Shown: positions 1 to 64,000 of the stretch, in pieces | Layout of the letters: every line of letters begins with the position of its first letter | How positions within the stretch are numbered: the first letter of the stretch is position 1 | From: Streptomyces sp. NBC_00440 | GTDB lineage: Bacteria > Actinomycetota > Actinomycetes > Streptomycetales > Streptomycetaceae | DNA: 64,000 nt | Reading direction: 5' to 3' | Assembly (NCBI RefSeq): GCF_036014215.1 | Contig: NZ_CP107921.1 | Coordinates: 372,001 to 436,000, forward strand | Position numbers and translations under genes: made by a program | Notes under the pieces: generated by a model | Database searches by the model: none | What the model was told of the DNA's origin: nothing | What the model saw: only the letters and a program-made list of their open reading frames with translations

Positions 1-364
1 CGCCGACGAGCAGGGAGAGACCCACGATCCCGTTGCAGGTGATCATCACCGCGGCGAAGACGGTGTCCCGGGCGAGTGAGGAGTACTTGGAGCCGCCGTC
101 GGCCATCAGTGTGACGATGAGCGCCACCTCGATGACGGTGACGGCGACCGCCAGCACCAGTGACCCGAAGGGTTCCCCCACCCGGTGGGCGATCACCTCG
201 GCGTGGTGCACGGCGGCCAGCACCGCTCCGGCCAGGCAGAGCGCCACCAGGACCACGGCGAAGACCGGCAGATCGCGGCCCCAGCTGAGGATCAGGGCCA
301 CGACAGCGACCACAGGGACCGCGGTGGTCCACTGTGCCGCCAGGGCCCGGCTCGGCGCTCTCAT
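1..364 (-). CDS. Ca2+/H+ antiporter (ChaA-like), 5' part
   Basis: Reading leftwards from an ATG at 364 gives 121 residues of a hydrophobic protein that runs off the window edge. Two N-terminal membrane segments are followed by a stretch containing HRVGEPFGSLVLAVAVTVIE, which resembles the conserved alpha-repeat start (GEPFG..LA..VT.IE) of ChaA-type cation/proton antiporters; its acidic residue would take part in ion exchange. Such proteins usually have about 11 membrane segments and 360 residues, so about a third is visible. The downstream neighbour is outside the window; upstream lies the separate acyl-CoA synthetase unit. The family call is good, the ion is inferred. Confidence 0.8.
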   Translation of the reverse strand, partial: MRAPSRALAAQWTTAVPVVAVVALILSWGRDLPVFAVVLVALCLAGAVLAAVHHAEVIAHRVGEPFGSLVLAVAVTVIEVALIVTLMADGGSKYSSLARDTVFAAVMITCNGIVGLSLLVG

Positions 365-447
365 GGGGCCACGCTGGCAGAGATGATCAGCGGCTGCCCG
401 GCGAGCCCGCCCTGCCGGGCGGGACGGCAGGGCTCCGCCCGGAGAGG

Positions 448-2010
448 TCAGACGGCGCGCTCGTGGCCCTCCCAGTACGGTTCGCGCAGCCGCCGCTTGT
501 AGAGCTTGCCGTTGGGGTCGCGAGGCATCGTCTCGATGAAGTCGACGGTCCTGGGGCGTTTGTACCCGGCGAGCCGGGACTCGCAGTGGGCGAGGATCTC
601 GGCGGCGAGCGCATCGCCGGGCTCGGCGCCCTCGGCCGGTTCGATGACGGCCTTGACCTCCTCGCCCCAGTCGGTGTGCGGGATGCCGAAGGCCGCGGCG
701 TCGGCGACCGCGGGGTGGGTGAGCAGCGCGGACTCGATCTCGGCCGGGTAGATGTTGACCCCGCCGGAGATGATCATGTCGATCTTGCGGTCGCGGAGGA
801 AGAGGTAGCCGTCCTCGTCGAGCAGGCCCAGATCGCCGACGGTGAAGAAGTCGCCGATGCGGTTCTTCGCCGTCTTGGCCTCGTCCTTGTGGTAGCTGAA
901 GCCGCCGGTGGACATCTTCATGTAGACGGTGCCGAGTTCGCCGGGCGGCAGCCGGTTGCCGTCGTCGTCGTGGATGGCGAGTTCGCTGATGGGCCAGGCC
1001 TTGCCGACGGTGCCCGGCTTCTTCAGCCAGTCCTCGGCCGTGGCGAAGGCGCCGCCGCCCTCGCTGGCCGCGTAGTACTCCTCGACGCAGTGGCCCCACC
1101 ACTCGATCATCGCCCGCTTGACGTGGTCGGGGCAGGGCGCGGCGCCGTGGATGGCATGGCGCATCGACGTCACGTCGTACCGCCCCTTGACCTCGTCCGG
1201 CAGGGCGAGGAGGCGGTGGAACTGGGTCGGGACCATGTGCGTGTGCGTGCATCCGTGCGCGTCGATGGCGCGCAGCATCTCCTCGGGCGTCCACTTGTCC
1301 ATCAGGACCAGGGGGTGGCCGATGTGCAGGGCAGCGCCGGCGAACTGGAGCACGGCGGTGTGGTAGAGCGGCGAGCAGACGAGGTGGACGTTGCCGTCGA
1401 AGGGCTTGATCCCGAAGATCCCGAGGAACCCGCCGAGGTAGGTCTCCTCGGGCAGCTTGCCGGACAGCGGCCGGCGGATGCCGCGGGGCCGTCCGGTGGT
1501 GCCCGAGGTGTAGTTCATCACCCAGCCGAGAGTGCGGTCCTCCGGTACGGATCCCGGCTGCCCGCCGGGGAGTTCGCCGTAGGGACGGAAGCCCGGTATG
1601 GCGCCGACCGCGTACCGGTGGGTCGCGGGGAGCCCGGCTTCGTCCGCCGCTGTGGTCGCCGCTTCGGCGAACCGCTCGTGGGCGATGAGGACCTTGGCCC
1701 CCGAGTCGGAGACGATCCAGGCGATCTCAGGACCCACGAAGTGGTGGTTGACCGGGACCAGATAGAGACCGGCCTGCGAGGCGGCCAGATACGCGGTGAG
1801 GAACTCGACGCTGTTCGGCAGGACGACCGCGAAGGCGTCCCCGCGCTCCAGACCGGCGGCGCGCAGTCCGTGCACCAGCTGGTTGACGGCCGTGTGCAGC
1901 CGTCCGGCGGTCCACTCCTCGCCGTCGGGTGCGATCACGACCGTGCGGCCGGGGTCGGCGGTGGCCTGGGCCCAGAAGCCGTTGGGGGTTCCGCTGTCCT
2001 TCGCTGCCAT
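448..2010 (-). CDS. Acyl-CoA synthetase (AMP-forming, FadD-like)
   Basis: A 520-residue member of the ANL adenylate-forming superfamily, which activates a carboxylic acid with ATP and joins it to CoA. The P-loop YTSGTTGRPRG lies near residue 165, the hinge/adenylate region around GDLGLLDEDGYLFLRDRKID near residue 400, and the C-terminal catalytic lysine in the NGKLYKR motif near residue 503. The ATG start at 2010 shares one base with the stop of the upstream nitronate monooxygenase-like gene (TGATG), so the two are translationally coupled. The open frame extends further upstream, but that part overlaps the neighbour and does not look like protein. The substrate cannot be told; length and motifs fit medium- or long-chain or aryl acids. 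Confidence 0.9.
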   Translation of the reverse strand: MAAKDSGTPNGFWAQATADPGRTVVIAPDGEEWTAGRLHTAVNQLVHGLRAAGLERGDAFAVVLPNSVEFLTAYLAASQAGLYLVPVNHHFVGPEIAWIVSDSGAKVLIAHERFAEAATTAADEAGLPATHRYAVGAIPGFRPYGELPGGQPGSVPEDRTLGWVMNYTSGTTGRPRGIRRPLSGKLPEETYLGGFLGIFGIKPFDGNVHLVCSPLYHTAVLQFAGAALHIGHPLVLMDKWTPEEMLRAIDAHGCTHTHMVPTQFHRLLALPDEVKGRYDVTSMRHAIHGAAPCPDHVKRAMIEWWGHCVEEYYAASEGGGAFATAEDWLKKPGTVGKAWPISELAIHDDDGNRLPPGELGTVYMKMSTGGFSYHKDEAKTAKNRIGDFFTVGDLGLLDEDGYLFLRDRKIDMIISGGVNIYPAEIESALLTHPAVADAAAFGIPHTDWGEEVKAVIEPAEGAEPGDALAAEILAHCESRLAGYKRPRTVDFIETMPRDPNGKLYKRRLREPYWEGHERAV

Positions 2011-3116
2011 CAGTGACTCCGTCCTGCGATGCGGTTGATCCGGTCGACGGCCCGCTCGAAGCCGCGGGTCAGTTCGTCGAAGACCTCCTGGACACCGCGT
2101 TCGGAGTTCATCCGGCCGACGATCTGGCCCACCGGGGTGCCGAGCAGCGGCGCGACCTCGTACTTCTGGATCCGGGAGACCGCGTCGGCGACGAGCAGAC
2201 CCTGGAGCGGCATGGGCAGAGTGCCGGGCCCTGCGGGATCGTCCCAGGCGTCGGTCCATTCGGTACGGAGCTGACGGGCGGGTTTTCCGGTGAGCGCGCG
2301 GGAGCGCACGGTGTCGCCGGAGCCCGCCTCGATGAGCTTTTGGGTGAGGGCGCGGGAGTGCATCTCGGCCTCGGTCGTGGTGAGCCAGAGCGAGCCGAGC
2401 CAGACGCCCTGGGCGCCGAGCGCGATACCGGCGGCGATCTGCTCCCCGCTGCCGATCCCGCCGGCGGCCAGCACCGGCAGCGGGGACACGGCATCGACCA
2501 CGTCGGGTGTCAGCACCATGGAGGCGATGTCCCCGGTGTGGCCGCCCGCCTCGTACCCCTGGGCCACGACGATGTCGATGCCGGCCTCGGCATGGCGGCG
2601 GGCGTGCTTGGCACTGCCGGCCAGTGCCGCGACCAGGACATCGTGGCGGTGGGCGCGTTCGATGACGTCGGCGGGCGGCGAGCCGAGGGCGTTGGCGAGC
2701 AGTTTGATCGGATAGTCGAAGGCGACGTCGAGCTGGTTGCGGGCGACCTGTTCCATCCACCCGGTGATCCGCCAGCCGGAGGGTTCCCCCTCGGGCCACG
2801 CGGGAACCCCGTGTTTGGCGAGGGTCTCCTCCACGAACCGGCGGTGCCCCTCCGGGATCATCGCCTCGACCTCGGCCTCCGTCACCCCCTCCACCTTTTT
2901 CGCGGGCATGACGACGTCGAGGCCGTACGGCAGCCCGCCGGTGTGCTCCTGCATCCAGTCGAGATCACGCGCCAGTTCGTCGGGGGCGGTGTACCGGACC
3001 GCTCCGAGTACCCCGAATCCGCCGGCCCGGGTGATGGCGGCGGCCACGGCGGGAAAGGGCGTGAAGCCGAAGATTGCGTGCTCGATCCCCAGTTTCTTGC
3101 TCAGCTCCGTCTCCAT
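2010..3116 (-). CDS. Nitronate monooxygenase / 2-nitropropane dioxygenase-like FMN enzyme
   Basis: A 368-residue TIM-barrel flavoprotein. The N-terminal FGFTPFPAVAAAITRAGGFG matches the start of the nitronate monooxygenase family, AQGYEAGGHTGD near residue 180 is the region carrying the conserved catalytic His, and AAGGIGSGEQIAAGIALGA near 215 forms the phosphate-binding end of the barrel. The family oxidises alkyl nitronates with O2, but many actinobacterial members sit beside fatty-acid genes and have unproven roles. Here it is coupled to an acyl-CoA synthetase, which suggests lipid or aromatic-acid metabolism rather than nitroalkane defence. It probably heads the operon; an inverted repeat lies about 50 bp upstream. 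Confidence 0.85.
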   Translation of the reverse strand: METELSKKLGIEHAIFGFTPFPAVAAAITRAGGFGVLGAVRYTAPDELARDLDWMQEHTGGLPYGLDVVMPAKKVEGVTEAEVEAMIPEGHRRFVEETLAKHGVPAWPEGEPSGWRITGWMEQVARNQLDVAFDYPIKLLANALGSPPADVIERAHRHDVLVAALAGSAKHARRHAEAGIDIVVAQGYEAGGHTGDIASMVLTPDVVDAVSPLPVLAAGGIGSGEQIAAGIALGAQGVWLGSLWLTTTEAEMHSRALTQKLIEAGSGDTVRSRALTGKPARQLRTEWTDAWDDPAGPGTLPMPLQGLLVADAVSRIQKYEVAPLLGTPVGQIVGRMNSERGVQEVFDELTRGFERAVDRINRIAGRSH

Positions 3117-3159
3117 GGGGCGCAGGATGCCCCAGCGGAGCAGCCGAGGGAAGAGATTT

Positions 3160-3176
3160 TCTGATGCTGTGTCAGA
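3160..3176. promoter_or_regulatory. Inverted repeat between divergent genes (candidate operator)
   Basis: TCTGA and TCAGA arms separated by 7 bp lie in a local AT-rich patch between the minus-strand nitronate monooxygenase gene and the plus-strand serine hydrolase. This spacing suits a TetR- or GntR-type dimer. No regulator gene is adjacent, so this is suggestive only. Confidence 0.35.
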
Positions 3177-3287
3177 TTCTTTGGAGCGCCGGGGACACGC
3201 GGTACGAGGGTTGACACCCCCGTACCGATGGCAGAAAGTTTCCGCAGTCGATCAAGGCCCCGAAAGATACTTTCAAGGAGTGCTGGG

Positions 3288-5150
3288 ATGAGCGGCAACG
3301 CGGCGGGCGGGGACATCAGCAGGCGCGGGCTGGGCGGCGGAATGCTGGCCCTGGGAGGGGCACTCGCCCTGGCCTCGCTCCCGCTGGGACCGGCCGCCGC
3401 GACCGCGGGACCGGCCGCGGGTTCCGGATCCGGGCACGGCGCGGACCCAGGCGCTCCGAACTCGGGCCCGAACTCGAACTCCGGCTCCGGCTCCGGGCGT
3501 ACGACGCTCCGCCGCGGCACCGCCGAGCAGGCCGGTCTGCTGCCGGACCCACTGCGCCAACTGGTCAGCGACGCCCGGGCGTTCCTCGGCCCCTCCCCCA
3601 CCCACCCGTGGTACGCGGGCGCCGTTCTGCTCGCCGGGCGCGGCGGCACGGTGGCGCTGCACGAGCCCATCGGACACGCGGTGCGTTACTCGGCGTACGA
3701 CGAGAAGTCCGACACCGGCGTCGAGTTCCCCGCGGATGAGCAGATCGCGGCAGACCGGGACACCCTCTACGACCTGGCCTCCGTCTCCAAGCTCTTCACG
3801 TCCCTCGTGGCGGTGCAGCAGATCGAACGGGGCACGCTGGAGCTGACCGCGAAGGTCGCCTCGTACCTCCCCGAGTTCGGCGCGGCCGGCAAGGGGGACA
3901 TGACGGTACGCCAGCTCCTCACGCACACCTCCGGATTCCGCGCGACGCTGGCGCTGTACAAGGAGCCGACGCGGGAGGGGAGACTGCGGATGCTGTGGAA
4001 CGAGGCGCCGATCAACACCCCCGGTACCGCGTATCTCTACTCCGACCTCAACCTCATCTCGTTGCAGCTGGTCCTGGAGCGGATCACCGGGCGCACGCTC
4101 GACGTGCTGGTCCGTGAGGGGATCACCGCACCGCTCGGGATGCACCGCACGCGATACAACCCGCCCGCCGCCTGGAAGCCGCGGATCGCGGCCACCGAGG
4201 ACGCCAGGCGGCCCTGGTCGGGCCTCGACCGCGGGCTGGTCTGGGGAGAGGTGCACGACGAGAACGCCTACAGTTTCGGCGGGGTCGCCGGTCAGGCCGG
4301 AGTCTTCTCCTGCGCCTGGGACTTGGCGGTGCTCGCCCGCACCCTGCTGAACGGCGGCGCGTACGGACCCGCCCGCATCCTGCGTCCCGACTCCGTCGGT
4401 CTGCTGTTCACCGACTTCAACACCGCGTTCCCGGGCGACAATCACGGTCTGGGCTTCGAGCTCTACCAGCACTGGTACATGGGCGCGATGGCCACCCCAC
4501 GCACCGCGGGCCACACCGGGTTCACCGGAACCAGCCTGGTGCTCGACCCGTCAACCGACTCCTTCCTGATCATGCTGGGCAACTCGGTCCACCCGGTGCG
4601 CAACTGGCGTACGGGGAGCGCCCCCCGGGTCCAGGCGGGCAACAGCCTGGCGCGGGCGGTGCCGGTGCGTCCCGCGCACGGGCGTACGGCCTGGTTCTCC
4701 GGCATGGCGAGTGCGACGACGGCCACCCTGACCCTGCCCGCCGTCGTCCCGGCGTCCGGGCGGGCACGGCTCGGCGCCTCGGTGTGGTGGGACAGCGAAC
4801 CGCACGCCGACTTCCTGTTCCTGGAGGCGTCGGCGGACACCGGTGCGGCCTGGCAGCCGGTGCCCTTCTCCACCACCGCCGAGGGGCAGCGACCCGAGAA
4901 CCGTCCGGCGGGCTCCGTGGACGGCTGGTCGGGCCGCGTCTGGCACCGGCTGGAGGCGGATCTGACAGCGTGGCGCGGCAAGGCGGTGCGGTTGCGCTGG
5001 CGTTACACGACCGATCAGCTGTACGTGGGCCGCGGGGCGTACGTCACCGGCATCGTGGTCGGGGACGGCCGCCGTACGGTCTTCGACGAGGCCCGGGCGT
5101 CGGACGCGGCCCGGATCGAGGCGACCGGCTGGGTGCGTTCCGCGGACTGA
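3288..5150 (+). CDS. Exported beta-lactamase-family serine hydrolase
   Basis: A 620-residue protein with a Tat-type leader (SRRGLGGG followed by a hydrophobic stretch and AAA sites), then a Gly/Ser/Pro-rich linker to about residue 85. The catalytic domain has the SxxK motif in LASVSKLF near residue 165, a Tyr-type motif YSDLN near 250, and HTGFTG near 410 in the position of the KTG box, as in class C beta-lactamase, esterase EstB and D-aminopeptidase relatives. From about residue 460 a further domain (DSEPHADFLFLEAS...) resembles the jelly-roll accessory domains of secreted peptidases. The ATG at 3288 was chosen because AAGGAG lies 7 bp before it; the longer frame from 3228 lacks this. Substrate unknown; D-amino peptides or esters are plausible. 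Confidence 0.85.
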   Translation: MSGNAAGGDISRRGLGGGMLALGGALALASLPLGPAAATAGPAAGSGSGHGADPGAPNSGPNSNSGSGSGRTTLRRGTAEQAGLLPDPLRQLVSDARAFLGPSPTHPWYAGAVLLAGRGGTVALHEPIGHAVRYSAYDEKSDTGVEFPADEQIAADRDTLYDLASVSKLFTSLVAVQQIERGTLELTAKVASYLPEFGAAGKGDMTVRQLLTHTSGFRATLALYKEPTREGRLRMLWNEAPINTPGTAYLYSDLNLISLQLVLERITGRTLDVLVREGITAPLGMHRTRYNPPAAWKPRIAATEDARRPWSGLDRGLVWGEVHDENAYSFGGVAGQAGVFSCAWDLAVLARTLLNGGAYGPARILRPDSVGLLFTDFNTAFPGDNHGLGFELYQHWYMGAMATPRTAGHTGFTGTSLVLDPSTDSFLIMLGNSVHPVRNWRTGSAPRVQAGNSLARAVPVRPAHGRTAWFSGMASATTATLTLPAVVPASGRARLGASVWWDSEPHADFLFLEASADTGAAWQPVPFSTTAEGQRPENRPAGSVDGWSGRVWHRLEADLTAWRGKAVRLRWRYTTDQLYVGRGAYVTGIVVGDGRRTVFDEARASDAARIEATGWVRSAD

Positions 5151-5306
5151 CGCGGCCGGTGACACCCGGTCAGGAGGTCTCGGCGCACGACCGGTTCATC
5201 CGGCCCGCGGAGATCGTACAGAAATCGCACAGAGATTCATGTCACATACAGGGATTCCCGCCTCCTCTGCAACCGATCTGATGCCCGGGACGTGATATCG
5301 GTTCGG

Positions 5307-5347
5307 AGATCACTTACAGATCGCTTACTCACGCGTAGATCACTTAC
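5307..5347. repeat. Three 11-bp direct repeats upstream of a lipoprotein gene
   Basis: AGATCACTTAC occurs at 5307-5317 and 5337-5347, with the one-base variant AGATCGCTTAC at 5318-5328 directly after the first copy. The array ends 25 bp before the start codon of the DUF4232 lipoprotein gene. Same-strand 11-mers one helical turn apart suggest a regulator binding cooperatively to one DNA face. Confidence 0.6.
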
Positions 5348-5372
5348 GCACGATTCCAGGGGCCCCACACTC

Positions 5373-6104
5373 ATGACCACACAGCTGAACCGACTCCCCC
5401 GCCGGATGGCAGCCCTTCTCGCTGTCACCGCGCTCAGCCTCGGCGCCGCCGCCTGTTCGTCGTCGTCCGACGACAAGGCATCGGGGGATTCCTCATCGGC
5501 CACCTCGTCCGAGAGCGCCACGTCGGGCCAGGGGACGGCCGGTTCGGACAGCTCCAGCAGCTCGGCCTCCGGCAAGGACTCCAGCGGCACTGCGTCCAAC
5601 AGCGGTACGAACGCGACGGAGAGCTCCTCCACCGGTGGCGGCAAGGGAGCGGCGGCGGGCAGCTCAGCGGGATCGCGCTGCCACACCGCCGATCTGAAGG
5701 CGGCCTTCGCCACGGGCGGCGACGCCGTGCCCGACATGAAGTCCGACAACCAGACGCAGGCCTCGGTGGCGTTCACCAACATCGGCAAGAGCACCTGCAC
5801 GCTGACCGGCTTCGCCGGCGTCGACATGGTCGGCGACCAGGCGTCCGACGGCACCTGGTCGCTGGCGCGCTCCTCGAAGCCGACCACCACCGTCTCGCTG
5901 TCGCCCGGAGACACCACCGACTTCAGCATCACGCTCGGCGCGACCACGGAGAAGGGCTCGGGCAGCTTCCAGCCCGGTCTGGTGCGGATCACCCCGCCCA
6001 ACGAGAAGACCCAGTTCGCGCTGAAGTGGCCGTTCGGTGGCGCTGTCACCAAGCAGGACGGCGCCACCCACCCGGCGACGTACGTCAACCCGATCGGGTC
6101 CTGA
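5373..6104 (+). CDS. DUF4232-type secreted lipoprotein
   Basis: A 243-residue protein. A short basic N-terminus (LNRLPRRM), a hydrophobic core and LGAAAC with Cys28 form a lipoprotein signal. Residues 29 to about 100 are almost only Ser, Gly, Thr, Ala and Asp, a flexible linker. From about 105 (CHTADLKAAF) to the end it fits the DUF4232 fold: an Ig-like beta sandwich with two Cys, a FTNIGKSTCTLTGFAGVDM motif and a closing Pro-rich strand. The role of such proteins is unknown; they sit on the outer membrane face. The ATG at 5373 is preferred to an upstream start at 5292 since only it places the signal peptide at the N-terminus. Direct repeats just upstream suggest regulated expression. Confidence 0.8.
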   Translation: MTTQLNRLPRRMAALLAVTALSLGAAACSSSSDDKASGDSSSATSSESATSGQGTAGSDSSSSSASGKDSSGTASNSGTNATESSSTGGGKGAAAGSSAGSRCHTADLKAAFATGGDAVPDMKSDNQTQASVAFTNIGKSTCTLTGFAGVDMVGDQASDGTWSLARSSKPTTTVSLSPGDTTDFSITLGATTEKGSGSFQPGLVRITPPNEKTQFALKWPFGGAVTKQDGATHPATYVNPIGS

Positions 6105-6271
6105 CACCCGGGTCCTGTCCGGCTCTTCACGGTCCACGCGATCGTCGAAAGTTCTTCGCAGTTCTTCGTGGTCTTCGCGGACCGTAAGGCCGTGAGACCG
6201 TCGCGGGCCGGACAGGGCCCCGTTCTTTTGATACCGCCGGACTGATACCTGCCGCCCCGCACAGCGGCGGC

Positions 6272-8509
6272 TCACAGCCCCGGCGCGCTCCGCTGCTGCC
6301 GGCGCGCGGCGACCTGGCGGTACAGCTCCGCGGCCTCGTCCCCGCAGCCCAGCTGCTCCAGGCAGTGTGCCTCGTCGTTGCGGCTGGCCAGCGCGTCCGG
6401 GTGGTCGAGGCCGAGCACCCGCTCCCGGGCCGCGGCGACCGCCCGGTAGACGGTGAGCGCGTCCGCCCAGCGGCCCAGCCAGCCCAGCCCGACAGCGATT
6501 TCGCGGCGGCTGACCAGGGTGTCCGGGTGGTCGCCGCCCAGCGCCTGTTCGCGCAGTGCGCAGACCTCGCGCGCCTCGGCGAGCGCCTCGTCCCACCGGC
6601 CGAGCCGGCCGAGGTTCACCCCCAGGCCGTGGCGGGCCCGCAGGGTCTCCGGGTCGGCAGGCCCCTGGACCCGGGTGCGGTCGCCGACCAGCGCGCCGAA
6701 CCGTTCGAGGGCTTCCGCGCTGCGGCCCAGCCGGCCCAGGCTGATGGCCACCTCGTAACGGGTGGCGAGGGTGTCGGGGTGATCGGCGCCCAGCGCCTGT
6801 TCACGGGCGGCGGCCACCTCCCGGTAGATCTCCAGCGCCTCCGGCCAGCGCCCCAACTGTCCCAGCGCGTAGGCGACTTCGTACCGGGTCACCAGGGTGT
6901 CCGGGTGCGCGGCGCCGAGCACGGCGGCACGCGCAGCGGCGACCTCGCACGCCATCCGGTGCGAGTCCTCCAGCCGCCCCAGCCTGCTCAGGTTGAAGGC
7001 GAGGTTGTGCCGGCAGCGCAGCGTGTCCGGGTGGTCAGGACCGACGGTGCGCTCCCGGGCGGCGAGCACCGACGCGTACACCTGGTGCGCCTCGAAGTGG
7101 CGGCCGAGCTGACCCAGTACGTACGCGGTCTCCTGCCGGGCGGCGAGGGTCTCGGGATGGTCGGCGCCCAGGGCCCGCTCCCGGCCGTCGGCGACCCGGG
7201 TGAACTCGCGCAGCGCGTCGGCCGCTCGCCCGGTACGGCTCAGTGTGAAGCCCACCTCGTAACGGCTGGCCAGGGTGTCCGGATGGCCGGGGCCGAGGAC
7301 GTACTCACGCTCGGCCGCCACGGCCCGGTGCACCTCCCCCGCCTCCGCCCAGCGGCCCAGCCTGCTCAGGCTCAGCCCGGCGTTGTGGCGGCCGGCGAGC
7401 GCGGCGACCAGATCCGGCGGCGGGGTGGGCCGCTGCCCGGTGGAGACCACAGGGACGGCAGCGGCTCCGCGCGGAGGTCCGGCGGTCGTCCACTCACCGG
7501 TGAGCGCCGTCGCCCGGTCGGTGGGGGTGGAGGTGACCGTCCAGGTCCCGGTGGCCTTGTGGCCGGTGGTCATGGACCGGGTCCAGGGCGGCAGCGGCGG
7601 CAGCCGCGGGGGCAGCTGGACCGCAGGCCCCGGCACGGCCGTCGCGGCCAGCCCTGCCGCCGGTGTCTCCGGGCCGAGCAGCAGGCCGAACTCCCTGGCG
7701 TCCGCGGGGCGCTCGTCCGGGGTCTTGGCGAGCAGGTCGAGGACGGCCCGGTCGAAGAACTCCGGCAGTTCGGACCGGTGGCTGCGCGGTGGTTCGGGCA
7801 CGGTGTCCCGGTGTCCGACGAGCACCGCCCAGGCGTCGTCGAGGTCGAACGGCGGTGCCCCGGTGGCGATTTCGTACAGCACGCACCCCAGTGAGTAGAG
7901 ATCGCTGCGGTGGTCGATCTCACCGCCGCCGATCTGCTCGGGTGACATGTAGTGCGGGGTGCCCATGGCGATGCCGGTACCGGTGAGCCGGGAGGTGAAG
8001 CCGATGTCGTGGCCCAGGCGGGCGATGCCGAAGTCACAGATCTTCACCGTGCCGTCGGTGAGCCGCATGATGTTGGCGGGCTTCAGGTCCCGGTGGACGA
8101 TGCCCTGTTCATGGGTGTACGCGAGGGCGGAGGCGACCTGCCGGGCGATGTCGACGACGTCGGGCACCGGCAGCGGCCGCTGCTCGTTCGCGACGAGGAG
8201 CTGGCTGAGGTTCTGGCCGTCGAGCAGCTCCATGACGAGGTACAGGACGCCCTCGTACTCACCGAAGTCGTGGACGACGGTGACCCCGCGATGCTGGAGG
8301 GAGGCCGCGACCCGCGCCTCGCGGCGGAAGCGCTCGCGCAGCACCCGGGTGAAGGACTGGTCGTGCTGGGGTCCCAGCGGCTTGAGGCACTTGACGGCGA
8401 CATGGCGGCCCAGGGACTCGTCACGCGCCCGCCACACCTCGCCCATGCCCCCGCGCCCGATCGCTTCGAGCAGCCGGTACCGGCCGTGGATCAGCCTGGT
8501 GTCCGCCAT
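6272..8509 (-). CDS. Cytosolic Ser/Thr protein kinase with nine TPR-like repeats
   Basis: A 745-residue Hanks-type kinase. Gly-rich loop GRGGMGE at residues 18-24, VAVK with Lys40, HRDLKPAN near 137, DFG near 160 and a GTPHYMSPEQ activation segment end show an intact catalytic domain (about 10-270). A Pro/Thr-rich linker follows, then from about 365 to 740 nine consecutive repeats of 42 residues, each of the form xxHPDTLxxRxxxAxxLxxLGRxxEA, of the kinesin-light-chain TPR type. There is no membrane segment or PASTA domain, so it should act in the cytosol and use the repeats to recruit a partner. Its start lies 19 bp inside the 3' end of the MpaB-like gene, so the two are cotranscribed. Confidence 0.9.
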   Translation of the reverse strand: MADTRLIHGRYRLLEAIGRGGMGEVWRARDESLGRHVAVKCLKPLGPQHDQSFTRVLRERFRREARVAASLQHRGVTVVHDFGEYEGVLYLVMELLDGQNLSQLLVANEQRPLPVPDVVDIARQVASALAYTHEQGIVHRDLKPANIMRLTDGTVKICDFGIARLGHDIGFTSRLTGTGIAMGTPHYMSPEQIGGGEIDHRSDLYSLGCVLYEIATGAPPFDLDDAWAVLVGHRDTVPEPPRSHRSELPEFFDRAVLDLLAKTPDERPADAREFGLLLGPETPAAGLAATAVPGPAVQLPPRLPPLPPWTRSMTTGHKATGTWTVTSTPTDRATALTGEWTTAGPPRGAAAVPVVSTGQRPTPPPDLVAALAGRHNAGLSLSRLGRWAEAGEVHRAVAAEREYVLGPGHPDTLASRYEVGFTLSRTGRAADALREFTRVADGRERALGADHPETLAARQETAYVLGQLGRHFEAHQVYASVLAARERTVGPDHPDTLRCRHNLAFNLSRLGRLEDSHRMACEVAAARAAVLGAAHPDTLVTRYEVAYALGQLGRWPEALEIYREVAAAREQALGADHPDTLATRYEVAISLGRLGRSAEALERFGALVGDRTRVQGPADPETLRARHGLGVNLGRLGRWDEALAEAREVCALREQALGGDHPDTLVSRREIAVGLGWLGRWADALTVYRAVAAARERVLGLDHPDALASRNDEAHCLEQLGCGDEAAELYRQVAARRQQRSAPGL

Positions 8510-9438
8510 CTCGTGCTGTCGCCCCCGTCGCCTCGCTGCACCGTCCCCGGCCCGTCCAGTATGGCGTCCGGTGTCCGGAGTTTGTACGGTGCCGGACGGC
8601 TGCCCGGGCCCAAGCGCGCCATTGCCTTCAGAATATGGCCAGGTGGCAGCTGCCAGCGCAGCCGGTCGGGGATGCAGCGCAGGGCGTTGCCGGTGGCGGT
8701 GAGCCGACGGTTCACGGTCTCCGGGCCGGGTGCCGGTCTCCCGTAGAGCTCATGGGCGTACGGAGGCAGTGAGGCGTACGCGAGAGCGGCCACCTGCCGC
8801 CAGAGCGCCGCGCGCGCCGGAGCGAGAACGGCGGGAACGGGGGGCCTGCGCAGGAACGCGTCGACCTCGTGGGACTCCGCGGTGGCGGCGAGTTCGGGGC
8901 GTACCGACTCGAAGTACGCGGCGAGTGCGGCCCGGTCCGCGGGCACCTCCGCCGGGTCGAGCCCGACCAGCCGGGCGCTCTCGCGGTTCTCGTCGATGTA
9001 GCGGTCGGCCTGCGCGTCGCCGATGGGGACGCCGGAGCGGCGCAGGACGCCGAGGTACGAGTCGATCTCGGCGCAGTGCACCCAGAGCAGGAGCGCCGGC
9101 TCACCGACGCCGTACCGCTCCCCGGTCACGGGATCGGTGGCACCGAGGAAGCTGTGGATCCGGCGGACCCGGGCGCCCGCCTGCTCGGCGGCCTCGGTCG
9201 TGCCGTAGGTGATGGTGCCGACGAAGCTCGCGGTGCGCAGCAGCCGCCCCCAGGCGTCCCGGCGGAAGTCCGAATTCTGGATGACGCCGCGGACCGCGCG
9301 GGGGTGCAGCGCCTGGAGGTAGAGGGCGCGGACACCGGCGATCCACATGACCGGGTCCGCGTGTGCCTGCCAGGTCACCGATCCGGGGCCGAAGAGGCCG
9401 GGGTCCGGTCGGTCCGCCGTACGCGGTCTGTCGCTCAT
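8491..9438 (-). CDS. Oxygenase MpaB family protein (DUF2236)
   Basis: A 315-residue protein with the DUF2236 signature: FGPGSVTWQAHADPVMWIAG near residue 15, LYLQALHPRAVRGV near 40, LLLWVHCAEIDSYL near 120 and a C-terminal SLPPYAHELYG. The family includes the fungal oxidative lyase MpaB and rubber-cleaving Lcp proteins, which bind haem b through His; the conserved His in HPRAV is present. Function here is unknown. It leads a two-gene unit with the TPR kinase, whose start overlaps its end by 19 bp, which raises the possibility that the oxygenase is under kinase control. Confidence 0.8.
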   Translation of the reverse strand: MSDRPRTADRPDPGLFGPGSVTWQAHADPVMWIAGVRALYLQALHPRAVRGVIQNSDFRRDAWGRLLRTASFVGTITYGTTEAAEQAGARVRRIHSFLGATDPVTGERYGVGEPALLLWVHCAEIDSYLGVLRRSGVPIGDAQADRYIDENRESARLVGLDPAEVPADRAALAAYFESVRPELAATAESHEVDAFLRRPPVPAVLAPARAALWRQVAALAYASLPPYAHELYGRPAPGPETVNRRLTATGNALRCIPDRLRWQLPPGHILKAMARLGPGSRPAPYKLRTPDAILDGPGTVQRGDGGDSTRWRTPG

Positions 9439-9704
9439 GCCGCTCCGCCGCCGCTCGTTGTCCTGCCGGGCAGCTCGCTGGTTGCTACCGACCGGCCGTC
9501 TCCGTTCCCGGACCGGTTCCGGGCCGGACCTCCTGGGTCACATGTCCCCCACGTACGGGATGCCCCGGTTCGCAGCGCGCCACTCCGTGCTGAGCGTGCG
9601 GGTTCCCTCCCGGACGAACGCCGCGGGAGAGCGATGCGCTCCCCTCGCTGCCCGGCCCGGCCGGGAGGGTCCGGTCAGCAGCAAAGCGATCCGGAAGAAA
9701 TGTC

Positions 9705-9932
9705 CTAGGCCTCGACGGAGGAGCCCTGCGCCCCGGGCCACTGAGTGGCCGGGGTCATTCCGTTGGCCCCATGAGACACCGAAGAGCCCTGCGCCCCGGG
9801 CCATTGGGTTGCCACGGTCTTGCTGGTGCTCCCAGGAGACTCAGCCGCCGCCTGCCAGGCCAGGCCGAGCACCGACAACGAAAGCACTGCTGAAAGAGCA
9901 GTAGCGATCAGCTTCTTCTTACCGTTGTTCAT
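9705..9932 (-). CDS. Small secreted peptide with duplicated TQWPGAQGSSV motif
   Basis: A 75-residue ORF with a clear Sec signal peptide: KKK at 5-7, hydrophobic core 8-25 and a likely cut after AWQAAA (residue 30). The mature part of about 45 residues contains ATQWPGAQGSSV at 41-52 and again exactly at 62-73, 21 residues apart; the protein ends VEA right after copy two. It has no Cys. The ribosome site GAGGGG lies 5 bp before the ATG, so translation is well supported. The DNA of the two copies is also nearly the same, which suggests a recent duplication. It stands alone between two minus-strand units. I do not recognise a family; signalling peptide, surface peptide or processed precursor are all possible. 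Confidence 0.75.
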   Translation of the reverse strand: MNNGKKKLIATALSAVLSLSVLGLAWQAAAESPGSTSKTVATQWPGAQGSSVSHGANGMTPATQWPGAQGSSVEA

Positions 9933-10087
9933 AGGTTCCCCTCAGCACCTCAACCAGCTGGCAGAATCCGTCAGTTGGCAACTCTCCGCTGGTCAGGCGG
10001 TCGGTTGTGCGATGATCCGTCAGATTAACATGGCACGCACACGCGACTTGTGGCCTGTGCGTCCAGCACAGCGGCCGGATCGCCGGG

Positions 10088-11089
10088 TCACCCACCTTCT
10101 GCCCACTCCGCCGGCGCCGCGTCGAGCAGCTCGGCGAGGCGGGCGCGGTCCGGCAGGGGGCCGTGGTCGCCGGTCACCCGCAGTGCGGCGCCCGCCGTCA
10201 GATGCCCCAACCGCAGCGCCCGTACGGGTTCTTCGCCGCGCAGCAGCCCGGCGAGGAACCCGGCAGCGAACGCGTCGCCGGCGCCCACCGGTTCGATGAC
10301 TTCGACCGGGGGCGCGGGCACCGTGTGAGCCCGGGGGCCGTCGAAGGCGGTGGCGGCCCGGGCACCGTCCTTGACGACGAGGACGGGCGGCTGTGGCAGC
10401 AACTCCCGTACGGCGAAGGCGTCGGCCAGTTCGTCTCCCCACAGCGCCTGCGCCTCGTCGAGGCCCACGAACGTGATGTCCGCCCTTCGGGCGAGCCCGA
10501 GCAGCACGGCGGGCGCCGCACCGTCCGCCCACAGAGCGGCCCGGTGGTTGACGTCGAAGCTCACGGGGCACGGGCGTTCAGCGATGTCGGGCCGGAGCAG
10601 CGCGAGGACCAGGTCCCGGCAGCCCGCCGAGAGCGCCGGGGTGATGCCGCTGAGGTGGATGAGGCCTGCGGAGCGCACGGCGTCGTCGTCCAGCAGGTCC
10701 GGGGTCAGGGCCGAGGCGGCGGAGCCGCGGCGGTAGTAGTGGACGCGGGTGCCCTCGGTGCCGGGGTCCTTGACGAGGAGTCCGGTCGGGCGGTGCGGGT
10801 CGGTGCGTACGCCGCTGATGTCGACACCGGCCGCGGCCACCTCGGCGCGGATCCGGTGTCCGAACGGGTCGTCACCGAGCGCGGAGACCCAACGGCTGGG
10901 CACCCCGTGGTCGGCGAGGTACATCGCCACGTTGGACTCGGCGCCCGCGATCCGGATCCCGAGCAGACCGGCGCCGTCCAGCGGGGCGGCGGGTTCGGGG
11001 ATCAGCGCGGCCATGGTCTCACCGATACAGGTCACCGGCCCGGTCACCGGCCGCCGGCCGGTTCCGTGGGAGCTGTGCATCGACGTCAC
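10088..11089 (-). CDS. kdgK: 2-keto-3-deoxy-gluconate/galactonate kinase (PfkB family)
   Basis: A 333-residue ribokinase-family protein. The N-terminal GETMAALIPEP and GAESNVAMYLADHG fit KDG kinases, and the C-terminal PVGAGDAFAAGF carries the anion hole and catalytic Asp of PfkB kinases. It would phosphorylate 2-keto-3-deoxy sugar acid made by DgoD, giving the substrate of the aldolase in the same operon. GTG at 11089 is chosen because it overlaps the stop of the lactonase gene (GTGA) and has GGGGAG about 7 bp upstream; the ATG at 11080 is the alternative. Last gene of the seven-gene unit. Whether it prefers the gluco or galacto epimer is not visible. Confidence 0.85.
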   Translation of the reverse strand: MTSMHSSHGTGRRPVTGPVTCIGETMAALIPEPAAPLDGAGLLGIRIAGAESNVAMYLADHGVPSRWVSALGDDPFGHRIRAEVAAAGVDISGVRTDPHRPTGLLVKDPGTEGTRVHYYRRGSAASALTPDLLDDDAVRSAGLIHLSGITPALSAGCRDLVLALLRPDIAERPCPVSFDVNHRAALWADGAAPAVLLGLARRADITFVGLDEAQALWGDELADAFAVRELLPQPPVLVVKDGARAATAFDGPRAHTVPAPPVEVIEPVGAGDAFAAGFLAGLLRGEEPVRALRLGHLTAGAALRVTGDHGPLPDRARLAELLDAAPAEWAEGG

Positions 11090-11955
11090 TCGGTTCTCCC
11101 GGGGTGGTAGGCACACGTGGGCAGGCCCCGGACGCCGGCCCGGGTGGCGAAGACCGCGCCGTCCAGCGGTCCGGGTGCGGCGAGACCGTGCCGCGCGCTG
11201 GTGACGTACAGGCTGTCCCCGTCGAGGCACAGCCCGGCGGGCTGCGTCGCCGGAATGCGGATCTGCCGGTCCAAGGTGCCGTCGGCGCGGTAGCGGTGGA
11301 CGGTGCCGGTACCCCAGACCGCAGTCCACAGGGCGCCTTCGGCGTCCACCGTCATACCGTCGGGGCTGCCGCGGTCGAAGACGGCGAAAGTGTCCGGCGT
11401 ACCCGGCAGTCCGGTGTCCGGATCGACCGGGTACCGGCGGATGATGCCCTTGGCGCTGTCGGCGAGGTACATCACGGTGCCGTCCGCGGAGAATGCCGGG
11501 CCGTTGGGCACGGTGAGGCCGTCCAGCACCCGGATCACCGTGCCGTCGTGGTCGACACGGTAGAGGGAGCCCGCGCCGTCCTCGGCGTCGCAGGCCATGC
11601 TGCCCGCCCAGAACCTGCCGTACGGATCGGCGGTCGCGTCGTTCATCCGCATGGCCGTGGCGGCCCCGTCCTCGGGGCGCGCGAGCCACTCGGTCCGCCC
11701 GTGCGCGGTGATCAGACAGATACCGGTTCCGGCGGCCGCGATCCAGGTTCCGGGGCGAGAGTGTACGGGGGCGACCGCGCCCAGGGGCACGGGCAGCCGG
11801 GCGAGTTGCGTCAGCGGAGCTGAGCGGTCCGTTGGTCCGGCCAGCAGCCGCCCGGTGAGGATGTCGACGAGGACGATGCCGCCGTCGACCGCGCGTATTC
11901 CTTCGCCGAGCCCGAGCCGGTCCTGCCAGCAGACGGCCGGGGTGCCGGCGGTCAT
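11086..11955 (-). CDS. SMP-30/gluconolactonase-family sugar lactonase
   Basis: A 289-residue six-bladed beta-propeller of the SMP-30 family. Metal-binding positions can be seen: Glu in LGEGI near residue 17, Asn in MNDATADPYGRFWAG near 100, Asn in VPNGPAF near 150 and Asp in FDRGSPDGMTVD near 200. It should open an aldonolactone ring with a divalent metal. Context (aldose dehydrogenase, DgoD) points to D-galactono-1,4-lactone. The ATG overlaps the aldolase stop by 4 bp (ATGA), so it is tightly coupled. Confidence 0.87.
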   Translation of the reverse strand: MTAGTPAVCWQDRLGLGEGIRAVDGGIVLVDILTGRLLAGPTDRSAPLTQLARLPVPLGAVAPVHSRPGTWIAAAGTGICLITAHGRTEWLARPEDGAATAMRMNDATADPYGRFWAGSMACDAEDGAGSLYRVDHDGTVIRVLDGLTVPNGPAFSADGTVMYLADSAKGIIRRYPVDPDTGLPGTPDTFAVFDRGSPDGMTVDAEGALWTAVWGTGTVHRYRADGTLDRQIRIPATQPAGLCLDGDSLYVTSARHGLAAPGPLDGAVFATRAGVRGLPTCAYHPGRTE

Positions 11956-12599
11956 CGGACGGTGTCCGCGGAGGCGGCGGCGCGTACGGCGTCGCGGAAG
12001 GCGCGCGCCCGCTCGCGGAGTGCTGCGGTGCTGCCGCCGTCGGCCGCGTCGCCGATCAGCGGCGAGCCGACACCCACCGCGGTGGCCCCGTGCGCGAGAT
12101 AGCTCCCGGCCGCGTCGGCGTCCACCCCTCCGACCGGCACGAACGGCGCGTCCGGGAACGGGCCCCGCAGTGCCCTCAGATATCCGGGGCCACCGGCCTG
12201 CGCAGCGGGAAAGATCTTGAACGCGTCCGCACCGAGCCGCCGCGCGGCGACGATGTCGGTGGGGGTCATCACCCCTGCCAGGACGGGCAGCCCGAGGCGC
12301 CCGGCCTCGGTGACGGCCTCGCAGACGGCAGGGGTGACGACGAAGCCGGCTCCCGCGTCCCGCACCGCGTGTGCGTCCTCGGCGGTGAGCACGGTGCCCG
12401 CACCGAGCGGCGCACCGGGGCCCAGCGCGGCGCGGGCCCGGCGGATGACGTCGAGTGCGTCCTTGCCGCTGAGAGAGACCTCGATGAGCGGGAGGTGCTC
12501 CTCCGCCAGGGTCAGTACGGTTCTGAGCGCGGCGTCCGCGTCGGCGCCGCGCACGATGGCGACGATCCGGTGGGTGCGCAGCGCGGTCAGCAGATCCAC
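11952..12599 (-). CDS. eda: 2-dehydro-3-deoxy-phosphogluconate/galactonate aldolase
   Basis: A 215-residue class I aldolase of the KDPG/KDPGal family, about the usual length. RIVAIVRG at the N-terminus, IEVSL with the catalytic Glu near 40, GAGTVLT near 70, and FKIFPAAQAGGPGYLRAL with the Schiff-base Lys near 130 are all present, followed by PVGGV phosphate binding. It splits the phosphorylated keto-deoxy acid into pyruvate and glyceraldehyde 3-phosphate. The start is GTG at 12599, with AGGAGGGG upstream; it lies 13 bp inside the epimerase-like gene. With DgoD upstream, the physiological substrate is probably the galacto epimer, as for E. coli DgoA. Confidence 0.88.
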   Translation of the reverse strand: MDLLTALRTHRIVAIVRGADADAALRTVLTLAEEHLPLIEVSLSGKDALDVIRRARAALGPGAPLGAGTVLTAEDAHAVRDAGAGFVVTPAVCEAVTEAGRLGLPVLAGVMTPTDIVAARRLGADAFKIFPAAQAGGPGYLRALRGPFPDAPFVPVGGVDADAAGSYLAHGATAVGVGSPLIGDAADGGSTAALRERARAFRDAVRAAASADTVR

Positions 12600-13471
12600 G
12601 GGTGAGTTCCCCTCCTGTCGGTGTCTTCCGGCGCCGTGCCGGATTCGGATTCCGGCTCCGTCTGTGGCGCTGGTTGTGTCCACGGCTCCGGTGCCTGTGC
12701 AGCCAGGGTGAGACGCCAGCGGACCTCGCCGCTGCGCGGAACGCACGCGGCGTCCCCGTCCCGCGCGGCCGCCAGGTCGAACACCCGGCCGAGCATGGGC
12801 TCGACGCCCACGGACCGGTACGGCTCCCGCTCGGGGAAGCCGCCGAGGTTGCGCCACACCGCCACGGACACCGGCTGGCCTTCGGCCTCGACGGCCATGC
12901 GCAACGTGGCCGCGCCATCGCGGACGTACACCTGTGGGGTGTCGACGACGGCGCCGACCGCCGTCCCGTCATCCGGCCCGAGACGGTCGAGCCCTGCCGT
13001 CCGCCCCGGCTGCGACGGCCAGGAACAAGGGGTCCACCGGGCGCCGCTGTCGGGATAGAAGCGGGTCGGCGTGCCGTCCCTGATCCCGATGTGCGCCTCC
13101 TCCGAGAGATCGAACAGCGCGTGCGCGGCCCACAGGAAGCGGTAGCCGGGTTCGGCCGTGAGCCGGTAGTCGGCCACCGCGCGGTCCCCGTCGCTGCGAA
13201 TCCGGCGGCTGAGCCGGAAGTCCGGGCAGTCGACGGACTCGGTGCCACCGGCCCGCTGCCAGGGCCGGGTCCAGGCAGCGCCGTGGTCAGGTGTGCCGCG
13301 TACGGTCGGTACGCATTCCTCCAGGCCACCGGCGTCGGCGAAGGCGTCGCCCGGGATGGCGCCGGGGCGGCGCGGCTCGTCACGGTGCCAGAGCCATTCG
13401 CGGCCGGCCGCCCGCAGCGACGTCCACCTCCCGCCGCAGGCCGGGTCGGTCTCGATTCTGATGGTGGGCAT
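12587..13471 (-). CDS. Aldose 1-epimerase-like protein
   Basis: A 294-residue beta-sandwich protein resembling galactose mutarotases: GGRWTSLRAAGREWLWHRDE at the N-terminus, GGLEECVPTV near 50, a conserved FLWAAHALFDL near 115 (the His position) and GVEPMLGRVFDLA near 240 with the acidic residue. In this operon it could supply the beta anomer of galactose for the dehydrogenase, or act on a related hexose. ATG at 13471 is given; a GTG at 13480 would overlap the dgoD stop by 4 bp and may be the true coupled start. It overlaps the downstream aldolase gene by 13 bp. Confidence 0.65.
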   Translation of the reverse strand: MPTIRIETDPACGGRWTSLRAAGREWLWHRDEPRRPGAIPGDAFADAGGLEECVPTVRGTPDHGAAWTRPWQRAGGTESVDCPDFRLSRRIRSDGDRAVADYRLTAEPGYRFLWAAHALFDLSEEAHIGIRDGTPTRFYPDSGARWTPCSWPSQPGRTAGLDRLGPDDGTAVGAVVDTPQVYVRDGAATLRMAVEAEGQPVSVAVWRNLGGFPEREPYRSVGVEPMLGRVFDLAAARDGDAACVPRSGEVRWRLTLAAQAPEPWTQPAPQTEPESESGTAPEDTDRRGTHPWIC

Positions 13472-13476
13472 CGTGC

Positions 13477-14622
13477 TCACCACTCGGCGAAGGCGCCGTC
13501 GTCGTACCGCCACACCGGATTGCGCCAGGCGTGCCCGGACCGGTCGGCCGCGCGTACGGCGCTCTCCTCCACCGTGACACCGAGCCCCGGCAGGGCAGTG
13601 CGCCGCGCCCGTCCGCCGACGAAGCGGAAGGGTTCGGTGTCCACGACGTACGAGAGCAGGTCGGCGTCCTTGTTGTAGTGGATGCCCCGGCTCTGCTCCT
13701 GGATGAGGAAGTTCGGGGTGGCGAAGGCGATCTGGAGACTGGCGGCGAGTGCGATGGGGCCGAGGGGGCAGTGCGGGGCGAGTTGCGCGCCGTAGGTCTC
13801 GGCGAGCGAGGCGATGCGGTGGACCTCGGAGATGCCTCCGGCGTGCGAGGGGTCCGGCTGGGCGACCGCGATGCCGGCCGTGAGGGCGGGCAGGAAGTCG
13901 GCCCGCCCGTACAGCCGTTCGCCGGTGGCGATGGGTACGGAGGTGGCGCCGACGAGGGCGGGCAGCAGGTGCCCCTGTTCCGGAAGGAGCGGTTCCTCCA
14001 CGAACAGCGGGTGCAGCGGCTCGATGGCGTGCAGGACCCGGCGGGCGCCGGCCGGTCCGAATCTGCCGTGCATGTCGATGGCCACATCACGGCCGGGGCC
14101 GAGGACCGCACGGGCGGCGCTCACCCGATCGACGACGGCGGCGGTCTCCGCGGGGGTGGCGAGGGGTGTGGTGCGGCCCGCCGCGTTCATCTTGACGGCG
14201 GTGAAGCCGGCCTCGACCTGGGCGGTGATCTCCTCGGTGAGCTGGGCGGGTTCGTCGCCGCCGACCCAGGCGTAGACCCGCACCTCGTCGCGGACCGGAC
14301 CGCCGAGCAACGCGTGCACGGGCGCGCCGTAGGCCTTGCCCGCAATGTCCCAGAGGGCCTGGTCGATACCGGCGACGGCGCTGGAGAGAATCGGGCCGCC
14401 CCGGTAGAAGCCGCCCTTGCTGAGCACCTGCCAGTGGTCCTGGATGCGCAGCGGGTCCTTGCCGATCAGGTATTCGGCGAGGACATCGACGGCGGCGCGT
14501 ACGACCTCGGCCCGGCCCTCGACGACGGGCTCCCCCCAGCCGACGATGCCCTCGTCGGTCTCGATCCGGCAGAACAGCCAGCGTGGCGGTACGAGGAAGG
14601 TCTCGATACGAGTGATCTTCAC
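13477..14622 (-). CDS. dgoD: D-galactonate dehydratase
   Basis: A 381-residue enolase-superfamily protein whose sequence follows E. coli DgoD closely along its whole length, from KITRIETFLVPPRW at the start to NPVWRYDDGAFAEW at the end. Catalytic features: AIDMHGR (metal Asp and the family His) near 185, FVEEPLLPEQ (metal Glu) near 210, IATGER (metal Glu) near 236, and LAPHCPLGPIALA (catalytic His) near 286. It removes water from D-galactonate to give 2-keto-3-deoxygalactonate. The ATG overlaps the GntR gene stop by 4 bp. The presence of a bona fide DgoD is the firmest basis for calling the operon a galactonate pathway. Confidence 0.93.
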   Translation of the reverse strand: MKITRIETFLVPPRWLFCRIETDEGIVGWGEPVVEGRAEVVRAAVDVLAEYLIGKDPLRIQDHWQVLSKGGFYRGGPILSSAVAGIDQALWDIAGKAYGAPVHALLGGPVRDEVRVYAWVGGDEPAQLTEEITAQVEAGFTAVKMNAAGRTTPLATPAETAAVVDRVSAARAVLGPGRDVAIDMHGRFGPAGARRVLHAIEPLHPLFVEEPLLPEQGHLLPALVGATSVPIATGERLYGRADFLPALTAGIAVAQPDPSHAGGISEVHRIASLAETYGAQLAPHCPLGPIALAASLQIAFATPNFLIQEQSRGIHYNKDADLLSYVVDTEPFRFVGGRARRTALPGLGVTVEESAVRAADRSGHAWRNPVWRYDDGAFAEW

Positions 14623-15362
14623 CGGTTCGCGGTCCCCTCGTCGGTGGCCGGCCGGGTGCCGTGGGCCCGGTCGAGGTCCCGTACGGCCTGGTCGAGCAGG
14701 TCCCGCATGGCGCTTTCGGCAGCAGCCGGGTCCTGGTCGCGTACGGCGTCGAGCACAGCCCGGTGGCTGGGTACGGGGTCCTCGCCGTGCGGCGAGCTGT
14801 GCACGATCTCGTCGCGGTGCGCGAGGCCCGACTCGATGACCATCTCCATGCGTTCGAGCAACTCGTTGTGGGTGGCCGCGAGGAGCGCGCGGTGGAAGGC
14901 GAGGTCCGCCTCGACCGCGTGGGCCGCGCCGCCCGCCTGCTCACCCATCGCGGCGAGGGCCGCTTCGAGTGCGTCCAGGTCGGCATCGGTGCGTCGGGCG
15001 GCGGCCAGCCGGACAGCGGCCGGCTCGATGATGCCGCGCACCTCGCCGAGGTTGTGCAGCAGTGCCAGGTCGGTGCCGGAGCCGGTGCCACCCGCGAACT
15101 GCCAGCGCAGCACGTCCGCGTCGAGGAGGTTCCAGTCCGCGCGGGCTCTGACGAAGGTGCCGCGCTTCTGACGCGCGTCGACCATCCCCTTCGCGGCGAG
15201 GACCTTCAGGGACTCCCGCAAGGCGGTCAGGCTGACGTCCAACTCGGCCTGCAGCGCCACGAGATCGAGGGTCGCTCCTTCGGGGATCTCGCCGCTCAGC
15301 ACCCGGCGCGCGAGAGTCTCCACGGTCTGGCCGTGCACTCCGCGGCGCGCGTATGGCGTCAT
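14619..15362 (-). CDS. GntR/FadR-family regulator of the galactonate operon
   Basis: A 247-residue regulator. Residues 8-75 form the winged helix (VETLARRVLSGEIPEGATLD, then ALQAELDVSLTALRESLKVL and a KRGTFV wing). Residues 90-240 form an all-helical FCD domain, with acidic and His residues (DLAFHRALL, HRDEI, HRAVLDAV) suited to bind a metal and a sugar acid. Its position directly before dgoD and coupling to it suggest it senses galactonate or a lactone and controls this operon, like DgoR in enterobacteria. The operator is not defined. Confidence 0.87.
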   Translation of the reverse strand: MTPYARRGVHGQTVETLARRVLSGEIPEGATLDLVALQAELDVSLTALRESLKVLAAKGMVDARQKRGTFVRARADWNLLDADVLRWQFAGGTGSGTDLALLHNLGEVRGIIEPAAVRLAAARRTDADLDALEAALAAMGEQAGGAAHAVEADLAFHRALLAATHNELLERMEMVIESGLAHRDEIVHSSPHGEDPVPSHRAVLDAVRDQDPAAAESAMRDLLDQAVRDLDRAHGTRPATDEGTANR

Positions 15363-15439
15363 GTCTGTGTGCCTTCCTGGTGTGCGATTGACGATGAGTA
15401 CGGAGACGGTCAGGTCCTGCGCTACGGCTACGGAGAGGG

Positions 15440-16198
15440 TCAGGCCGAGGCCTTGACGACGGACCAGCCGCCGTCCACCAGCAGGCTCGATCCCGTGATG
15501 TAGGACGCCTCGTCGGCGGCGAGAAACGCGATCGCCGCCGCGGCCTCCCCGGGGGTACCGAAACGCTTGGCGGCAGTCTCGGCGACGCTCTGCCTCCGGT
15601 CATCCTCCGGAACCCGGTCCCATGCCCCGGTGAGGATGGGGCCGGGCAGGACCGCGTTGACTCGCACCTCGGGTCCGTACTCCACGGCCAGTTGTCCGCA
15701 CAGAGAGAGCAGGGCGCCCTTGGACGCCGCGTACGCGGGATGCCCGGGGATGCCCTTGTGGGCGTGGACCGAGGAGGTGAGCACCACGGCGCCGCGGCGT
15801 TCACGCAGGTCGGGAAGGACCGCACGGAAGCCGAGGAATGCTCCGGTGAGGTTCACCGCGAGCTGGCGCTCCCACGAGGTGACGGTCATCTCGTGCGCGG
15901 GGGTGACGTCGACCGTGAAGGCGTTGCTCACCAGGATGTCGACGGCGCCGAACGTGTGCGCCGCGGAGACGATCCGCCCCCAGTCGCCCTCGTCCGCGAC
16001 GTCCGCCCGGACGAAGAGGGCCCGGCTGCCCGCCGCCCGGATGCCCCCGGCGACACACTCGCCCGCGTCCTCGGCGATGTCGGCGAGGATCACCGCGGCG
16101 CCTTCGGCGGCGAGCCGTTCGGCGGTGGCCGCGCCGATGCCCGACGCGGCTCCGGTGACCACTGCCACCTTGTCGGCGAAGCGGGTGTTTCCGTTCAT
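15440..16198 (-). CDS. SDR-family oxidoreductase (probable aldose 1-dehydrogenase)
   Basis: A 252-residue classical short-chain dehydrogenase. TGAASGIGAATAERL near residue 16 is the NAD(P)-binding loop, ADVADEG near 65 binds the adenine, and TSSVHAHKGIPGHPAYAASK contains the catalytic Ser and YxxxK. Asp in LADIAED at the end of beta-2 suggests NAD preference. As first gene of an operon with lactonase, DgoD, kinase and aldolase, oxidation of galactose to its lactone is the natural role; this is inferred from context. The open frame extends upstream to 16339 but the motif-aligned start is the ATG at 16198. Confidence 0.82.
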   Translation of the reverse strand: MNGNTRFADKVAVVTGAASGIGAATAERLAAEGAAVILADIAEDAGECVAGGIRAAGSRALFVRADVADEGDWGRIVSAAHTFGAVDILVSNAFTVDVTPAHEMTVTSWERQLAVNLTGAFLGFRAVLPDLRERRGAVVLTSSVHAHKGIPGHPAYAASKGALLSLCGQLAVEYGPEVRVNAVLPGPILTGAWDRVPEDDRRQSVAETAAKRFGTPGEAAAAIAFLAADEASYITGSSLLVDGGWSVVKASA

Positions 16199-16255
16199 GG
16201 GTCTGTCGGCTCCTCGGGTGGTGAAGCTGTCGGCGATTCCGCACGCGCGCCCACG

Positions 16256-16300
16256 GAACGAGGGCCCGGCCTCCTGACCCAGGCGGCCGGGCCCTCGTTC
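16256..16300. terminator. Perfect 16-bp hairpin between the beta-helix gene and the galactonate operon
   Basis: Arms at 16256-16271 and 16285-16300 pair without mismatch around a 13-nt loop. The element lies 110 bp past the stop of the beta-helix gene and 58 bp before the SDR start. There is no long T tract, as is common for Streptomyces terminators. It may instead be a leader hairpin of the SDR operon. Confidence 0.65.
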
Positions 16301-16334
16301 GGCTGATACAGAGTGACGGGGCGAGCGGGCCACC

Positions 16335-16370
16335 GTCAAGATTAATTACTAATTTATATGCTGGCTTGAC
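16335..16370. promoter_or_regulatory. AT-rich island flanked by GTCAAG/CTTGAC (candidate promoter/operator)
   Basis: GTCAAG at 16335-16340 and CTTGAC at 16365-16370 are inverted around a run of mostly A and T (ATTAATTACTAATTTATAT), striking against the GC-rich surroundings. On the minus strand it supplies a TTGACG element facing the SDR-dgoD operon. It could be the operator of the GntR protein encoded downstream. Confidence 0.45.
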
Positions 16371-16409
16371 CGGGCCGGTCCCCTGCCCCGCAGCTCTCGG
16401 CCGGGCGGG

Positions 16410-18566
16410 TCACGAGAGACCGATCCGGCTCATGGGTATCGGCTGGTAGCCCGGGAGTTGAGCGGCGATCAGGTCGTCGTTGCCCAGGGTCGGCTTCCCG
16501 TCCACGACCGTCACGACGCCGGGGTCGGCAGTGAGCGTCAGATTGCGGTCGACCGTTCCGTACGTGCGCGCGGACGGGGCGATGTCCAGCGCGGCGACAC
16601 CGCAGAGCGCGTTGTACTCGACGACGTCGTACTTCGGGTAGGCCGGCTGGTCGTCGGCGATGTTCACGAGGTGCGGATAGCGCGAGCGCCACGGCTCCTT
16701 CCGGTAGGGAACGGCGGCCAGCAGGTCGTACATCCCCCACGCGCCGCCGGGTGCCACGTCCCCCGCCGCCCAGTTGAGTCCCCGCTCGTCGAGCGTCACC
16801 GAATGGACGGACGACAGGATGATGTTGTTGCTGATGACATTGTCCCGGCCCCCGCCGATCTGGAAGGCGGTGTCGACCTTGTAGAAGATGTTGCCGAACG
16901 CCGTCGTTCCGCAGAAGCAGTCGTCGAGGTAGATGCCCGAGGCGAAGAGGGATCCGCCGCTTCCCACGATGTCGTGCAGGAAGTTGTAGCGGATGACCGT
17001 GCCGCGTCCGGTCCACTCCCGTCCCGCGTAGATGGCGCCGGCGTCGTTGGTCTCCTTCACCACATCGTTGATCTCGTTGTACTCGATCACGTGGTCGTTG
17101 CCCCGGAAGACGATGGCGACGTGCGGCGCATCGTAGATGTGGTTGTTGGCGACGTGGTTCCCGACACCGGCGAGTTCGACCGCGGGGCTGTACGTCAGCT
17201 GGAGGCGGCTGTAGTCGTGGATCTCGTTGCCGACCGCCCGGTTGCGCGCCGGGGTGAGGGTGGCCCGGTCGCCGCCGGCGAGGGCGATGCCACCCTGGCC
17301 GGTGGCCTGGATGTGGCAGCCGCGGACCTCGTTCCCCGATCCGCCGTGCGGGCCGGCCGAGACGCTTGAGTCGCCGATCGCGACCGCGCGACCGCCCAGA
17401 AGCCGCAGGGTGCAGTCCGCGACCGTGTTGGACGTGCCGTCCGTGATGACGATGCCGTCGCCGCGCGACCCCTCGAACACAAGGTCCGAGAACGTGACGT
17501 GCGAGCAGCCATTGAGGACGGCCATCGGGTCGGCGAGCAGCGACAGTTGCACCGACGCGCCGGACAGGTCGCCCGGAGGGTACAGATACAGCTTCCCGGT
17601 GGCCCGGTCGAGGTACCACTCGCCCGGCGAGTCGAGCTCCTCCAGCACGTTGTAGTAGTAGTAACGCCGGCCCGCCCCGACGGTGTACATGCTGGCGGTC
17701 CTGGTGGAGATGGTCTGCGCCGCCGGGTCGATCGCCTTGATCTGAAGGTTGCCGTCGGCCCACTCGTAGAACCAGTAGCCCTGCATCCACACGTCGCTGG
17801 TGTCGGCCCAGGTCGACGGCCGGGGGTCGGTGTACGTGAACGTGGCCCCCTTGGCGAATTCGGCGGCCATCTTGTCGGGGTCGCCGAGGACACTGCGGGG
17901 GTTCCCGCCCGGGTCGATGACCTGACCGACGGCGAGGAACTCGGTGTTCGGGTAACGGGCGAGGGTCATCGCCTCGCTGTTGAAGAACAGTTCGGGCGGG
18001 GTGACCGCGCGCGGCAGGCCGTATCCGGTCTGGACGATCTGGCCGTAGTCGGTGATCCCGAGCGCCTTCAGGTCGAACTCGCGGACGGTGTCGCGCGACC
18101 CGGCCGGGAGGCGGTCCCGTATCGCCTGGTCGCCGACCGGCCCGAAACCGGTAGCCGGCAGGTCCACGCCACCCACGAGCCGGACCTGTTCGCCGTGGTA
18201 GGCGGCGTAGGTGACCGGGCGGCCCGGCGCACCGGAGTCCTGCGCTTCGAGGGTGAAGCTCCGCGTCCGCCGGTACGTGCCGCCCCGGAGGAAGACGGTC
18301 ACCGGTTGAGCGGCACGGCCCGGCGCGGCCCGCCGCCAGGTCCGGATCACGTCGCGCGCCTTCTCCAGCGTCGCGAACGGCGCGGCCTTCGTGCCCCGGT
18401 TCGAGTCCTTCCCGTCCGTTGCCACGAAGAAGGTCTTCTGCTCCTCGGCCCGGTCCCGCCGGTCACCGGTACCGGCGTAGGCCGGCCCGGCGATGAGGGC
18501 TGCCGACGCACCGGCCCCGACGGCCCCGGCGGCCTTGAAGAGATCACGTCGCGAGAATCTGGACAT
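16410..18566 (-). CDS. Tat-exported right-handed parallel beta-helix protein
   Basis: A 718-residue protein with a Tat signal (SRRDLFKAAGAVGAGAS, cut near AYA at about 32). The mature N-terminus FFVATDGKDSNRGTKAAPFATLEKAR region is the usual start of secreted beta-helix carbohydrate enzymes. From about residue 330 many short coils follow (SNTVADCTLRLLGG, NEVRGCHIQATG, NHVANNHIYDAPH, NVISNNIILSS), the pattern of a parallel beta-helix. Lyases and glycosidases share this fold, so the reaction cannot be named. It is divergent from the sugar ABC operon through a promoter with shared operators, so it probably attacks the polymer outside the cell. Not frameshifted. Confidence 0.82.
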   Translation of the reverse strand: MSRFSRRDLFKAAGAVGAGASAALIAGPAYAGTGDRRDRAEEQKTFFVATDGKDSNRGTKAAPFATLEKARDVIRTWRRAAPGRAAQPVTVFLRGGTYRRTRSFTLEAQDSGAPGRPVTYAAYHGEQVRLVGGVDLPATGFGPVGDQAIRDRLPAGSRDTVREFDLKALGITDYGQIVQTGYGLPRAVTPPELFFNSEAMTLARYPNTEFLAVGQVIDPGGNPRSVLGDPDKMAAEFAKGATFTYTDPRPSTWADTSDVWMQGYWFYEWADGNLQIKAIDPAAQTISTRTASMYTVGAGRRYYYYNVLEELDSPGEWYLDRATGKLYLYPPGDLSGASVQLSLLADPMAVLNGCSHVTFSDLVFEGSRGDGIVITDGTSNTVADCTLRLLGGRAVAIGDSSVSAGPHGGSGNEVRGCHIQATGQGGIALAGGDRATLTPARNRAVGNEIHDYSRLQLTYSPAVELAGVGNHVANNHIYDAPHVAIVFRGNDHVIEYNEINDVVKETNDAGAIYAGREWTGRGTVIRYNFLHDIVGSGGSLFASGIYLDDCFCGTTAFGNIFYKVDTAFQIGGGRDNVISNNIILSSVHSVTLDERGLNWAAGDVAPGGAWGMYDLLAAVPYRKEPWRSRYPHLVNIADDQPAYPKYDVVEYNALCGVAALDIAPSARTYGTVDRNLTLTADPGVVTVVDGKPTLGNDDLIAAQLPGYQPIPMSRIGLS

Positions 18567-18658
18567 GTAGTGCCCTTTCGTAGGTACCTACTGGAACCGG
18601 GCCCTCGGTCCGGGCGAACAGCGCCTCCGGGCCGAGCCTTCGTTGCGGGATGCTCCGA

Positions 18659-18686
18659 CTATCGATAATCGCTGAGCGATAAGTAG
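18659..18686. promoter_or_regulatory. Operator-like palindrome in the beta-helix gene promoter
   Basis: TATCGATA (18660-18667) is followed by the 13-bp palindrome ATCGCTGAGCGAT (18668-18680). It lies just downstream of a perfect minus-strand -35 box TTGACA at 18710-18705, so a bound protein would cover the -10 and transcription start of the beta-helix gene. Confidence 0.65.
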
Positions 18687-18830
18687 TGGGTCGGCAGTGG
18701 CGAGTGTCAAGGGATCCTTCAAATCCCGCCGCAAGAAACCGAGTTCATGCGCCTCGCAGGTTGCGAACCGGTAACGCTGCCGTTGCCGACCCTTGACCAC
18801 CGGCCGACAGGTCCCCGATGGTGAGGTCGC

Positions 18831-18862
18831 TATCGATAAGCGATAAGCGATTAGCGATCGAT
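18831..18862. promoter_or_regulatory. Four tandem heptamers at the start of the ABC operon
   Basis: TATCGAT, AAGCGAT, AAGCGAT and TAGCGAT follow each other without gap from 18831 to 18858, then CGAT. The array ends 10 bp before the start codon of the solute-binding protein gene and touches its ribosome site. The same elements occur at 18659-18686 on the other arm of the divergent promoter, so one regulator, most likely the GntR protein at 26481, probably controls both units. Confidence 0.7.
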
Positions 18863-18872
18863 GGAGGGTTCG

Positions 18873-20132
18873 ATGGTTTCGGGTTCTCGCCGGCATCTGG
18901 TCAAGCTGGGTGCCATCGCCGTATCCGCCGCACTGCTCACGGGCTGCTCGACCGGCACGGACTCCGCAGGCGGCGACAGGAACATCCGCATGCTGGTCAA
19001 CATCACTCCGGTGCTGACCAAGCAGTTCTACAAGGACCTGGTGGCGGGGTACGTCGCCGGCCACCCCGGGGTGAAGGTCACGATCGAGGCGCCCACCGGC
19101 AGGGGCATCGAGGACACGCTGAAGCAGCAACTGGCCGCGGGCAGCCCGCCCGACGTCCTCGCCGGCGGGCAGAACACGGCTCTCGCCGCGCAGATGGCGC
19201 CGCTGCCCGACGCACAGTGGGTGAAGGACGCACCGTTCGCGGAGGCGTCCAAGCTCGACGGCAAGGTGTGGATGGCCGGTACCGGCGTCCAGCTCCAGTC
19301 GCTGGTCTTCTACAACAAGGCCGCCTTCGCCAAGGCCGGTGTCACCGGGACGCCCAAGACCTTCGACGAGTTCACCGCCGCGCTGCGCAAGCTGAAGGGC
19401 GCCGGATACACGCCGATGCAGACCGGCGGTGAGTGGACCACCGGCGCGCAGGCCCTGATGATGGCCAACCCGAACGTGATGAACACCGAGCCGCAGTGGT
19501 ACGCAAAGCGGAACAAGGGCTCCGTGACCTTCGCCGGCAGCAACTACGCCAAGTACCTGGACGTCTACCAGTCCTGGATCAAGGACGGCCTGGTTCCCAA
19601 GGACGCCAACGGCATCAAGTACCAGGACATGATCAACAACTTCACGGCCGGCAAGTCGGCGACGATGGTGATGGGCAACTGGCTGACGGCCTCGCTCGCC
19701 GGAGCGAAGCCGGGCTTCGACACGGGCGTGTTCCCGGTCCCCACGTTCGACGGCTCCACGCCGCCGCAGGCCGCCAACCCGGCCATGCCGTACTCGGTGC
19801 TCAAGAGCTCCAGGCACGCGGACGCGGCGATAGACCTGGTGAAGTACCTGGTCAGCGACAAGAAGGCGATCACGAAGGCGCTGAGCGCGGAGGGCAACTT
19901 CCGTACCGGATACAGCTACAAGACCACCCCGCTGACCAACGACATCGCGAAGCTCCTCGACAAGGCCGGCGGCAAGACCGTCGCGATCGGCCCGGGACTG
20001 GGCGACAACTCATCCCCTGCGGGCTTCCCCGATGAGTTCAACACCCAGGTCCAGAGCATGTATCTGGGAACCACAGCCGATCAGGTGGCGCGGACCATGG
20101 ACAAGTGGTGGGCCGCGAATGCGCCCAAGTAA
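18873..20132 (+). CDS. Sugar ABC transporter substrate-binding lipoprotein
   Basis: A 419-residue family 1 extracellular solute-binding protein. The lipobox LLTGC places the acylated Cys at residue 25 after an RRHLVKLG basic start. The middle contains KVWMAGTGVQLQSLVFYNKAAF and PKTFDEFTAALRKLKGAGYTP, the hinge pattern of carbohydrate-binding members. ATG at 18873 has GGAGGG 4 bp upstream; an ATG at 18861 in the same frame lies inside the operator array and is less likely. First gene of the eight-gene operon. Ligand unknown; expected to be an oligosaccharide released by the divergent beta-helix enzyme. Confidence 0.92.
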   Translation: MVSGSRRHLVKLGAIAVSAALLTGCSTGTDSAGGDRNIRMLVNITPVLTKQFYKDLVAGYVAGHPGVKVTIEAPTGRGIEDTLKQQLAAGSPPDVLAGGQNTALAAQMAPLPDAQWVKDAPFAEASKLDGKVWMAGTGVQLQSLVFYNKAAFAKAGVTGTPKTFDEFTAALRKLKGAGYTPMQTGGEWTTGAQALMMANPNVMNTEPQWYAKRNKGSVTFAGSNYAKYLDVYQSWIKDGLVPKDANGIKYQDMINNFTAGKSATMVMGNWLTASLAGAKPGFDTGVFPVPTFDGSTPPQAANPAMPYSVLKSSRHADAAIDLVKYLVSDKKAITKALSAEGNFRTGYSYKTTPLTNDIAKLLDKAGGKTVAIGPGLGDNSSPAGFPDEFNTQVQSMYLGTTADQVARTMDKWWAANAPK

Positions 20133-21099
20133 CGTGACGCTCACCGCTCCTGGACCACCGGACAACCCGCCGGTCCAAGAGCGCCCCCGTCGCACTCACC
20201 ACACTCCCCCGCGCCCGCTGCGCGTACGCGCCGCCCGCAGCCTGCCCAGCATCCTCATGGTCGGCCCCGCACTGGCTGCGGTCGTGGCCTTCATCCTCAT
20301 CCCCGTCGTGGTCGCCGGACGGCTCAGCCTCACCGACTGGGACGGCTTCTCCGACAGTTACAAGTCCCTCGGCCTGGACAACTACGTTCAGCTGTTCCAC
20401 GATCCGGGCGTGGCGAACGCTGCGTACGTCACGCTCGTGATCGCGGTGGTCGGCACCCTGGCCTGCAATGTCCTCGGCCTGGGCCTCGCGGTCATGCTCA
20501 ACGGCAAGGGGCGCGCCAAAGCGGTACTGCGGGGCCTGTTCTTCTACCCGCATGTGCTCGGCGCGGTCATCATCGGCTTCCTGTGGTCGGCCATACTCAG
20601 CAGCGAAGGAGCGGTCAACACCCTCCTCACAGCGGCACACCGCTCGAAGATCCCGTTCCTGTCCGATCCGCAGTGGGCGCTCGCAGCGGTCGTCTTCGTG
20701 GTGGTCTGGTCGACGTTCGGCGTGAACGTGGTTCTCTACCTCGCCGGGCTGCAGACGATCCCGGAGTCGCTCCTGGAAGCGGCGCGTATCGACGGCGCCT
20801 CACGCTGGCAGACGTTCCGCCAGGTCGTGCTGCCGATGCTGGCACCCAGCGTGACGATCAACGTGGTCCTCGTACTCGTCCAACTGCTGCGGGTCTACGA
20901 CCTGGTGCTGGCGATGACCGACGGGGGTCCGGCCGGCCACACGCAGACGTACGCGTACCTGGTGCTTTCGGAGTCGTTCCTGAACGGGAAGATCGGCTAC
21001 GCCTCGGCCCAGAGCATCGTCCTCATGATCGTCATCACGGTGCTCGCCGTCGTGATCGTGGCGCTGCGCCAGCGCAGCGAGAAGGCGGTGGAACAGTGA
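20119..21099 (+). CDS. Sugar ABC transporter permease (MalF type)
   Basis: A 326-residue permease with six membrane segments; residues 1-45 are a Pro/Arg-rich cytosolic tail. The coupling EAA loop is ESLLEAARIDGASRWQTFRQ near residue 215, with the expected EAA---G pattern, and the C-terminal GGPAGHTQTYAYLV is typical of MalF-like sugar permeases. The ATG at 20119 overlaps the binding-protein gene; the GTG at 20134 just after its stop is an alternative start. It pairs with the next gene. No ATPase is encoded here, as usual in streptomycetes, which share an MsiK-like subunit. Confidence 0.9.
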   Translation: MRPSNVTLTAPGPPDNPPVQERPRRTHHTPPRPLRVRAARSLPSILMVGPALAAVVAFILIPVVVAGRLSLTDWDGFSDSYKSLGLDNYVQLFHDPGVANAAYVTLVIAVVGTLACNVLGLGLAVMLNGKGRAKAVLRGLFFYPHVLGAVIIGFLWSAILSSEGAVNTLLTAAHRSKIPFLSDPQWALAAVVFVVVWSTFGVNVVLYLAGLQTIPESLLEAARIDGASRWQTFRQVVLPMLAPSVTINVVLVLVQLLRVYDLVLAMTDGGPAGHTQTYAYLVLSESFLNGKIGYASAQSIVLMIVITVLAVVIVALRQRSEKAVEQ

Positions 21100-21932
21100 A
21101 CCGCACTGCAGGCAGCCGCGTCGGCTCGGTCATGCTGGGCCTCTTCGCCCTGGTCATGCTGGCGCCGCTGTACCTCGTGATCGTCAACGCGTTCAAACCG
21201 GAGTCGGCGATCCGTCAACGGCCGTTCTCCGCCGCCCCGGGGTTGCTGTCCACGGACTATCTCCGAGCGGCGCTGTCGTCACCGGACTACAACATCGTCA
21301 AGTCGTTCGGTGTGACGGTGATGTTCGTGGTCCTGGTCAACGTGCTGTCCCTGGCGCTGGCCGGTCCGGCCGCCTACGTCATCGCGCGGGGTACCCGCCG
21401 GTGGCACAAGGGGATGCTGCTGGTGTTCCTGGCCGGGCTGTTCATCCCCGGGCAGGTCCTGGTCATCCCGGTGATCTACGTACTGCGCTTCACGGGCCTG
21501 ATGGGCACGATCCCCGGATTCGTCCTGTACGAGGCGACGCTGACCCTGCCGCTGTCGATGTTCCTGTTCGTGGGCTACATCAAGTCCATCCCCCGGGAGC
21601 TCGACGAGGCGGCGCAGATCGACGGCGCGGGCCGGCTGCGCACCTTCTGGCAAGTGATCTTCCCGCTGATGCGGCCGGTCGTGGTCACCGCGATCGTCCT
21701 GCACACCATCGGGGTCTGGACGGACTTCGTGAACCCGCAGATCGTACTGGGCCCGACATCGGGCCTGTATACCGTCATGACCGGGGTGTACTCCGCGATC
21801 GGCCTCCACACCACCGACCTGTCCGTGGTCTATCCGACGCTGCTGCTGGCGATCGCACCGGTGCTGGTCTTCTTCGTGATCATGCAGCGCAAGATCGTCG
21901 GTGGCCTCACCGCCGGCGCGACGAAGGGGTGA
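21096..21932 (+). CDS. Sugar ABC transporter permease (MalG type)
   Basis: A 278-residue permease with six membrane segments. The EAA loop ELDEAAQIDGAGRLRTFWQ lies near residue 175, and the N-terminal LAPLYLVIVNAFKPESAI is typical of MalG-like subunits. GTG start overlaps the stop of the first permease by 4 bp (GTGA). Together they form the channel for the binding protein at 18873. Confidence 0.9.
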   Translation: MNRTAGSRVGSVMLGLFALVMLAPLYLVIVNAFKPESAIRQRPFSAAPGLLSTDYLRAALSSPDYNIVKSFGVTVMFVVLVNVLSLALAGPAAYVIARGTRRWHKGMLLVFLAGLFIPGQVLVIPVIYVLRFTGLMGTIPGFVLYEATLTLPLSMFLFVGYIKSIPRELDEAAQIDGAGRLRTFWQVIFPLMRPVVVTAIVLHTIGVWTDFVNPQIVLGPTSGLYTVMTGVYSAIGLHTTDLSVVYPTLLLAIAPVLVFFVIMQRKIVGGLTAGATKG

Positions 21933-21934
21933 CC

Positions 21935-23878
21935 GTGGGCAAGCACATGGTGAGCGTGACGGCGTCCGTGCCGGCCGGTGAACCGCCCGCCTGGGCCGTA
22001 CTGCAAAGGCAGTTGTTCTCGGTACTGGACGAGGCATGGCGGGTTTTCGAGGACCGGTACTGTCACTCCGACGGCGGGCTGCGCTTCGACGGGGTCCTGG
22101 AAGGCCGTGACGGAGCGGACGACTTCTACGAACCGTTCTTCAACTGGCCGATGCTGTACCTGCTCGGCGGGGCGGACGACCTGCTCGACGCCAGCAAGAA
22201 ACACTGGAACGGCATCACCCGGCAGCTTTCCGAAGCCGGGTTCCTGGTCGACGAGTACGAGCGCGGGTACGACTGGTTCCACCAGGGCGAGTCGCTGCTG
22301 ATGTTCTACGGGATCTGCGCGGCCGACCCGTCCGACGACGCGTTCCGCCGGCGGGCGCTGCGCTTCGCCGACCTCTACCTGCCCACCTCGCCCGTCGGGA
22401 ACGTCGACGGCTCGCAGCGGATCATCCGGGCTCCGCACACCGGGGCCGGCGGGCCGCGCCGTGGCGTGGATGACGCATGGGCGCAGGGGTTCGGCGCGGA
22501 GCTGACCAACATGAAGCCGTACGGCCTGCCCCTGGAGGACCTTCCCGGGATCGACACCTGGGACGATCTGGCCGACCCCGGTAACGCGCGGCGTATGGGC
22601 GAGGCGATGAACCGGCGGCTCGGCGACGGCGATGTCGCGGTGAATCTCGCGTCCACCTCGCTGATCGCCAACGCGTGGCTGTACACGGGCGAGGACCGGT
22701 ACCGCGACTGGCTCGTCGACTACGTGCAGGCCTGGCGGGACCGGGCCGCCGCCGCGGGCGGCGTCATCCCCGACAACGTGGGGCCCTCCGGCGAGGTCGG
22801 TGAGCTGCACGACGGCCGCTGGTACGGCGGCCCGTACGGCTGGACCTGGCCGCACGGTCTGCACAGCGTCGGCGCGGTCGCGGTCGTCGCTGCCATGAAC
22901 GCCGCTCTGGTCACCGGCGACAACGCGTGGTTCGACCTGGCCCGCGCCCCGCTGGACCGGGTGCTGGAAGAGGCGACGCGCGGGCCGGTCCGTGACGGTG
23001 ACTCCAGCATGGCCATGACCTGGCTCCAGCGTCTCGGGCCCGATGCCGGCAGCGACCTGCAACTGGTGCCCTACCGGTACGGCCTGCACGGCTGGTTCGA
23101 CCACCAGCCGCTGCAGATCGCCTTCCCGGCCTGGATCTGGTGGTGCTCCGGCGATCCGCAGGACCGGCAGCGGCTGGACCGCGTGGAGCGGGACTGCGGC
23201 TACGACTGGACGACCGTGCACGCCTTTCGCGACAAGGAGGAGGCCGGACACGAGGCGCCGTGGCTCGCCTACCTCGACGGTCGCAACCCCGACTACCCGG
23301 CCCGGGCCCTCGGCATGGCGCTGGGGCAGGTCGCCCGCAGGATGGCACTCGTCCGCGAGGATACGACCACCGCCCGCACCGATGACATCCACTGGTGGCA
23401 GCGGCTCAATCCCGTGGTGACCGAGATTCTGGTGCAGCTGACCACGGGCGCTCCCGCCACCCCCTACAACGGGGGGCTCCAGCAGGCCCGGGTGCGCTAC
23501 TGGGACGCCGACCGGGGCCGTCCCGGCCTGCCGGCCGACGTCGCCGCCCTCGTCGAGGGGCTCGACGAGACCCGGGTCTGCGTCCAGTTGGTCAACCTGA
23601 GCCATACGCGCGAGCGGCGTGTGGTCGTGCAGGCCGGCGCGTTCGCCGAGGACGGCATCGACCATGTCGTGGTGGACCAACTCGACAGCGGCTATCCCGG
23701 CCCGAACCGCGCCTACCGGGCGGACGAGTTCACGACCAGTACCCGGCGCACGGACGTGCGCGACAGCCACCTGCTGGTGACCCTGCCGCCGGGGACCCGG
23801 CTCGGTCTGACCATGCAGGTGAGGCGCCGTCAGTTCACCCCGAGCCACCCGACGTTCGACCGATACCAGGAGAAGTAG
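21935..23878 (+). CDS. Large intracellular protein, possible (alpha/alpha) barrel carbohydrate enzyme
   Basis: A 647-residue protein without signal peptide or membrane segment. I do not recognise the family. Repeating helix pairs with aromatic motifs (NWPMLYLLGGADDLLDASKK, ERGYDWFHQGESLLMFYG, TWPHGLHSVGAVAVVAAMN, HGWFDHQPLQIAFPAW) look like an alpha/alpha toroid as in six-hairpin glycosidases and polysaccharide lyases. From about residue 530 a smaller, strand-rich end follows. Acidic and His residues around DWFHQGES and YGGPYGWTWPHG would be active-site candidates. GTG at 21935 has AAGGGG 5 bp upstream; GTG at 21929 (overlapping the permease stop) and ATG at 21947 are alternatives. Its place right after the permeases suggests it acts on the imported oligosaccharide. 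Confidence 0.7.
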   Translation: MGKHMVSVTASVPAGEPPAWAVLQRQLFSVLDEAWRVFEDRYCHSDGGLRFDGVLEGRDGADDFYEPFFNWPMLYLLGGADDLLDASKKHWNGITRQLSEAGFLVDEYERGYDWFHQGESLLMFYGICAADPSDDAFRRRALRFADLYLPTSPVGNVDGSQRIIRAPHTGAGGPRRGVDDAWAQGFGAELTNMKPYGLPLEDLPGIDTWDDLADPGNARRMGEAMNRRLGDGDVAVNLASTSLIANAWLYTGEDRYRDWLVDYVQAWRDRAAAAGGVIPDNVGPSGEVGELHDGRWYGGPYGWTWPHGLHSVGAVAVVAAMNAALVTGDNAWFDLARAPLDRVLEEATRGPVRDGDSSMAMTWLQRLGPDAGSDLQLVPYRYGLHGWFDHQPLQIAFPAWIWWCSGDPQDRQRLDRVERDCGYDWTTVHAFRDKEEAGHEAPWLAYLDGRNPDYPARALGMALGQVARRMALVREDTTTARTDDIHWWQRLNPVVTEILVQLTTGAPATPYNGGLQQARVRYWDADRGRPGLPADVAALVEGLDETRVCVQLVNLSHTRERRVVVQAGAFAEDGIDHVVVDQLDSGYPGPNRAYRADEFTTSTRRTDVRDSHLLVTLPPGTRLGLTMQVRRRQFTPSHPTFDRYQEK

Positions 23879-23879
23879 A

Positions 23880-24668
23880 ATGATGAGCGATGAGCAGGCC
23901 CAGCCGGTGTTCTCCCTTCCGGTGCGCGGCGACACATACCGGCGTGCCGATGCGGAGCTGGTGGACCAGATGGGCCAGGTGAGCAGCGCCACCGCCTGCG
24001 CGAAGCTCCACGGCCTGGGCATCAGGCGCACGTGGATGGAGGGGCCGCAGCCCCTCGCGACCGGGCAGAAGATCGCCGGGTCGGCGTTGACGCTCCAGTT
24101 CATGCCGCAGCGCGAGGACATAGCGAGCGGCCTGGCCCAGGAGGCCGTCGAACGCCAGACCGCCCTGTGGGCGGTGCTGGAGGCGGTGCAGCCCGGCGAC
24201 GTCCTCGTCATCCAGGCGTACGGGTCGGCGTTCAGCGGCTGCGTCGGCGACATGCTCGTCCGCTACTTCAAGCGCAAGGGCGGCGCCGGGATCGTCGTCG
24301 ACGGCCGGATCCGGGACGCGCCGCGGGTACGCGAGCTCGGCGTGCCGATCTGGTGCACCGGCACCACCCCGCACTACGCCTCCCAGTCGGAGCTGTTCCC
24401 CTGGGCGTACGACGTGCCGGTTGCCGCCGGCGGAGTGCTGTGTCTGCCCGGGGACATCGTGGTCGCCGATGACGACGGCGCCGTCGTCGTCCCGCAGGCG
24501 ACCGCGCCGGAGGTGGTCGCCACCGCCCAGGACCACCAGGAGTGGGAGGTGTTCAGCCGGATGCGTCTGGACCAGGGCGCCCGGCTCGGCCACTACTACC
24601 CGCTGACGTCGGAGTCGCGCGCGGAGTACGAGCAGTGGCGCGACCAGAAGCGGTCGTCCCAGCGATGA
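23880..24668 (+). CDS. RraA-like protein (HMG/CHA aldolase superfamily)
   Basis: A 262-residue protein of the RraA/dimethylmenaquinone-methyltransferase-like family. VSSATACAKLHGLG near residue 35, QPGDVLVIQAYG near 105 and GIVVDGRIRDAPRVRELGVPIW near 140 are the family core; the Arg-Asp of GRIRD is the pair used for pyruvate binding and metal contact in 4-hydroxy-4-methyl-2-oxoglutarate aldolase. RNase E inhibition is therefore less likely than a catabolic lyase or aldolase role. The body is longer than RraA of about 160 residues, matching catabolic relatives. AGGAG precedes the ATG; the second ATG at 23883 is equally possible. Confidence 0.78.
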   Translation: MMSDEQAQPVFSLPVRGDTYRRADAELVDQMGQVSSATACAKLHGLGIRRTWMEGPQPLATGQKIAGSALTLQFMPQREDIASGLAQEAVERQTALWAVLEAVQPGDVLVIQAYGSAFSGCVGDMLVRYFKRKGGAGIVVDGRIRDAPRVRELGVPIWCTGTTPHYASQSELFPWAYDVPVAAGGVLCLPGDIVVADDDGAVVVPQATAPEVVATAQDHQEWEVFSRMRLDQGARLGHYYPLTSESRAEYEQWRDQKRSSQR

Positions 24669-25603
24669 ACCATGTCTCGGGCCCGGGTGTGCTGGGCCGC
24701 ACCGGACTCACGGTCGGCAGGCTCGGCCTCGGCTGCGCGCCCCTGGGCAACCTGTACGAACCGGTTCCGGAGCAGGACGCCGCCGGCACGGTGCGTGCCG
24801 CGCTGGCGGGCGGGACGCGCCTGTTCGACACCGCCCCGCGGTACGGCAACGGCGTGTCCGAACAGCGCCTCGGCCAGGCACTGGCCGGGGTGCCCAGGTC
24901 CGAGGTCGTCGTCGCGACCAAAGTCGGATACCTGCTCACCGACGACGGCGCCGAGCCGGACTTCTCCTATGACGGCACCATGCGGTGCCTGGAGGAGAGC
25001 CTGACCCGGCTCGGCCTGGACCGGGTGGACATCGCGCATGTGCACGACCCCGACCACCATGAGCAGGAGGCCCTCGCGGGGGCCTTCCGCGCCCTGGTCG
25101 AACTGCGGGAGCAGGGCGTGGTGTCGGCGGTGGGCGCGGGCATGAACCAGAGCGCCATGCTGGAACGGATCGTCGCGCGGGCCGACGTGGACTGCGTGCT
25201 GCTGGCCGGTCGGTACACTCTCCTCGACCAAGAAGCTCTGACGGGCCTGCTCCCTGCGTGCGAGGCCCGCGGTGTCGGGGTCGTGCTGGGCGGGGTGTAC
25301 AACTCCGGCCTGCTGGCCGATCCGCGGCCCGGTGCGAGGTACGACTACCGGACAGCCGAGCCGCACCAGGTTGCCGCCGCGCTGGCCATCGCGGAGATCT
25401 GTGCCCGTCACGGGGTGCCGATGAAGGCGGCGGCCCTGCGGTTCGCGTGGGGGCATCCTGCCGTGTCCGCTCTGGTCGTCGGAGCCAGGACGGCCGATGA
25501 AGTGCGGGAGAACCTCGCCATGGCGCAGACCACCGTTCCCGCCGGCCTGTGGGCGGAGCTGCGCGCGGCGGGGCTGCTCCCGCAGGAGGTGCCCACGCCG
25601 TGA
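24665..25603 (+). CDS. Aldo/keto reductase (aldose 1-dehydrogenase type)
   Basis: A 312-residue TIM-barrel oxidoreductase. LFDTAPRYGNGVSEQRLG near 55 holds the catalytic Asp and Tyr, VVVATKVG near 85 the Lys, and the DRVDIAHVHDPD stretch near 125 the His. This variant fits the D-threo-aldose/L-fucose/L-galactose dehydrogenase branch, which oxidises the sugar to its 1,4- or 1,5-lactone with NAD(P). The lactonase candidate follows directly. ATG overlaps the RraA gene stop by 4 bp. The exact sugar is not visible. Confidence 0.85.
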   Translation: MNHVSGPGVLGRTGLTVGRLGLGCAPLGNLYEPVPEQDAAGTVRAALAGGTRLFDTAPRYGNGVSEQRLGQALAGVPRSEVVVATKVGYLLTDDGAEPDFSYDGTMRCLEESLTRLGLDRVDIAHVHDPDHHEQEALAGAFRALVELREQGVVSAVGAGMNQSAMLERIVARADVDCVLLAGRYTLLDQEALTGLLPACEARGVGVVLGGVYNSGLLADPRPGARYDYRTAEPHQVAAALAIAEICARHGVPMKAAALRFAWGHPAVSALVVGARTADEVRENLAMAQTTVPAGLWAELRAAGLLPQEVPTP

Positions 25604-26481
25604 CCGTCATCGACGCACACGTCCACCTGTGGGACCCCGGCCTGCACGACCACGCGTGGCTGCGGTCCGCGGGCGACCTGCATCGCCCCTTCCTTCTCGA
25701 CGACCTCACCGCGGCCGCCGGATCGGTGACGGCTGTTGTCGTGCAGGCCGGGCGGACGGTGGACGAGGCCCGCTGGCTGCTGGGCCTGGCGGCGCGGTCC
25801 GCGCGGCTCGCGGGCGTCGTCGTCCACGCGGATCTCGCCGATCCGGCCGCTGTGGACACGATCGACGCACTCCGTGCGGAGGACGGGAGTTCGGCACTGG
25901 TCGGAGTCCGCGACCCGGTCGGGGCGGGCGAGGGCGCCCGCCTCGGACTGCCCCAGGTGCGGCGCTCGCTCGCGGCCCTCGGTGAGCGGGGCCTGACGAT
26001 GGACCTGCTGCTGGGGCACGGGACCCTGCACGAGGCACAGGCAGCGGCCAGGGACCTGCCGCAGGTGCGGTTCGTCGTCGACCACGCCGCCATCTCGGCC
26101 GTCGACGTGCGGCGCGAGGGCCTCGGCGAATGGGCCGCGCAGCTGACGCCACTGGGCCGGCTGCCCAACGTGGTGTGCAAGTTGTCCGGACTCGGCAGGG
26201 CCACCGCCGAACCGGGCGGAGTGCGCCCGGACGCCGTGGCCCGGGTACTGCTCGACGTGTTCGGGCCGCGCCGGCTGATGTTCGGGTCCGACTGGCCGGT
26301 CAGCACCCAGTGGTCGCCGTACGAGGACGTGGCCGGGGCCACGGCCCGGGTGCTGGACGGGTTGAAACCCGACGAAGCCGCCGCGGTCCTGGGCGGAACG
26401 GCCGTCAGGGCCTACGGACTTGAGCCGGCGGACACGTCCGCCGGCGACAGGATGACAATGATCCGGCAGAGGGAGCACTGA
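25600..26481 (+). CDS. Amidohydrolase-family sugar lactonase candidate
   Basis: A 293-residue amidohydrolase-2 protein. The N-terminal DAHVHLWDP is the metal-binding HxH motif of L-fuconolactonase/L-rhamnonolactonase-like enzymes; VDHAAISAVDVR near 160 has a conserved His, and MFGSDWPVSTQWSPY near 225 the catalytic Asp. Together with the aldose dehydrogenase just upstream it would hydrolyse the lactone to the aldonate. GTG start shares two bases with the upstream stop and has AGGAGGT upstream. No sugar-acid dehydratase follows in this operon. Confidence 0.83.
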   Translation: MTVIDAHVHLWDPGLHDHAWLRSAGDLHRPFLLDDLTAAAGSVTAVVVQAGRTVDEARWLLGLAARSARLAGVVVHADLADPAAVDTIDALRAEDGSSALVGVRDPVGAGEGARLGLPQVRRSLAALGERGLTMDLLLGHGTLHEAQAAARDLPQVRFVVDHAAISAVDVRREGLGEWAAQLTPLGRLPNVVCKLSGLGRATAEPGGVRPDAVARVLLDVFGPRRLMFGSDWPVSTQWSPYEDVAGATARVLDGLKPDEAAAVLGGTAVRAYGLEPADTSAGDRMTMIRQREH

Positions 26482-27161
26482 TGACTGGTCTGAACGATCT
26501 GCTCGAACAGAACAAGGGCATGACGTCCGGCGGGCTGCTGTCCGACCGCGTGTACCGGCTGCTGCGCTCGGCCATCCTGAGCGGCGAGATGGCGCCGGAT
26601 CAGCGGATCGTCGAATCCGACATCGCCAAACGCCTGGGCATCAGCCAGGCTCCGGTGCGCGAGGCCGTCAAGCGGCTGGTGCACGAGAGCCTGGTCACTC
26701 ATGTGCCGCGGCTGGGCAGCCGGGTCGCCAGTATCTCGATCGAGCAGGCTGAGCAGGCACGAGAACTGCGCGGTCTGCTGGAGGAGTTCGCCGCCCGGGC
26801 CGCCGCCGAGCGCCGCGCCGAGGGCTACGTCGACCAGCTGAACTCGGTGATCGACGACATGCGACGGGCAGCCCTGCACGACGACCCGAGCAGCTTCCGC
26901 GACAGCGACATGGCTTTCCACCGCCTCGTCTGCCAGGCCAGCGGAAACCACCTGCTGCCGCGGTTGTGGGAGGTGATGGAGCCCAGTCTCTGGACCCTGC
27001 GCGTGGTGTCCAACCCGTTCTACACCGGCAGCCGCGACAAGCTCGTCGACGAACACGCCCGCCTGCTCGACATCCTCGTCAACGGCCGGGAGGACGAGGC
27101 CGCGGAGGCCTTCCGCCGCCACGCGACCGGCACGGCCGGGCCTTCGCAGCACGACGAATAG
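26481..27161 (+). CDS. GntR/FadR-family regulator of the sugar locus
   Basis: A 226-residue regulator. Winged helix at 20-85 (LSDRVYRLLRSAILSGEM, then DIAKRLGISQAPVREAVKRL) and an FCD domain at 95-220 with DSDMAFHRLVCQ and the closing DEHARLLDIL, metal-binding positions of the family. Its ATG overlaps the lactonase stop by one base. As the last gene of the operon it probably feeds back on the promoter with heptamer repeats at 18659-18862, though binding is not shown. Confidence 0.87.
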   Translation: MTGLNDLLEQNKGMTSGGLLSDRVYRLLRSAILSGEMAPDQRIVESDIAKRLGISQAPVREAVKRLVHESLVTHVPRLGSRVASISIEQAEQARELRGLLEEFAARAAAERRAEGYVDQLNSVIDDMRRAALHDDPSSFRDSDMAFHRLVCQASGNHLLPRLWEVMEPSLWTLRVVSNPFYTGSRDKLVDEHARLLDILVNGREDEAAEAFRRHATGTAGPSQHDE

Positions 27162-27325
27162 GACCATCCGGCTGCGTGCGGCAGGCGGGCGCGACCCGTA
27201 CCGCGACCGTGTTCACCCAGGTCCGCGGTGGACGGTACGGGGAGCTGTCGGCGTACGTAGAACCGGTGTGCCCCGGGTCGTCATCGCCGAAGCCCCGGTG
27301 GTGGGGAGCAGGGGGCCTGCTGCGA

Positions 27326-27890
27326 TCAGTGGGCGCCTGGCCTGGCGGCGATGCGTTCCAGAATGGCGTCGAGTTCGGCGCGGGACCACCAGGACCCGTC
27401 CCTCATCACTCCCGCGATCTCACGGAGAGCGGTGTGGTCCTCCAGCGGGTCCTCGTCCAGCAGCACCAAGTCGGCAGGCATACCGGTCACCACACGACCG
27501 AACCGGCCTTCCTCGCCCAGGAATCGGGCCGGCTCCGTGGTCGTCGTCCGAAGAATGGTCAGTGGGTCGAGTCCGGCCTCGGCGAGGTGGTCGAACTCGT
27601 CGTGGAGAGCGAAGCCCGGGATGACTCCCGCGGCCCCACACGCGTCGGTTCCCGCGACCATCGGGACTCCGGCGTCGGCGAAGGTCTTGGTCATCCTCAG
27701 CTGCGCCGACCAGTGGTTGTGCAGGGCGTTGCGGGTGAGGTCGGGGAGTTTGGCGAACTTCTTCGCCGACTTGTCCCAGGTACGCAGTTCCTCGGGGGCC
27801 ATGTAGCGGCGCCTCGGGTCCTGGGTATGTTCGGGTGAGTCGGCGAACTGCTGGGTGTGGACCCGGATCAGGGTCGACTTGAGCGGTGGG
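27326..27890 (-). pseudogene. Truncated imidazolonepropionase-like amidohydrolase (C-terminal part)
   Basis: The frame encodes the C-terminal half of a metal-dependent amidohydrolase: LIRVHTQQFADSPEHTQDPR, then GVPMVAGTDACGAAGVIPG, LHDEFDHLAEAGLDPL, ARFLGEEGRFGRVVTGMPAD and LVLLDEDPLEDHTALREI. The Asp of the TD motif is kept. The N-terminal region with the HxH metal motif, the Lys and further His ligands is missing: upstream the frame enters the neighbouring amidohydrolase gene in a wrong phase. An ATG at 27802 could start a 158-residue product, but it would not be active. I treat it as a remnant. Confidence 0.75.
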
Positions 27891-27971
27891 GCGCCGGTCG
27901 GCTGCGGAAGCGTGCCCTGACTCCGGGACTTCAGCAGCCCCGGCCTTCGGGCTTCGCTCTTCGGGTTGCCG

Positions 27972-28922
27972 TCACGCGTCGAACAGCCGGTGCGCGTTGC
28001 GGGTGGTGAGGTCCCGCCAGGTGTCGGTGTCGGACGGCTGCGCCGCCGCGTCGACGGACGCGACTTGGGCGAGCGCCCCTCCCACGGGTGTCCAGCAGTA
28101 GTCACTGCCGTACAGAAGCTGCTCGGTGCCGAACGCGGCTTCCAGGGCCGGGATCTGGCGTGGGAAGGGCGTCCCGGCCATGTCGTACCAGAGGCGGCCG
28201 AACTGCTCCAGGGCACTGGGCGCGTCCTTGGGGCCGCCCCCCACCACCGCGCTGAACATATCCATCCGGTCGGCGAGCAGCGGCAGCGCTCCCCCGCCAT
28301 GGGTCAACACCCAGCGAATCCGCGGATAGCGAGTGAGGACGCCGCGCAGGAGCAGATCGCTCGCGGTGCGGGCGGTGTCGAAGAGGAACTCCAGCATCGG
28401 CCGCGGCCGGCCCAGGGAAAGCTCCTCGGCGTGCGGCGGTGACGTGGGGTGGACGAAGACGAGGGCGCCGCGGCGATCGAGGTCCTCCCACAGCGGTTCG
28501 AACCGGGGGTCGCCCAGGTAGATCCCGTGGTGGTTGGTCTCCACGGCCACCCCGTCCGCGCCGAGCACGCCAAGGGCGTGGGCCGCTTCGGCGAGCGAGC
28601 CCTCGACGTCGGGCAGGGGCAGGGAGGCGAAGTGGCCGAACCGCTGAGGACACTCGCTGCGGACGCCTGCGCCGAACTCGTTGACCTGGCGCGCGAGGGC
28701 GCGGGCCGCGTCGTCGTCCCCGAAGTGCACCCCCGGAGAGGAGATCGACAGGTAGGACTTCTCGATTCCCGAGCGATCCATCAGGCCGAGATGCTGTTCG
28801 ACGCTCCACGAGGGCCAGCCGGGCATCCCGTCGGGGTGCTCGATGCCGGCGGACCGGGCCGCGGCTACGTAGCTGTCGGTGACGAAGTGGGCGTGGACGT
28901 CGATGAGGCCGGTCTGGGTCAT
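27972..28922 (-). CDS. Amidohydrolase-2 family protein (ACMSD / decarboxylase-like)
   Basis: A 316-residue TIM-barrel metalloprotein. DVHAHFVTDSY near residue 8 is the HxH metal motif, VFVHPTSPP near 160 carries a conserved His, THGGGALPLLADR near 210 another, and LLYGSDYCWTP near 270 the metal Asp. These fit the ACMSD superfamily, which contains decarboxylases such as 6-methylsalicylate decarboxylase as well as hydrolases. AGGGAG precedes the ATG at 28922. It is divergent from the IclR-type gene, which likely controls it. Substrate unknown; an aromatic or beta-keto acid is plausible. Confidence 0.83.
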   Translation of the reverse strand: MTQTGLIDVHAHFVTDSYVAAARSAGIEHPDGMPGWPSWSVEQHLGLMDRSGIEKSYLSISSPGVHFGDDDAARALARQVNEFGAGVRSECPQRFGHFASLPLPDVEGSLAEAAHALGVLGADGVAVETNHHGIYLGDPRFEPLWEDLDRRGALVFVHPTSPPHAEELSLGRPRPMLEFLFDTARTASDLLLRGVLTRYPRIRWVLTHGGGALPLLADRMDMFSAVVGGGPKDAPSALEQFGRLWYDMAGTPFPRQIPALEAAFGTEQLLYGSDYCWTPVGGALAQVASVDAAAQPSDTDTWRDLTTRNAHRLFDA

Positions 28923-28979
28923 GTGGGCTCCCTGGCTTGCGGGTCGAGACCTGAACGAGCGTAGGAACGGCGCCGTAAA

Positions 28980-29849
28980 ATGGCATGGGTGATGCCGATG
29001 AATGAAACACCGAGTTCTGGTGACGGCGCCCGGCCACGGCGCGGTGGGAAGCCCGCTGAGGGGCAACCGGTCATCGATCGGGCGTTCGCCCTGCTCGGCG
29101 CGTTCGACAGTGACCATCGTGCGCAGACCCTCGGCGAACTCGCGCAGCGAAGCGGGATCCCCCGTAGCAGCGCTCTGCGGCTCGCCCGGTCGCTGGTCCA
29201 TGCCGGTGCACTGGAGCGACTCGACGACGGCCGCTACGTCGTGGGGCTGCGGTTGCTGGAGACCGCGTCACTGGCACCGCGTGGTCACGGGCTGCGGTCC
29301 GTGGCCATGCCGTTCATGGAAGATCTCTTCCACGTCACGCGACAGCATGTGCTGCTCGCTGTGCGCGAGCAGCACGAGGCCCTGCTCGTCGAGCGGCTTT
29401 CGGCGCTCGACGCCAGTCCCGTGCACTACCGGGTGGGAGGACGCCTTCCGCTCACGACCACCGGCGTCGGACTGGTGCTGCTCGCCTTCGCTCCGACAAC
29501 CGTCCAGGACCACGCCATCGCCACCTACGAGCCGGAACAGGGCCGTCCCCGACAGGGCCATGACGACATCTGCACCCCGGCCGACCTGCGCCGTGTGCTC
29601 GCGGAGGTACGGCGCGGTGACCACGTCTTCGGCCGACAGAGCCATCCCTGGCCTTTGAACACCGTGGCTGCGCCGGTGCGGGACGGTGGTGAGGTGGTGG
29701 CGGCGTTGTCGGTCGTGGCGCCCAGTACGGGCTTCGCGGAGGCGGGCTACGGCCCGGCGGTGCGGGCTACGGCCCGTGCGGTCTCCCGCCGGCTTGAGGA
29801 GGACAGCCGGCGGACGACGCGTCCCGGCAACACCCGCACCGCTCCGTGA
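28980..29849 (+). CDS. IclR-family transcriptional regulator
   Basis: A protein of up to 289 residues. The N-terminal winged helix (VIDRAFALLGAF, LGELAQRSGIPRSSALRLARSL, LERLDDGRYVVGLRLLE) is classic for IclR, followed by an effector domain (HVLLAVREQHEALLVERLS, then the motif GRLPLTTTGVGLVLLAF, and VAAPVRDGGEVVAALSVVAPS near the end). The start is uncertain: ATG at 28980, 28992 and 28998 are all in frame and no strong ribosome site decides. The 57-bp gap to the divergent amidohydrolase gene must hold both promoters, so that gene is the probable target. Confidence 0.85.
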   Translation: MAWVMPMNETPSSGDGARPRRGGKPAEGQPVIDRAFALLGAFDSDHRAQTLGELAQRSGIPRSSALRLARSLVHAGALERLDDGRYVVGLRLLETASLAPRGHGLRSVAMPFMEDLFHVTRQHVLLAVREQHEALLVERLSALDASPVHYRVGGRLPLTTTGVGLVLLAFAPTTVQDHAIATYEPEQGRPRQGHDDICTPADLRRVLAEVRRGDHVFGRQSHPWPLNTVAAPVRDGGEVVAALSVVAPSTGFAEAGYGPAVRATARAVSRRLEEDSRRTTRPGNTRTAP

Positions 29850-29969
29850 GGTCGGTGAGCCGACATGCGCCACGCCGTCGGCGTCGCCTGGTCACGCTCA
29901 TGCCGATGTGCGTCAGCGCCGACGCGCCGAGCCGGGCACACCGGGCGACCAACTCCGCCCGGTCCACTG

Positions 29970-30210
29970 TCAGGCCGTAGAAGGGCGACGCCCTGGGATC
30001 ATCGTGCCCAGGAGCGACCGGCCGCTGATGACGAGGCGGAGCTGTTCACCGGGGTGGAAGGTGAGCCCGACCGGGAGCAGGTCGATCTCGACGTCGACGA
30101 TCTCGCCGGGTGAGAGCTTCTCGCCCCGGTCGAAGGTGTGGGCCGGGATGTCCTCGGTCGACAGCTTCTCGTCCAGGTGGCGCATCGACCATGGCGCAAT
30201 CCGCGACAGT
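29970..30210 (-). pseudogene. Remnant of a CocE/NonD-type hydrolase (C-terminal domain)
   Basis: About 70 residues match the C-terminal jelly-roll of X-Pro dipeptidyl-peptidase/CocE hydrolases: HLDEKLSTEDIPAHTFDRGE, then LSPGEIVDVEIDLLPVGLTF and HPGEQLRLVISGRSL. The alpha/beta hydrolase part is absent and the natural C-terminus is lost in a short out-of-phase tail (MIPGRRPSTA). No other stretch of the gene is seen nearby on either strand, so this is a decayed fragment left of the GH5 gene. Confidence 0.7.
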
Positions 30211-30642
30211 CCTCCCTGGAGCCCGAAGGTCGATGAAGGTGCGGCCACATCAGTCGGACGGGTGGTTTCGTCGGACGGAAGGTGGTCGATGCCGGCGTCG
30301 TCCCCGGCGCAGTGCAGATGCCGCGGCTGCCATCCGCGCCGACGGGCAACCGTTACGCCGAACAACGTTTGAATTGACGGAAGTTGGGCCGGAACGCAGG
30401 ACCGGCCGAACACGAAGATTAGCTCTGGACGAAGTTATTACTTCCCGGTAAGTTGCCGCCGTGTTTCCAAACCACTCGCGACCACTGGTCACCGCACCGG
30501 CCGAAGCCGCCGTCGTAGCCCTGCCGCTGACCGGCAGCCTCGCCGGGACAACCAGCCCGGCCGTCACCGTGGAGAACCCGTCCGGGCCGCACCACCTGGA
30601 GATCCACCCCCCACACCCACCTCGCCCCTGGAGGGGACAATC
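30211..30642. other. Gene-poor stretch before the GH5 gene
   Basis: About 430 bp without a convincing gene. A local AT-rich patch near 30400-30450 (AAGATTAGCTC...GTTATTACTTCC) is the best promoter region for the GH5 gene. A short plus-strand frame at 30461-30646 has no codon bias that would support it. The left part may be further decayed sequence of the CocE remnant. Confidence 0.4.
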
Positions 30643-32601
30643 TTGAGATCCACTGGGCCGGCTCCCGCCGTCAGGAAGTTCTTCTCCCGAATCCTGCCTG
30701 CCACTGCAGCCGCGGTCACCCTCGTTCTCGCGGGAACCTCCGGTTCTGTCGCGGCGCCCCCCAGCGCCACCACCACGGCCACTCCCCTGACCGGACCGCA
30801 GTTGGCAGCCTCCTGGACGGGGCCGCTGAGTACCCGCGGACGGTACATCGTCGATGCCAACGGCAACCGCTTCAAGCTGAAGTCCGGCAACTGGTCCGGC
30901 GCCCAGGGCACCTATGAGGGCAGCGGCGACGTCAACGACCCCGCGAACCACCAGGCGAACCAGATGTCGAACAACATCCCGTTGGGCCTGGACCGCGCGC
31001 CGCTGAAACAGATCACGGACGACTTCCACGAGCTCGGCCTGAACAGCATCCGGCTGCCGTTCGCCAACGCGATGATGCACGACTCCACGGTCGTACCGGA
31101 CTCCGCGGTCGCGGCCAACCCGCAACTGAAGGGCAAGACCCCGCTGGAGGTGTACGACGCGGTGGTGGCGGCGCTGACCGCCGAGGGGTTCGCTGTCATC
31201 CTCAACAACCACACAACCACCTACCGTTTCTGCTGCGGCCTGGACGGCAACGAGCGCTGGAACAGCGGCCAGACCGCCCAGCAGTGGCAGGACGACTGGC
31301 TCTTCCTGGTGAACCGCTACAAGGCGAACAAGCGTGTCGTCGGCGCCGACCTGCGCAACGAGATCCGCCGCGACACCTGGGACAACCCCAACTGGGGCCA
31401 GGGCGACGATCACGACGCGTACGCGGCCTTCGAGCTGGCGGGCACCCGCATCCTGGGAGCCGACCCCGACATGCTGATCATCATGGAGGGCATCAACTGG
31501 CAGGGCATCCCGCTGAACGGGCTGAACTACGGCAGGCCGATGCTGACCCCGGTCCGCAACCTCTCCAACACCCTGATCTCCTCGGGGAAGCTGGTCTACG
31601 CCGCGCACTTCTACGGCTACACCGGGCCGAACTACACGGGTGCCGACAGCGGACCTGGGCATACCAACGACTGGCCGTACGAGGACTTCCCGCTCGACCA
31701 GCTGAAGCAACTGGTGCACGACGAAGCCCTGTTCGTCACCCAGTCCGGCCAGCACTTCACCGCCCCCGTATGGATCAGCGAGTTCGGTGCGGCCGGCCGA
31801 GGGTCGGATGATGCCAAGGAGAAGACCTGGTTCGACAACTTCACCGACATCCTGGTCCAGAACGACACCGACTTCGCGATCTGGCCGATGGTCGGATGGA
31901 CCGACGCCAACGGCACGCCGCAGGACAACTGGGCCCTGATCTCCTACGACGCCGCCGGCAAACGGCAGAGCCTCAGCGACCCCGGCGACTGGCGGTCCGC
32001 CGACTGGAACAAGCTGGTCAATGCCCGCGGCGTCTCAGGTCCGGTCGCACAAGTCGCCCACTGGAACATGCTCGACCTCGACTTCCGGGACCATCACGTC
32101 TCGTCCCACATGCTCGCCCAGGGCGACTGGAGCCCCGGCTACCGCAAGGGCGACTGCCCCGACAGTCAGCGCCTGACCGGCCTCGGCCGCAGCGACAAGC
32201 GCGGCCTGTGCACCGACGCGAACCAGCCCGCCAAGGGCACCGGTGACTGGGTGGCAGTCCATGACGACCGCTACGTCACCCACGGCGACTGGGCCTCGGG
32301 CTACAACAAACTCCAGTGCCCCGACAACACCTTCGCCGTCGGCTACAGCGTCAACGGCAACTCCATGGCCGGCCTGCTCTGCGCGCCGTCCGCCGCACCG
32401 CTGCCACTGACCGGCCGCAATGTCTGGTTCGACCAGGGCGACAACCGCCCGGCCACGGGCGGCTCGGTCGAGAGCGACTGGGCTCCCGGCTACTACAAGG
32501 GCCAGTGCACCGACAAGGAGTACATCGCAGGCGTCGCCTTCACCTGGCAGCGGAACCACGGCGGGGTCCCCGACGTACTGCTCTGCCGTCCGCTGAGCTG
32601 A
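30643..32601 (+). CDS. Secreted GH5 endoglucanase-like enzyme with three C-terminal Cys repeats
   Basis: A 652-residue secreted protein. A signal peptide (VRKFFSRILPATAAAVTLVLAG) is cut near residue 35. The catalytic barrel (about 55-430) has LGLNSIRLPFANAM, VILNNHTTT, the acid/base in GADLRNEI near 240 and the nucleophile in VWISEFGAAG near 378, as in GH5 cellulases. From about residue 490 three repeats of roughly 50 residues follow: GDWSPGYRKGDCPD, GDWASGYNKLQCPD and SDWAPGYYKGQCTD, each with a second Cys about 20 residues later. They look like a carbohydrate-binding tail, family not recognised. TTG start chosen since GAGGGG lies 6 bp upstream and no ATG fits. Confidence 0.87.
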   Translation: MRSTGPAPAVRKFFSRILPATAAAVTLVLAGTSGSVAAPPSATTTATPLTGPQLAASWTGPLSTRGRYIVDANGNRFKLKSGNWSGAQGTYEGSGDVNDPANHQANQMSNNIPLGLDRAPLKQITDDFHELGLNSIRLPFANAMMHDSTVVPDSAVAANPQLKGKTPLEVYDAVVAALTAEGFAVILNNHTTTYRFCCGLDGNERWNSGQTAQQWQDDWLFLVNRYKANKRVVGADLRNEIRRDTWDNPNWGQGDDHDAYAAFELAGTRILGADPDMLIIMEGINWQGIPLNGLNYGRPMLTPVRNLSNTLISSGKLVYAAHFYGYTGPNYTGADSGPGHTNDWPYEDFPLDQLKQLVHDEALFVTQSGQHFTAPVWISEFGAAGRGSDDAKEKTWFDNFTDILVQNDTDFAIWPMVGWTDANGTPQDNWALISYDAAGKRQSLSDPGDWRSADWNKLVNARGVSGPVAQVAHWNMLDLDFRDHHVSSHMLAQGDWSPGYRKGDCPDSQRLTGLGRSDKRGLCTDANQPAKGTGDWVAVHDDRYVTHGDWASGYNKLQCPDNTFAVGYSVNGNSMAGLLCAPSAAPLPLTGRNVWFDQGDNRPATGGSVESDWAPGYYKGQCTDKEYIAGVAFTWQRNHGGVPDVLLCRPLS

Positions 32602-32611
32602 CCCACCGGCA

Positions 32612-32647
32612 TCAGTTCCCTCAGTTCCCTCAGTTCCCTCAGCCCCG
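32612..32647. repeat. Tandem 9-bp repeat (TCAGTTCCC)
   Basis: Three exact copies of TCAGTTCCC (32612-32638) and one decayed copy (TCAGCCCCG) directly after the GH5 stop. It is non-coding and is probably slippage-derived. Confidence 0.8.
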
Positions 32648-32776
32648 CCATCGAGGAGTTCCGGATCCATCCGAAACAGGAGCCGACCGGCTTCGCAAGG
32701 CGCGCCCGATGGGCTGAACACGATCGAGACCTCCCTCCCGTGGAATCTCCGCTCGCCCCGCCCGGGTGAGAGCTGC

Positions 32777-33436
32777 TCAGGCGGAGGCGGCGCGGCGGCG
32801 GTCGGGGGTCAGCAGGTACGCGAGTGCCATGTCGCTGAGTTCGTCCCCGTACCGGCGTAGCGCCGTCTCGCCGGTGGCGGGGTCGGGGCGTACGGAGTTG
32901 TGGAAGCAGGCGCCGAGGATGGCGCGGGCCGCGGTGTCCAGCGCCGCCTCCGGATGCGAGCGCCGGATCTGGCCTACGTAGGGGGCCGCGGCTTCGAGCA
33001 GGAGGCGGTGGATTTCGGTGATGGTGCGGGCGCCACGGTCCAGGGACTTGACCCCCCGCACCCGCAGCAGCTCGGGGAAGAGACTGTTGCTGTCGGCGAA
33101 GGACTCCAGCAGTGCGTGCGCGTAGGCGTCCATGACGCCGGAGAGCGAAGGCTCGGCCGCGTCCAGCCGCTCGGCCATGTACTGCTCACGGCGTTCCAGC
33201 ATCCGCTCGGCCAGGGCGGTGATCAGCTGTTCTTTGTCCTCGAAGCGGCGGTAGATCGTGCCCACCGAGACCCCGGCGCGTTCCGCGACGCCGGTGATCG
33301 TCATCTCTTCCAGGCCGGCCGACGAGGCGATCTCCTCGGCCGCCCGCAGCACGCGCGCCAGCGTCGCGGCACTGCGCGCCTGCCGGGGCTCCCTGTAGGG
33401 CGCTGGGCGGCCCGGCTCATCAGTCACGTCCCTCAT
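32777..33436 (-). CDS. TetR-family transcriptional regulator
   Basis: A 219-residue regulator. The helix-turn-helix at about 25-70 reads AGLEEMTITGVAERAGVSVGT then IYRRFEDKEQLITAL. The rest is helical with TetR_C-like features and no strong hint to a ligand. Start ATG at 33436 is given; an upstream start at 33472 is in frame but lies close to the promoter. It is divergent from the 33543 gene, with a palindromic operator between them, and so probably represses that gene and itself. Confidence 0.87.
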   Translation of the reverse strand: MRDVTDEPGRPAPYREPRQARSAATLARVLRAAEEIASSAGLEEMTITGVAERAGVSVGTIYRRFEDKEQLITALAERMLERREQYMAERLDAAEPSLSGVMDAYAHALLESFADSNSLFPELLRVRGVKSLDRGARTITEIHRLLLEAAAPYVGQIRRSHPEAALDTAARAILGACFHNSVRPDPATGETALRRYGDELSDMALAYLLTPDRRRAASA

Positions 33437-33500
33437 GGTATCGGCGGCAGTCTCGACAGGTGTCCTTGACAAGTGGGGCGTCCCTCTGAGTAACCTTCAA

Positions 33501-33526
33501 ATGCGAACGTGAACTTACATTCGCAT
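33501..33526. promoter_or_regulatory. Palindromic operator between TetR gene and divergent gene
   Basis: ATGCGAA at 33501-33507 and TTCGCAT at 33520-33526 form perfect 7-bp arms with a 12-bp spacer, a typical TetR footprint of 26 bp. A TTGACA box at 33466-33471 on the plus strand precedes it and TAACCT at 33491-33496 is a candidate -10, so binding would block the 33543 gene. Confidence 0.75.
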
Positions 33527-33542
33527 CCTATGAGAGGTGCAC

Positions 33543-34241
33543 ATGACTGACACCCAGACGTCCCCGCCTGTGACCGTGACGCTCAAGTCGGGGCCCACCG
33601 GAGCCGGGAGCATCGACGACTTCGAGCTGTTCTACGCCCGCCGTGCCCTGGACCGCTTCCGGACGCGGCTGGGACGCCAGGGCCTGCTCGACCTCCTGGC
33701 GGCGGACATCGAGGAAGGCAATGCCTTCCTGCGCGAGAGCGCCCGCGCATCGGACGGCAACTTCAAGGCAGGCACGACGGTGCTCGCCGCGCAGGGCCTC
33801 ACCTCGGGCGAGTTCCTGGCCTGGATGGACGGGGCCTTCGCGGGCGACGACGAGCGCGTACTCCTCGCCGCGCACCCCGAGCACTACGCGATGGGCACCG
33901 ATGCCATCGGGGCGCGCGTGGTGGAGAACATCGGCCCCCACGTCTGTTCCTTCTACATGGGCGGCTGGGGAACGGACGCGATGGCCTGGGCCGCGGACGC
34001 CGCCGAGCTCCTCCCGGAGTCCGAGTTCCCGCGCAAGATGTCCTCGAACCTCTTCCTGGAGGACAGCACCGTCGTCGGCCGGGCGCTGATCCAGTTCGGG
34101 GACACCCCCGACGGCTTCACGGCGAACCTGACGGTCTACTTCCCCGTCACCTGCCCGGACGAGGTCCTGGACCACCACCTCCGGCACTACGCCGTCGAGT
34201 TCAGGAACTGGATTATCGCCGCTGCGGCTGCCCAGGCCTGA
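33543..34241 (+). CDS. Conserved-looking protein of unknown function under TetR control
   Basis: A 232-residue soluble protein, no signal peptide and no membrane segment. I do not recognise the family. It is acidic, with segments such as SIDDFELFYARRALDRFRTR near 25, EEGNAFLRESARASDGNFKAG near 60, GTDAIGARVVENIGPHVCSFYMGGWG near 120 and a closing DEVLDHHLRHYAVEFRNWI. The composition is that of a mixed alpha/beta enzyme or stress protein. GAGAGG lies 5 bp before the ATG. The TetR operator lies 17 bp upstream of the start codon, so it is the obvious target of the divergent regulator. Confidence 0.75.
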   Translation: MTDTQTSPPVTVTLKSGPTGAGSIDDFELFYARRALDRFRTRLGRQGLLDLLAADIEEGNAFLRESARASDGNFKAGTTVLAAQGLTSGEFLAWMDGAFAGDDERVLLAAHPEHYAMGTDAIGARVVENIGPHVCSFYMGGWGTDAMAWAADAAELLPESEFPRKMSSNLFLEDSTVVGRALIQFGDTPDGFTANLTVYFPVTCPDEVLDHHLRHYAVEFRNWIIAAAAAQA

Positions 34242-34732
34242 GGAACTGCCGGTCTCGCTCACCGTCGGTTGAACTCTTCAGCCGGGCACCGGGCCCTCGC
34301 GGCCTCGGCAGCGCCGTTCGGCCCGGCGTCCGACTGAACCGGCTGCTCGGCTGCTCGACTGCCCACCGCATGGGGGCAGTCCGCGTCACTGGCGTACGCC
34401 ACCACCCGGCCGAGAAGGGCTCGCCCCTCCGCGCACAGCAGAAGACACAGAAACCACGAGACAGCGGGCCCACCGGACTGAAACCTTCCGCACAGCGATG
34501 CGGAATCTGCTTGAGGACATCCACCGCCGGATCGCGGTCGCGCCGGCGCCACGCCCTTGAACCGGGCTGAAACTGCCAGGTCGAATTACTCACTCGAATG
34601 AGTGGTGAAGCTTTGGCGCCGGCGCCCGGGAAGGGAAACGCTGCCACCCTGAGTTCACGAGTCATTGCTCGTGGACCGGGTCGCAGTGGGTACTCGATTC
34701 GCCCACTGCACAAGGAAATTAGAGGTCTTCGC
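34242..34732. other. 490-bp intergenic stretch before the EF-hand gene
   Basis: No gene is supported on either strand; a minus-strand frame through 34213-34761 has no protein-like composition. Base composition falls toward the right end. A small inverted repeat (CACTC at 34591-34595, GAGTG at 34600-34604) lies about 130 bp before the EF-hand gene and may be part of its promoter. Confidence 0.5.
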
Positions 34733-35290
34733 ATGGCGGAAGAATCCATTATCCACAGCAAGGCCCAGCACTACTACAACGTGTTCCATCACGAGCGCGA
34801 CGGGTGGGTCGGCGAAACCGACGTGTACGCCTGGGTGGGCCGCACGACGCAGGAATTCAAACTCACGCCAGGAACCGCCCCCGCCAGCGCGCTGCAGAAA
34901 TCCCTGCTGGAGTACTGGAAGAGACTGTTTGTCCCTATGGACACAGACGGGGACGGCGTCGTATCACGCGAAGAATTCCTGGCCGGATTTGTCAGCCTGG
35001 AGGACAGGCCGGATGATTACGCGCGGATTGTCACGCCGTCCGCCAAGGTCTTCGTGGCCACCGCCGACGTCGACGGAGACGGCGAACTCGACAAGTCCGA
35101 GTTCAAGCGCCTGTTTCAGTCCTCTTTCGCGCTGAGCGACGAAGACATCGACGTGTCGTTCGCCGACATCGACACCGACAGCTCCGGCTCCATCTCAACT
35201 GACGAGCTGAGAGCGGCCATTCGCGTGTTCCACAGCAGTACTGATCCGAACGACCGAGGCCACCGCCTCCTGGGGCCCCTGCGTTCCTGA
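34733..35290 (+). CDS. EF-hand calcium-binding protein (calerythrin-like)
   Basis: A 185-residue helical protein with four EF-hand units. Loops two to four are canonical 12-residue calcium loops: DTDGDGVVSREE at 70-81, DVDGDGELDKSE at 112-123 and DTDSSGSISTDE at 147-158. The first, around ERDGWVGETD at 21-30, is degenerate. This layout and length match calerythrin-type cytosolic calcium sensors or buffers of actinomycetes. ATG at 34733 follows AGAGG by 7 bp; the longer frame from 34598 lacks support. The next gene, 140 bp on, is a haem-oxygenase-like protein that may be its partner. Confidence 0.9.
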   Translation: MAEESIIHSKAQHYYNVFHHERDGWVGETDVYAWVGRTTQEFKLTPGTAPASALQKSLLEYWKRLFVPMDTDGDGVVSREEFLAGFVSLEDRPDDYARIVTPSAKVFVATADVDGDGELDKSEFKRLFQSSFALSDEDIDVSFADIDTDSSGSISTDELRAAIRVFHSSTDPNDRGHRLLGPLRS

Positions 35291-35430
35291 GCCGGCAGAA
35301 CTGGACAGGGTCCTCTCGTCCAGAGCCCCTCGCCGTCGGGTGCTGATTCCTCTCGGCACCGGCGATCAGAGGGGCTCCGCCGGTCCCGCATCGAGCCGCG
35401 CTCACGAACAACACGCCAGGAGAACCGACC

Positions 35431-36141
35431 GTGACCACCCATCCGCGGACAACCAAGGCCCCGCTGGTGACAGCGCACGCCAAGCGCATCGTGGCCGAGA
35501 CCGGTGTCCTGAACAATGCGTACTTCCGAACGCTGGTAGACGGAAGCATGTCGTTGGAGAACTTCCGCGCAAGCCAGGAGCAACTAGGTTTCGCCGTCAC
35601 CTACTTCGCCCGTCCGATGGCTGCGCTGGTGTCCCGGATCGAGCACCCCGCGGATCGCGTCGGCATCCTGGGCAATGTCGTGGAAGAACACGGCGGATTC
35701 CGCCCTCAGGAATTCCATCACGAGACCTTCCGCGGATTTCTGGCCAGCATCGGCAGCGACACCGTACGGCTGAACGGCCTGACGATGATGCCGGCCGTCC
35801 ACGCGTACAACAGCGTTCTCAGTGCGGTGTGTACGTGGGAGGATCCGCAGGTAGGAATTGGCTGCATGGGCGCGATCGAGTACGCATTCGCCTCGGTATC
35901 GGCCATCACGGGCAACGCGGCTGTGAACCGGGGTTGGGTCGCTCAAGCCGACCTGATGCACTACGGCCTCCACTCCGAAATCGACGAACAACACGCAGAG
36001 GACTTCTTCCTGCTGCTGGAACCCCACTACCGGAACCCAGCCGCACGACGCCGAATCGACCAGGGCCTCGGCCTGGGCGCGTACGCGCTGAACCGCCTCT
36101 ACACCGATCTGTCCGAACTGGGTCGTTCACAGCAAAACTGA
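35431..36141 (+). CDS. Iron-containing haem-oxygenase-like (HDO/TenA-fold) protein
   Basis: A 236-residue all-helical protein of the PqqC/TenA/CADD-like superfamily. Candidate metal ligands are Glu50 (SQEQLGF), Glu86 and His87 (NVVEEHGG), and the C-terminal helix MHYGLHSEIDEQHAED near 178-193 with an HxxxDxxH pattern. These fit HDO-type non-haem iron oxidases, which cut or oxidise small molecules with O2. GTG at 35431 is supported by AGGAGA about 7 bp upstream. It follows an EF-hand gene and stands at the end of a plus-strand unit. The reaction is unknown. Confidence 0.78.
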   Translation: MTTHPRTTKAPLVTAHAKRIVAETGVLNNAYFRTLVDGSMSLENFRASQEQLGFAVTYFARPMAALVSRIEHPADRVGILGNVVEEHGGFRPQEFHHETFRGFLASIGSDTVRLNGLTMMPAVHAYNSVLSAVCTWEDPQVGIGCMGAIEYAFASVSAITGNAAVNRGWVAQADLMHYGLHSEIDEQHAEDFFLLLEPHYRNPAARRRIDQGLGLGAYALNRLYTDLSELGRSQQN

Positions 36142-36355
36142 TCACGGCTGGGCGAGCAGGAAGGCTGCGAGCGCGGTGAATTCGTCAACGTCGGCGAGCA
36201 GCCGCCAGGCCGTCGGTGTCGAAGCGACGGGGCCGAACGCCTCTGCCTGTCCCGCAGTACGGCCGGATCCGCGATGGCCTCGCCGCCATTGGCGAGCATC
36301 ACCGCCACTTTCGCCTTTTCGCCACCAGCCGCCGTACCCAGGTGAAACGGCGGGG

Positions 36356-37546
36356 CTACCGCCGCACCCGCGGCATCCCCAGCCCGATCCAGGAGATGAT
36401 CTCCCGCTGGATCTCGTTGTTGCCGCCGCCGAAGGTGAAGATGACGGCCGAGCGGTAGCCGCGCTCCAGTTCGCCGTGGAGCACCGCGCCGGCCGAGCCC
36501 TCCTTGAGGGGGCCCGCCGCGCCGATGACCTCCATCAGCCAGGCGTAGGCGTCCCTGCGGGCCTCCGACCCGTACACCTTGACCGCGGACGCGTCCTGCG
36601 GGGTGAGCGTGCCGTTCTGTACGGCGTTGACCATCTGCCAGTTCAGCAGCTTCATCGCGTCGAGCCGGGTGTGGGTGCGGGCCAGCCGGCCGCGCACCCA
36701 GCCGAGGTCGATGACCCGGCGCCCGCCGTCAATCTCCGTCTCCGCGGCCCACCGCTGGACGTTGTGCAGGGCCCGGATGGCCATGGTGCCGTGGGCTGCG
36801 AGGGTGACCCGCTCGTGGTTGAGCTGGTTGGTGATCAGCCGCCAGCCCTTGTTCTCCTCACCGACCCGGCGGGAGGCGGGGACCCTGACGTTCTCGTAGT
36901 AGCTGGCGCTGGTGTCGTGGGAGGCCAGGGTGTTGATGAGGGTGCAGGAGTAGCCGGGGTCGTCCGTCGGCACCAGCAGCATGGTGATGCCCTTGTGCGC
37001 GGGGGCCGCCGGATCGGTGCGGACGGCGAGCCACACCCAGTCGGCGGTGTCCCCGTTGGTCGTCCAGATCTTCTGGCCGTTCACCGTGTAATGGCCGGTG
37101 GTCTCGTCGCCCTCGCGCACGGCGCGGGTCTTCAGCGCGGCGAGGTCGGTGCCGGCGTCGGGCTCGCTGTAGCCGATCGCGAAGTCGATCTCGCCCTTGA
37201 GGATCTTCGGCAGGAAGTACGACTTCTGCTCATCGGTGCCGAACTGCATGATCGTCGGGCCGACCGTGTTGAGCGCCATCAGCGGCAGCGGCACACCGGC
37301 CTGCGCCGCCTCGTCGAAGAAGATGAACTGCTCCATCGGGGAGAGCCCGCGTCCGCCGTACTCCTTCGGCCAGCCGACACCCAGCCAGCCGTCACCGCCC
37401 AGACGGCGGACGGTCTCCCGGTAGAAGCGCTTCTGCGCCGCCGGGTCCGCGTACCGCGCGTAGGCGTTGTCGGGTACCAGGTCGGCGAAGTACGCGCGCA
37501 GCTCGGTACGCAACTGCTGTTGTTCGGGGGTGTATTCGAGGTGCAC
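36356..37546 (-). CDS. Acyl-CoA dehydrogenase family protein
   Basis: A 396-residue flavoprotein. VGWPKEYGGRGLSPMEQFIF near 60, AIGYSEPDAGTDLAALKTRA near 130 (FAD and substrate loop), GQKIWTTNGDTADW near 165 and the C-terminal FTFGGGNNEIQREIISWIGLGMPR are diagnostic of the acyl-CoA dehydrogenase superfamily. It would introduce an alpha-beta double bond in an acyl-CoA. The catalytic Glu is not obvious, so the subfamily is open. GTG start at 37546 has GAGGAGGGG upstream; the frame extends much further only as a shadow of the plus-strand reductase. Confidence 0.87.
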   Translation of the reverse strand: MHLEYTPEQQQLRTELRAYFADLVPDNAYARYADPAAQKRFYRETVRRLGGDGWLGVGWPKEYGGRGLSPMEQFIFFDEAAQAGVPLPLMALNTVGPTIMQFGTDEQKSYFLPKILKGEIDFAIGYSEPDAGTDLAALKTRAVREGDETTGHYTVNGQKIWTTNGDTADWVWLAVRTDPAAPAHKGITMLLVPTDDPGYSCTLINTLASHDTSASYYENVRVPASRRVGEENKGWRLITNQLNHERVTLAAHGTMAIRALHNVQRWAAETEIDGGRRVIDLGWVRGRLARTHTRLDAMKLLNWQMVNAVQNGTLTPQDASAVKVYGSEARRDAYAWLMEVIGAAGPLKEGSAGAVLHGELERGYRSAVIFTFGGGNNEIQREIISWIGLGMPRVRR

Positions 37547-37762
37547 GGCCCCTCCTCGGTGCGGCGTCGGATCGAGGGGCACAGTAGAACGTGTTCCATT
37601 CTTTTGGAATGGCGATGACCGTCCTGTCTTCGCCGCCGCCCCCGCATGGGGGCGGCTGTGCCGGGCAGCCGATGCGACAGGGGGCCCGCACCGTTGCACC
37701 CTGGTTCCAGGGTGCGGCGCGGGCCGCCCCCTGACCGAGGCATCATCCGGACGAGGCAAGGA

Positions 37763-38602
37763 ATGATTGTGAACGCGGTTCCCACCATCAGCCTGAACAA
37801 CGGCGTCCAGATCCCCCAGCTGGGCTTCGGTGTGTTCCAGATCGAGCCGGCCGACACCGTCGCGGCGACGCTGGCCGCTCTGGAGACCGGTTACCGGCAC
37901 ATCGACACCGCCGAGATGTACGGCAACGAGAAGGAGGTCGGGCAGGCGGTACGCGACTCCGGTCTGGCCCGCGAGGACGTCTTCGTCACCAGCAAGCTGA
38001 ACAACGGCTTCCACGCCCACGACGACGCGCTCAAGGCCTTCGACCGGACACTCAGCGAGCTGCGTTTCGACTATCTGGACCTGTTCCTGATCCACTGGCC
38101 GCTGCCCGGCGTCGGCGATTTCGTCGAGACGTGGACGGCCATGGAGGAGATCTACCGCTCGGGCCGCGCGAAGGCGATCGGGGTCTCCAACTTCCAGCCG
38201 CACCATCTGCGGCGGCTCCTCCAGGAGACCGAGATCGTGCCGGCCGTGAACCAGATCGAGGTCCACCCCTATCTGGCGCAGGACGAGGTGCGCGCGTTCG
38301 GCGCCGGGCACCGGATCGCCACCGAGGCGTGGTCGCCGATCGCCCAGGGCAAGGTCCTGGACGACCCGACGATCACCGGGATCGCCCGTCGGCTCGGCCG
38401 CACCCCGGCCCAGGTCACCCTGCGCTGGCACATTCAGCGGAACGACATCGTGTTCCCGAAGTCCGTCACGCGCTCGCGCGTCGAGGAGAACTTCGCACTC
38501 TTCGACTTCGAGCTCACCGAGGCCGACATGGCCGCCATCACCGGCCTGGATCGCGGTGAGCGCACCGGCCCAGACCCGGACACCTTCAACTACGTCCCGT
38601 AG
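37763..38602 (+). CDS. Aldo/keto reductase (2,5-diketogluconate reductase-like)
   Basis: A 279-residue NADPH-dependent TIM barrel. GYRHIDTAEMYGNEKEVGQAV near 45 holds the catalytic Asp and Tyr, VFVTSKL near 75 the Lys, LDLFLIHWPLPG near 105 the His, and GVSNFQPHHLRRLL the 140 signature; KSVTRSRVEENFALFDFEL near 240 binds cofactor. Substrate class is carbonyl compounds. ATG at 37763 is given, but GTG at 37769 has AAGGA at a better distance (6 bp). It is convergent with the MDR reductase gene. Confidence 0.87.
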   Translation: MIVNAVPTISLNNGVQIPQLGFGVFQIEPADTVAATLAALETGYRHIDTAEMYGNEKEVGQAVRDSGLAREDVFVTSKLNNGFHAHDDALKAFDRTLSELRFDYLDLFLIHWPLPGVGDFVETWTAMEEIYRSGRAKAIGVSNFQPHHLRRLLQETEIVPAVNQIEVHPYLAQDEVRAFGAGHRIATEAWSPIAQGKVLDDPTITGIARRLGRTPAQVTLRWHIQRNDIVFPKSVTRSRVEENFALFDFELTEADMAAITGLDRGERTGPDPDTFNYVP

Positions 38603-38625
38603 CACGGTGGAGCCGCGAGGGTTCG

Positions 38626-38650
38626 GGGGCCGCCGGATATCCGCGGCCCC
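38626..38650. terminator. Short palindromic hairpin between convergent genes
   Basis: GGGGCCG and CGGCCCC flank CCGGATATCCG; the two halves pair with one bulged base. It lies 24 bp past the stop of the aldo/keto reductase gene and 46 bp past the end of the opposing reductase gene, where a bidirectional terminator is expected. Confidence 0.45.
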
Positions 38651-38695
38651 GGACCATCGCGGGCGTACCGCTCCCGCGGCCCCCGGGCCCATCGG

Positions 38696-39757
38696 CTACG
38701 GAACCGGGGTCAGGACGACCTTTCCCGCGACCGTTCCCGACTCGGCCAGCCGCAGGGCTTCGGCCGCGCGGTCCAGCGGGATGCGGGCTGCGACCGGGGC
38801 GGTGAGCGAGCCGTCGGCGAGCAGATCCAGTACCTGGATCAGATCGGACCGGGTGCGCGCCCGGAACTCCGCGGCGCGCCGCTTCCCCGCCCAGATGTTG
38901 TAGAAGGTGGCACGGCGGCGGTTGGGCAGCAGATTCCAGAGGGCCAGCCGCCCGATCAGCTGGAGCACCGGCAGCCTGGAGGATCCCGGCGTGTCCCGGG
39001 TGGCCGCGGTGCCGTACGACACGAGGGTGCCGCCCGGCGCCAGCAGCCGGAACGAGTCGACGACGCCGTCACCGCCGACATGGTCGAAGACGGCGTCCAC
39101 GCCGTGCGGGGCGGCGGCCCGCAGCCGGTCCGCCAGACCGGGCGCCCGGTAGTCGACGGGGACGACACCCCGGGCGCGCAGGGCCTCATGGTGGCGGGGC
39201 GAAGCCGTACCGATGACCTGCGCCCCGGCGAGCAGGGCCAGCTGTACGAGCGTGGAGCCCACCCCGCCGTTCGCACCGTGCACCAGGACGGTCTGCCCGG
39301 CGCGGACCCGGGCGGCGCGGTGCAGCATCTGCCAGGCGGTGATCCCGTTGACGACGAGGGTCTCGGCCTCGGCCGGATCGACACCGGCGGGCACCGGGAC
39401 CAGATCAGCGGCGCGGACCAGCAGACGGTCCGCCCAGCCCCCGGTCTTGAGCAGCGCGGCGAACCGGTTGCCCACCAGACCGGAGTCCACGCCCGGCCCC
39501 GCCTCCACGACGGTGCCCACCACGTCGTAGCCCGGCACGAAGGGGTACGCCGGCTGGTCGTAGTACTTGCCGCGGCGCATCTGCTGCTCGGCGAACGAGA
39601 CGCCGGTGGCCTCCATCTCCAGCAGCACCTCACCGGGCCCGGGGGCGGGCGCCGGCCGGGTCCGCACCTCCAGACCCTCCGGCTCGACGGCACCCGGCAG
39701 GACGACCTCGGTGACCGTGGCGTTCCTGAGGAAGCTGGGGTTCTCGGCGTTCGTCAT
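38696..39757 (-). CDS. MDR-family quinone/enone oxidoreductase
   Basis: A 353-residue medium-chain dehydrogenase/reductase of the zinc-free quinone oxidoreductase type. PGEVLLEMEATGVSFAEQQM near 40, YPFVPGYDVVGTVVEAGPG near 70, and VLVHGANGGVGSTLVQLALL near 150 (Rossmann loop) are clear. It should reduce quinones or enones with NAD(P)H. ATG at 39757 is preferred to a GTG at 39781. A TetR gene is divergent, with inverted repeats in the gap, so expression is probably induced by an electrophile. Confidence 0.87.
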   Translation of the reverse strand: MTNAENPSFLRNATVTEVVLPGAVEPEGLEVRTRPAPAPGPGEVLLEMEATGVSFAEQQMRRGKYYDQPAYPFVPGYDVVGTVVEAGPGVDSGLVGNRFAALLKTGGWADRLLVRAADLVPVPAGVDPAEAETLVVNGITAWQMLHRAARVRAGQTVLVHGANGGVGSTLVQLALLAGAQVIGTASPRHHEALRARGVVPVDYRAPGLADRLRAAAPHGVDAVFDHVGGDGVVDSFRLLAPGGTLVSYGTAATRDTPGSSRLPVLQLIGRLALWNLLPNRRRATFYNIWAGKRRAAEFRARTRSDLIQVLDLLADGSLTAPVAARIPLDRAAEALRLAESGTVAGKVVLTPVP

Positions 39758-39781
39758 CACTCCACTGCCTTTCGTTATCAC

Positions 39782-39818
39782 TTCACTTGTTAGTTATAAC
39801 CTCTAACTGAAGAGTGAA
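39782..39818. promoter_or_regulatory. Operator region between MDR reductase and TetR genes
   Basis: An AT-rich stretch with two inverted repeats: GTTAG (39789-39793) with CTAAC (39803-39807), and TTCACT (39782-39787) with AGTGAA (39813-39818). It is the likely binding site of the adjacent TetR regulator. Confidence 0.55.
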
Positions 39819-39880
39819 GCTGTTACGATTGATTGTCAAGCGCGGTTCACTGCCACAGGCGCGGCACGAAAGGACTCCGT

Positions 39881-40516
39881 ATGAGCGAAGAGACCACGCC
39901 CTCCACGCCGCCCGACCGGCGCGCACGTCTGCGGGAGCAGACCAGGCGGGAGGCCAAGGACATCGCCCTGGAGCAGCTGGCCAGGACAGGGCCGGCCGGC
40001 ATCTCGGTGAACGCGATCGCCAAGGCGATGGGCATGACGGGCCCCGCGCTCTACCGCTACTTCGCCAGCCGCGACGAACTCCTGACCGCGCTGATCGCCG
40101 ACGCGTACACCGGCCTCGCCGCCGCACTGACCCGGGCCGCCGCACAGGAAACCAACGGCCGGACCACTCCGGAAGGGGTCACGGAGAGCGTGCGGGGAGC
40201 GCGGCTGCGCGGGCTGGCACATGCCTGGCGCGGCTGGGCGAAGGAGCATCCGGAGCGCTATCTGCTGATCTACGGGACCCCGGTCCCCGGATACAGCGCG
40301 CCCGAGGAGACCAGGACCATCGCGGCCGGAATGATGCGGACCACGGTGTCCGCCTGCGAGGGTCTGGACCCGGCGGAAACGGCGGAGCACCGGGCGCTGC
40401 GGGCCTGGACCCGGCTGCACGGGCTGGTCGGCCTGGAGGTCGCGGGCCACTTCGACGGCATGGACTTCGACGTGGACCAGCTCTTCTCCGATGAGGTCGA
40501 AAGCCTCATCCGGTAA
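39881..40516 (+). CDS. TetR-family transcriptional regulator
   Basis: A 211-residue regulator. The HTH reads ISVNAIAKAMGMTGPALYRY near 45-65, followed by FASRDELLTALI. The C-terminal domain has the WRGWAKEHPERYLLIYGTPVPGY motif near 105, as in TetR_C members with a WHG-type fold. AAAGGA lies 6 bp before the ATG. Divergent from the MDR reductase gene, which it probably represses. Confidence 0.87.
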   Translation: MSEETTPSTPPDRRARLREQTRREAKDIALEQLARTGPAGISVNAIAKAMGMTGPALYRYFASRDELLTALIADAYTGLAAALTRAAAQETNGRTTPEGVTESVRGARLRGLAHAWRGWAKEHPERYLLIYGTPVPGYSAPEETRTIAAGMMRTTVSACEGLDPAETAEHRALRAWTRLHGLVGLEVAGHFDGMDFDVDQLFSDEVESLIR

Positions 40517-40558
40517 TCCGCGCCCTCAACACCCCCGACGAGTACGGAAGTTACTTAC

Positions 40559-42610
40559 TCAGGTGCCGTTGCCGGACGGCTCGAACTCGCACCAGACGGC
40601 CTTGCCGTCCCCGCGCGGTTCGACACCCCAGCGGGCCGACACCGCGTCGATCATCATCAGGCCGCGCCCCGAGGTCGCCGCTTCCCCCGGGGTGCGGCGG
40701 CGCGGCCAGGCGCTGGACCGGTCCTTGACCCAGAGCCGGATCCGCCGCACCGGCTCGGGCAGCACTTCGAGGGTCAGGACGGCGCCGCCCTCCGTGTGCA
40801 GCAGCACGTTCACCAGGAGTTCCCCCGCGGCGAGCTCCACGTCGTCGACGAGCTCTTCGAGCCCCCAGGCCTCCAGCGCGCCGCGCAGGACGGCGCGGGC
40901 CTCGGCGAGCCCTTCCGGGTCGGCCTGGTGGATGTACTGGTGGATACGGGGTGCCTGCGGGGTCCCCGGGTCGGGCGCCCTGCGCAGTACCAGCAGGGCG
41001 ACGTCGTCACTGGTGCCCCAGCGCTCCCAGAGCCGGGTGGCCACGTCGTCGGCGAGCGCCTCCGCCCCCTCGGGACCCTGACGCACCGCGTCGGCGAGCG
41101 CGTCCATCCCGACACCGATGTCGGTACCCGGCTCCTCGACCAGGCCGTCGGTGCAGAGCAGGAGGGTCTCACCGGGCACCAGGTCGAGCCGGGTCTCGGG
41201 GTACTCCTCCTGCCCGAACTCCGTGCCCAGGCCGAGCGGGAGGCCGCCGCGTACGTTCGGCCAGCCGACCCGCCCGTCGGTGTGGCGGATCAGTGGTCCG
41301 AGATGCCCCGCGCGGACCGCCCTGATCGCACCCGACGCCAGATCGACCTGGGCGTAGGTGCAGGTGGCGAAGCGGTCGGTGTCCAACTCGGCGAGGAAGC
41401 GGGAGGCGCGCGCCAGCACGGTGCCCGGGGCGTGCCCCTCCCCCGCGTACGCGCGCAGTGCGATACGGAGCTGGCCCATGATGGCCGACGCGTGTGTGTC
41501 GTGGCCCTGGACGTCACCGACCACGATGCCCACCCTGCCGCGCGGCAGGGCGACGACGTCGTACCAGTCGCCGCCGACCTCCCGGCCGCTCCACGCCGAG
41601 TGGTAGCGCACGGCGATCTCTGCGGACGGGAACTCGGGGATGCGCCGGGGCAGCATGGCGGACTGGAGCCCGGTGGCGAACTCCCTTTCCTGGTCGAAGA
41701 GAACGGCGCGCTGCAGGGACTGGGCGACGATGCCCGCAAGGCCCAGGCAGAGGTTGCGGTCCTCCGACGAGAAGCGGCTGCGCCCCCGGTAGAAGAGCGC
41801 CAGACAGCCGATGGAGCGGGCCTGCGCGATCAGCGGCAGGAAGGCCGCAGCGTCGAGCCCCATCCCCTCGGTGTACGGACGCAGCCGGGGGTACTCCTCC
41901 GAGAGATCGGCCAGCGAGGTGACGAACCGCGGCTGCTGGGACAGGATCGCGTCGGCCAGCGGCAGCGAGTCGTCGAGCCGGTGGCGCCTCAGGTCGTCCA
42001 GGACGTGCATCGTGTCCCCGGAGATCGCGACGAGTTCCAGTGCCCCGCCCGCGACCAGGCCGAGGACGAGCCCGTCGGCTCCGAAGCGTTCTAGCCCGTT
42101 GTCGCCGGTCAGGACTGCCGTCACATCGTCGACGGTGACCGCCCGGGAGAGCGCGTCGGTGGTGCCCTGGACCATGGCGGTCACCCGTCGGCGGCCCGCT
42201 TCGACGGGGCTGACGGTGACGAATTCGGTCAGTTCGGTCGTCGCGTTGCGCACGATCCCGATGACGCGGTACGGGGTTTCCTGTTCGTCCCGCAGGATCC
42301 GGCCGCGGGTGTGGGTCCACTGCCGGACCCCGTTGCGGCGCCGCAGCTGGAAGTACACCCCGTACGAGGAACGGCCGGTCCGGATGGCCTGCGTCAGCGC
42401 CGCGTCGAGCCTGTTGCCCTCCTCGGGCGGGATGCGGATGCCCAGGGACTCGGGGCGGCCGTCGAACTCGCCGGGGCGCAGATCGAACACCGCGAGACCG
42501 GGCCCGTCGAACTCCAGCGTCCCGCTGCGCAGGTCCCAGTCGAAACTGCCCATGCGGTTGAGGGCCAGCCGCTCGCCCGGCCCGATCAGGGGAAGATCTC
42601 GTCCTGCCAT
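40559..42610 (-). CDS. PAS-GAF-SpoIIE phosphatase with HATPase (anti-sigma) domain
   Basis: A 683-residue signalling protein. Domains in order: PAS-like at about 15-130 (FDWDLRSGTLEFDGPGLAVF, then IVRNATTELTEF), GAF at 140-320, PP2C-type SpoIIE phosphatase at 330-550 (EVGGDWYDVVALPRGRVGIV, then VGDVQGHDTHASAIMGQLR with metal Asp, TDGLVEEPG), and a C-terminal histidine-kinase-like ATPase at 560-683 (ELAAGELLVNVLLH, GRGLMMIDAVSARWG). It both dephosphorylates an anti-anti-sigma factor and may act as anti-sigma kinase, setting activity of a SigB-like factor. ATG at 42610 has GGAG upstream. No partner genes are nearby. Confidence 0.9.
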   Translation of the reverse strand: MAGRDLPLIGPGERLALNRMGSFDWDLRSGTLEFDGPGLAVFDLRPGEFDGRPESLGIRIPPEEGNRLDAALTQAIRTGRSSYGVYFQLRRRNGVRQWTHTRGRILRDEQETPYRVIGIVRNATTELTEFVTVSPVEAGRRRVTAMVQGTTDALSRAVTVDDVTAVLTGDNGLERFGADGLVLGLVAGGALELVAISGDTMHVLDDLRRHRLDDSLPLADAILSQQPRFVTSLADLSEEYPRLRPYTEGMGLDAAAFLPLIAQARSIGCLALFYRGRSRFSSEDRNLCLGLAGIVAQSLQRAVLFDQEREFATGLQSAMLPRRIPEFPSAEIAVRYHSAWSGREVGGDWYDVVALPRGRVGIVVGDVQGHDTHASAIMGQLRIALRAYAGEGHAPGTVLARASRFLAELDTDRFATCTYAQVDLASGAIRAVRAGHLGPLIRHTDGRVGWPNVRGGLPLGLGTEFGQEEYPETRLDLVPGETLLLCTDGLVEEPGTDIGVGMDALADAVRQGPEGAEALADDVATRLWERWGTSDDVALLVLRRAPDPGTPQAPRIHQYIHQADPEGLAEARAVLRGALEAWGLEELVDDVELAAGELLVNVLLHTEGGAVLTLEVLPEPVRRIRLWVKDRSSAWPRRRTPGEAATSGRGLMMIDAVSARWGVEPRGDGKAVWCEFEPSGNGT

Positions 42611-42747
42611 ACGGTCGCTCCGGAGGAGGGCTGAGGTGCCCAAAGCTTAACTTTTCGCGGTGGGCCCCGCATCAGGGCCGCTGTCCGGGCCGTGCGTCCG
42701 GGCTCCCGGAGCGGGACGGCCCGGACGCAGGGGGCTGCCGGGCCGCG

Positions 42748-43254
42748 TTACCGGCGTTCCAGGGCTCCCCTGACGAAGGCGGCCTGGCCCACGTGCTGCA
42801 GGTCGTCGCCGATGACGCTGATGAGCCGGACCCCGAGCGTGACCGGCGGCGACCACGCCTCGTCCACCACCCGGTCGAGTGCGGCGTCGTCGAGTCCCCT
42901 GACGAAGCCCACGGTCTGCTCGTGGACCGCGTCGTAGTACCCGGTCAGCAGGGCGGCGTCGGCCCGCACCTGGGCGACCTGCCCGGCGCTCTGGCCGTAA
43001 CCGGTCTCGGTGTCGGCGAAGGGCAGCCCGAAGCGGGCGGCCCAGTCCTGCGCCAGCCACACCTGCTCAAGACCGGCCGCGTCGGCCACATGGTCGTCCT
43101 GCACCCGGGCCAGATGCCAGACCAGCCAGGCGATCGAGTTCGCCCCGCTGTCCAGCTGCACGCCGAGATCCTCGGCCGGGAGGCCGTCGACGGCCTCGTG
43201 CACGGACTCCTGGATACGGTCGAACGCGTCTGCCAGCACCTCTGCGGTCTTCAT
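42748..43254 (-). CDS. DinB-family protein (mycothiol-transferase-like fold)
   Basis: A 168-residue four-helix protein. WLVWHLARVQDDHVADAAGL near 45 holds the first His of the DinB metal triad, and GDDLQHVGQAAFVRGALER at the C-terminus the HxxxH pair. Such proteins are metal-dependent thiol transferases in actinomycetes, using mycothiol for detoxification. GAGGAG lies before the ATG at 43254. It is divergent from the GH92 gene with a 292-bp gap. Confidence 0.8.
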   Translation of the reverse strand: MKTAEVLADAFDRIQESVHEAVDGLPAEDLGVQLDSGANSIAWLVWHLARVQDDHVADAAGLEQVWLAQDWAARFGLPFADTETGYGQSAGQVAQVRADAALLTGYYDAVHEQTVGFVRGLDDAALDRVVDEAWSPPVTLGVRLISVIGDDLQHVGQAAFVRGALERR

Positions 43255-43546
43255 CCGCTGCTCCTCGGCCGTACGAGTGGGACCGCGCCGGCCGGCCGTG
43301 CCGGAACGGTCTTGCCTGTCTCCCTGCCCTCCACCTTCGCGGGTCTCCGGTCCCGGCAGAGTGTTCGACACGCACCGCGGCGCACAACCCGTCCGGGCCC
43401 CTTCACCCGCCGTTCACCGAACGGGCCGTCCGTGTCATGTCCCGTACCGCTCGGGCGACCTATGATCGCGGCGCCCCCGCGTGGCGGCAGGAGGACCGGC
43501 CGGCGCACGGGCACCGTCCACCCACCCCCGAAGGAAGGCCCGTTCG

Positions 43547-45973
43547 ATGCTTTTCAGACCGCCCCCCTCCCGCCGGACCCGCGCGTCGGCCGCAGCCGTG
43601 GGAGTCGCAACCGCCCTGGCAGCCGCCCTGCTCGCGCCGCCGGCCGGGGCCGCGCCGATGGTGCAGCGGCCGACCGCCTACGTCGACCCGCTGATCGGCT
43701 CGGCCAACGGCGGCAACACCTATCCCGGAGCCACCGCCCCGTACGGAATGATCGGCTGGTCCCCGACCAGCACCAAGGGCGACCAGACCGACACCGCGGC
43801 CGCCAACGGCTACGACTACAACACGACGCGGATGCGGGGGCTGAGCCTCACCCATGTCAACGGCGCCGGCTGCGCTCCGGGCGCCGCGGGCGACGTACCG
43901 ATCATGCCGTTCGTCGGTGACGTCACGTCCTCCCCCTCGGCCGACACGAAGGACGCGGTCTACGCCTCCGGCTTCAAGCACGAGAACGAGAGCGCCACTC
44001 CCGGCCGCTACCGGGTGGGGCTCGACTCCGGCGCGTCGGCGGACCTCGCCGTCAGCCCGCGGGCCGGCGTGGCCGACTTCGCCTTCCCGGCAGGGAAACC
44101 CGCCAGTCTGCTCTTCCGCGTCTCCAACTCGCTCAACGGCAGCGAGGACGCCCACGTCGACATCGACACCGCCCACCGCAAGGTGACCGGCTGGGTGCTC
44201 ACCGGCGCCTTCTGCGGCCGCCGCGCCAACGGCGGCACCAACAACCGCAAGAGCTATTACAAGCTGTACTTCAGCGCCTCCTTCGACCGGGCCTTCTCCA
44301 CACACGGGACCTGGCGGGACGGGACGCTCTCGCCGGGGTCCGTCTCCGGTTCGGGCGGCGAGGGCTACGCGACGGGAGCGGACCGCGCGGGCCGCGGTTC
44401 GGGCGGCTGGGTCGGCTTCGACACCTCGTCCGACAACGATGTCAGGATGCGTCTCGGGATCTCGTACGTCAGCCTCGGGGGCGCCGAGACCAACCTGCGC
44501 GAGGAGATCGCGCCCCGTGCGAGCGTCGCGGACGTAGCGCGGAGCACCAGCCGCGCCTGGGACCGCGAGCTGCGTGCGGTACGGACCGGCGGCGGCAGCA
44601 CCGCGCAGCGCACCACGTTCTACACGGCGCTCTACCACTCGCTGATGCAGCCGAACCTGATCAGCGACACCGACGGCCGCTACCCCGGCATGGACGGCGC
44701 CCCGCACCGGATCGAACGGGGGCAGCGGGCGCAGTACAGCAACTTCTCCGGCTGGGACCAGTACCGCGCGCAGATACAGCTGCTCGCCGTCCTCAAACCC
44801 GAGGTGGCCGGTGACTTCGCGCAGTCGCTGTACAACTTCTCCCGGCAGAACGACGGTGTGTGGGACCGCTGGGTGCACATCAGCGGGGCCACCCATGTGA
44901 TGACCGGCGACCCGACCGCGGCGACCCTGGCGACCTTCTACGCCATGGGCGTACGGAACTTCGACTACCGGGGCGCCTTCGACTCCCTGGTGCGCCAGGC
45001 CACCGTTCCCCGGCCGGACGACCTGTCGGACGCCGGGTGCCCCGGACAGTGCACGGGCCAGCGCCCCAACCTCGCCCAGTATCTGGTCTCGCACTACGCG
45101 CCCCAGGACGTCTGCCACTGCTGGGGCGGCGCCGCCGAGACGCTGGAGGACGCGGTCGCGGACTCGGCACTGGCGAAGTGGGCGAAGCTGCTCGGCCGGA
45201 CGGACGAGGCCGCCCGGTTCACCGCACGCGGTGCGTGGTGGCGCAACGTCTTCAACCCGCAGGCCACCGCGGACGCCGGCTACATCCAGGCACGCAACGC
45301 GGACGGTTCATGGGTGACGCCGTTCAGCGCGGGCAGCGACCTCGGGTTCGCCCAGGGCACCAGTGCGACCTACAGCTGGATGGTGCCGCAGGACGTCCAG
45401 GGACTGGCCGCCGCGATGGGCGGCCGGCCGGCCGCGGCCGAGCGGCTCGACGGCTTCTTCCACACGGCGGACGGCGCATGGTCGGTCAAGGGCGGCGACG
45501 CACTGCGCTACGACCCGACCAACGAGCCCGGCATCCACGCCCCGTGGCTCTACAACGCGCTCGGACAGCCCTGGAAGACGCAGGCCACCGTCCGGCAGAT
45601 CCTCGACACCGTGTACGGCACGGGTCCGGCCGGACTTCCGGGCAACGACGACCTGGGCACCATGTCCGCCTGGTACGTGTTCTCCGCGCTGGGTCTGTAT
45701 CCGCAGACGCCGGGCAGCGCCGTGATGCTGGTGGGCGCACCGCTGTTCCCGAAGGCGGTCGTCAGCCGTGCGGGCCGGGGCGACATCACCCTCGACGCGC
45801 CGGCGGCGGACGCGTCTCATCCGTATGTCAGCGGGCTCTCGGTCAACGGCCGTGGCAGTGACCGTTCCTGGACGGACGCGCATCTCGTCACCTCGGGCGG
45901 AAGCCTGGCCTACCGGCTGTCGGACCGCCCCGACACCACCTGGGCCACTGCTCCCGGCAGCCTTCCGCACTGA
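43547..45973 (+). CDS. Secreted GH92 alpha-mannosidase-like enzyme
   Basis: An 808-residue exported protein. The signal peptide (RRTRASAAAVGVATALAAALLA) ends at AGA near residue 36. The N-terminal domain begins YVDPLIGSANGGNTYPGATA, the strict GH92 opening; SGWDQYRAQIQLLAVLKPEV near 400 and GNDDLGTMSAWYVFSALGLY near 705 are further family hallmarks, with the catalytic Glu/Asp and calcium ligands in these loops. GH92 enzymes remove alpha-mannose residues by inversion. AAGGAAGG lies 8 bp before the ATG. It probably trims fungal or yeast mannans outside the cell. Confidence 0.92.
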   Translation: MLFRPPPSRRTRASAAAVGVATALAAALLAPPAGAAPMVQRPTAYVDPLIGSANGGNTYPGATAPYGMIGWSPTSTKGDQTDTAAANGYDYNTTRMRGLSLTHVNGAGCAPGAAGDVPIMPFVGDVTSSPSADTKDAVYASGFKHENESATPGRYRVGLDSGASADLAVSPRAGVADFAFPAGKPASLLFRVSNSLNGSEDAHVDIDTAHRKVTGWVLTGAFCGRRANGGTNNRKSYYKLYFSASFDRAFSTHGTWRDGTLSPGSVSGSGGEGYATGADRAGRGSGGWVGFDTSSDNDVRMRLGISYVSLGGAETNLREEIAPRASVADVARSTSRAWDRELRAVRTGGGSTAQRTTFYTALYHSLMQPNLISDTDGRYPGMDGAPHRIERGQRAQYSNFSGWDQYRAQIQLLAVLKPEVAGDFAQSLYNFSRQNDGVWDRWVHISGATHVMTGDPTAATLATFYAMGVRNFDYRGAFDSLVRQATVPRPDDLSDAGCPGQCTGQRPNLAQYLVSHYAPQDVCHCWGGAAETLEDAVADSALAKWAKLLGRTDEAARFTARGAWWRNVFNPQATADAGYIQARNADGSWVTPFSAGSDLGFAQGTSATYSWMVPQDVQGLAAAMGGRPAAAERLDGFFHTADGAWSVKGGDALRYDPTNEPGIHAPWLYNALGQPWKTQATVRQILDTVYGTGPAGLPGNDDLGTMSAWYVFSALGLYPQTPGSAVMLVGAPLFPKAVVSRAGRGDITLDAPAADASHPYVSGLSVNGRGSDRSWTDAHLVTSGGSLAYRLSDRPDTTWATAPGSLPH

Positions 45974-46057
45974 CCGCGCGATACGCCGACGACGGCAGCG
46001 GGCCCGTGGCCCCGGCCCGGTCCAAGGCCTTCAGTGCACCCCGTACGGGGCTTGCGC

Positions 46058-46732
46058 TCAGGGCTTCCCGCTGTCGTCGTCCTCCGCGCTCTCGGCGACC
46101 TGCTGGAGCGTTCGTCCGGTACGGACCGAGCGCGCCCGGCGGGGATCCGTCGGGCCGTGGCTCTCCGGGGCCGCCGTCCGGGGCCGCCCGCCGGTCCTGT
46201 CCCGCGCCGTGCCGGTCTTCTCCCTCGCCTTGATGAGCAGCCAGGCCTCGGGGTCGGTGCTGTCACCGCCTCCGTGGAAACGCGTCAGCGCGTACTCGCC
46301 GTGCAGCTTGGTCCCGTCCAGCCAGAAGGTCGCGTGCCCGCGCTCGATGGACTCCGCGAACGGAACGGTGCGGCCCCGGCGGTCGTGGCTGAGCGGCCGG
46401 TAGGTGCCCTCGTCCCAGACGATGACGGTGCCGCCGCCGTACTCGCCCTTCGGGATGACCCCCTCGAACTCCCGGTACTCCAGCGGGTGGTCCTCGGTGG
46501 GTACGGCGAGCCGCTTGTCCTTCGGCTCGGCGGACGGCCCCTTCGGCACGGCCCAGGACTTGAGTACGCCGTCCACTTCGAGCCTGAAGTCGAAGTGCAT
46601 CCGGCGCGCGTCGTGGATCTGCACCACGAAGCAGGGTGCGTCACCCTGCCCCGGCGTCCCGCCGCGAGGCTCCGACGTCGTCCCGAAGTCCCGCTTGCCG
46701 CGGTACTTTTCCAGAGGTTCGTCGTCGCTCAT
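46058..46732 (-). CDS. Stand-alone LigD-type 3'-phosphoesterase domain protein
   Basis: A 224-residue protein that is almost only the LigD phosphoesterase domain: KYRGKRDFGTTSEP at the start, FVVQIHDARRMHFDFRLEVD with the catalytic His/Asp near 40, LKSWAVPKGPS near 60, EYREFEGVIPKGEYGGGTV near 90 and a C-terminal basic, Ser-rich tail from 170. It would trim 3' ends in DNA repair, with a separate ligase elsewhere. GAGGAAGG precedes the ATG at 46732; an in-frame ATG at 46756 overlaps the MFS stop (ATGA) and is possible. Coupled behind an MFS gene, which is odd for a repair gene. Confidence 0.85.
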   Translation of the reverse strand: MSDDEPLEKYRGKRDFGTTSEPRGGTPGQGDAPCFVVQIHDARRMHFDFRLEVDGVLKSWAVPKGPSAEPKDKRLAVPTEDHPLEYREFEGVIPKGEYGGGTVIVWDEGTYRPLSHDRRGRTVPFAESIERGHATFWLDGTKLHGEYALTRFHGGGDSTDPEAWLLIKAREKTGTARDRTGGRPRTAAPESHGPTDPRRARSVRTGRTLQQVAESAEDDDSGKP

Positions 46733-46752
46733 GTCCGGTGCCTTCCTCGCGT

Positions 46753-48252
46753 TCATACGGCGGGGGCGCCCGACGGCGCGGCCGGTCCGCTTGTGGCCGG
46801 GCCCTGTTGGGAGAGCGGGCGCGCGATGTCCTCCAGTGACCTGCCCTCCGCGTCCACCGCGAAGAACAGGGCCACCACCCCGGCGGCGACCATCAGCGCG
46901 GCACCGATGCAGAACGCGATGACGGCGTCCGAGACCACACCGCTCGATGTGAGACCGGAGAAGACGAGCGGCCCGGAAATACCGCCTGCCGCCGTGCCGA
47001 GCGCGTAGAACAGGGCGATCGCCAGAGCCCGGGTCTCCATCGGGAAGATCTCGCTCACTGTCAGGTAGGCCGAACTGGCCCCGGCCGACGCGAAGAACAG
47101 CACCACGCACCAGCACACCGTCATCGTCGCCGCGTTGAGCCACCCCTGGTCGAAGAGCCAGGCGGTCACGAACAGCAGCAGCCCCGAGAGGATGTACGTA
47201 CCCGAGATCATCTTCTTGCGCCCGATGGTGTCGAAGAGCCTGCCGAGCAGCAGCGGGCCGAGGAAGTTCCCGAACGCGATGACCGCGAAGAAGTACCCCG
47301 TCGTACCGCTGGAGACGCCGAAGAACTTCACCAGGATGGAGCTGAACCCGAAGGTGATGGCGTTGTACAGGAATGCCTGGCCGATGAAGAGCGAGAAGCC
47401 GAGCGTCGCCCGCTTGGGGTAGGCGCGGAAGAGCGTCCGGCCGATCTCGACGAAACTGACGCTTCTGCGCTGCTCGATGGTGATGGCCCGGCCCGCTTCC
47501 GGCAGTGGCGCGCCCGTCTCCTTCTCGATCTCCTTCTCGACGCCGTCGACGATCGCGTTCGCGCCGTCGGACTGTCCGTGGATGAACATCCAGCGCGGAC
47601 TCTCCGGTACGTGCCTGCGCACCAGGAGGATCACCAGACCGAGTACGACGCCGAGCGCGAACGTGAGGCGCCAGCCGATGTTCTCGGGGAAGATGCCGGT
47701 GTCGAGGGCCAGCACCGAGAGCAGGGCGCCGGCCATCGCGCCGAGCCAGTAGCTGCCGTTGATGATCAGGTCGACCCGGCCGCGGTACTTGCTGGGAATC
47801 AGTTCGTCGATGGCCGAGTTGATGGCGGCGTACTCGCCGCCGATGCCGAAGCCGGTGAGGAACCGGAAGAGGAAGAACCACCAGGCCGAGAAGGAGAGCG
47901 CGGTCATCGCGGTCGCCGCCAGATAGACGGCGAGGGTGATGAGGAAGAGCTTCTTGCGGCCGAAGCGGTCGGTGAGCCAGCCGAAGACCAGCGCACCCGA
48001 GCAGGCACCCGCCACATAGAGTGCGGCTCCGAGCCCGGTGACCTGGGAGTCGCTGATGGACAGTCCGCTGCCGCTCTCCGAGAGCCGGCTGGCGATGTTG
48101 CCCACCACGGTGACTTCGAGACCGTCGAGGATCCAGACCGTTCCGAGCCCGATCACGATCATCCAGTGCCAGCGGGACCAGGGCAGCCGGTCGAGCCGCG
48201 CTGGCACCTCGGTGGTGATGGTGCCGATGGCGGGGCCTCCGGCGCTGCTCAT
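46753..48252 (-). CDS. MFS transporter (metabolite:H+ symporter type)
   Basis: A 499-residue permease with 12 predicted membrane segments. GWLTDRFGRKKLFLITLAVY near 85 and GRLFDTIGRKKMI near 330 are the two loop-2-type motifs, and FRFLTGFGIGGEYAAINSAI near 125 plus PSKYRGR are the sugar/acid symporter signatures. Transport of a sugar or carboxylate with protons is likely. GCAGGAGGAAT precedes the ATG at 48252. Confidence 0.87.
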   Translation of the reverse strand: MSSAGGPAIGTITTEVPARLDRLPWSRWHWMIVIGLGTVWILDGLEVTVVGNIASRLSESGSGLSISDSQVTGLGAALYVAGACSGALVFGWLTDRFGRKKLFLITLAVYLAATAMTALSFSAWWFFLFRFLTGFGIGGEYAAINSAIDELIPSKYRGRVDLIINGSYWLGAMAGALLSVLALDTGIFPENIGWRLTFALGVVLGLVILLVRRHVPESPRWMFIHGQSDGANAIVDGVEKEIEKETGAPLPEAGRAITIEQRRSVSFVEIGRTLFRAYPKRATLGFSLFIGQAFLYNAITFGFSSILVKFFGVSSGTTGYFFAVIAFGNFLGPLLLGRLFDTIGRKKMISGTYILSGLLLFVTAWLFDQGWLNAATMTVCWCVVLFFASAGASSAYLTVSEIFPMETRALAIALFYALGTAAGGISGPLVFSGLTSSGVVSDAVIAFCIGAALMVAAGVVALFFAVDAEGRSLEDIARPLSQQGPATSGPAAPSGAPAV

Positions 48253-48436
48253 CAGATTCCTCCTGCGTGCGGCGGCTCCGGGACAGCCGGGGTTCATTCG
48301 CTGCCCAGGAGATCATCCACACAAACAGGGGAGCGCGCCTTCGGAACACGCCCGTACGGCCCAGTGCGCACCGGCGCACGCCCCGGTGTGACGGCCCCGT
48401 CAAGGGCGAACACACCGTGAAGATCCGGAAACGACA

Positions 48437-48470
48437 GTGCCCGCCTCCGGCACAGGCCGGAGGCGGGCAC
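48437..48470. terminator. Perfect 14-bp hairpin downstream of the cold-shock gene
   Basis: Arms at 48437-48450 and 48457-48470 pair perfectly with a 6-nt loop, 10 bp after the cold-shock gene stop. On the minus strand a short TCGTTT follows. It also shields the MFS promoter from read-through. Confidence 0.75.
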
Positions 48471-48479
48471 ACCGCCGGA

Positions 48480-49249
<770 letters not shown>

Positions 49250-50083
49250 ATGAACCGGCGTCGTCCTCCTCGTTCCGCAAGCGCCGACGAGCTCCTCACC
49301 ACGCTCCACCAGCTCACTGCCCGGGCCCGGCGGGAAGTGGAGCTCCATCAGGCGCGGGTCGAACTGGCCGAGGCACTGCAGCGCGAGATGCTCCCGGCCA
49401 GCCTCCCCGGCCTGCCCGGCCTCCGTACCACGGCCCGCTACACCCCTGCCCGCAGCGGGCTGGACATCGGGGGCGACTGGTACGACGGGTTTCCGCTCCC
49501 GGACGGTTCGCTCGGGTTCGCCATCGGCGACGTACAGGGACACGACGTCGAGGCAGCCGCCTTCATGGGCCAGATCCGGATCGGAATGCGGGCCATCGCC
49601 AGGACCGCGGCAGACCCCGGCGAGATCATCGGCCGGACCAACGACCTGCTGCTCTCGGTGAACTCCACGCTCTTCGCGACCTGCACTTTCCTGCGCTTCG
49701 ACCCCGTCACCTGGGAGATCGACAGTGCCCGCGCCGGACATGTCCCGGCGGTCTGGGCCTCGGCGGACGGGCGGACGGGCATCATCGATGACGAAGGGGG
49801 CCTGCCGCTGGGCGTCCAGGAGAAGGAGCACTATCCGGTCACCCGGCGGCGGCTGACCGAGGTGGGTGCGTTCGTACTGATCACCGACGGGGTGATCGAG
49901 GGACCGTCCTTCCCCATCGAGAAGGGCCTTGAGGCCGTCATGCACCGGGCGGGCGCCCATGCGGGTGCCGACGCCGACGTACTGGCTGACGAGATCATCA
50001 AGGCCGCCGCGCTCACGGGACACCAGGACGACGCCGCCGTGCTCGTGCTGTGCCACGACAGCGGACCCGGCAGGACCGCGTGA
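49250..50083 (+). CDS. SpoIIE-type PP2C phosphatase
   Basis: A 277-residue phosphatase. A short helical N-terminus (ELLTTLHQLTARARREVELH) leads into the PP2C domain: DIGGDWYDGFPLPDGSLGFA near 80, IGDVQGHDVEAAAFMGQIR with metal Asp near 105, ITDGVIEGPSF near 215 and DDAAVLVL at the end. It would dephosphorylate an anti-anti-sigma factor. Unlike the protein at 40559 it has no PAS, GAF or ATPase domain. ATG at 49250 with GGAG upstream is given; GTG at 49148 is possible. A MASE1 gene follows after 60 bp. Confidence 0.83.
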   Translation: MNRRRPPRSASADELLTTLHQLTARARREVELHQARVELAEALQREMLPASLPGLPGLRTTARYTPARSGLDIGGDWYDGFPLPDGSLGFAIGDVQGHDVEAAAFMGQIRIGMRAIARTAADPGEIIGRTNDLLLSVNSTLFATCTFLRFDPVTWEIDSARAGHVPAVWASADGRTGIIDDEGGLPLGVQEKEHYPVTRRRLTEVGAFVLITDGVIEGPSFPIEKGLEAVMHRAGAHAGADADVLADEIIKAAALTGHQDDAAVLVLCHDSGPGRTA

Positions 50084-50143
50084 CAGCCGGGCCAGGCGTG
50101 TCTTGCCCGGCCGGGGCTCGGGACACGGTGTCTGATAGGCGCC

Positions 50144-51136
50144 GTGATCCGCAGTGAGACAGCCAGAGGCGCGACGGTAACCGCCCTGCGGATTCTCGGT
50201 GTCGCCATCGCGTACTACGTGTCCGGCCGGATCGGACTGCTGCGGCAGGTGACCGTCCACGGCGCGGTGGTCACACCGCTGTGGCCGCCGACGGGCGTCG
50301 CGCTGGGCTGCCTGCTCTACTGGGGCCTGCGGGTCTGGCCCGGCATCGCGGTCGGTGCCCTGCTCGCCGTCGCGTCCACCGGCCCCTCGATCGACCTCGC
50401 CGACATCGGCATCATCGCGGGCAACACGCTCGCCCCCGTGTGCGCCCTGCTGATGCTCCGCCGGGCGGACTTCCGGATGGACCTGTCCCGGCTGCGGGAC
50501 GGCATCGCCCTGATCTTCCTCGGGGCGCTCGGCTCCATGCTCATCAGCGCGACCATGGGCAGCACCATGCTGCTCCTTGACGACAAACTCCCCAAGAGCG
50601 GTTTCTGGCCGGTCTGGTTCGCGTGGTGGGCCGGGGACGCGATGGGTGTGCTGATGGTGACCCCGATGCTGCTGCTCCTGCGGCGGGCCCGGATGCCCCG
50701 GCGTACGGACCGATGGGTGGAGGGCGGTGCGCTGGTGGTGACCGCCGCCGTGGTGGTCCCGGTGGCGACCGGGAGCCACTACGCCCTGCTCTTCCTGGTC
50801 TTCCCGCTGCTGATCTGGGCGGCACTCCGTTTCGAGCTGGCGGGCAGCGCGCCCTGTGCGCTCCTGGTGGCCGTGCTGGCGGTCGTCGCGGCCACCGGGC
50901 GCGCGGGGTCCTTCACCGGCCTCACGCTGTTCGAAGCGATGATCGACCTCACCGCGCTCAACGGGTCAGTGGCGCTGACCGGCCTGCTGCTCGCCGCGAT
51001 CGTCACCGAGCACAACAACGTCCGCCGCCGGATCGAGCGGGCCTGCGAGGAACTGGCCGACGTGGTCGACCAGCTCGCGCCCGCGGAGCAGCGGCGCGGA
51101 TGGCCGTCGTCGGACACCCGGCGCGACAGCGGCTGA
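50144..51136 (+). CDS. MASE1-domain membrane protein
   Basis: A 330-residue protein with about eight membrane segments. The N-terminal ILGVAIAYYVSGRIGLLRQV and TPLWPPTGVALGCLLYWG are the MASE1 opening; FWPVWFAWWAGDAMGVLMVTP near 160 is its second signature. In most proteins MASE1 is joined to a kinase, GGDEF or phosphatase domain, but here only about 50 cytosolic residues remain (ERACEELADVVDQL, then a polar tail). GTG start. The SpoIIE phosphatase 60 bp upstream may be the separated output partner. Confidence 0.82.
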   Translation: MIRSETARGATVTALRILGVAIAYYVSGRIGLLRQVTVHGAVVTPLWPPTGVALGCLLYWGLRVWPGIAVGALLAVASTGPSIDLADIGIIAGNTLAPVCALLMLRRADFRMDLSRLRDGIALIFLGALGSMLISATMGSTMLLLDDKLPKSGFWPVWFAWWAGDAMGVLMVTPMLLLLRRARMPRRTDRWVEGGALVVTAAVVVPVATGSHYALLFLVFPLLIWAALRFELAGSAPCALLVAVLAVVAATGRAGSFTGLTLFEAMIDLTALNGSVALTGLLLAAIVTEHNNVRRRIERACEELADVVDQLAPAEQRRGWPSSDTRRDSG

Positions 51137-51183
51137 GGAGGCGGGTTCCGGCTGCCGAACCACCTCTTCAGCCGCTGTCGCGC
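51121..51183. terminator. Long 21-bp hairpin between convergent genes
   Basis: Arms at 51121-51141 and 51163-51183 pair with one G-U position around a 21-nt loop. The left arm contains the stop codon of the MASE1 gene and the right arm ends 10 bp before the end of the isochorismatase gene, so it serves both. Confidence 0.85.
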
Positions 51184-51193
51184 CGGGGGCGGC

Positions 51194-51760
51194 TCACTGA
51201 CCGAGGTCCGCGACCCACTTGTCCGTGCCGACCACGTCCGCCTGACGGGGGAACACCTTTTCGGTCAGTACCCGGTGCACCTCCGGATCTCCGTCGAGGC
51301 AGCAGTCCTCCAGCACGGTCAGACCGAAGTCCAGGTCCGCGGCCTGCCTCAGGGTCGAGAGCACGACGCCGCTGGTGGCGATCCCCGTGAGGACGAGGCT
51401 GTCCGTCCCGCGGGCCCTGAGCACCAAGTCGAGGTCGCTCCCGGCGAAAGCGCTGACCCGCTTCTTGGTGACCACGACGTCGCCGTCCCGGGGCGCCGCA
51501 CCGGGGTGGATCCGGGCGGCGGGATCACCCTCGGCGAAGGCGGGACCGCCCGCGCCCGCGAGCGCGCTGAACGTCTTGTTGCGCGGGCTGATTTCGGGAT
51601 GTCCGGTACGGAATCCGATGACCACGTAGATCACCGGCATGTCTGCCGCACGCGCGGCATCGATCGCCCGGCCCAGCCGTGGCAGATACCCGGGGTCCTG
51701 GCCGAGCCGCTCGACGATGCCCTGCTGGACATCCATCACCAGGAGTGCGCTGTTCGTCAT
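51194..51760 (-). CDS. Isochorismatase-fold hydrolase lacking the usual Cys
   Basis: A 188-residue alpha/beta protein. LLVMDVQQG with the catalytic Asp at the start, VVTKKRVSAFAGSDLDLVLR with the Lys near 100, and LTGIATSGVVLSTLRQAADL near 125. In nicotinamidase-type members a Cys stands where this protein has Gly (ATSGVV), as in true isochorismatases such as PhzD, which need no Cys nucleophile. So amide hydrolysis through a thioester is unlikely. ATG overlaps the MFS stop by 4 bp. Last gene of a MarR-MFS-hydrolase operon, perhaps modifying a compound that the pump exports. Confidence 0.82.
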   Translation of the reverse strand: MTNSALLVMDVQQGIVERLGQDPGYLPRLGRAIDAARAADMPVIYVVIGFRTGHPEISPRNKTFSALAGAGGPAFAEGDPAARIHPGAAPRDGDVVVTKKRVSAFAGSDLDLVLRARGTDSLVLTGIATSGVVLSTLRQAADLDFGLTVLEDCCLDGDPEVHRVLTEKVFPRQADVVGTDKWVADLGQ

Positions 51761-53613
51761 GTCTCTTTACCTTTCGCGGTGTTGCCGGGTTCCGGGGACC
51801 CGGGGGATTCATGCTTCGGGGCCTCAGGGGCTCCGCCGGAGGTGCGCACGGTGTGGTCGGGCGCGCCGGAGCCGGCCGGGCTCCCGGCGCCTGCGGGCCG
51901 GCCACCCGGTCCGGCCTTGTAGTGACGGCCGCGCAGCAGCGAGGCGAGCGCGGCCACCAGCGCCATCACGGTGGCGACGCCGAAGACGGTGACGAGCCCG
52001 TGGTGGAACGGGCCGGAGACGAGTTCGGGGAAGAACTCCTTGCCGGTCAGCGCCATGACGTTGTGCGTGGGCAGCTTGTCCAGCACCCCGCTGGGTTCAA
52101 GGAGGTGGCTGATCGGGTTCTTGCCGAGGAAGGTGGCGAACAGCGTGCTCACCGGTGGCAGTCCGGCCACCTGCTGTGCCGTCCCCGCGGGGACACCCTG
52201 CCCCTGCAGACCGCTGCTCAGCGCGTGCGGCAGTGTCCCCGCGAGGCCGGAGATCATCAGGGAGAACGAGAGGCCGATCGACAGGGCGGTGCCCGAGTTC
52301 TGGAAGGTGGAGCGCATCCCCGACGCGACTCCGCGCTGCTCCGGCGGCACACTGCCCATGATCGCCGAGGTGTTCGGGGCGGAGAACATCCCCTGGCCGA
52401 GGCCGCTGAGCAACAGCAGAGCGGCGAATCCGGGGTACGAGAAGTTCACCGGCAGGAACAGCAGGCCGACGAATCCGCCGGCCACGAGAAGGAGTCCGGT
52501 GGTCGAGAACAGCCGGGCGCCGTAGCGGTCGGAGAGGAAGCCGGAGAGCGGCCCCGCGATGAGGAATCCGACGGTCAGCGGCAGCATGAAGATGCCTGCC
52601 CAGAGCGGGGTGCTTTCGAATTCGTATCCGTGCAGCGGAAGCCAGATGCCCTGCAGCCAGATGATCAGCATGAACTGGAGCCCGCCACGGGCGATGGCGG
52701 TGAGCAGGGCGGCGAGGTTCCCGGCGGCGAAGGCACGCACCCGGAACAGGCCGAGCCGGAACATCGGTTCGGCGACCCGGGTCTCGATGAGGCAGAAGGC
52801 CACGAGCAGCAGCACTCCGGCGCCGAGCCCGCCCAGCACCATGGGGTTGGTCCAGCCGGTCGGATGGCCGCCGTAGGGCTGGATTCCGTAGGTGATGGCG
52901 GCGAGCAGCAGGCCGGCGCCGCCCGTGAAGGTGAGGTTGCCTGCCCAGTCGATGCGGCCCGCCGTGCGGGCGCCGGTCTCACGCAGGCTGCGGTACGACC
53001 AGATCGTGCCGAACACCCCGATGGGCACGCTGACCCAGAACACCGCGCGCCAGTCGATGGTGGCCAGCAGGCCGCCCGCCAGCAGGCCGAGGAACTGCCC
53101 GGCCAGGGCGGTGATCTGGTTGACACCCAGGGCCATGCCGCGCTGCCGGGCGGGGAACGCGTCGGTGAGGATGGCTGCCGAGTTCGCGGTCAGCATCGAG
53201 CCGCCGACCGCCTGCACGACACGGAATCCGATCAGCCACAGGGCGCCGGGGCCGCCCTTCAGCGGATCGAGCGAGAGGGCGAGCGAGGCGCACGCGAAGA
53301 TCGCGAAGCCCATGTTGTACATCCGGACCCGGCCGAACATGTCGCCGAGCCTGCCGAGCGCGACCACCAGCACCGCGGAGACCAGCAGATAGCCGAGGAT
53401 CATCCAGAGCAGATAGCCGATGTTCCCCGGGGCGAGCGGGTCGAGCCCGATGCCCCGGAAGATGGCGGGCAGCGAGATGATCACGATCGAGGCGTCCATG
53501 GTCGCGATCAGTACGCCGAGCGTGGTGTTGGAGAGCGCGATCCATTTGTAGCGCTCCCCTGCCGCCTCGGCGCTCCGGCTGCGGCTCGGGCTGCCGCTCC
53601 GGCTCGCGGGCAT
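51757..53613 (-). CDS. DHA2-family MFS drug exporter (14 TM)
   Basis: A 618-residue permease. TLGVLIATMDASIVIISLPA near 35 and LGRLGDMFGRVRMYNMGF near 90 are the DHA2 motifs; RVVQAVGGSMLTANSAAILT near 130 and the RGMALGVNQITALAGQFLG region hold motif C. About 14 membrane segments plus an extracytoplasmic loop near 480-530 and a Pro/Gly-rich tail from 580. It should export drugs by proton antiport. The ATG shares one base with the MarR stop (TAATG). Confidence 0.9.
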   Translation of the reverse strand: MPASRSGSPSRSRSAEAAGERYKWIALSNTTLGVLIATMDASIVIISLPAIFRGIGLDPLAPGNIGYLLWMILGYLLVSAVLVVALGRLGDMFGRVRMYNMGFAIFACASLALSLDPLKGGPGALWLIGFRVVQAVGGSMLTANSAAILTDAFPARQRGMALGVNQITALAGQFLGLLAGGLLATIDWRAVFWVSVPIGVFGTIWSYRSLRETGARTAGRIDWAGNLTFTGGAGLLLAAITYGIQPYGGHPTGWTNPMVLGGLGAGVLLLVAFCLIETRVAEPMFRLGLFRVRAFAAGNLAALLTAIARGGLQFMLIIWLQGIWLPLHGYEFESTPLWAGIFMLPLTVGFLIAGPLSGFLSDRYGARLFSTTGLLLVAGGFVGLLFLPVNFSYPGFAALLLLSGLGQGMFSAPNTSAIMGSVPPEQRGVASGMRSTFQNSGTALSIGLSFSLMISGLAGTLPHALSSGLQGQGVPAGTAQQVAGLPPVSTLFATFLGKNPISHLLEPSGVLDKLPTHNVMALTGKEFFPELVSGPFHHGLVTVFGVATVMALVAALASLLRGRHYKAGPGGRPAGAGSPAGSGAPDHTVRTSGGAPEAPKHESPGSPEPGNTAKGKET

Positions 53614-54071
53614 TACAGCCGCTCCGCGAGCCGGTCGAGGAGCGGCACGACCGCGAGCAGCCGCTGCCGCTCGGCGGGCGTGAACTCCCCGTCGAGGACA
53701 TCGGTGAGCCGCTGGACGGACTCCGACCTGCGATCGATCAGCACCTTGCGGCCGGCGTCGGTCACCGCTATCACCGCGCGCCGTCCGTCACGGCTGTCCG
53801 GCTCGCGGCTCACCAGTCCGCGCTCCTCCAGTGCCCCCAGCGTCGATGCCATCGCCTGCGGGCGCACCCGCTCCAGCTCGGCGAGCGATCCGGGGGAATC
53901 CGCTCCGTCCCGGCTCAGCCGGGAGAGCACGGACGCCTCGGAGAGCGTCACGTCGCCGACCCGGTGGGCCTGCCGGAGCCGGCGGGCGATCCGGGCCACC
54001 GCCAGCCGTATGGACGCCGCCGCCGCGGCGGCGTCCGCCGGTTCCGCGCTGTCCCCCATGGTCCCGGTCAC
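53613..54071 (-). CDS. MarR-family regulator of the efflux operon
   Basis: A 152-residue winged-helix protein: RLAVARIARRLRQAHRVGDV, then TLSEASVLSRLSRDGADSPG, LAELERVRPQAMASTLGALE as recognition helix, and LVSREPDSRDGRRAVIAVTD as wing. It heads the operon with the DHA2 pump and so is the probable repressor, released by a pump substrate. GTG at 54071 has GGGGGTG upstream; the ATG at 54059 and an upstream frame to 54131 are alternatives. Confidence 0.85.
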   Translation of the reverse strand: MTGTMGDSAEPADAAAAAASIRLAVARIARRLRQAHRVGDVTLSEASVLSRLSRDGADSPGSLAELERVRPQAMASTLGALEERGLVSREPDSRDGRRAVIAVTDAGRKVLIDRRSESVQRLTDVLDGEFTPAERQRLLAVVPLLDRLAERL

Positions 54072-54147
54072 GCCATCACCCCCGTTGTCGTTCCGGCTCC
54101 TGCCGGTCCACGTCCTGCCGGTCCACGTCATGCAGGTCGAAATAATA

Positions 54148-54176
54148 ACAATAGGCTTATCAAGCAGTCATAACAA
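54148..54176 (-). promoter_or_regulatory. Promoter of the MarR-efflux operon
   Basis: On the minus strand TTGTTA (54176-54171), a 17-bp spacer and TATTGT (54153-54148) form a good housekeeping-type promoter inside a rare AT-rich stretch. A second TTGTTAT copy overlaps the -10, perhaps part of the MarR site. The rest of 54072-54428 shows no gene. Confidence 0.6.
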
Positions 54177-54428
54177 CTGGGCAGTTCGGGTCCTGGCACC
54201 CGAGGACAGCCGTTCGGCGCAATGCGGTGCTGGACGGCTTTCCCCCCTCCCACCTGGCCTTTTGCGTCCCGGAATCAGTGCCGGCCACCAGACGTCACAG
54301 CTCGTGGCGCCGGCTCCCGTCCTAGCCTTCGAACGACAAGGCCACGCGGCGGACGCCGACGAGGTACCCACGTCCGCGCGACAACTGCCGCTGCTTTCCG
54401 GTCCGGGTTCACCATGAAGGAAACTGCC

Positions 54429-56309
54429 ATGGACGACGGCCTGCCCACGCCCGGCCCGGCCACCGGAACGCGCCGGCCGGTGGGCCGTCCTGTCCGGGTG
54501 CCGCGGGCGCAACGGCTGCCGGACGCGGCGCCCCCGCAGTGGCACCGCGGGCTGACCGTCGTCGCGATCACCAGCCTGTTCATCGGCACCCGCACCCTCT
54601 GGACCCAGGCCACCACCTCACACCCCGTCGTCGCGGCGATCGTGACGGTCTGTTACGCGGGGATCCTGACGTGCGGCGTCCTCGCCCTCGCCGTACGCGG
54701 GCGCCGTGCCCTGACGAAGGTGGACCTGGCGGTACTGGGTCTCGCGATCGCCCTGGTGCTCTGCCACTACTGGCTGAATCACGCCGGTTCGGACGAGGGT
54801 GTGCTGACCGCTCAGGCCGCGAACGCGATCCTGCACGGCCGGCCGGTCTACGGCCAGCCATGGCCGTGGCTCTTCGGCACGCCGAAGGTCGGGGTCACCA
54901 AAACCATGTCGGGCGGCGCCGACTACACCTACGCCTATCCGCCACTGACCGCGCTGATCGCCGCTCCCGTCCACGCCGTGGTGCACTCCACGGCCGCGGC
55001 GACCCTGGTGACCACGGCGGCGCTGCTCGTCGGCACAGTCACCCTCTGGGCCCTGCTCCCCGCGCCGTGGCGTCCGGCGGTCACCGCTGTCTGCCTGGGC
55101 TTCGGCCTGCTGCCCGGCTATGCGAGCTCGGGCTATCCGGCCGTCGTGGCGCTGGCCTTCCTCGTCCCGGTCGTCGTCCGCTGGCCCGACACCGGCGCGG
55201 GCGGACGCCTGGGACGGTACGGAGTGTTCCGGGCGATCTGCCTCGGCGCGGCCTGCGCCGGACAGCAACTGGCGTGGTTCATCCTGCCGTTCCTGCTGAT
55301 CGGCATCCACGCCGTGCGCCGCGGCGAGCTGGGCGGGCGGGCGGCACTCCGTGTGGTCGCCCGTTACGCCGGTACGGCCGTCCTCACCTGGGCCGTGCTG
55401 AACGCCTACTTCGCCGTTGACAACTTCCACGGCTGGCTGGAGGGATCGCTGCTGCCCATCACGCAGGGCGCGATCCTGCACGGCCAGGGCGCCATGGGCA
55501 TCTCCTACTACTTCACCGACGGCAGCAGCCGCCTGGACTTCTACTCCTACGCGAGTCTGCTGCTGCTCCTGGGGCTGCTCGGCGCCACCCTGCTCTTCGT
55601 ACGGCGGCTGGGTCCCGCCCTCACCGTGCTGCCCTGGCTGTCCTTCTACCTCGCCACGCGTTCCCAGGACGGCTACTTCCTGCTGATGACCCCGCTGTGG
55701 CTGGCGGCCGCCGCCACCGTCCCGGCCTCCGCGCTCGCGACCGCCTGGCAGCCGCGAATCCCGCGCGTGTGCTCGCTCCGGGCCAAGGCCGTGGTGGCCA
55801 CCGTGCTGGTCGTACCGTCCATGCTCTGCCTGACGGTGGCAGCGGCGAGCTCTCCGCCGCTGCGTATGAGCGTGACACCGCGGCTCACCGACCGGCCCCA
55901 CCGGGGCATCACATCGGTGCTCGTGCAGGCGGTGAACACGACGGGGCGAGCGATCTCGCCGCACTTCGCCAGCCGTACCGGTCAGGGGGCGTCCGGCTGG
56001 TGGACCATCCGCTCGGGCCCGGCCACCATCGCCCCGCACGCCTCCGCCTCGTATGTCGTCAGCCCGCCGGGCGGTTTCCGCAGGCTGCCCCGCAACGGCG
56101 CCCGGTTCTATCTGATCGCGGTGAGCGACAAACCGATGACCATCACCACCGCCGCACTGCCCTCGGCCCCCTCCGCCGCAGCCCCGCAGCCGGTCCGCTC
56201 CCCCGGGCCGCCCGCGTACGCCGCCCCCGGGCGCATCGGCGGGTGCGGCACGGACCGGGCTGGGCGGATGCGTTCCTGCCCGGCGGGCGGTGGGGGCGGG
56301 CCACTGTGA
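54429..56309 (+). CDS. Multi-spanning membrane protein, glycosyltransferase C-like
   Basis: A 626-residue protein with about ten membrane segments between 45 and 450 and an extracytoplasmic beta-rich C-terminus. The first outer loop holds HAGSDEGVLTAQAANAILHG near 115, an acidic motif at the place of the catalytic Asp of GT-C/GT87-type transferases, followed by YTYAYPPLTAL near 180. It probably uses a lipid-linked sugar at the outer membrane face. AAGGAA precedes the ATG at 54429. The last about 60 residues are Pro/Gly-rich. The APC permease gene is coupled through a GTGA overlap. Confidence 0.7.
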   Translation: MDDGLPTPGPATGTRRPVGRPVRVPRAQRLPDAAPPQWHRGLTVVAITSLFIGTRTLWTQATTSHPVVAAIVTVCYAGILTCGVLALAVRGRRALTKVDLAVLGLAIALVLCHYWLNHAGSDEGVLTAQAANAILHGRPVYGQPWPWLFGTPKVGVTKTMSGGADYTYAYPPLTALIAAPVHAVVHSTAAATLVTTAALLVGTVTLWALLPAPWRPAVTAVCLGFGLLPGYASSGYPAVVALAFLVPVVVRWPDTGAGGRLGRYGVFRAICLGAACAGQQLAWFILPFLLIGIHAVRRGELGGRAALRVVARYAGTAVLTWAVLNAYFAVDNFHGWLEGSLLPITQGAILHGQGAMGISYYFTDGSSRLDFYSYASLLLLLGLLGATLLFVRRLGPALTVLPWLSFYLATRSQDGYFLLMTPLWLAAAATVPASALATAWQPRIPRVCSLRAKAVVATVLVVPSMLCLTVAAASSPPLRMSVTPRLTDRPHRGITSVLVQAVNTTGRAISPHFASRTGQGASGWWTIRSGPATIAPHASASYVVSPPGGFRRLPRNGARFYLIAVSDKPMTITTAALPSAPSAAAPQPVRSPGPPAYAAPGRIGGCGTDRAGRMRSCPAGGGGGPL

Positions 56310-58576
56310 GCGGAGCGCGGCGCCGGGGGCCCCGGCCGGACCGCCGGGAACAGGACAGCCCGTCGAGTTCACTGGTGTCGGTCCCCGAGCTCAGCGAGGA
56401 ACAGTCGACCCTGCTGCGGCTGGTCGGGCACGAGTGGGGGCGGGTGTCCGCGGAGCCCGCGGCCTGGCGCCATGCTCTGCCCGTCGATCCCGATGTGGGC
56501 AGTTTCCCGGAGCCCGCGCAGATCGTACCGGCCCGCTTCGGCCGCTTCGTGCCGGTGGCTCCCCTTGTCGGCCGGCCGGCCGGTTCGGGCGCCCGCGAGG
56601 TCGAGGTCGGCTGGGAGGGGGCCGGCGATACGGGCAGGACACGCGCCCGGATCCGGCGCGCGGTGCTGGGTGCGCCGCTTCGGAGTTCGGCGGTCGCGCG
56701 CGAGCGGATGCGCAAGCTGGTGGCGCTGCCGGTGCTGTCGGCGGACGCGCTGTCGTCGGTGGCGTACGGCCCGGAGGCGCTGCTGGCGGTGCTGGTGCTG
56801 GCCGGCGCGCCGGGGCTCCGGTACTCGGTTCCGGTGGCGCTGGCGATCGTCTTCCTGATGCTGGCCGTCGGAGTCTCGTACCGCCAGACGATCCGCGCGT
56901 ATCCGCAGGGCGGCGGTTCGTACATCGTCGCCACGGACAATCTCGGCCGGCTGCCCGGACTGGTGGCGGCGGCCGGTCTGATGACCGACTACATCCTCAC
57001 CGTCGCCGTCTCCATCTCGTCCGGTGTGGCCGCTGTGACCTCGGCGCTGCCGGGGCTCGCGGGCGATGCCGTACCGATCGGTGTCCTGGTCGTCGCCCTG
57101 CTGCTCGCCGGGAACCTGCGCGGTGTCCGGCAGGCGGGTGCCCTCTTCGCGGCGCCGACGTACGCCTTCATCATCGCCATCGCCGCGCTGGTCGCATTCG
57201 GTCTCTACCACGCGGCAGGCCGGGGTTTCGCCCCGGTGCCCACGCCCCCGCAGCACGCGGTCGAGGGGGTCGGCCTGCTGCTCGTGATGCGGGCCTTCGC
57301 ATCGGGTTCGACGGCCATGACCGGTATCGAGGCGATCTCCAACGCCGTACCGGCCTTCCAGCCGGTCCCCTGGCGCAACGCACGCACCACGCTCTCCTGG
57401 ATGATCGGCCTGCTGGTCGCCCTCTTCGCCGGGACGGTCGCCATGGTCCATCTGGAGGGCGTCGTTCCGGAGTCCGGGGAGACCGTGCTCTCTCAGCTGG
57501 CCCACCGCAGTTTCGGGTCCGGCGGCATGTACGTCTTCACCCAGGTGGCGACCGCGCTGGTGCTCCTTCTCGCCGCGAACACCGCGTACAACGACTTCCC
57601 CCGGGTGCTTTTCCTCCTCGCGCGCGACCATCACGCGCCCCGGGTCTTCCTGCGGCTCGGCGACCGGCTGGCCTTCAGCAACGGAGTCATCCTGCTCTCC
57701 GTGGCCGCCGCGGTGGTCTATGTGGCCTTCGACGGCAAGACCGATTCGCTGATTCCGCTGTACGCCGTCGGGGTCTTCCTCGCCTTCACGCTCTCCCAGA
57801 GCGGCATGGTCGTGCACTGGTGGCGCGCCCGCAGCCGGCACTGGCGCAAGAGTCTGTGCTTCAACGCCACCGGCGCGCTGCTGTCCGCCGTCGTCTTCAT
57901 CACGGCCGGAATCACCAAGTTCACGGAGGGCGCCTGGCTGGCGCTGGTCACCGTGGCACTGTTCCTGCTGGTGACCACGCGGATCCGCCGCCACTACGAC
58001 AGGGTGGGCGAGGCGCTGCGGCTGCACCCGCAGACGATCGAGGTCCCCAGCCGAACGATCACGCCGCGCTCCGGGAGTTCGCTGCCCGCCGTACGGCCCC
58101 TCAGCCCACCGGGTACGGCGGAGCCGGCGGCCGGGGCCGCGCAGGAGGACCGGGAGTCCGAGGACTCACCGGAGTCGATCAGCCATCTCTCCGTCGTCCT
58201 GCTCGACTCCCTGCACCAGGCGAGCATGCGCGCGCTCGCCTATGCCGCCTCCCTGCAGCAGCCGGTTCTCGCGCTGCACGTCAGCGCCGGTGACGAGGAC
58301 GCCGAACGGTTCCGCGAGGCCTGGCTCCTGTGGGGCGACCACCTTCCGCTGCGGATCGTCATCTCGCCGTACCGCGCGACCGTCGCTCCGCTCATCGGCT
58401 ACATCGAGTCGCTGCACCATCAGCGCCCGGACCTGACCATCACGGTGATCCTGCCGGAGATCGTCGTACGCCACTGGCGGCACCGCCTGCTGCACAGCCC
58501 GCTCGGCGGGCGGCTGCGGCGTGCGCTGCGGCCCCTGCCGAAGATCGTGGTGACGACGGTGCCCTTCCACATCTGA
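56306..58576 (+). CDS. APC-family permease with cytosolic extensions
   Basis: A 756-residue protein. Residues 1-130 are a cytosolic extension. Residues about 140-570 form a 12-segment APC core: LPVLSADALSSVAYGPEALL near 150, YRQTIRAYPQGGGSYIVATD near 195, and GSTAMTGIEAISNAVPAFQP near 335. A C-terminal cytosolic domain from about 615 (SVVLLDSLHQASMRALAYAA, LHVSAGDEDAERFREAWLLW, ITVILPEIVVRHWRH) looks Usp-like. This build matches KUP-like amino-acid or potassium permeases of actinomycetes; the substrate is open. GTG overlaps the membrane protein stop by 4 bp. Confidence 0.85.
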   Translation: MSGARRRGPRPDRREQDSPSSSLVSVPELSEEQSTLLRLVGHEWGRVSAEPAAWRHALPVDPDVGSFPEPAQIVPARFGRFVPVAPLVGRPAGSGAREVEVGWEGAGDTGRTRARIRRAVLGAPLRSSAVARERMRKLVALPVLSADALSSVAYGPEALLAVLVLAGAPGLRYSVPVALAIVFLMLAVGVSYRQTIRAYPQGGGSYIVATDNLGRLPGLVAAAGLMTDYILTVAVSISSGVAAVTSALPGLAGDAVPIGVLVVALLLAGNLRGVRQAGALFAAPTYAFIIAIAALVAFGLYHAAGRGFAPVPTPPQHAVEGVGLLLVMRAFASGSTAMTGIEAISNAVPAFQPVPWRNARTTLSWMIGLLVALFAGTVAMVHLEGVVPESGETVLSQLAHRSFGSGGMYVFTQVATALVLLLAANTAYNDFPRVLFLLARDHHAPRVFLRLGDRLAFSNGVILLSVAAAVVYVAFDGKTDSLIPLYAVGVFLAFTLSQSGMVVHWWRARSRHWRKSLCFNATGALLSAVVFITAGITKFTEGAWLALVTVALFLLVTTRIRRHYDRVGEALRLHPQTIEVPSRTITPRSGSSLPAVRPLSPPGTAEPAAGAAQEDRESEDSPESISHLSVVLLDSLHQASMRALAYAASLQQPVLALHVSAGDEDAERFREAWLLWGDHLPLRIVISPYRATVAPLIGYIESLHHQRPDLTITVILPEIVVRHWRHRLLHSPLGGRLRRALRPLPKIVVTTVPFHI

Positions 58577-58599
58577 GTCTGTGCCCCAGCCCGTATCCG

Positions 58600-58656
58600 T
58601 CCGAGTCCGGGTCCACATCCGAGTCCGGGTCTGTGTCCAGGTCCAGGTCCAGGTCC
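58600..58656. repeat. Short degenerate GTCCRG repeats
   Basis: GTCCGAGTCCGGGTCC-type units with a 6-bp period and a run of CCAGGT repeats at 58635-58654 lie after the APC permease gene. They are low-complexity sequence without the spacers of a CRISPR array. Confidence 0.65.
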
Positions 58657-58781
58657 GCGGCGCTGCCGTTGCCGTCGTGCGGGGAATACAGTGGAATCGA
58701 GGTAATGATTTATCCGTTTTGTCTGCCTGTTGAGGCTGCTCCCGGTTCCCGGGACTACAGCCCAGGGAGGTCGTGCCACCA

Positions 58782-59288
58782 ATGAACTCCGAACGCGCCG
58801 AACGGCTGGTGACCGCGCTGCGCGCCCGCGGGGTGATGGCGCATGTCGCCGAGGTGGGTGTCTACCAGTTCGGGGTCCGCGTCGTCATCGACTGGAACAT
58901 CGAGGCGCTCTGGGACACGGACGGGGCGGCGGGGCTCGACGCACAGGTGCTCAGCGACGGGATGCTGGTGGGGTTCGTCCCCCACATCGGAGGCTCGGAG
59001 GACTTCACCGAGCAGCAGTTCGTCGAGGCCATCGCGACCACGAGCTACTCGACGGAGGGCCTCCGCCCACCGACCAGGTCCGAGACCGAGACCGGCAGAG
59101 GTACGAGCACCGGGACGGCTGCGAGTGCAGGCGCGGGCACAGGCACAGGCACCGACGCGGGCGGCGTGAGCGAGCCGGATCTTCCGTCGGACATCCCGGG
59201 TGCTCCCGCTCCCCCGCCCCCGGCGGCGGACCGGCCGGCCGGTCCGCCTGACCACCGCAGGCCGAAGGGCCGCTGGTGGCGCCGCTGA
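58782..59288 (+). CDS. Small hypothetical protein with a low-complexity tail
   Basis: A 168-residue protein. Residues 1-95 are a compact alpha/beta unit (ERAERLVTALRARGVMAHVA, GVRVVIDWNIEALWDTDGAA, SDGMLVGFVPHIGGSEDFTE) that I do not recognise. From about residue 98 the sequence is Thr/Gly/Ser-rich and then Pro-rich, ending RRPKGRWWRR. The tail is unlikely to fold. GGAGG lies upstream; a GTG at 58773 is an alternative start. Confidence 0.7.
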   Translation: MNSERAERLVTALRARGVMAHVAEVGVYQFGVRVVIDWNIEALWDTDGAAGLDAQVLSDGMLVGFVPHIGGSEDFTEQQFVEAIATTSYSTEGLRPPTRSETETGRGTSTGTAASAGAGTGTGTDAGGVSEPDLPSDIPGAPAPPPPAADRPAGPPDHRRPKGRWWRR

Positions 59289-59351
59289 CAGGCGCGGTCC
59301 GGACCGGCGGCATCCGCTCCAGCGGCTGGATGCTATTCGGTACGCGACGTG

Positions 59352-59945
59352 TCAGTCGGCACGCGACAGCGCCGGCAGCGGCAACGGCAACCCCGGCAGG
59401 CCGTCGATACTGGTCGCGACGTGCTCCTTCTTATGGAAGTACGCGTCGAGCGACTCATCGGTCTCACGTGCGAAGCGCGACGCGTGCAGCGGCCGGTCCT
59501 CGTCATAAGTCAGGAACGGGACGGCGTACCCGCAGGTGTCGCGGATCTTCTCCGCGGTCACGACGATGATCGCGCGCAGGCCGTGCCGGGTCGGGTCGAT
59601 GTCCGGGAAGTACCCCAGCAGCTCGCGCCACCGTGGATCGTCGCGGAAGACAGGCTCTCCGCGGCCGTGCACACGCACGATGTTGGGCGGGCCGTCGAAG
59701 GCGCACCACATCAAGGTGATGCGGCCGTTCTCGCGCAGATGGGCAATCGTCTCGGCATTGCTGCCGGCGAAATCGAGATAGGCCACGGTGACTTCGTCGA
59801 GCACCGCGAACGATCCTGTCAGGCCCTTGGGTGAAAGATTGACGGTGCCATCGCCGTCCAGCGGCGCCGTCGCGGTGAAGAAGATGTGCTGCGCCTCGAT
59901 GAAGTCACGCAGCCTGCCGTCTATCCGCTCGTAGCTCTTTCCCAT
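59352..59945 (-). CDS. PPOX-class flavoprotein (pyridoxamine-phosphate-oxidase fold)
   Basis: A 197-residue protein with the split-barrel FMN or F420 binding fold: FIEAQHIFFTATAPLDGDGT near 20, NLSPKGLTGSFAVLDEVTVA near 40, NGRITLMWCAFDGPPNIVRV near 80 and IVVTAEKIRDTCGYAVP near 140. Such proteins reduce or oxidise small compounds and are common in actinomycetes. The ATG at 59945 is the only start that fits the domain; the frame runs far upstream only as shadow. Confidence 0.83.
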   Translation of the reverse strand: MGKSYERIDGRLRDFIEAQHIFFTATAPLDGDGTVNLSPKGLTGSFAVLDEVTVAYLDFAGSNAETIAHLRENGRITLMWCAFDGPPNIVRVHGRGEPVFRDDPRWRELLGYFPDIDPTRHGLRAIIVVTAEKIRDTCGYAVPFLTYDEDRPLHASRFARETDESLDAYFHKKEHVATSIDGLPGLPLPLPALSRAD

Positions 59946-60063
59946 GGGTCGATTATGGCGGGCCTGCGGTCCCCCGCTCAGGGCAGATGCAGGAATCAGG
60001 CCACGCCAGGCCCCCTGGGTTGGGACTACGGGGTCTCCGGTCTCCCCCAGCCGTGAGCCGACA

Positions 60064-60138
60064 GGATGAGCCAGTTGTAGGACGACCGGCTCACCCCCGG
60101 AAATGGAGTCAGCCGGTCGTCCTACAACTGGCTCATCC
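60064..60138. repeat. Perfect 28-bp inverted repeat
   Basis: Arms at 60064-60091 and 60111-60138 pair over all 28 bases with a 19-nt loop. The right arm covers the last codons and stop of the PspAB gene. It lies about 120 bp before the start of the PPOX gene on the same strand. It may be a terminator, but its length and moderate GC content are unusual here. Confidence 0.85.
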
Positions 60139-60720
60139 CATTCCGGGCGCACCCCAGACCGGGAACCACCGGGCGAGGTCGGGCTCGATGCGCAGGTCGT
60201 CCCCCAGGACCGCCTTGACCTGGAGCTCCAGTGCACTGTTCCGCTTCTCCGTACCGTCCGGCATCGGCGCGAAAGGAAAGAACGTGCCCCGCTTGTACAG
60301 GTAGACCAGCGCGAGCGGACGCTGCTCGCCGTCCTTGAACGCGAGCAGCGAGCAGAGCAGCTGCGGGCCGAACCCGCCGTCCTCCAGCAGCGAGTTGACC
60401 GCGTGCAGGTCGTTGACGAGCCCTGCCATGTCGTCGGGCGGCTGCTGGGCCAGTAGCCAGGTGTAGCCGTACGAGTCCTGGCTGAACCGGACCGGGGAGC
60501 CGCCGCGCCCGGTGTCCGCGTCGAGCAGTTCCTCGACGTCCTGCTTGATGCGGGCGAAGCCGCCGCCCTCGACACCTGCGAAGCAGACGGACCCCATCCC
60601 TGTGGGGGTGAATCCGGCACCCGCCTCAAGGGTGAGTGCGGCGGACGGCAGGGCGAACAGCTGGTCCAGATCGGGGCGGACCGGTTTGCTCCGGCCGAGG
60701 ATGCTGTCGAGAAATCCCAC
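60133..60720 (-). CDS. pspAB: PspA-associated protein PspAB
   Basis: A 195-residue soluble protein. The N-terminal GFLDSILGRSKPVRPDLDQL and ALPSAALTLEAGAGFTPTGM, then CFAGVEGGGFARIKQDVEEL and SYGYTWLLAQ, fit PspAB, a protein found next to HtpX in actinobacteria and archaea. It is thought to act in membrane stress with PspA. The HtpX gene lies 106 bp upstream on the same strand, supporting the call. The stop codon is within a perfect hairpin. Confidence 0.82.
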   Translation of the reverse strand: MGFLDSILGRSKPVRPDLDQLFALPSAALTLEAGAGFTPTGMGSVCFAGVEGGGFARIKQDVEELLDADTGRGGSPVRFSQDSYGYTWLLAQQPPDDMAGLVNDLHAVNSLLEDGGFGPQLLCSLLAFKDGEQRPLALVYLYKRGTFFPFAPMPDGTEKRNSALELQVKAVLGDDLRIEPDLARWFPVWGAPGMG

Positions 60721-60826
60721 GAGACGTACTCCTACGGGGTCAACACGGCCGGACGCCGGACGCCCAGCGCTCTTCGGTCACGGACGGATGCGCCGGGCCC
60801 CGTACGACGAGCCGCGGGCCGCGGTG

Positions 60827-61732
60827 TCACGGGCGGGCGAGTTCGGTGGAGATACGGGCGAGCTGGTCCAGCCGCTGTTCGAGCGTCGGGTGGGAGGAGA
60901 ACAGGCGGCTCAGGCTCTCCTGCGAGGAGAACGCGGGCATGAAGTAGAAGGCGTTGTACGGCTCCGCCTTCCGCAGGTCCTCGGTCGGGATCCGCGCCAT
61001 CTGGCCGTTCACCTTGGTGAGCGCCGATGCGAGAGCCGACGGGCGGCCGGTGAGCAGGGCGGCGGCCCGGTCGGCGGAGAGCTCCCGGTAGCGGGAGAGC
61101 AGCCGGGTCAGCATGAAGCTGATCACGTACACCACGGCGCTGACCAGCGGGACGAGCACGATCGCGAGGCCGAGCGGTCCCGCGTTCCTGGCACTGCGGG
61201 CCAGGCCGCTCCACAGGGCGACCCGGGTGATCAGTCCGGCCAGCACGCCGAGGAACGAGGCGATCGTCATCACCGCGGCGTCGCGGTGGGCGACGTGGGA
61301 CATCTCGTGCGCGAGAACGCCCTCAAGCTCCTCGGGTTCCAGCCGGCGCAGCAGACCGGTCGTGGCGCAGACCAGTGCGGTGCGCTCGCTGCGGCCGGTG
61401 GCGAAGGCGTTCGGGATATCGCTCCGGGCGATGGCCACCCGTGGTTTGTCCATGTCGGCCAGCGCGCAGATCCGGTCGATGGCGCCGTGCAGTTCGGGGG
61501 CCTCTTCGGGGGTGACCTCGTGCGCCCCCATGGTGACAGCGGCGATCTTGTCGCTGAACCAGAACTGAGCGATGAAGAGCGCACCCGCGACCGCCACAAT
61601 GACCACCCAGGCACCGTGCAGCAGGACGAGCAGCACGCCGACCAGGACGACGTACAGCAGTCCGATCAGGAACATGGTGGTCACCATGCGCGTGGTGAGA
61701 CCGCGGTCGAGGGTGTAGCGGCTTCGGGTCAT
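60827..61732 (-). CDS. htpX: Membrane zinc protease HtpX
   Basis: A 301-residue M48 protease. Two N-terminal membrane segments (residues 18-65), LAHEMSHVAHRD with the HExxH zinc site near 144, two further segments near 160-210, and SRYRELSADRAAA with the third zinc ligand Glu near 220. It degrades misfolded membrane proteins. AGGAGA lies 6 bp before the ATG at 61732. Forms a stress unit with PspAB. Confidence 0.93.
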   Translation of the reverse strand: MTRSRYTLDRGLTTRMVTTMFLIGLLYVVLVGVLLVLLHGAWVVIVAVAGALFIAQFWFSDKIAAVTMGAHEVTPEEAPELHGAIDRICALADMDKPRVAIARSDIPNAFATGRSERTALVCATTGLLRRLEPEELEGVLAHEMSHVAHRDAAVMTIASFLGVLAGLITRVALWSGLARSARNAGPLGLAIVLVPLVSAVVYVISFMLTRLLSRYRELSADRAAALLTGRPSALASALTKVNGQMARIPTEDLRKAEPYNAFYFMPAFSSQESLSRLFSSHPTLEQRLDQLARISTELARP

Positions 61733-61873
61733 CTTTGTCTCCTGTAGAGGTTCTCCCCCTTCGTCAATTGTCCTCCTTCCGCGTAAAGACAGGGTATGCG
61801 GCGGGTTCTGGTAATTCTCCGTTCTGCCGGATACCCGGCCCCCGGCAGCGGCGCCGGACGAACGCCGGGGCAC

Positions 61874-61922
61874 GCCGGTGCCGCGGACCACCCCAGGTGT
61901 CGGGACGGTCCGCGGCACCGGC
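61874..61922. terminator. Perfect 16-bp hairpin after the P450 gene
   Basis: Arms at 61874-61889 and 61907-61922 pair perfectly with a 17-nt loop, 5 bp past the P450 stop. It separates the P450 unit from HtpX. Confidence 0.8.
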
Positions 61923-61926
61923 GGTG

Positions 61927-63141
61927 TCACCAGGCGACGGGCAGTTCGTGGACGCCGTAGACGGCCATGTCGGTACGGAAGTTGATCTCGTCGAGCGGGC
62001 GGTCGAGCCGCAGGCCGGGCAGACGGCGCAGCAGAGCGGGGTAGGCGAGCTGGAGCTCGACGCGGGCGAGGTTCTGGCCGAGGCACTGGTGGGGGCCCGA
62101 GCCGAACGCGAGGTGCCTGCGGGCCTGCCGGTCGATGTCGAGCCGGCCGGGCTCCTCGAAGACCTCCGGGTCGCGGTTGGCGACATCGGTGGCGCAGATG
62201 ACCGCTTCACCGGCCCTGATGAGCTGCCCGCCGACCTCGATGTCCTCGGTGGCGACGCGGCGCCGCCCCAGGTGGGTGATGGACAGATACCGCAGCAGTT
62301 CCTCGACCGCGCCCGCGACCCGCTGGGGGCTGCCGTCGCGCACGGCGGCCAGCTGTTCGGGGTTCTGGAGCAGCGCGCAGGTACCGAGGGCGATCATGTT
62401 GGCCGTGGTCTCGTGCCCGGCCACCAGCAGCAGCCGCGCCTGTTTGGCGCATTCGTCACGGGTGCTGATCCCGGTGACCAGATAGTCCGCGGCGAGCCGG
62501 CTGAGCAGGTCGTCGCCGGGGTGCTCCGCCTTCTTCTGCACCAGGTCGCCCAGGTAGTCGACCAGTTCCTGCGAAGCGTCCAGGGCGTCCTGCGCGCTGC
62601 TGCGGGTGTCGACGATGACGGCGCTCGCCCGCTGGAAGAACCCGTGGTCCTCGTACGGGACGCCGAGCAGCTCGCAGATGACCAGTGAGGGCAGCGGCAG
62701 CGCGAAGGACGTGACCAGGTCGGCGGGCGGCCCGGTCTTCTCCATGTCGTCCAGCAGTTCGCCGATGATGCGTTCTATGCGCTCCCGCAGCGCCTGGGTC
62801 CGTTTGATGGTGAAGTCACCGGTGAACCGCTTGCGCTGCTCGTTGTGTTCCGGTTCGTCCATCGTGATGAACGTGCGGTTGTGGGCGCGGGTCGCCTCGC
62901 TGCCCGCGCTGAAGCTCGGGTAGGCGGGCCGCCTGTTGTCGGCGCTGATGCGCTCGTCGCGCAGCAGCGCCACCTGGTCGGCGTGCCGGGTGACGTACCA
63001 GGCCGTGGCGCCGTTCCAGAGTGTGACCTTGGAGATCGGCTCCGAGCTGAGCAGCCCGGCCATCTCCGGCGGCGGGTCGAAGGGGCATCCGGCGGCGCGG
63101 CGGGTGGTGTACGCGGGTGATGCGGTGGGGACCTCGGTCAT
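61927..63141 (-). CDS. Cytochrome P450 (CYP105-like)
   Basis: A 404-residue monooxygenase. LLLVAGHETTANMIALGTCA near 240 is the I-helix with the Thr for oxygen activation, EELLR near 280 the ExxR motif, and FGSGPHQCLGQNLARVEL near 350 the haem-binding loop with its Cys. Length and motifs fit bacterial class I P450s. It hydroxylates an unknown substrate. Ferredoxin is encoded 52 bp upstream on the same strand; no ferredoxin reductase is nearby. Confidence 0.93.
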   Translation of the reverse strand: MTEVPTASPAYTTRRAAGCPFDPPPEMAGLLSSEPISKVTLWNGATAWYVTRHADQVALLRDERISADNRRPAYPSFSAGSEATRAHNRTFITMDEPEHNEQRKRFTGDFTIKRTQALRERIERIIGELLDDMEKTGPPADLVTSFALPLPSLVICELLGVPYEDHGFFQRASAVIVDTRSSAQDALDASQELVDYLGDLVQKKAEHPGDDLLSRLAADYLVTGISTRDECAKQARLLLVAGHETTANMIALGTCALLQNPEQLAAVRDGSPQRVAGAVEELLRYLSITHLGRRRVATEDIEVGGQLIRAGEAVICATDVANRDPEVFEEPGRLDIDRQARRHLAFGSGPHQCLGQNLARVELQLAYPALLRRLPGLRLDRPLDEINFRTDMAVYGVHELPVAW

Positions 63142-63193
63142 CGTCGTCCTTCCACAGTGGGGTGTGAGGTGTTCCGGGAGCCGGGCCGTCCGG

Positions 63194-63385
63194 TCAGGAC
63201 AGGGTGATGGCGGCGGCCGGGCAGATCTGCGCGGCCTCCCGCACTGCGGCGTGCTGTTCGGCGGGCGGGCTGCTGTTCAGTACGACGACGATCCCGTCCT
63301 CGTCCCGCTGGTCGAACACGTCGGGGGCGGCGAGTACGCACTGGCCCGCAGCACAGCACTTGTCGGTGTCCACGGTGATCTGCAC
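63194..63385 (-). CDS. [3Fe-4S] ferredoxin, P450 redox partner
   Basis: A 63-residue ferredoxin. Cys10, Cys16 and Cys55 (KCCAAGQC and QICPA) bind a 3Fe-4S cluster; the position that would hold a fourth Cys is Ala. Such small ferredoxins feed electrons to CYP105-type P450s. An extra Cys11 is seen. It leads the unit with the P450 gene and lies downstream of the inverted repeat at 63416. Confidence 0.93.
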   Translation of the reverse strand: MQITVDTDKCCAAGQCVLAAPDVFDQRDEDGIVVVLNSSPPAEQHAAVREAAQICPAAAITLS

Positions 63386-63415
63386 GTCGTTCCTCCAGCA
63401 CTAGGGGATGGGCGC

Positions 63416-63434
63416 GTTACTTAACAAAAGTAAC
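63416..63434. promoter_or_regulatory. Inverted repeat between ferredoxin-P450 and MarR genes
   Basis: GTTACTT and AAGTAAC form perfect 7-bp arms around a 5-bp AT-rich centre, a typical MarR or HxlR site. It lies 30 bp before the ferredoxin start, so it may be bound by the MarR protein encoded on the other side. Confidence 0.75.
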
Positions 63435-63611
63435 TTCCCATCGCGGACGGTAGTACTCCGTTCACCTCCCGGGGAACCCCCGGTCCATGCATGGGGCATC
63501 TTTCTGGCCACTTCCCGGACCGGCCACCGGGACAGCCCGGACGCACCATCGGTCCCGGTCAGTCCGTGCGAGTGGGGAGCCGGAACATGCGGCGTACGGG
63601 ATCATCGTGGC

Positions 63612-64000
63612 GTGGCCCATCCCGAACCCGGCGGCTCCGCCGCCCAAGACCTCTACAGATCACTCGCCGACCTCGCCTACACCATGGCCGGGAACCGTGC
63701 GCACATGCGGCTCCGCGTCCAGGCGGAAGTCGCGGTCGACCGCGCCTCCCTCGCCCTGCTGCGTACCCTCACAGCGGCGCCGTCCCCGCTGCGGATGGGC
63801 GAGATCGCGCAGGCCCTGCTGGTGCAGGCGCCCCATGTCACCCGGGAGATCCGCAGCCTGGAGGAGCGCGGCCTGGTGCGCACGGTCCGGGAACCGGGCG
63901 ACCACCGGGCCCGCCGTATCGCCGTCACCGAGGAGGGCCGTGAGGTCGTGGAACGCGCCGAGGAGGCCGGCCGGCGCTGGCTCGACGACGCCCTGGAGGG
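63612..64000 (+). CDS. MarR-family regulator, cut by the window end
   Basis: The first 129 residues of a winged-helix protein starting with GTG at 63612. ASLALLRTLTAAPSPLRMGE, IAQALLVQAPHVTREIRSLE (recognition helix) and LVRTVREPGDHRARRIAVTE (wing) are clear. MarR proteins have about 150 residues, so little is missing. It is divergent from the P450-ferredoxin unit and probably controls it. Confidence 0.87.
   Translation, partial: MAHPEPGGSAAQDLYRSLADLAYTMAGNRAHMRLRVQAEVAVDRASLALLRTLTAAPSPLRMGEIAQALLVQAPHVTREIRSLEERGLVRTVREPGDHRARRIAVTEEGREVVERAEEAGRRWLDDALE

Follow-up and report, generated by a model that had tools for sequence, protein, structure and literature searches.

A number of bacteria, among them members of Xanthomonas, Burkholderia and Bifidobacterium, oxidize L-fucose by a pathway in which a dehydrogenase, an L-fuconolactonase and an L-fuconate dehydratase act in turn, followed by a cleavage step. 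Two further described systems bear on the locus presented here. The agl3EFGXYZ operon of Streptomyces coelicolor is presented, in the accessible part of the published account, as a putative transporter of carbohydrates under repression by both Agl3R and GlnR, with no pathway given there. RraAS2 of S. coelicolor (sco7163; PDB 5x15) has been published as an RNase inhibitor; according to the available part of a review, its target is RNase ES, which it inhibits both in vitro and upon expression of RraAS2 in E. coli. In the accessible portions of these sources, no link was found between the work on the agl3 transporter operon (Agl3R, GlnR) and that on RraAS2 as an inhibitor of RNase ES. The RraA fold also includes enzymes: the HMG/CHA aldolase (3NOJ), the KDGR dehydratase/decarboxylase FlDet, which functions in the oxidation of alginate-derived uronic acids, and proteins with oxaloacetate decarboxylase activity.

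The operon and its relatives

The window (the whole stretch of 64,000 nucleotides that was analysed) contains an eight-gene operon at 18861-27161 (+), divergent from the gene for a Tat-type beta-helix protein (-). All nine genes described in the earlier note are present, in the order and orientation claimed there, and are tightly joined. The Pfam domains found were SBP_bac_1, two copies of BPD_transp_1, RraA-like, Aldo_ket_red, Amidohydro_2, GntR with FCD, and beta-helix. The first gene of the operon encodes an ABC sugar-binding lipoprotein (18861..20132, +; SBP_bac_1, 120.9 bits), in which a lipobox, LTGC, was recognized by eye; its position, together with 40% identity to the counterpart in the S. 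coelicolor-type operon, marks it as the Agl3E orthologue. It overlaps by 14 bp the gene for permease 1, the Agl3F orthologue (20119..21099, +; predicted start ATG 20119; BPD_transp_1, 81 bits), which in turn overlaps by 4 bp that for permease 2, the Agl3G orthologue (21096..21932, +; predicted start GTG 21096; BPD_transp_1, 59.2 bits). After another 4 bp overlap comes the gene for a large intracellular protein, referred to below as the 647-aa gene (21929..23878, +). Its predicted start is GTG 21929, giving 649 aa; the start at 21935 proposed earlier is a later in-frame GTG. A gap of 1 bp separates this gene from that for an RraA-family protein (23880..24668, +), which overlaps by 4 bp the gene for an aldo-keto reductase (AKR; 24665..25603, +; predicted start ATG 24665). 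The lactonase gene (25600..26481, +) overlaps the AKR gene by 4 bp, and the GntR gene (26481..27161, +) overlaps the lactonase gene by 1 bp. The claim that most joints are overlaps of 1-4 bp is thus true, using predicted starts, for five of the seven.

By sequence, agl3EFGXYZ of S. coelicolor is the orthologue of the operon, and RraAS2 that of the RraA protein. In an S. coelicolor-type genome (G624) the same order was observed, i.e. binding protein, two permeases, large protein, RraA and AKR, and the order E-F-G-X-RraA-AKR is likewise common to the window and locus L084. Agl3EFG correspond to Sco7167-Sco7165 and RraAS2 to 7163, which places the large protein at 7164; because these locus numbers fit, the letters X and Y were tentatively assigned to the large protein and the RraA protein, respectively. 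The two loci differ beyond the AKR gene. In G624 that gene is followed by an SDR gene and the lactonase gene, and the GntR and beta-helix genes are divergent, whereas in the window the GntR gene ends the operon and no SDR gene is included. The G624 beta-helix protein is of another type, with 23% identity to that of the window. It had been stated previously that no pathway with this gene set has been described. None was found in a literature search, so that much stands, but the operon itself, as agl3EFGXYZ, and its RraA protein, as RraAS2, have both been described.

Among the 394 genomes of the class, 21 carry the 647-aa gene, and the operon with its divergent beta-helix gene recurs in several actinobacterial families. 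Within 10 kb of the 647-aa gene, among 80 named loci (the best 80 of 580), 38 had a match for RraA (in one case with no more than 30% identity), 36 each for the lactonase and the binding protein, 35 for AKR and 33 for GntR. RraA and AKR were both present at 27 loci, representing 14 genus-level or broader names; 42 of these best 80 loci had no RraA match in the stretch examined. AKR genes being abundant (the window's own genome has 20 matches at E<=1e-10), some of the weaker AKR neighbours at other loci may be due to chance. Conserved synteny, whose absence from related genomes would have counted against the proposal of the earlier note, was thus observed, and because the same set recurs in other families it represents more than a chance association. 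These comparisons support its treatment as one conserved unit.

The proposed pathway and the identity of the sugar

The divergent gene (16410..18566, -) encodes a right-handed beta-helix protein of 718 aa (Pfam Beta_helix, 56.2 bits) with an N-terminal twin-arginine motif, SRRDLFK, recognized by eye. Profile matches were obtained to PDB 9rx2 (208.8 bits) and to BT_1002, a GH141 enzyme (103.6 bits); the score for Pfam GH141_M, 22.2 bits, falls below the cut-off of 27. The protein has invariant aspartates at D508 and D548/D549, 40-41 residues apart, the same spacing as in the catalytic pair of BT1002 (D523 and D564), and the profile alignment stops short of both. By resemblance, this protein may be a polysaccharide-active enzyme like those of GH141.

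The 647-aa protein had been called unrecognized, and this was borne out: there was no Pfam match at E<=0.001 (the best weak one had E=0.046), nor any NCBIfam or PDB family match. Its homologues carry the precomputed assignment PF26099. A structure model gives, with confidence, an (alpha/alpha)6-type helical toroid with a C-terminal beta-sandwich. In a fold comparison covering residues 19-549, and barely the C-terminal part, the scores for GH76 (15.3-13.3), GH88 (14.3-13.0), GH47 (14.1-13.2) and epimerases (14.1-12.9) were interleaved with one another. Judged from the model, the protein is probably an intracellular glycosidase.

Among proteins of solved structure, the AKR (Aldo_ket_red, 166.8 bits) is closest to L-galactose dehydrogenases (143.2 bits), a family suitable for the oxidative L-fucose pathway, its specificity not being readable from sequence. 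Motif stretches with D, Y, K and H, which we take to be the tetrad, are present, and the enzyme is a probable L-fucose/L-galactose-type aldose 1-dehydrogenase. The lactonase is of the amidohydrolase family and resembles L-fuconolactonase (Amidohydro_2, 140.6 bits; PDB 4dlf, 97.8 bits). Its sole NCBIfam match at E<=0.001 is the L-fucono-1,5-lactonase equivalog NF052480, at 139.1 bits against a cut-off of 400; a second copy in the genome, at 231.7 bits, is also under that cut-off.

A complete route had been claimed for this locus. There is, however, no L-fuconate dehydratase in the operon: a search of the genome at E<=1e-10 gave four matches, none of them inside the window. The genome's L-fuconate dehydratase is at C1:1332763-1334079, 0.93 Mb from the operon, and is 62% identical to the gene at locus L047, which scores 594 bits against L-fuconate dehydratase 2hne and overlaps the 647-aa gene there. 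An SDR gene overlaps the genome's dehydratase gene, and its product is 65% identical to the SDR encoded within the S. coelicolor-type operon. L-fuconate dehydratase was found within the fetched region in 5 of 103 loci; in four of the five the two genes do not adjoin, approximately 3.5-10 kb separating the dehydratase gene from the 647-aa gene. At the level of genomes, all 21 of the class that carry the 647-aa gene have it, as do 77 of the 373 that lack this gene (Fisher, 3.5e-14); the corresponding counts by genus are 10 of 10 and 24 of 127 (2.9e-7), neither value being corrected for ancestry. A cluster of GH95, an alpha-L-fucosidase family, was present at 11 of the 103 loci, and its representative was checked. 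The substrate of the operon is thus likely to be an L-fucose-type sugar, i.e. one of L-fucose, L-galactose or D-arabinose configuration.

The reading that we regard as probable, if by no great measure, is that of a conserved actinobacterial catabolic module for a polysaccharide containing such a sugar. The exported beta-helix enzyme would trim the polymer extracellularly, and the oligosaccharide would enter through the two permeases, served by the binding protein and a shared ATPase, to be split intracellularly by the 649-aa helical-toroid protein. The AKR would oxidize the freed aldose to an aldonolactone, the amidohydrolase would convert this to the aldonate, and L-fuconate dehydratase, whose gene is remote from the operon here but in-cluster in some relatives, would yield the 2-keto-3-deoxy acid. 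RraA might then cleave a C-C bond, directly or after oxidation by the SDR, to give pyruvate and a C3 fragment. Non-phosphorylative oxidation of the L-fucose type, proposed previously, remains the best reading, with the final RraA step putative. Common to this scheme and the known oxidative L-fucose pathway are the AKR, the amidohydrolase lactonase, the genome-encoded L-fuconate dehydratase and the SDR beside it. The scheme differs in that the dehydratase is unlinked, that RraA presumably occupies the place of a DapA-type aldolase or FAH-type hydrolase, and that the operon includes the helical-toroid protein, which is present in every relative compared, the relatives having been found through it. 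The conserved context offers a substrate class for this widespread, uncharacterized family and gives both the agl3 operon and RraAS2 a testable biochemical role.

It is rather unlikely that the operon serves another sugar (e.g. a pectin uronide, rhamnose or galactoside unit), the association with the dehydratase reflecting plant-polymer degraders that carry both. On three haloarchaeal plasmids the 647-aa homologues are surrounded by genes for pectate lyases, GH28, GH4 or GH3, no fucose gene being annotated within 12 kb, and an Asticcacaulis homologue is near kdgD and dgoD. Homologues in Caldilineaceae adjoin Gfo/Idh/MocA, PhyH and other enolase-family genes; these and the haloarchaeal contexts weigh against the main reading, the 647-aa protein being therefore not specific to the pathway proposed above. 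Also in favour of another sugar, and likewise counting against the main reading, are the lactonase score below the equivalog cut-off, the S. coelicolor-type genome, which has the operon and no L-fuconate dehydratase at E<=1e-60, and the table of a review, which names trehalose and melibiose, rather than fucose, as inducers of agl3EFG. Against another sugar stand the dehydratase genes at five loci, including the overlapping one in L047, the GH95 clusters and the 21 of 21 co-occurrence.

A module that dispenses with the dehydratase appears improbable. Here the SDR (at some loci) or another enzyme would yield a 2-keto or 3-keto acid by oxidizing the aldonate, and RraA would cleave or decarboxylate this acid to hydroxypyruvate and lactaldehyde or to a shortened sugar. 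The S. coelicolor-type operon, with AKR, SDR, lactonase and RraA in a genome lacking the dehydratase at the above threshold, would fit such a scheme, as would the decarboxylase activities known for the RraA fold. At locus L050 the 647-aa gene is flanked by genes for a 2-hydroxyacid dehydrogenase and glycerate kinase, yet the dehydratase is present at L050, whose examined region contains no RraA, and the dehydratase accompanies the 647-aa gene in every class genome that has the latter.

The adjacent dgoD operon, that of De Ley-Doudoroff D-galactonate breakdown, had been suggested as the supplier of the missing dehydratase. The neighbour is a D-galactonate dehydratase (555.6 bits, cut-off 311), and it was rejected in this role, its adjacency to the 647-aa gene not being conserved: DGOD-like matches were found at 12 of the 80 loci, with more than 35% identity at only three (L097, L098 and L114).

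The RraA protein

The RraA protein (RraA-like PF03737, 116.2 bits, cut-off 24.5) is of the RraAS2 type. It scores 440.2 bits against PDB 5x15 and is 77% identical, across 251 residues, to the copy in G624, which itself matches the 5x15 chain at all 253 residues compared. It falls in NCBIfam NF006093 (PRK08245, a subfamily labelled 'hypothetical protein'), with 268.7 bits against a cut-off of 208. It does not reach the HMG/CHA aldolase equivalog NF006731 (106 bits, cut-off 179) and is far below the E. coli-type RNase E inhibitor equivalog NF006875 (60 bits, cut-off 136). Overall similarity to the HMG/CHA aldolase is low (3noj, 77 bits), but the fold is shared, as it is with FlDet, and R145, D146 and E223 correspond to R123, D124 and E199 of the aldolase, the catalytic Arg and the metal-binding Asp and Glu. 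These residues are kept at all 57 matched loci with at least 50% identity, some of which are near-duplicates; in two weaker matches the Glu is replaced by Asp and by His, respectively. The protein is a probable class II pyruvate aldolase/lyase, and because the catalytic residues are intact, the terminal aldolase role claimed earlier is plausible.

In contrast to the published RNase inhibitor, then, its orthologue in the window has a context of sugar-acid catabolism, which suggests that the inhibitor of the RraAS2 group is really, or also, a sugar-acid enzyme. That the protein is chiefly an RNase ES regulator, co-transcribed by happenstance and coupling RNA turnover to sugar supply, agrees with the inhibition reported in the review but is very improbable, given the intact aldolase residues, the low equivalog score, the RraA gene by the 647-aa gene at 37 of the 80 loci (19 genus-level or broader names, Chloroflexota and Spirochaetia genomes included; one 30% match dropped) and its presence at E<=1e-80 in only 16 of 392 own-genus genomes, odd for a core RNase regulator.

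A bolder proposal, possible but doubtful, is that RraAS2-type proteins form a new enzymatic branch of the RraA fold, not primarily RNase inhibitors, ending L-fucose-type oxidation by converting 2-keto-3-deoxy-L-fuconate or its 4-oxo derivative to pyruvate and lactaldehyde or lactate, and that the PF26099-type protein founds a new glycoside hydrolase family spanning actinobacteria to haloarchaea. Were this so, a single sugar-acid pathway would underlie both the regulation by Agl3R and the influence of RraAS2 on RNase. The context also warns against naming RraA-fold proteins RNase regulators by fold alone.

The regulator and the intergenic repeats

The GntR/FCD-family regulator (FCD, 89.8 bits; GntR, 52.7 bits) is Agl3R-like and is 52% identical, across 181 residues, to the GntR protein encoded beside the S. 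coelicolor-type operon. Two copies of a 25-nt direct repeat (84%) lie between the divergent units: copy 1, with the core CTATCGATAATCG, at 18659..18683 (+) on the beta-helix gene side, and copy 2, with the core CTATCGATAAGCG, at 18830..18854 (+), immediately before the transporter gene. These are probable operators, through which the GntR protein would repress both units. With at most one mismatch allowed, the 8.68 Mb genome has the 13-bp core at two places, both in this intergenic region (control, 0), and the 25-bp repeats are kept in relatives.

Gene order of the divergent locus and its recurrence in relatives

Nine genes are situated within 16410-27161 in this 8.68 Mb genome: a beta-helix gene, whose product has a twin-arginine start, and, divergent from it, an operon of eight (18861-27161, forward strand). 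The operon encodes, in order, a binding lipoprotein, two permeases, a protein of 647-649 amino acids (hereafter the 647-aa protein), an RraA-like protein, an aldo-keto reductase (AKR), an amidohydrolase (lactonase) and a GntR regulator. The earlier note described most joints as overlaps of 1-4 bp, and with predicted starts this applies to five of the seven, the others being one overlap of 14 bp and one gap of 1 bp. None of the eight is an ATPase gene; for the related system of S. coelicolor, the accessible part of PMC3924187 suggests MsiK as a shared ATPase.

A 25-bp repeat is present in two copies, at 18659-18683 and 18830-18854, one ahead of each divergent gene. Its 13-bp core, with at most one mismatch, matched only these two sites in the genome (a reversed control pattern gave 0), so that the distant locus of the L-fuconate dehydratase described below is without this operator-like core. 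The core is conserved in related Streptomyces (three relatives, two of them nearly identical to each other), and the GntR protein encoded at the operon end would be the obvious candidate for the repressor.

The 647-aa gene (21929-23878), which is 99% identical to its counterpart in Streptomyces sp. NBC_01306, was found in 21 of the 394 genomes in a search of the class. Neighbourhoods were sampled in 18 of the other 20 genomes with the gene, as 20 regions of 8.9-20 kb; AKR matches were present in 14 of these regions, lactonase matches in 12 and RraA matches in six, one of the last being only 29% identical. Six loci (L035 and L040-L044, the latter five all of one genus) contain AKR, lactonase, GntR and both permeases together with a full-length beta-helix protein that is 36-37% identical to that of the window. 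At the other extreme, L049, L050 and L052 show, apart from the 647-aa gene, nothing but enolase-family, SDR and GntR matches or a distant permease.

A broader sample consisted of the best 80 of 580 relatives, with neighbours counted within 10 kb at E≤1e-15. Permease 2 was matched in 59 of these loci (many at 25-33% identity), permease 1 in 46, RraA in 38, the binding protein and the lactonase in 36 each, AKR in 35, GntR in 33 and the beta-helix protein in 14. These counts are lower bounds, since 21 of the loci span less than 20 kb; the RraA match in L151, with only 30% identity, is likely to be another protein. AKR is a common family, with 20 matches at E≤1e-10 in this genome, and the weaker AKR neighbours may therefore be chance matches. 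RraA and AKR were both present in 27 of the best 80 loci, under 14 genus-level or broader names. It is apparent that the synteny on which the earlier note had staked its proposal, that of the 647-aa gene (start taken there as 21935) and the RraA gene (23880), does recur.

Searches of Pfam, NCBIfam and PDB sequences assigned the 647-aa protein to no known family. DUF2264 and linalool dehydratase are only source-given names of a few homologues, and no paper was found that pairs DUF2264 with glycoside hydrolase. Comparison of the predicted fold did not separate the families; this was a re-check of Foldseek's own matches, in which an absence excludes nothing.

The RraA-like protein and its relation to RraAS2

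The closest solved relative of the window RraA is 5x15 (440.2 bits), an entry named 'Putative transferase' that we take to be the structure of RraAS2. A structure of RraAS2 is cited in PMC8563752, and a review, in its accessible part, names sco7163 as the gene of RraAS2 and describes the protein as an inhibitor of RNase ES. The RraA protein of an S. coelicolor-type genome (G624) is identical to 5x15 over all 253 residues compared. Gene order in that genome is binding protein, two permeases, large protein, RraA, AKR, SDR and lactonase; as Agl3EFG corresponds to Sco7167-Sco7165 in the accessible part of PMC3924187, this order would place the large protein at Sco7164 and RraAS2 at Sco7163, the latter in agreement with the published number.

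RraA proteins of this type (E≤1e-80) are encoded in 16 of the 392 genomes of the genus, this one included, and in each of the 15 others the 8-20 kb sampled include either the 647-aa gene or the genes of the binding protein and the two permeases. The residues Arg-123, Asp-124 and Glu-199 of HMG/CHA aldolase align with R145, D146 and E223 of the window protein. All three are invariant in the 57 matched loci with ≥50% identity, and the Glu is replaced in the two weaker matches. The protein scores below the equivalog cut-offs of both HMG/CHA aldolase (106 bits against 179) and E. coli-type RraA (60 against 136), and the sole NCBIfam subfamily whose cut-off it passes is one named 'hypothetical protein'. 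FlDet, an RraA-like enzyme, is a dehydratase/decarboxylase in alginate oxidation according to the accessible part of PMC8563752. We consider it quite likely that the window RraA is an enzyme of sugar-acid metabolism. Where an SDR lies inside the operon (L084, the G624 locus, and L110 and L113), RraA cleavage after oxidation by the SDR would be the simpler order; in operons without an SDR, the simpler order would be direct cleavage by RraA.

The window RraA (23880-24668) also matches the C-terminal part of NF009399, a 501-residue NCBIfam model of the FAH family, at 168 bits, as if FAH and RraA domains were fused in some genomes.

Both the agl3EFGXYZ transporter operon, which the accessible literature describes as repressed by Agl3R and GlnR, and RraAS2 are known, but separately. 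Nothing was found that links them or gives a pathway in a literature search that had most subscription papers outside its reach, nor anything pertinent for RraA with fucose and dehydratase, nor, among the matches listed, anything related to PDB 9rx2. The earlier note was aware of no pathway described for these genes, and this search found none either, but the transporter operon and RraAS2 have themselves been described. What is new here is the proposed oxidative module for an L-fucose-type sugar, which would combine an RraA-fold cleavage step with an intracellular toroid protein of unfamiliar kind.

The dehydratase and the identity of the sugar

Three kinds of neighbour point to a sugar of the L-fucose type. 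In L047, on a 1.55 Mb contig, an enolase-family gene with 594 bits to the L-fuconate dehydratase 2hne overlaps the 647-aa gene. Its cluster was found in the fetched regions of five of 103 loci, two of these being fragments at the region edge, and a cluster with a GH95 representative (557.8 bits) in 11 of the 103, of which five are named Nonomuraea; the 103 are not all distinct, as L033 and L108 lie on contigs of equal length and are probably one contig. In the four dehydratase loci besides L047, the gene lies approximately 3.5-10 kb from the 647-aa gene. GH95 is a family of alpha-L-fucosidases and alpha-L-galactosidases, and L-fuconate dehydratase also accepts L-galactonate and D-arabinonate.

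L-fuconate dehydratase (E≤1e-100) was found in all 21 genomes with the 647-aa gene vs 77 of the 373 lacking it (Fisher 3.5e-14); for genera the figures were 10 of 10 vs 24 of 127 (2.9e-7), both statistics being inflated by shared ancestry. The dehydratase gene of this genome (C1:1332763-1334079) is 0.93 Mb from the operon and 17 kb from a GH95 match (C1:1351016). From its overlap with an SDR gene we infer that the SDR is a KDF dehydrogenase; its matches to sequence families and PDB entries were only those of SDRs in general. As for an FAH-type hydrolase as the last enzyme, seven matches were found in this genome, all at coordinates more than 700 kb away from the dehydratase.

The surroundings of that dehydratase (L063, G000:C1:1324000-1343999) read as the dehydratase and overlapping SDR, then an Rbs-like ABC transporter; a GntR-like gene is close by, and the whole is perhaps a second, free-sugar locus of the L-fucose type. 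A second AKR and L-fuconolactonase-like pair was observed at C1:7495515 (L064, approximately 8486-10303), sharing 49-52% and 41% identity with the pair in the window. The 647-aa gene and L-fuconate dehydratase occur together in seven small actinobacterial genomes of 1.3-1.9 Mb (family f25), and L047, L050 and L052, of that family, carry both inside one region. L131 (Candidatus Nanopelagicaceae) has the 647-aa gene and a lactonase-like match; the dehydratase was not found in its 9.9 kb.

Some observations stand against an L-fucose-type sugar. G624 has the operon, and L-fuconate dehydratase was not found there at E≤1e-60, the sole negative among 16 genomes. According to a review table, in the part of PMC3924187 that is accessible, trehalose and melibiose induce Agl3EFG. 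In haloarchaea, homologues of the 647-aa protein (12 of 17 plasmid records) lie, in the three regions examined (L053, L054 and L055), among pectate lyases, GH28, GH4 and GH3, and those of Caldilineaceae adjoin Gfo/Idh/MocA, PhyH and dgoD-like enolase genes; the 647-aa protein would therefore have a role that extends beyond a single pathway.

The neighbouring dgoD operon, proposed in the earlier note as the source of the dehydratase, is rejected in that role: its gene is a D-galactonate dehydratase by cut-off (555.6 bits against 311), and its adjacency is not conserved. The group (10088-16339, reverse strand) also contains an SDR and a GntR regulator and, by reading alone, an aldose-epimerase-like protein, a KDPG-type aldolase, a sugar kinase and an SMP-30-like lactonase, the last with no NCBIfam match at E≤1e-20. 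It looks like the De Ley-Doudoroff route for D-galactose.

Two variant loci were also observed. In a locus of the same genus (L036, 10974-16616), after the 647-aa gene come an L-fuconolactonase-like gene, a zinc alcohol dehydrogenase, an SDR, a KDPG-type aldolase, a PfkB kinase and an AKR, perhaps a kinase-type branch in place of RraA. In a small-genome actinobacterium (L050, 7668-13058), a 2-hydroxyacid dehydrogenase and a glycerate kinase flank the 647-aa homologue, followed by an MmgE/PrpD protein, an arrangement suggestive of hydroxypyruvate or glycerate as a product.
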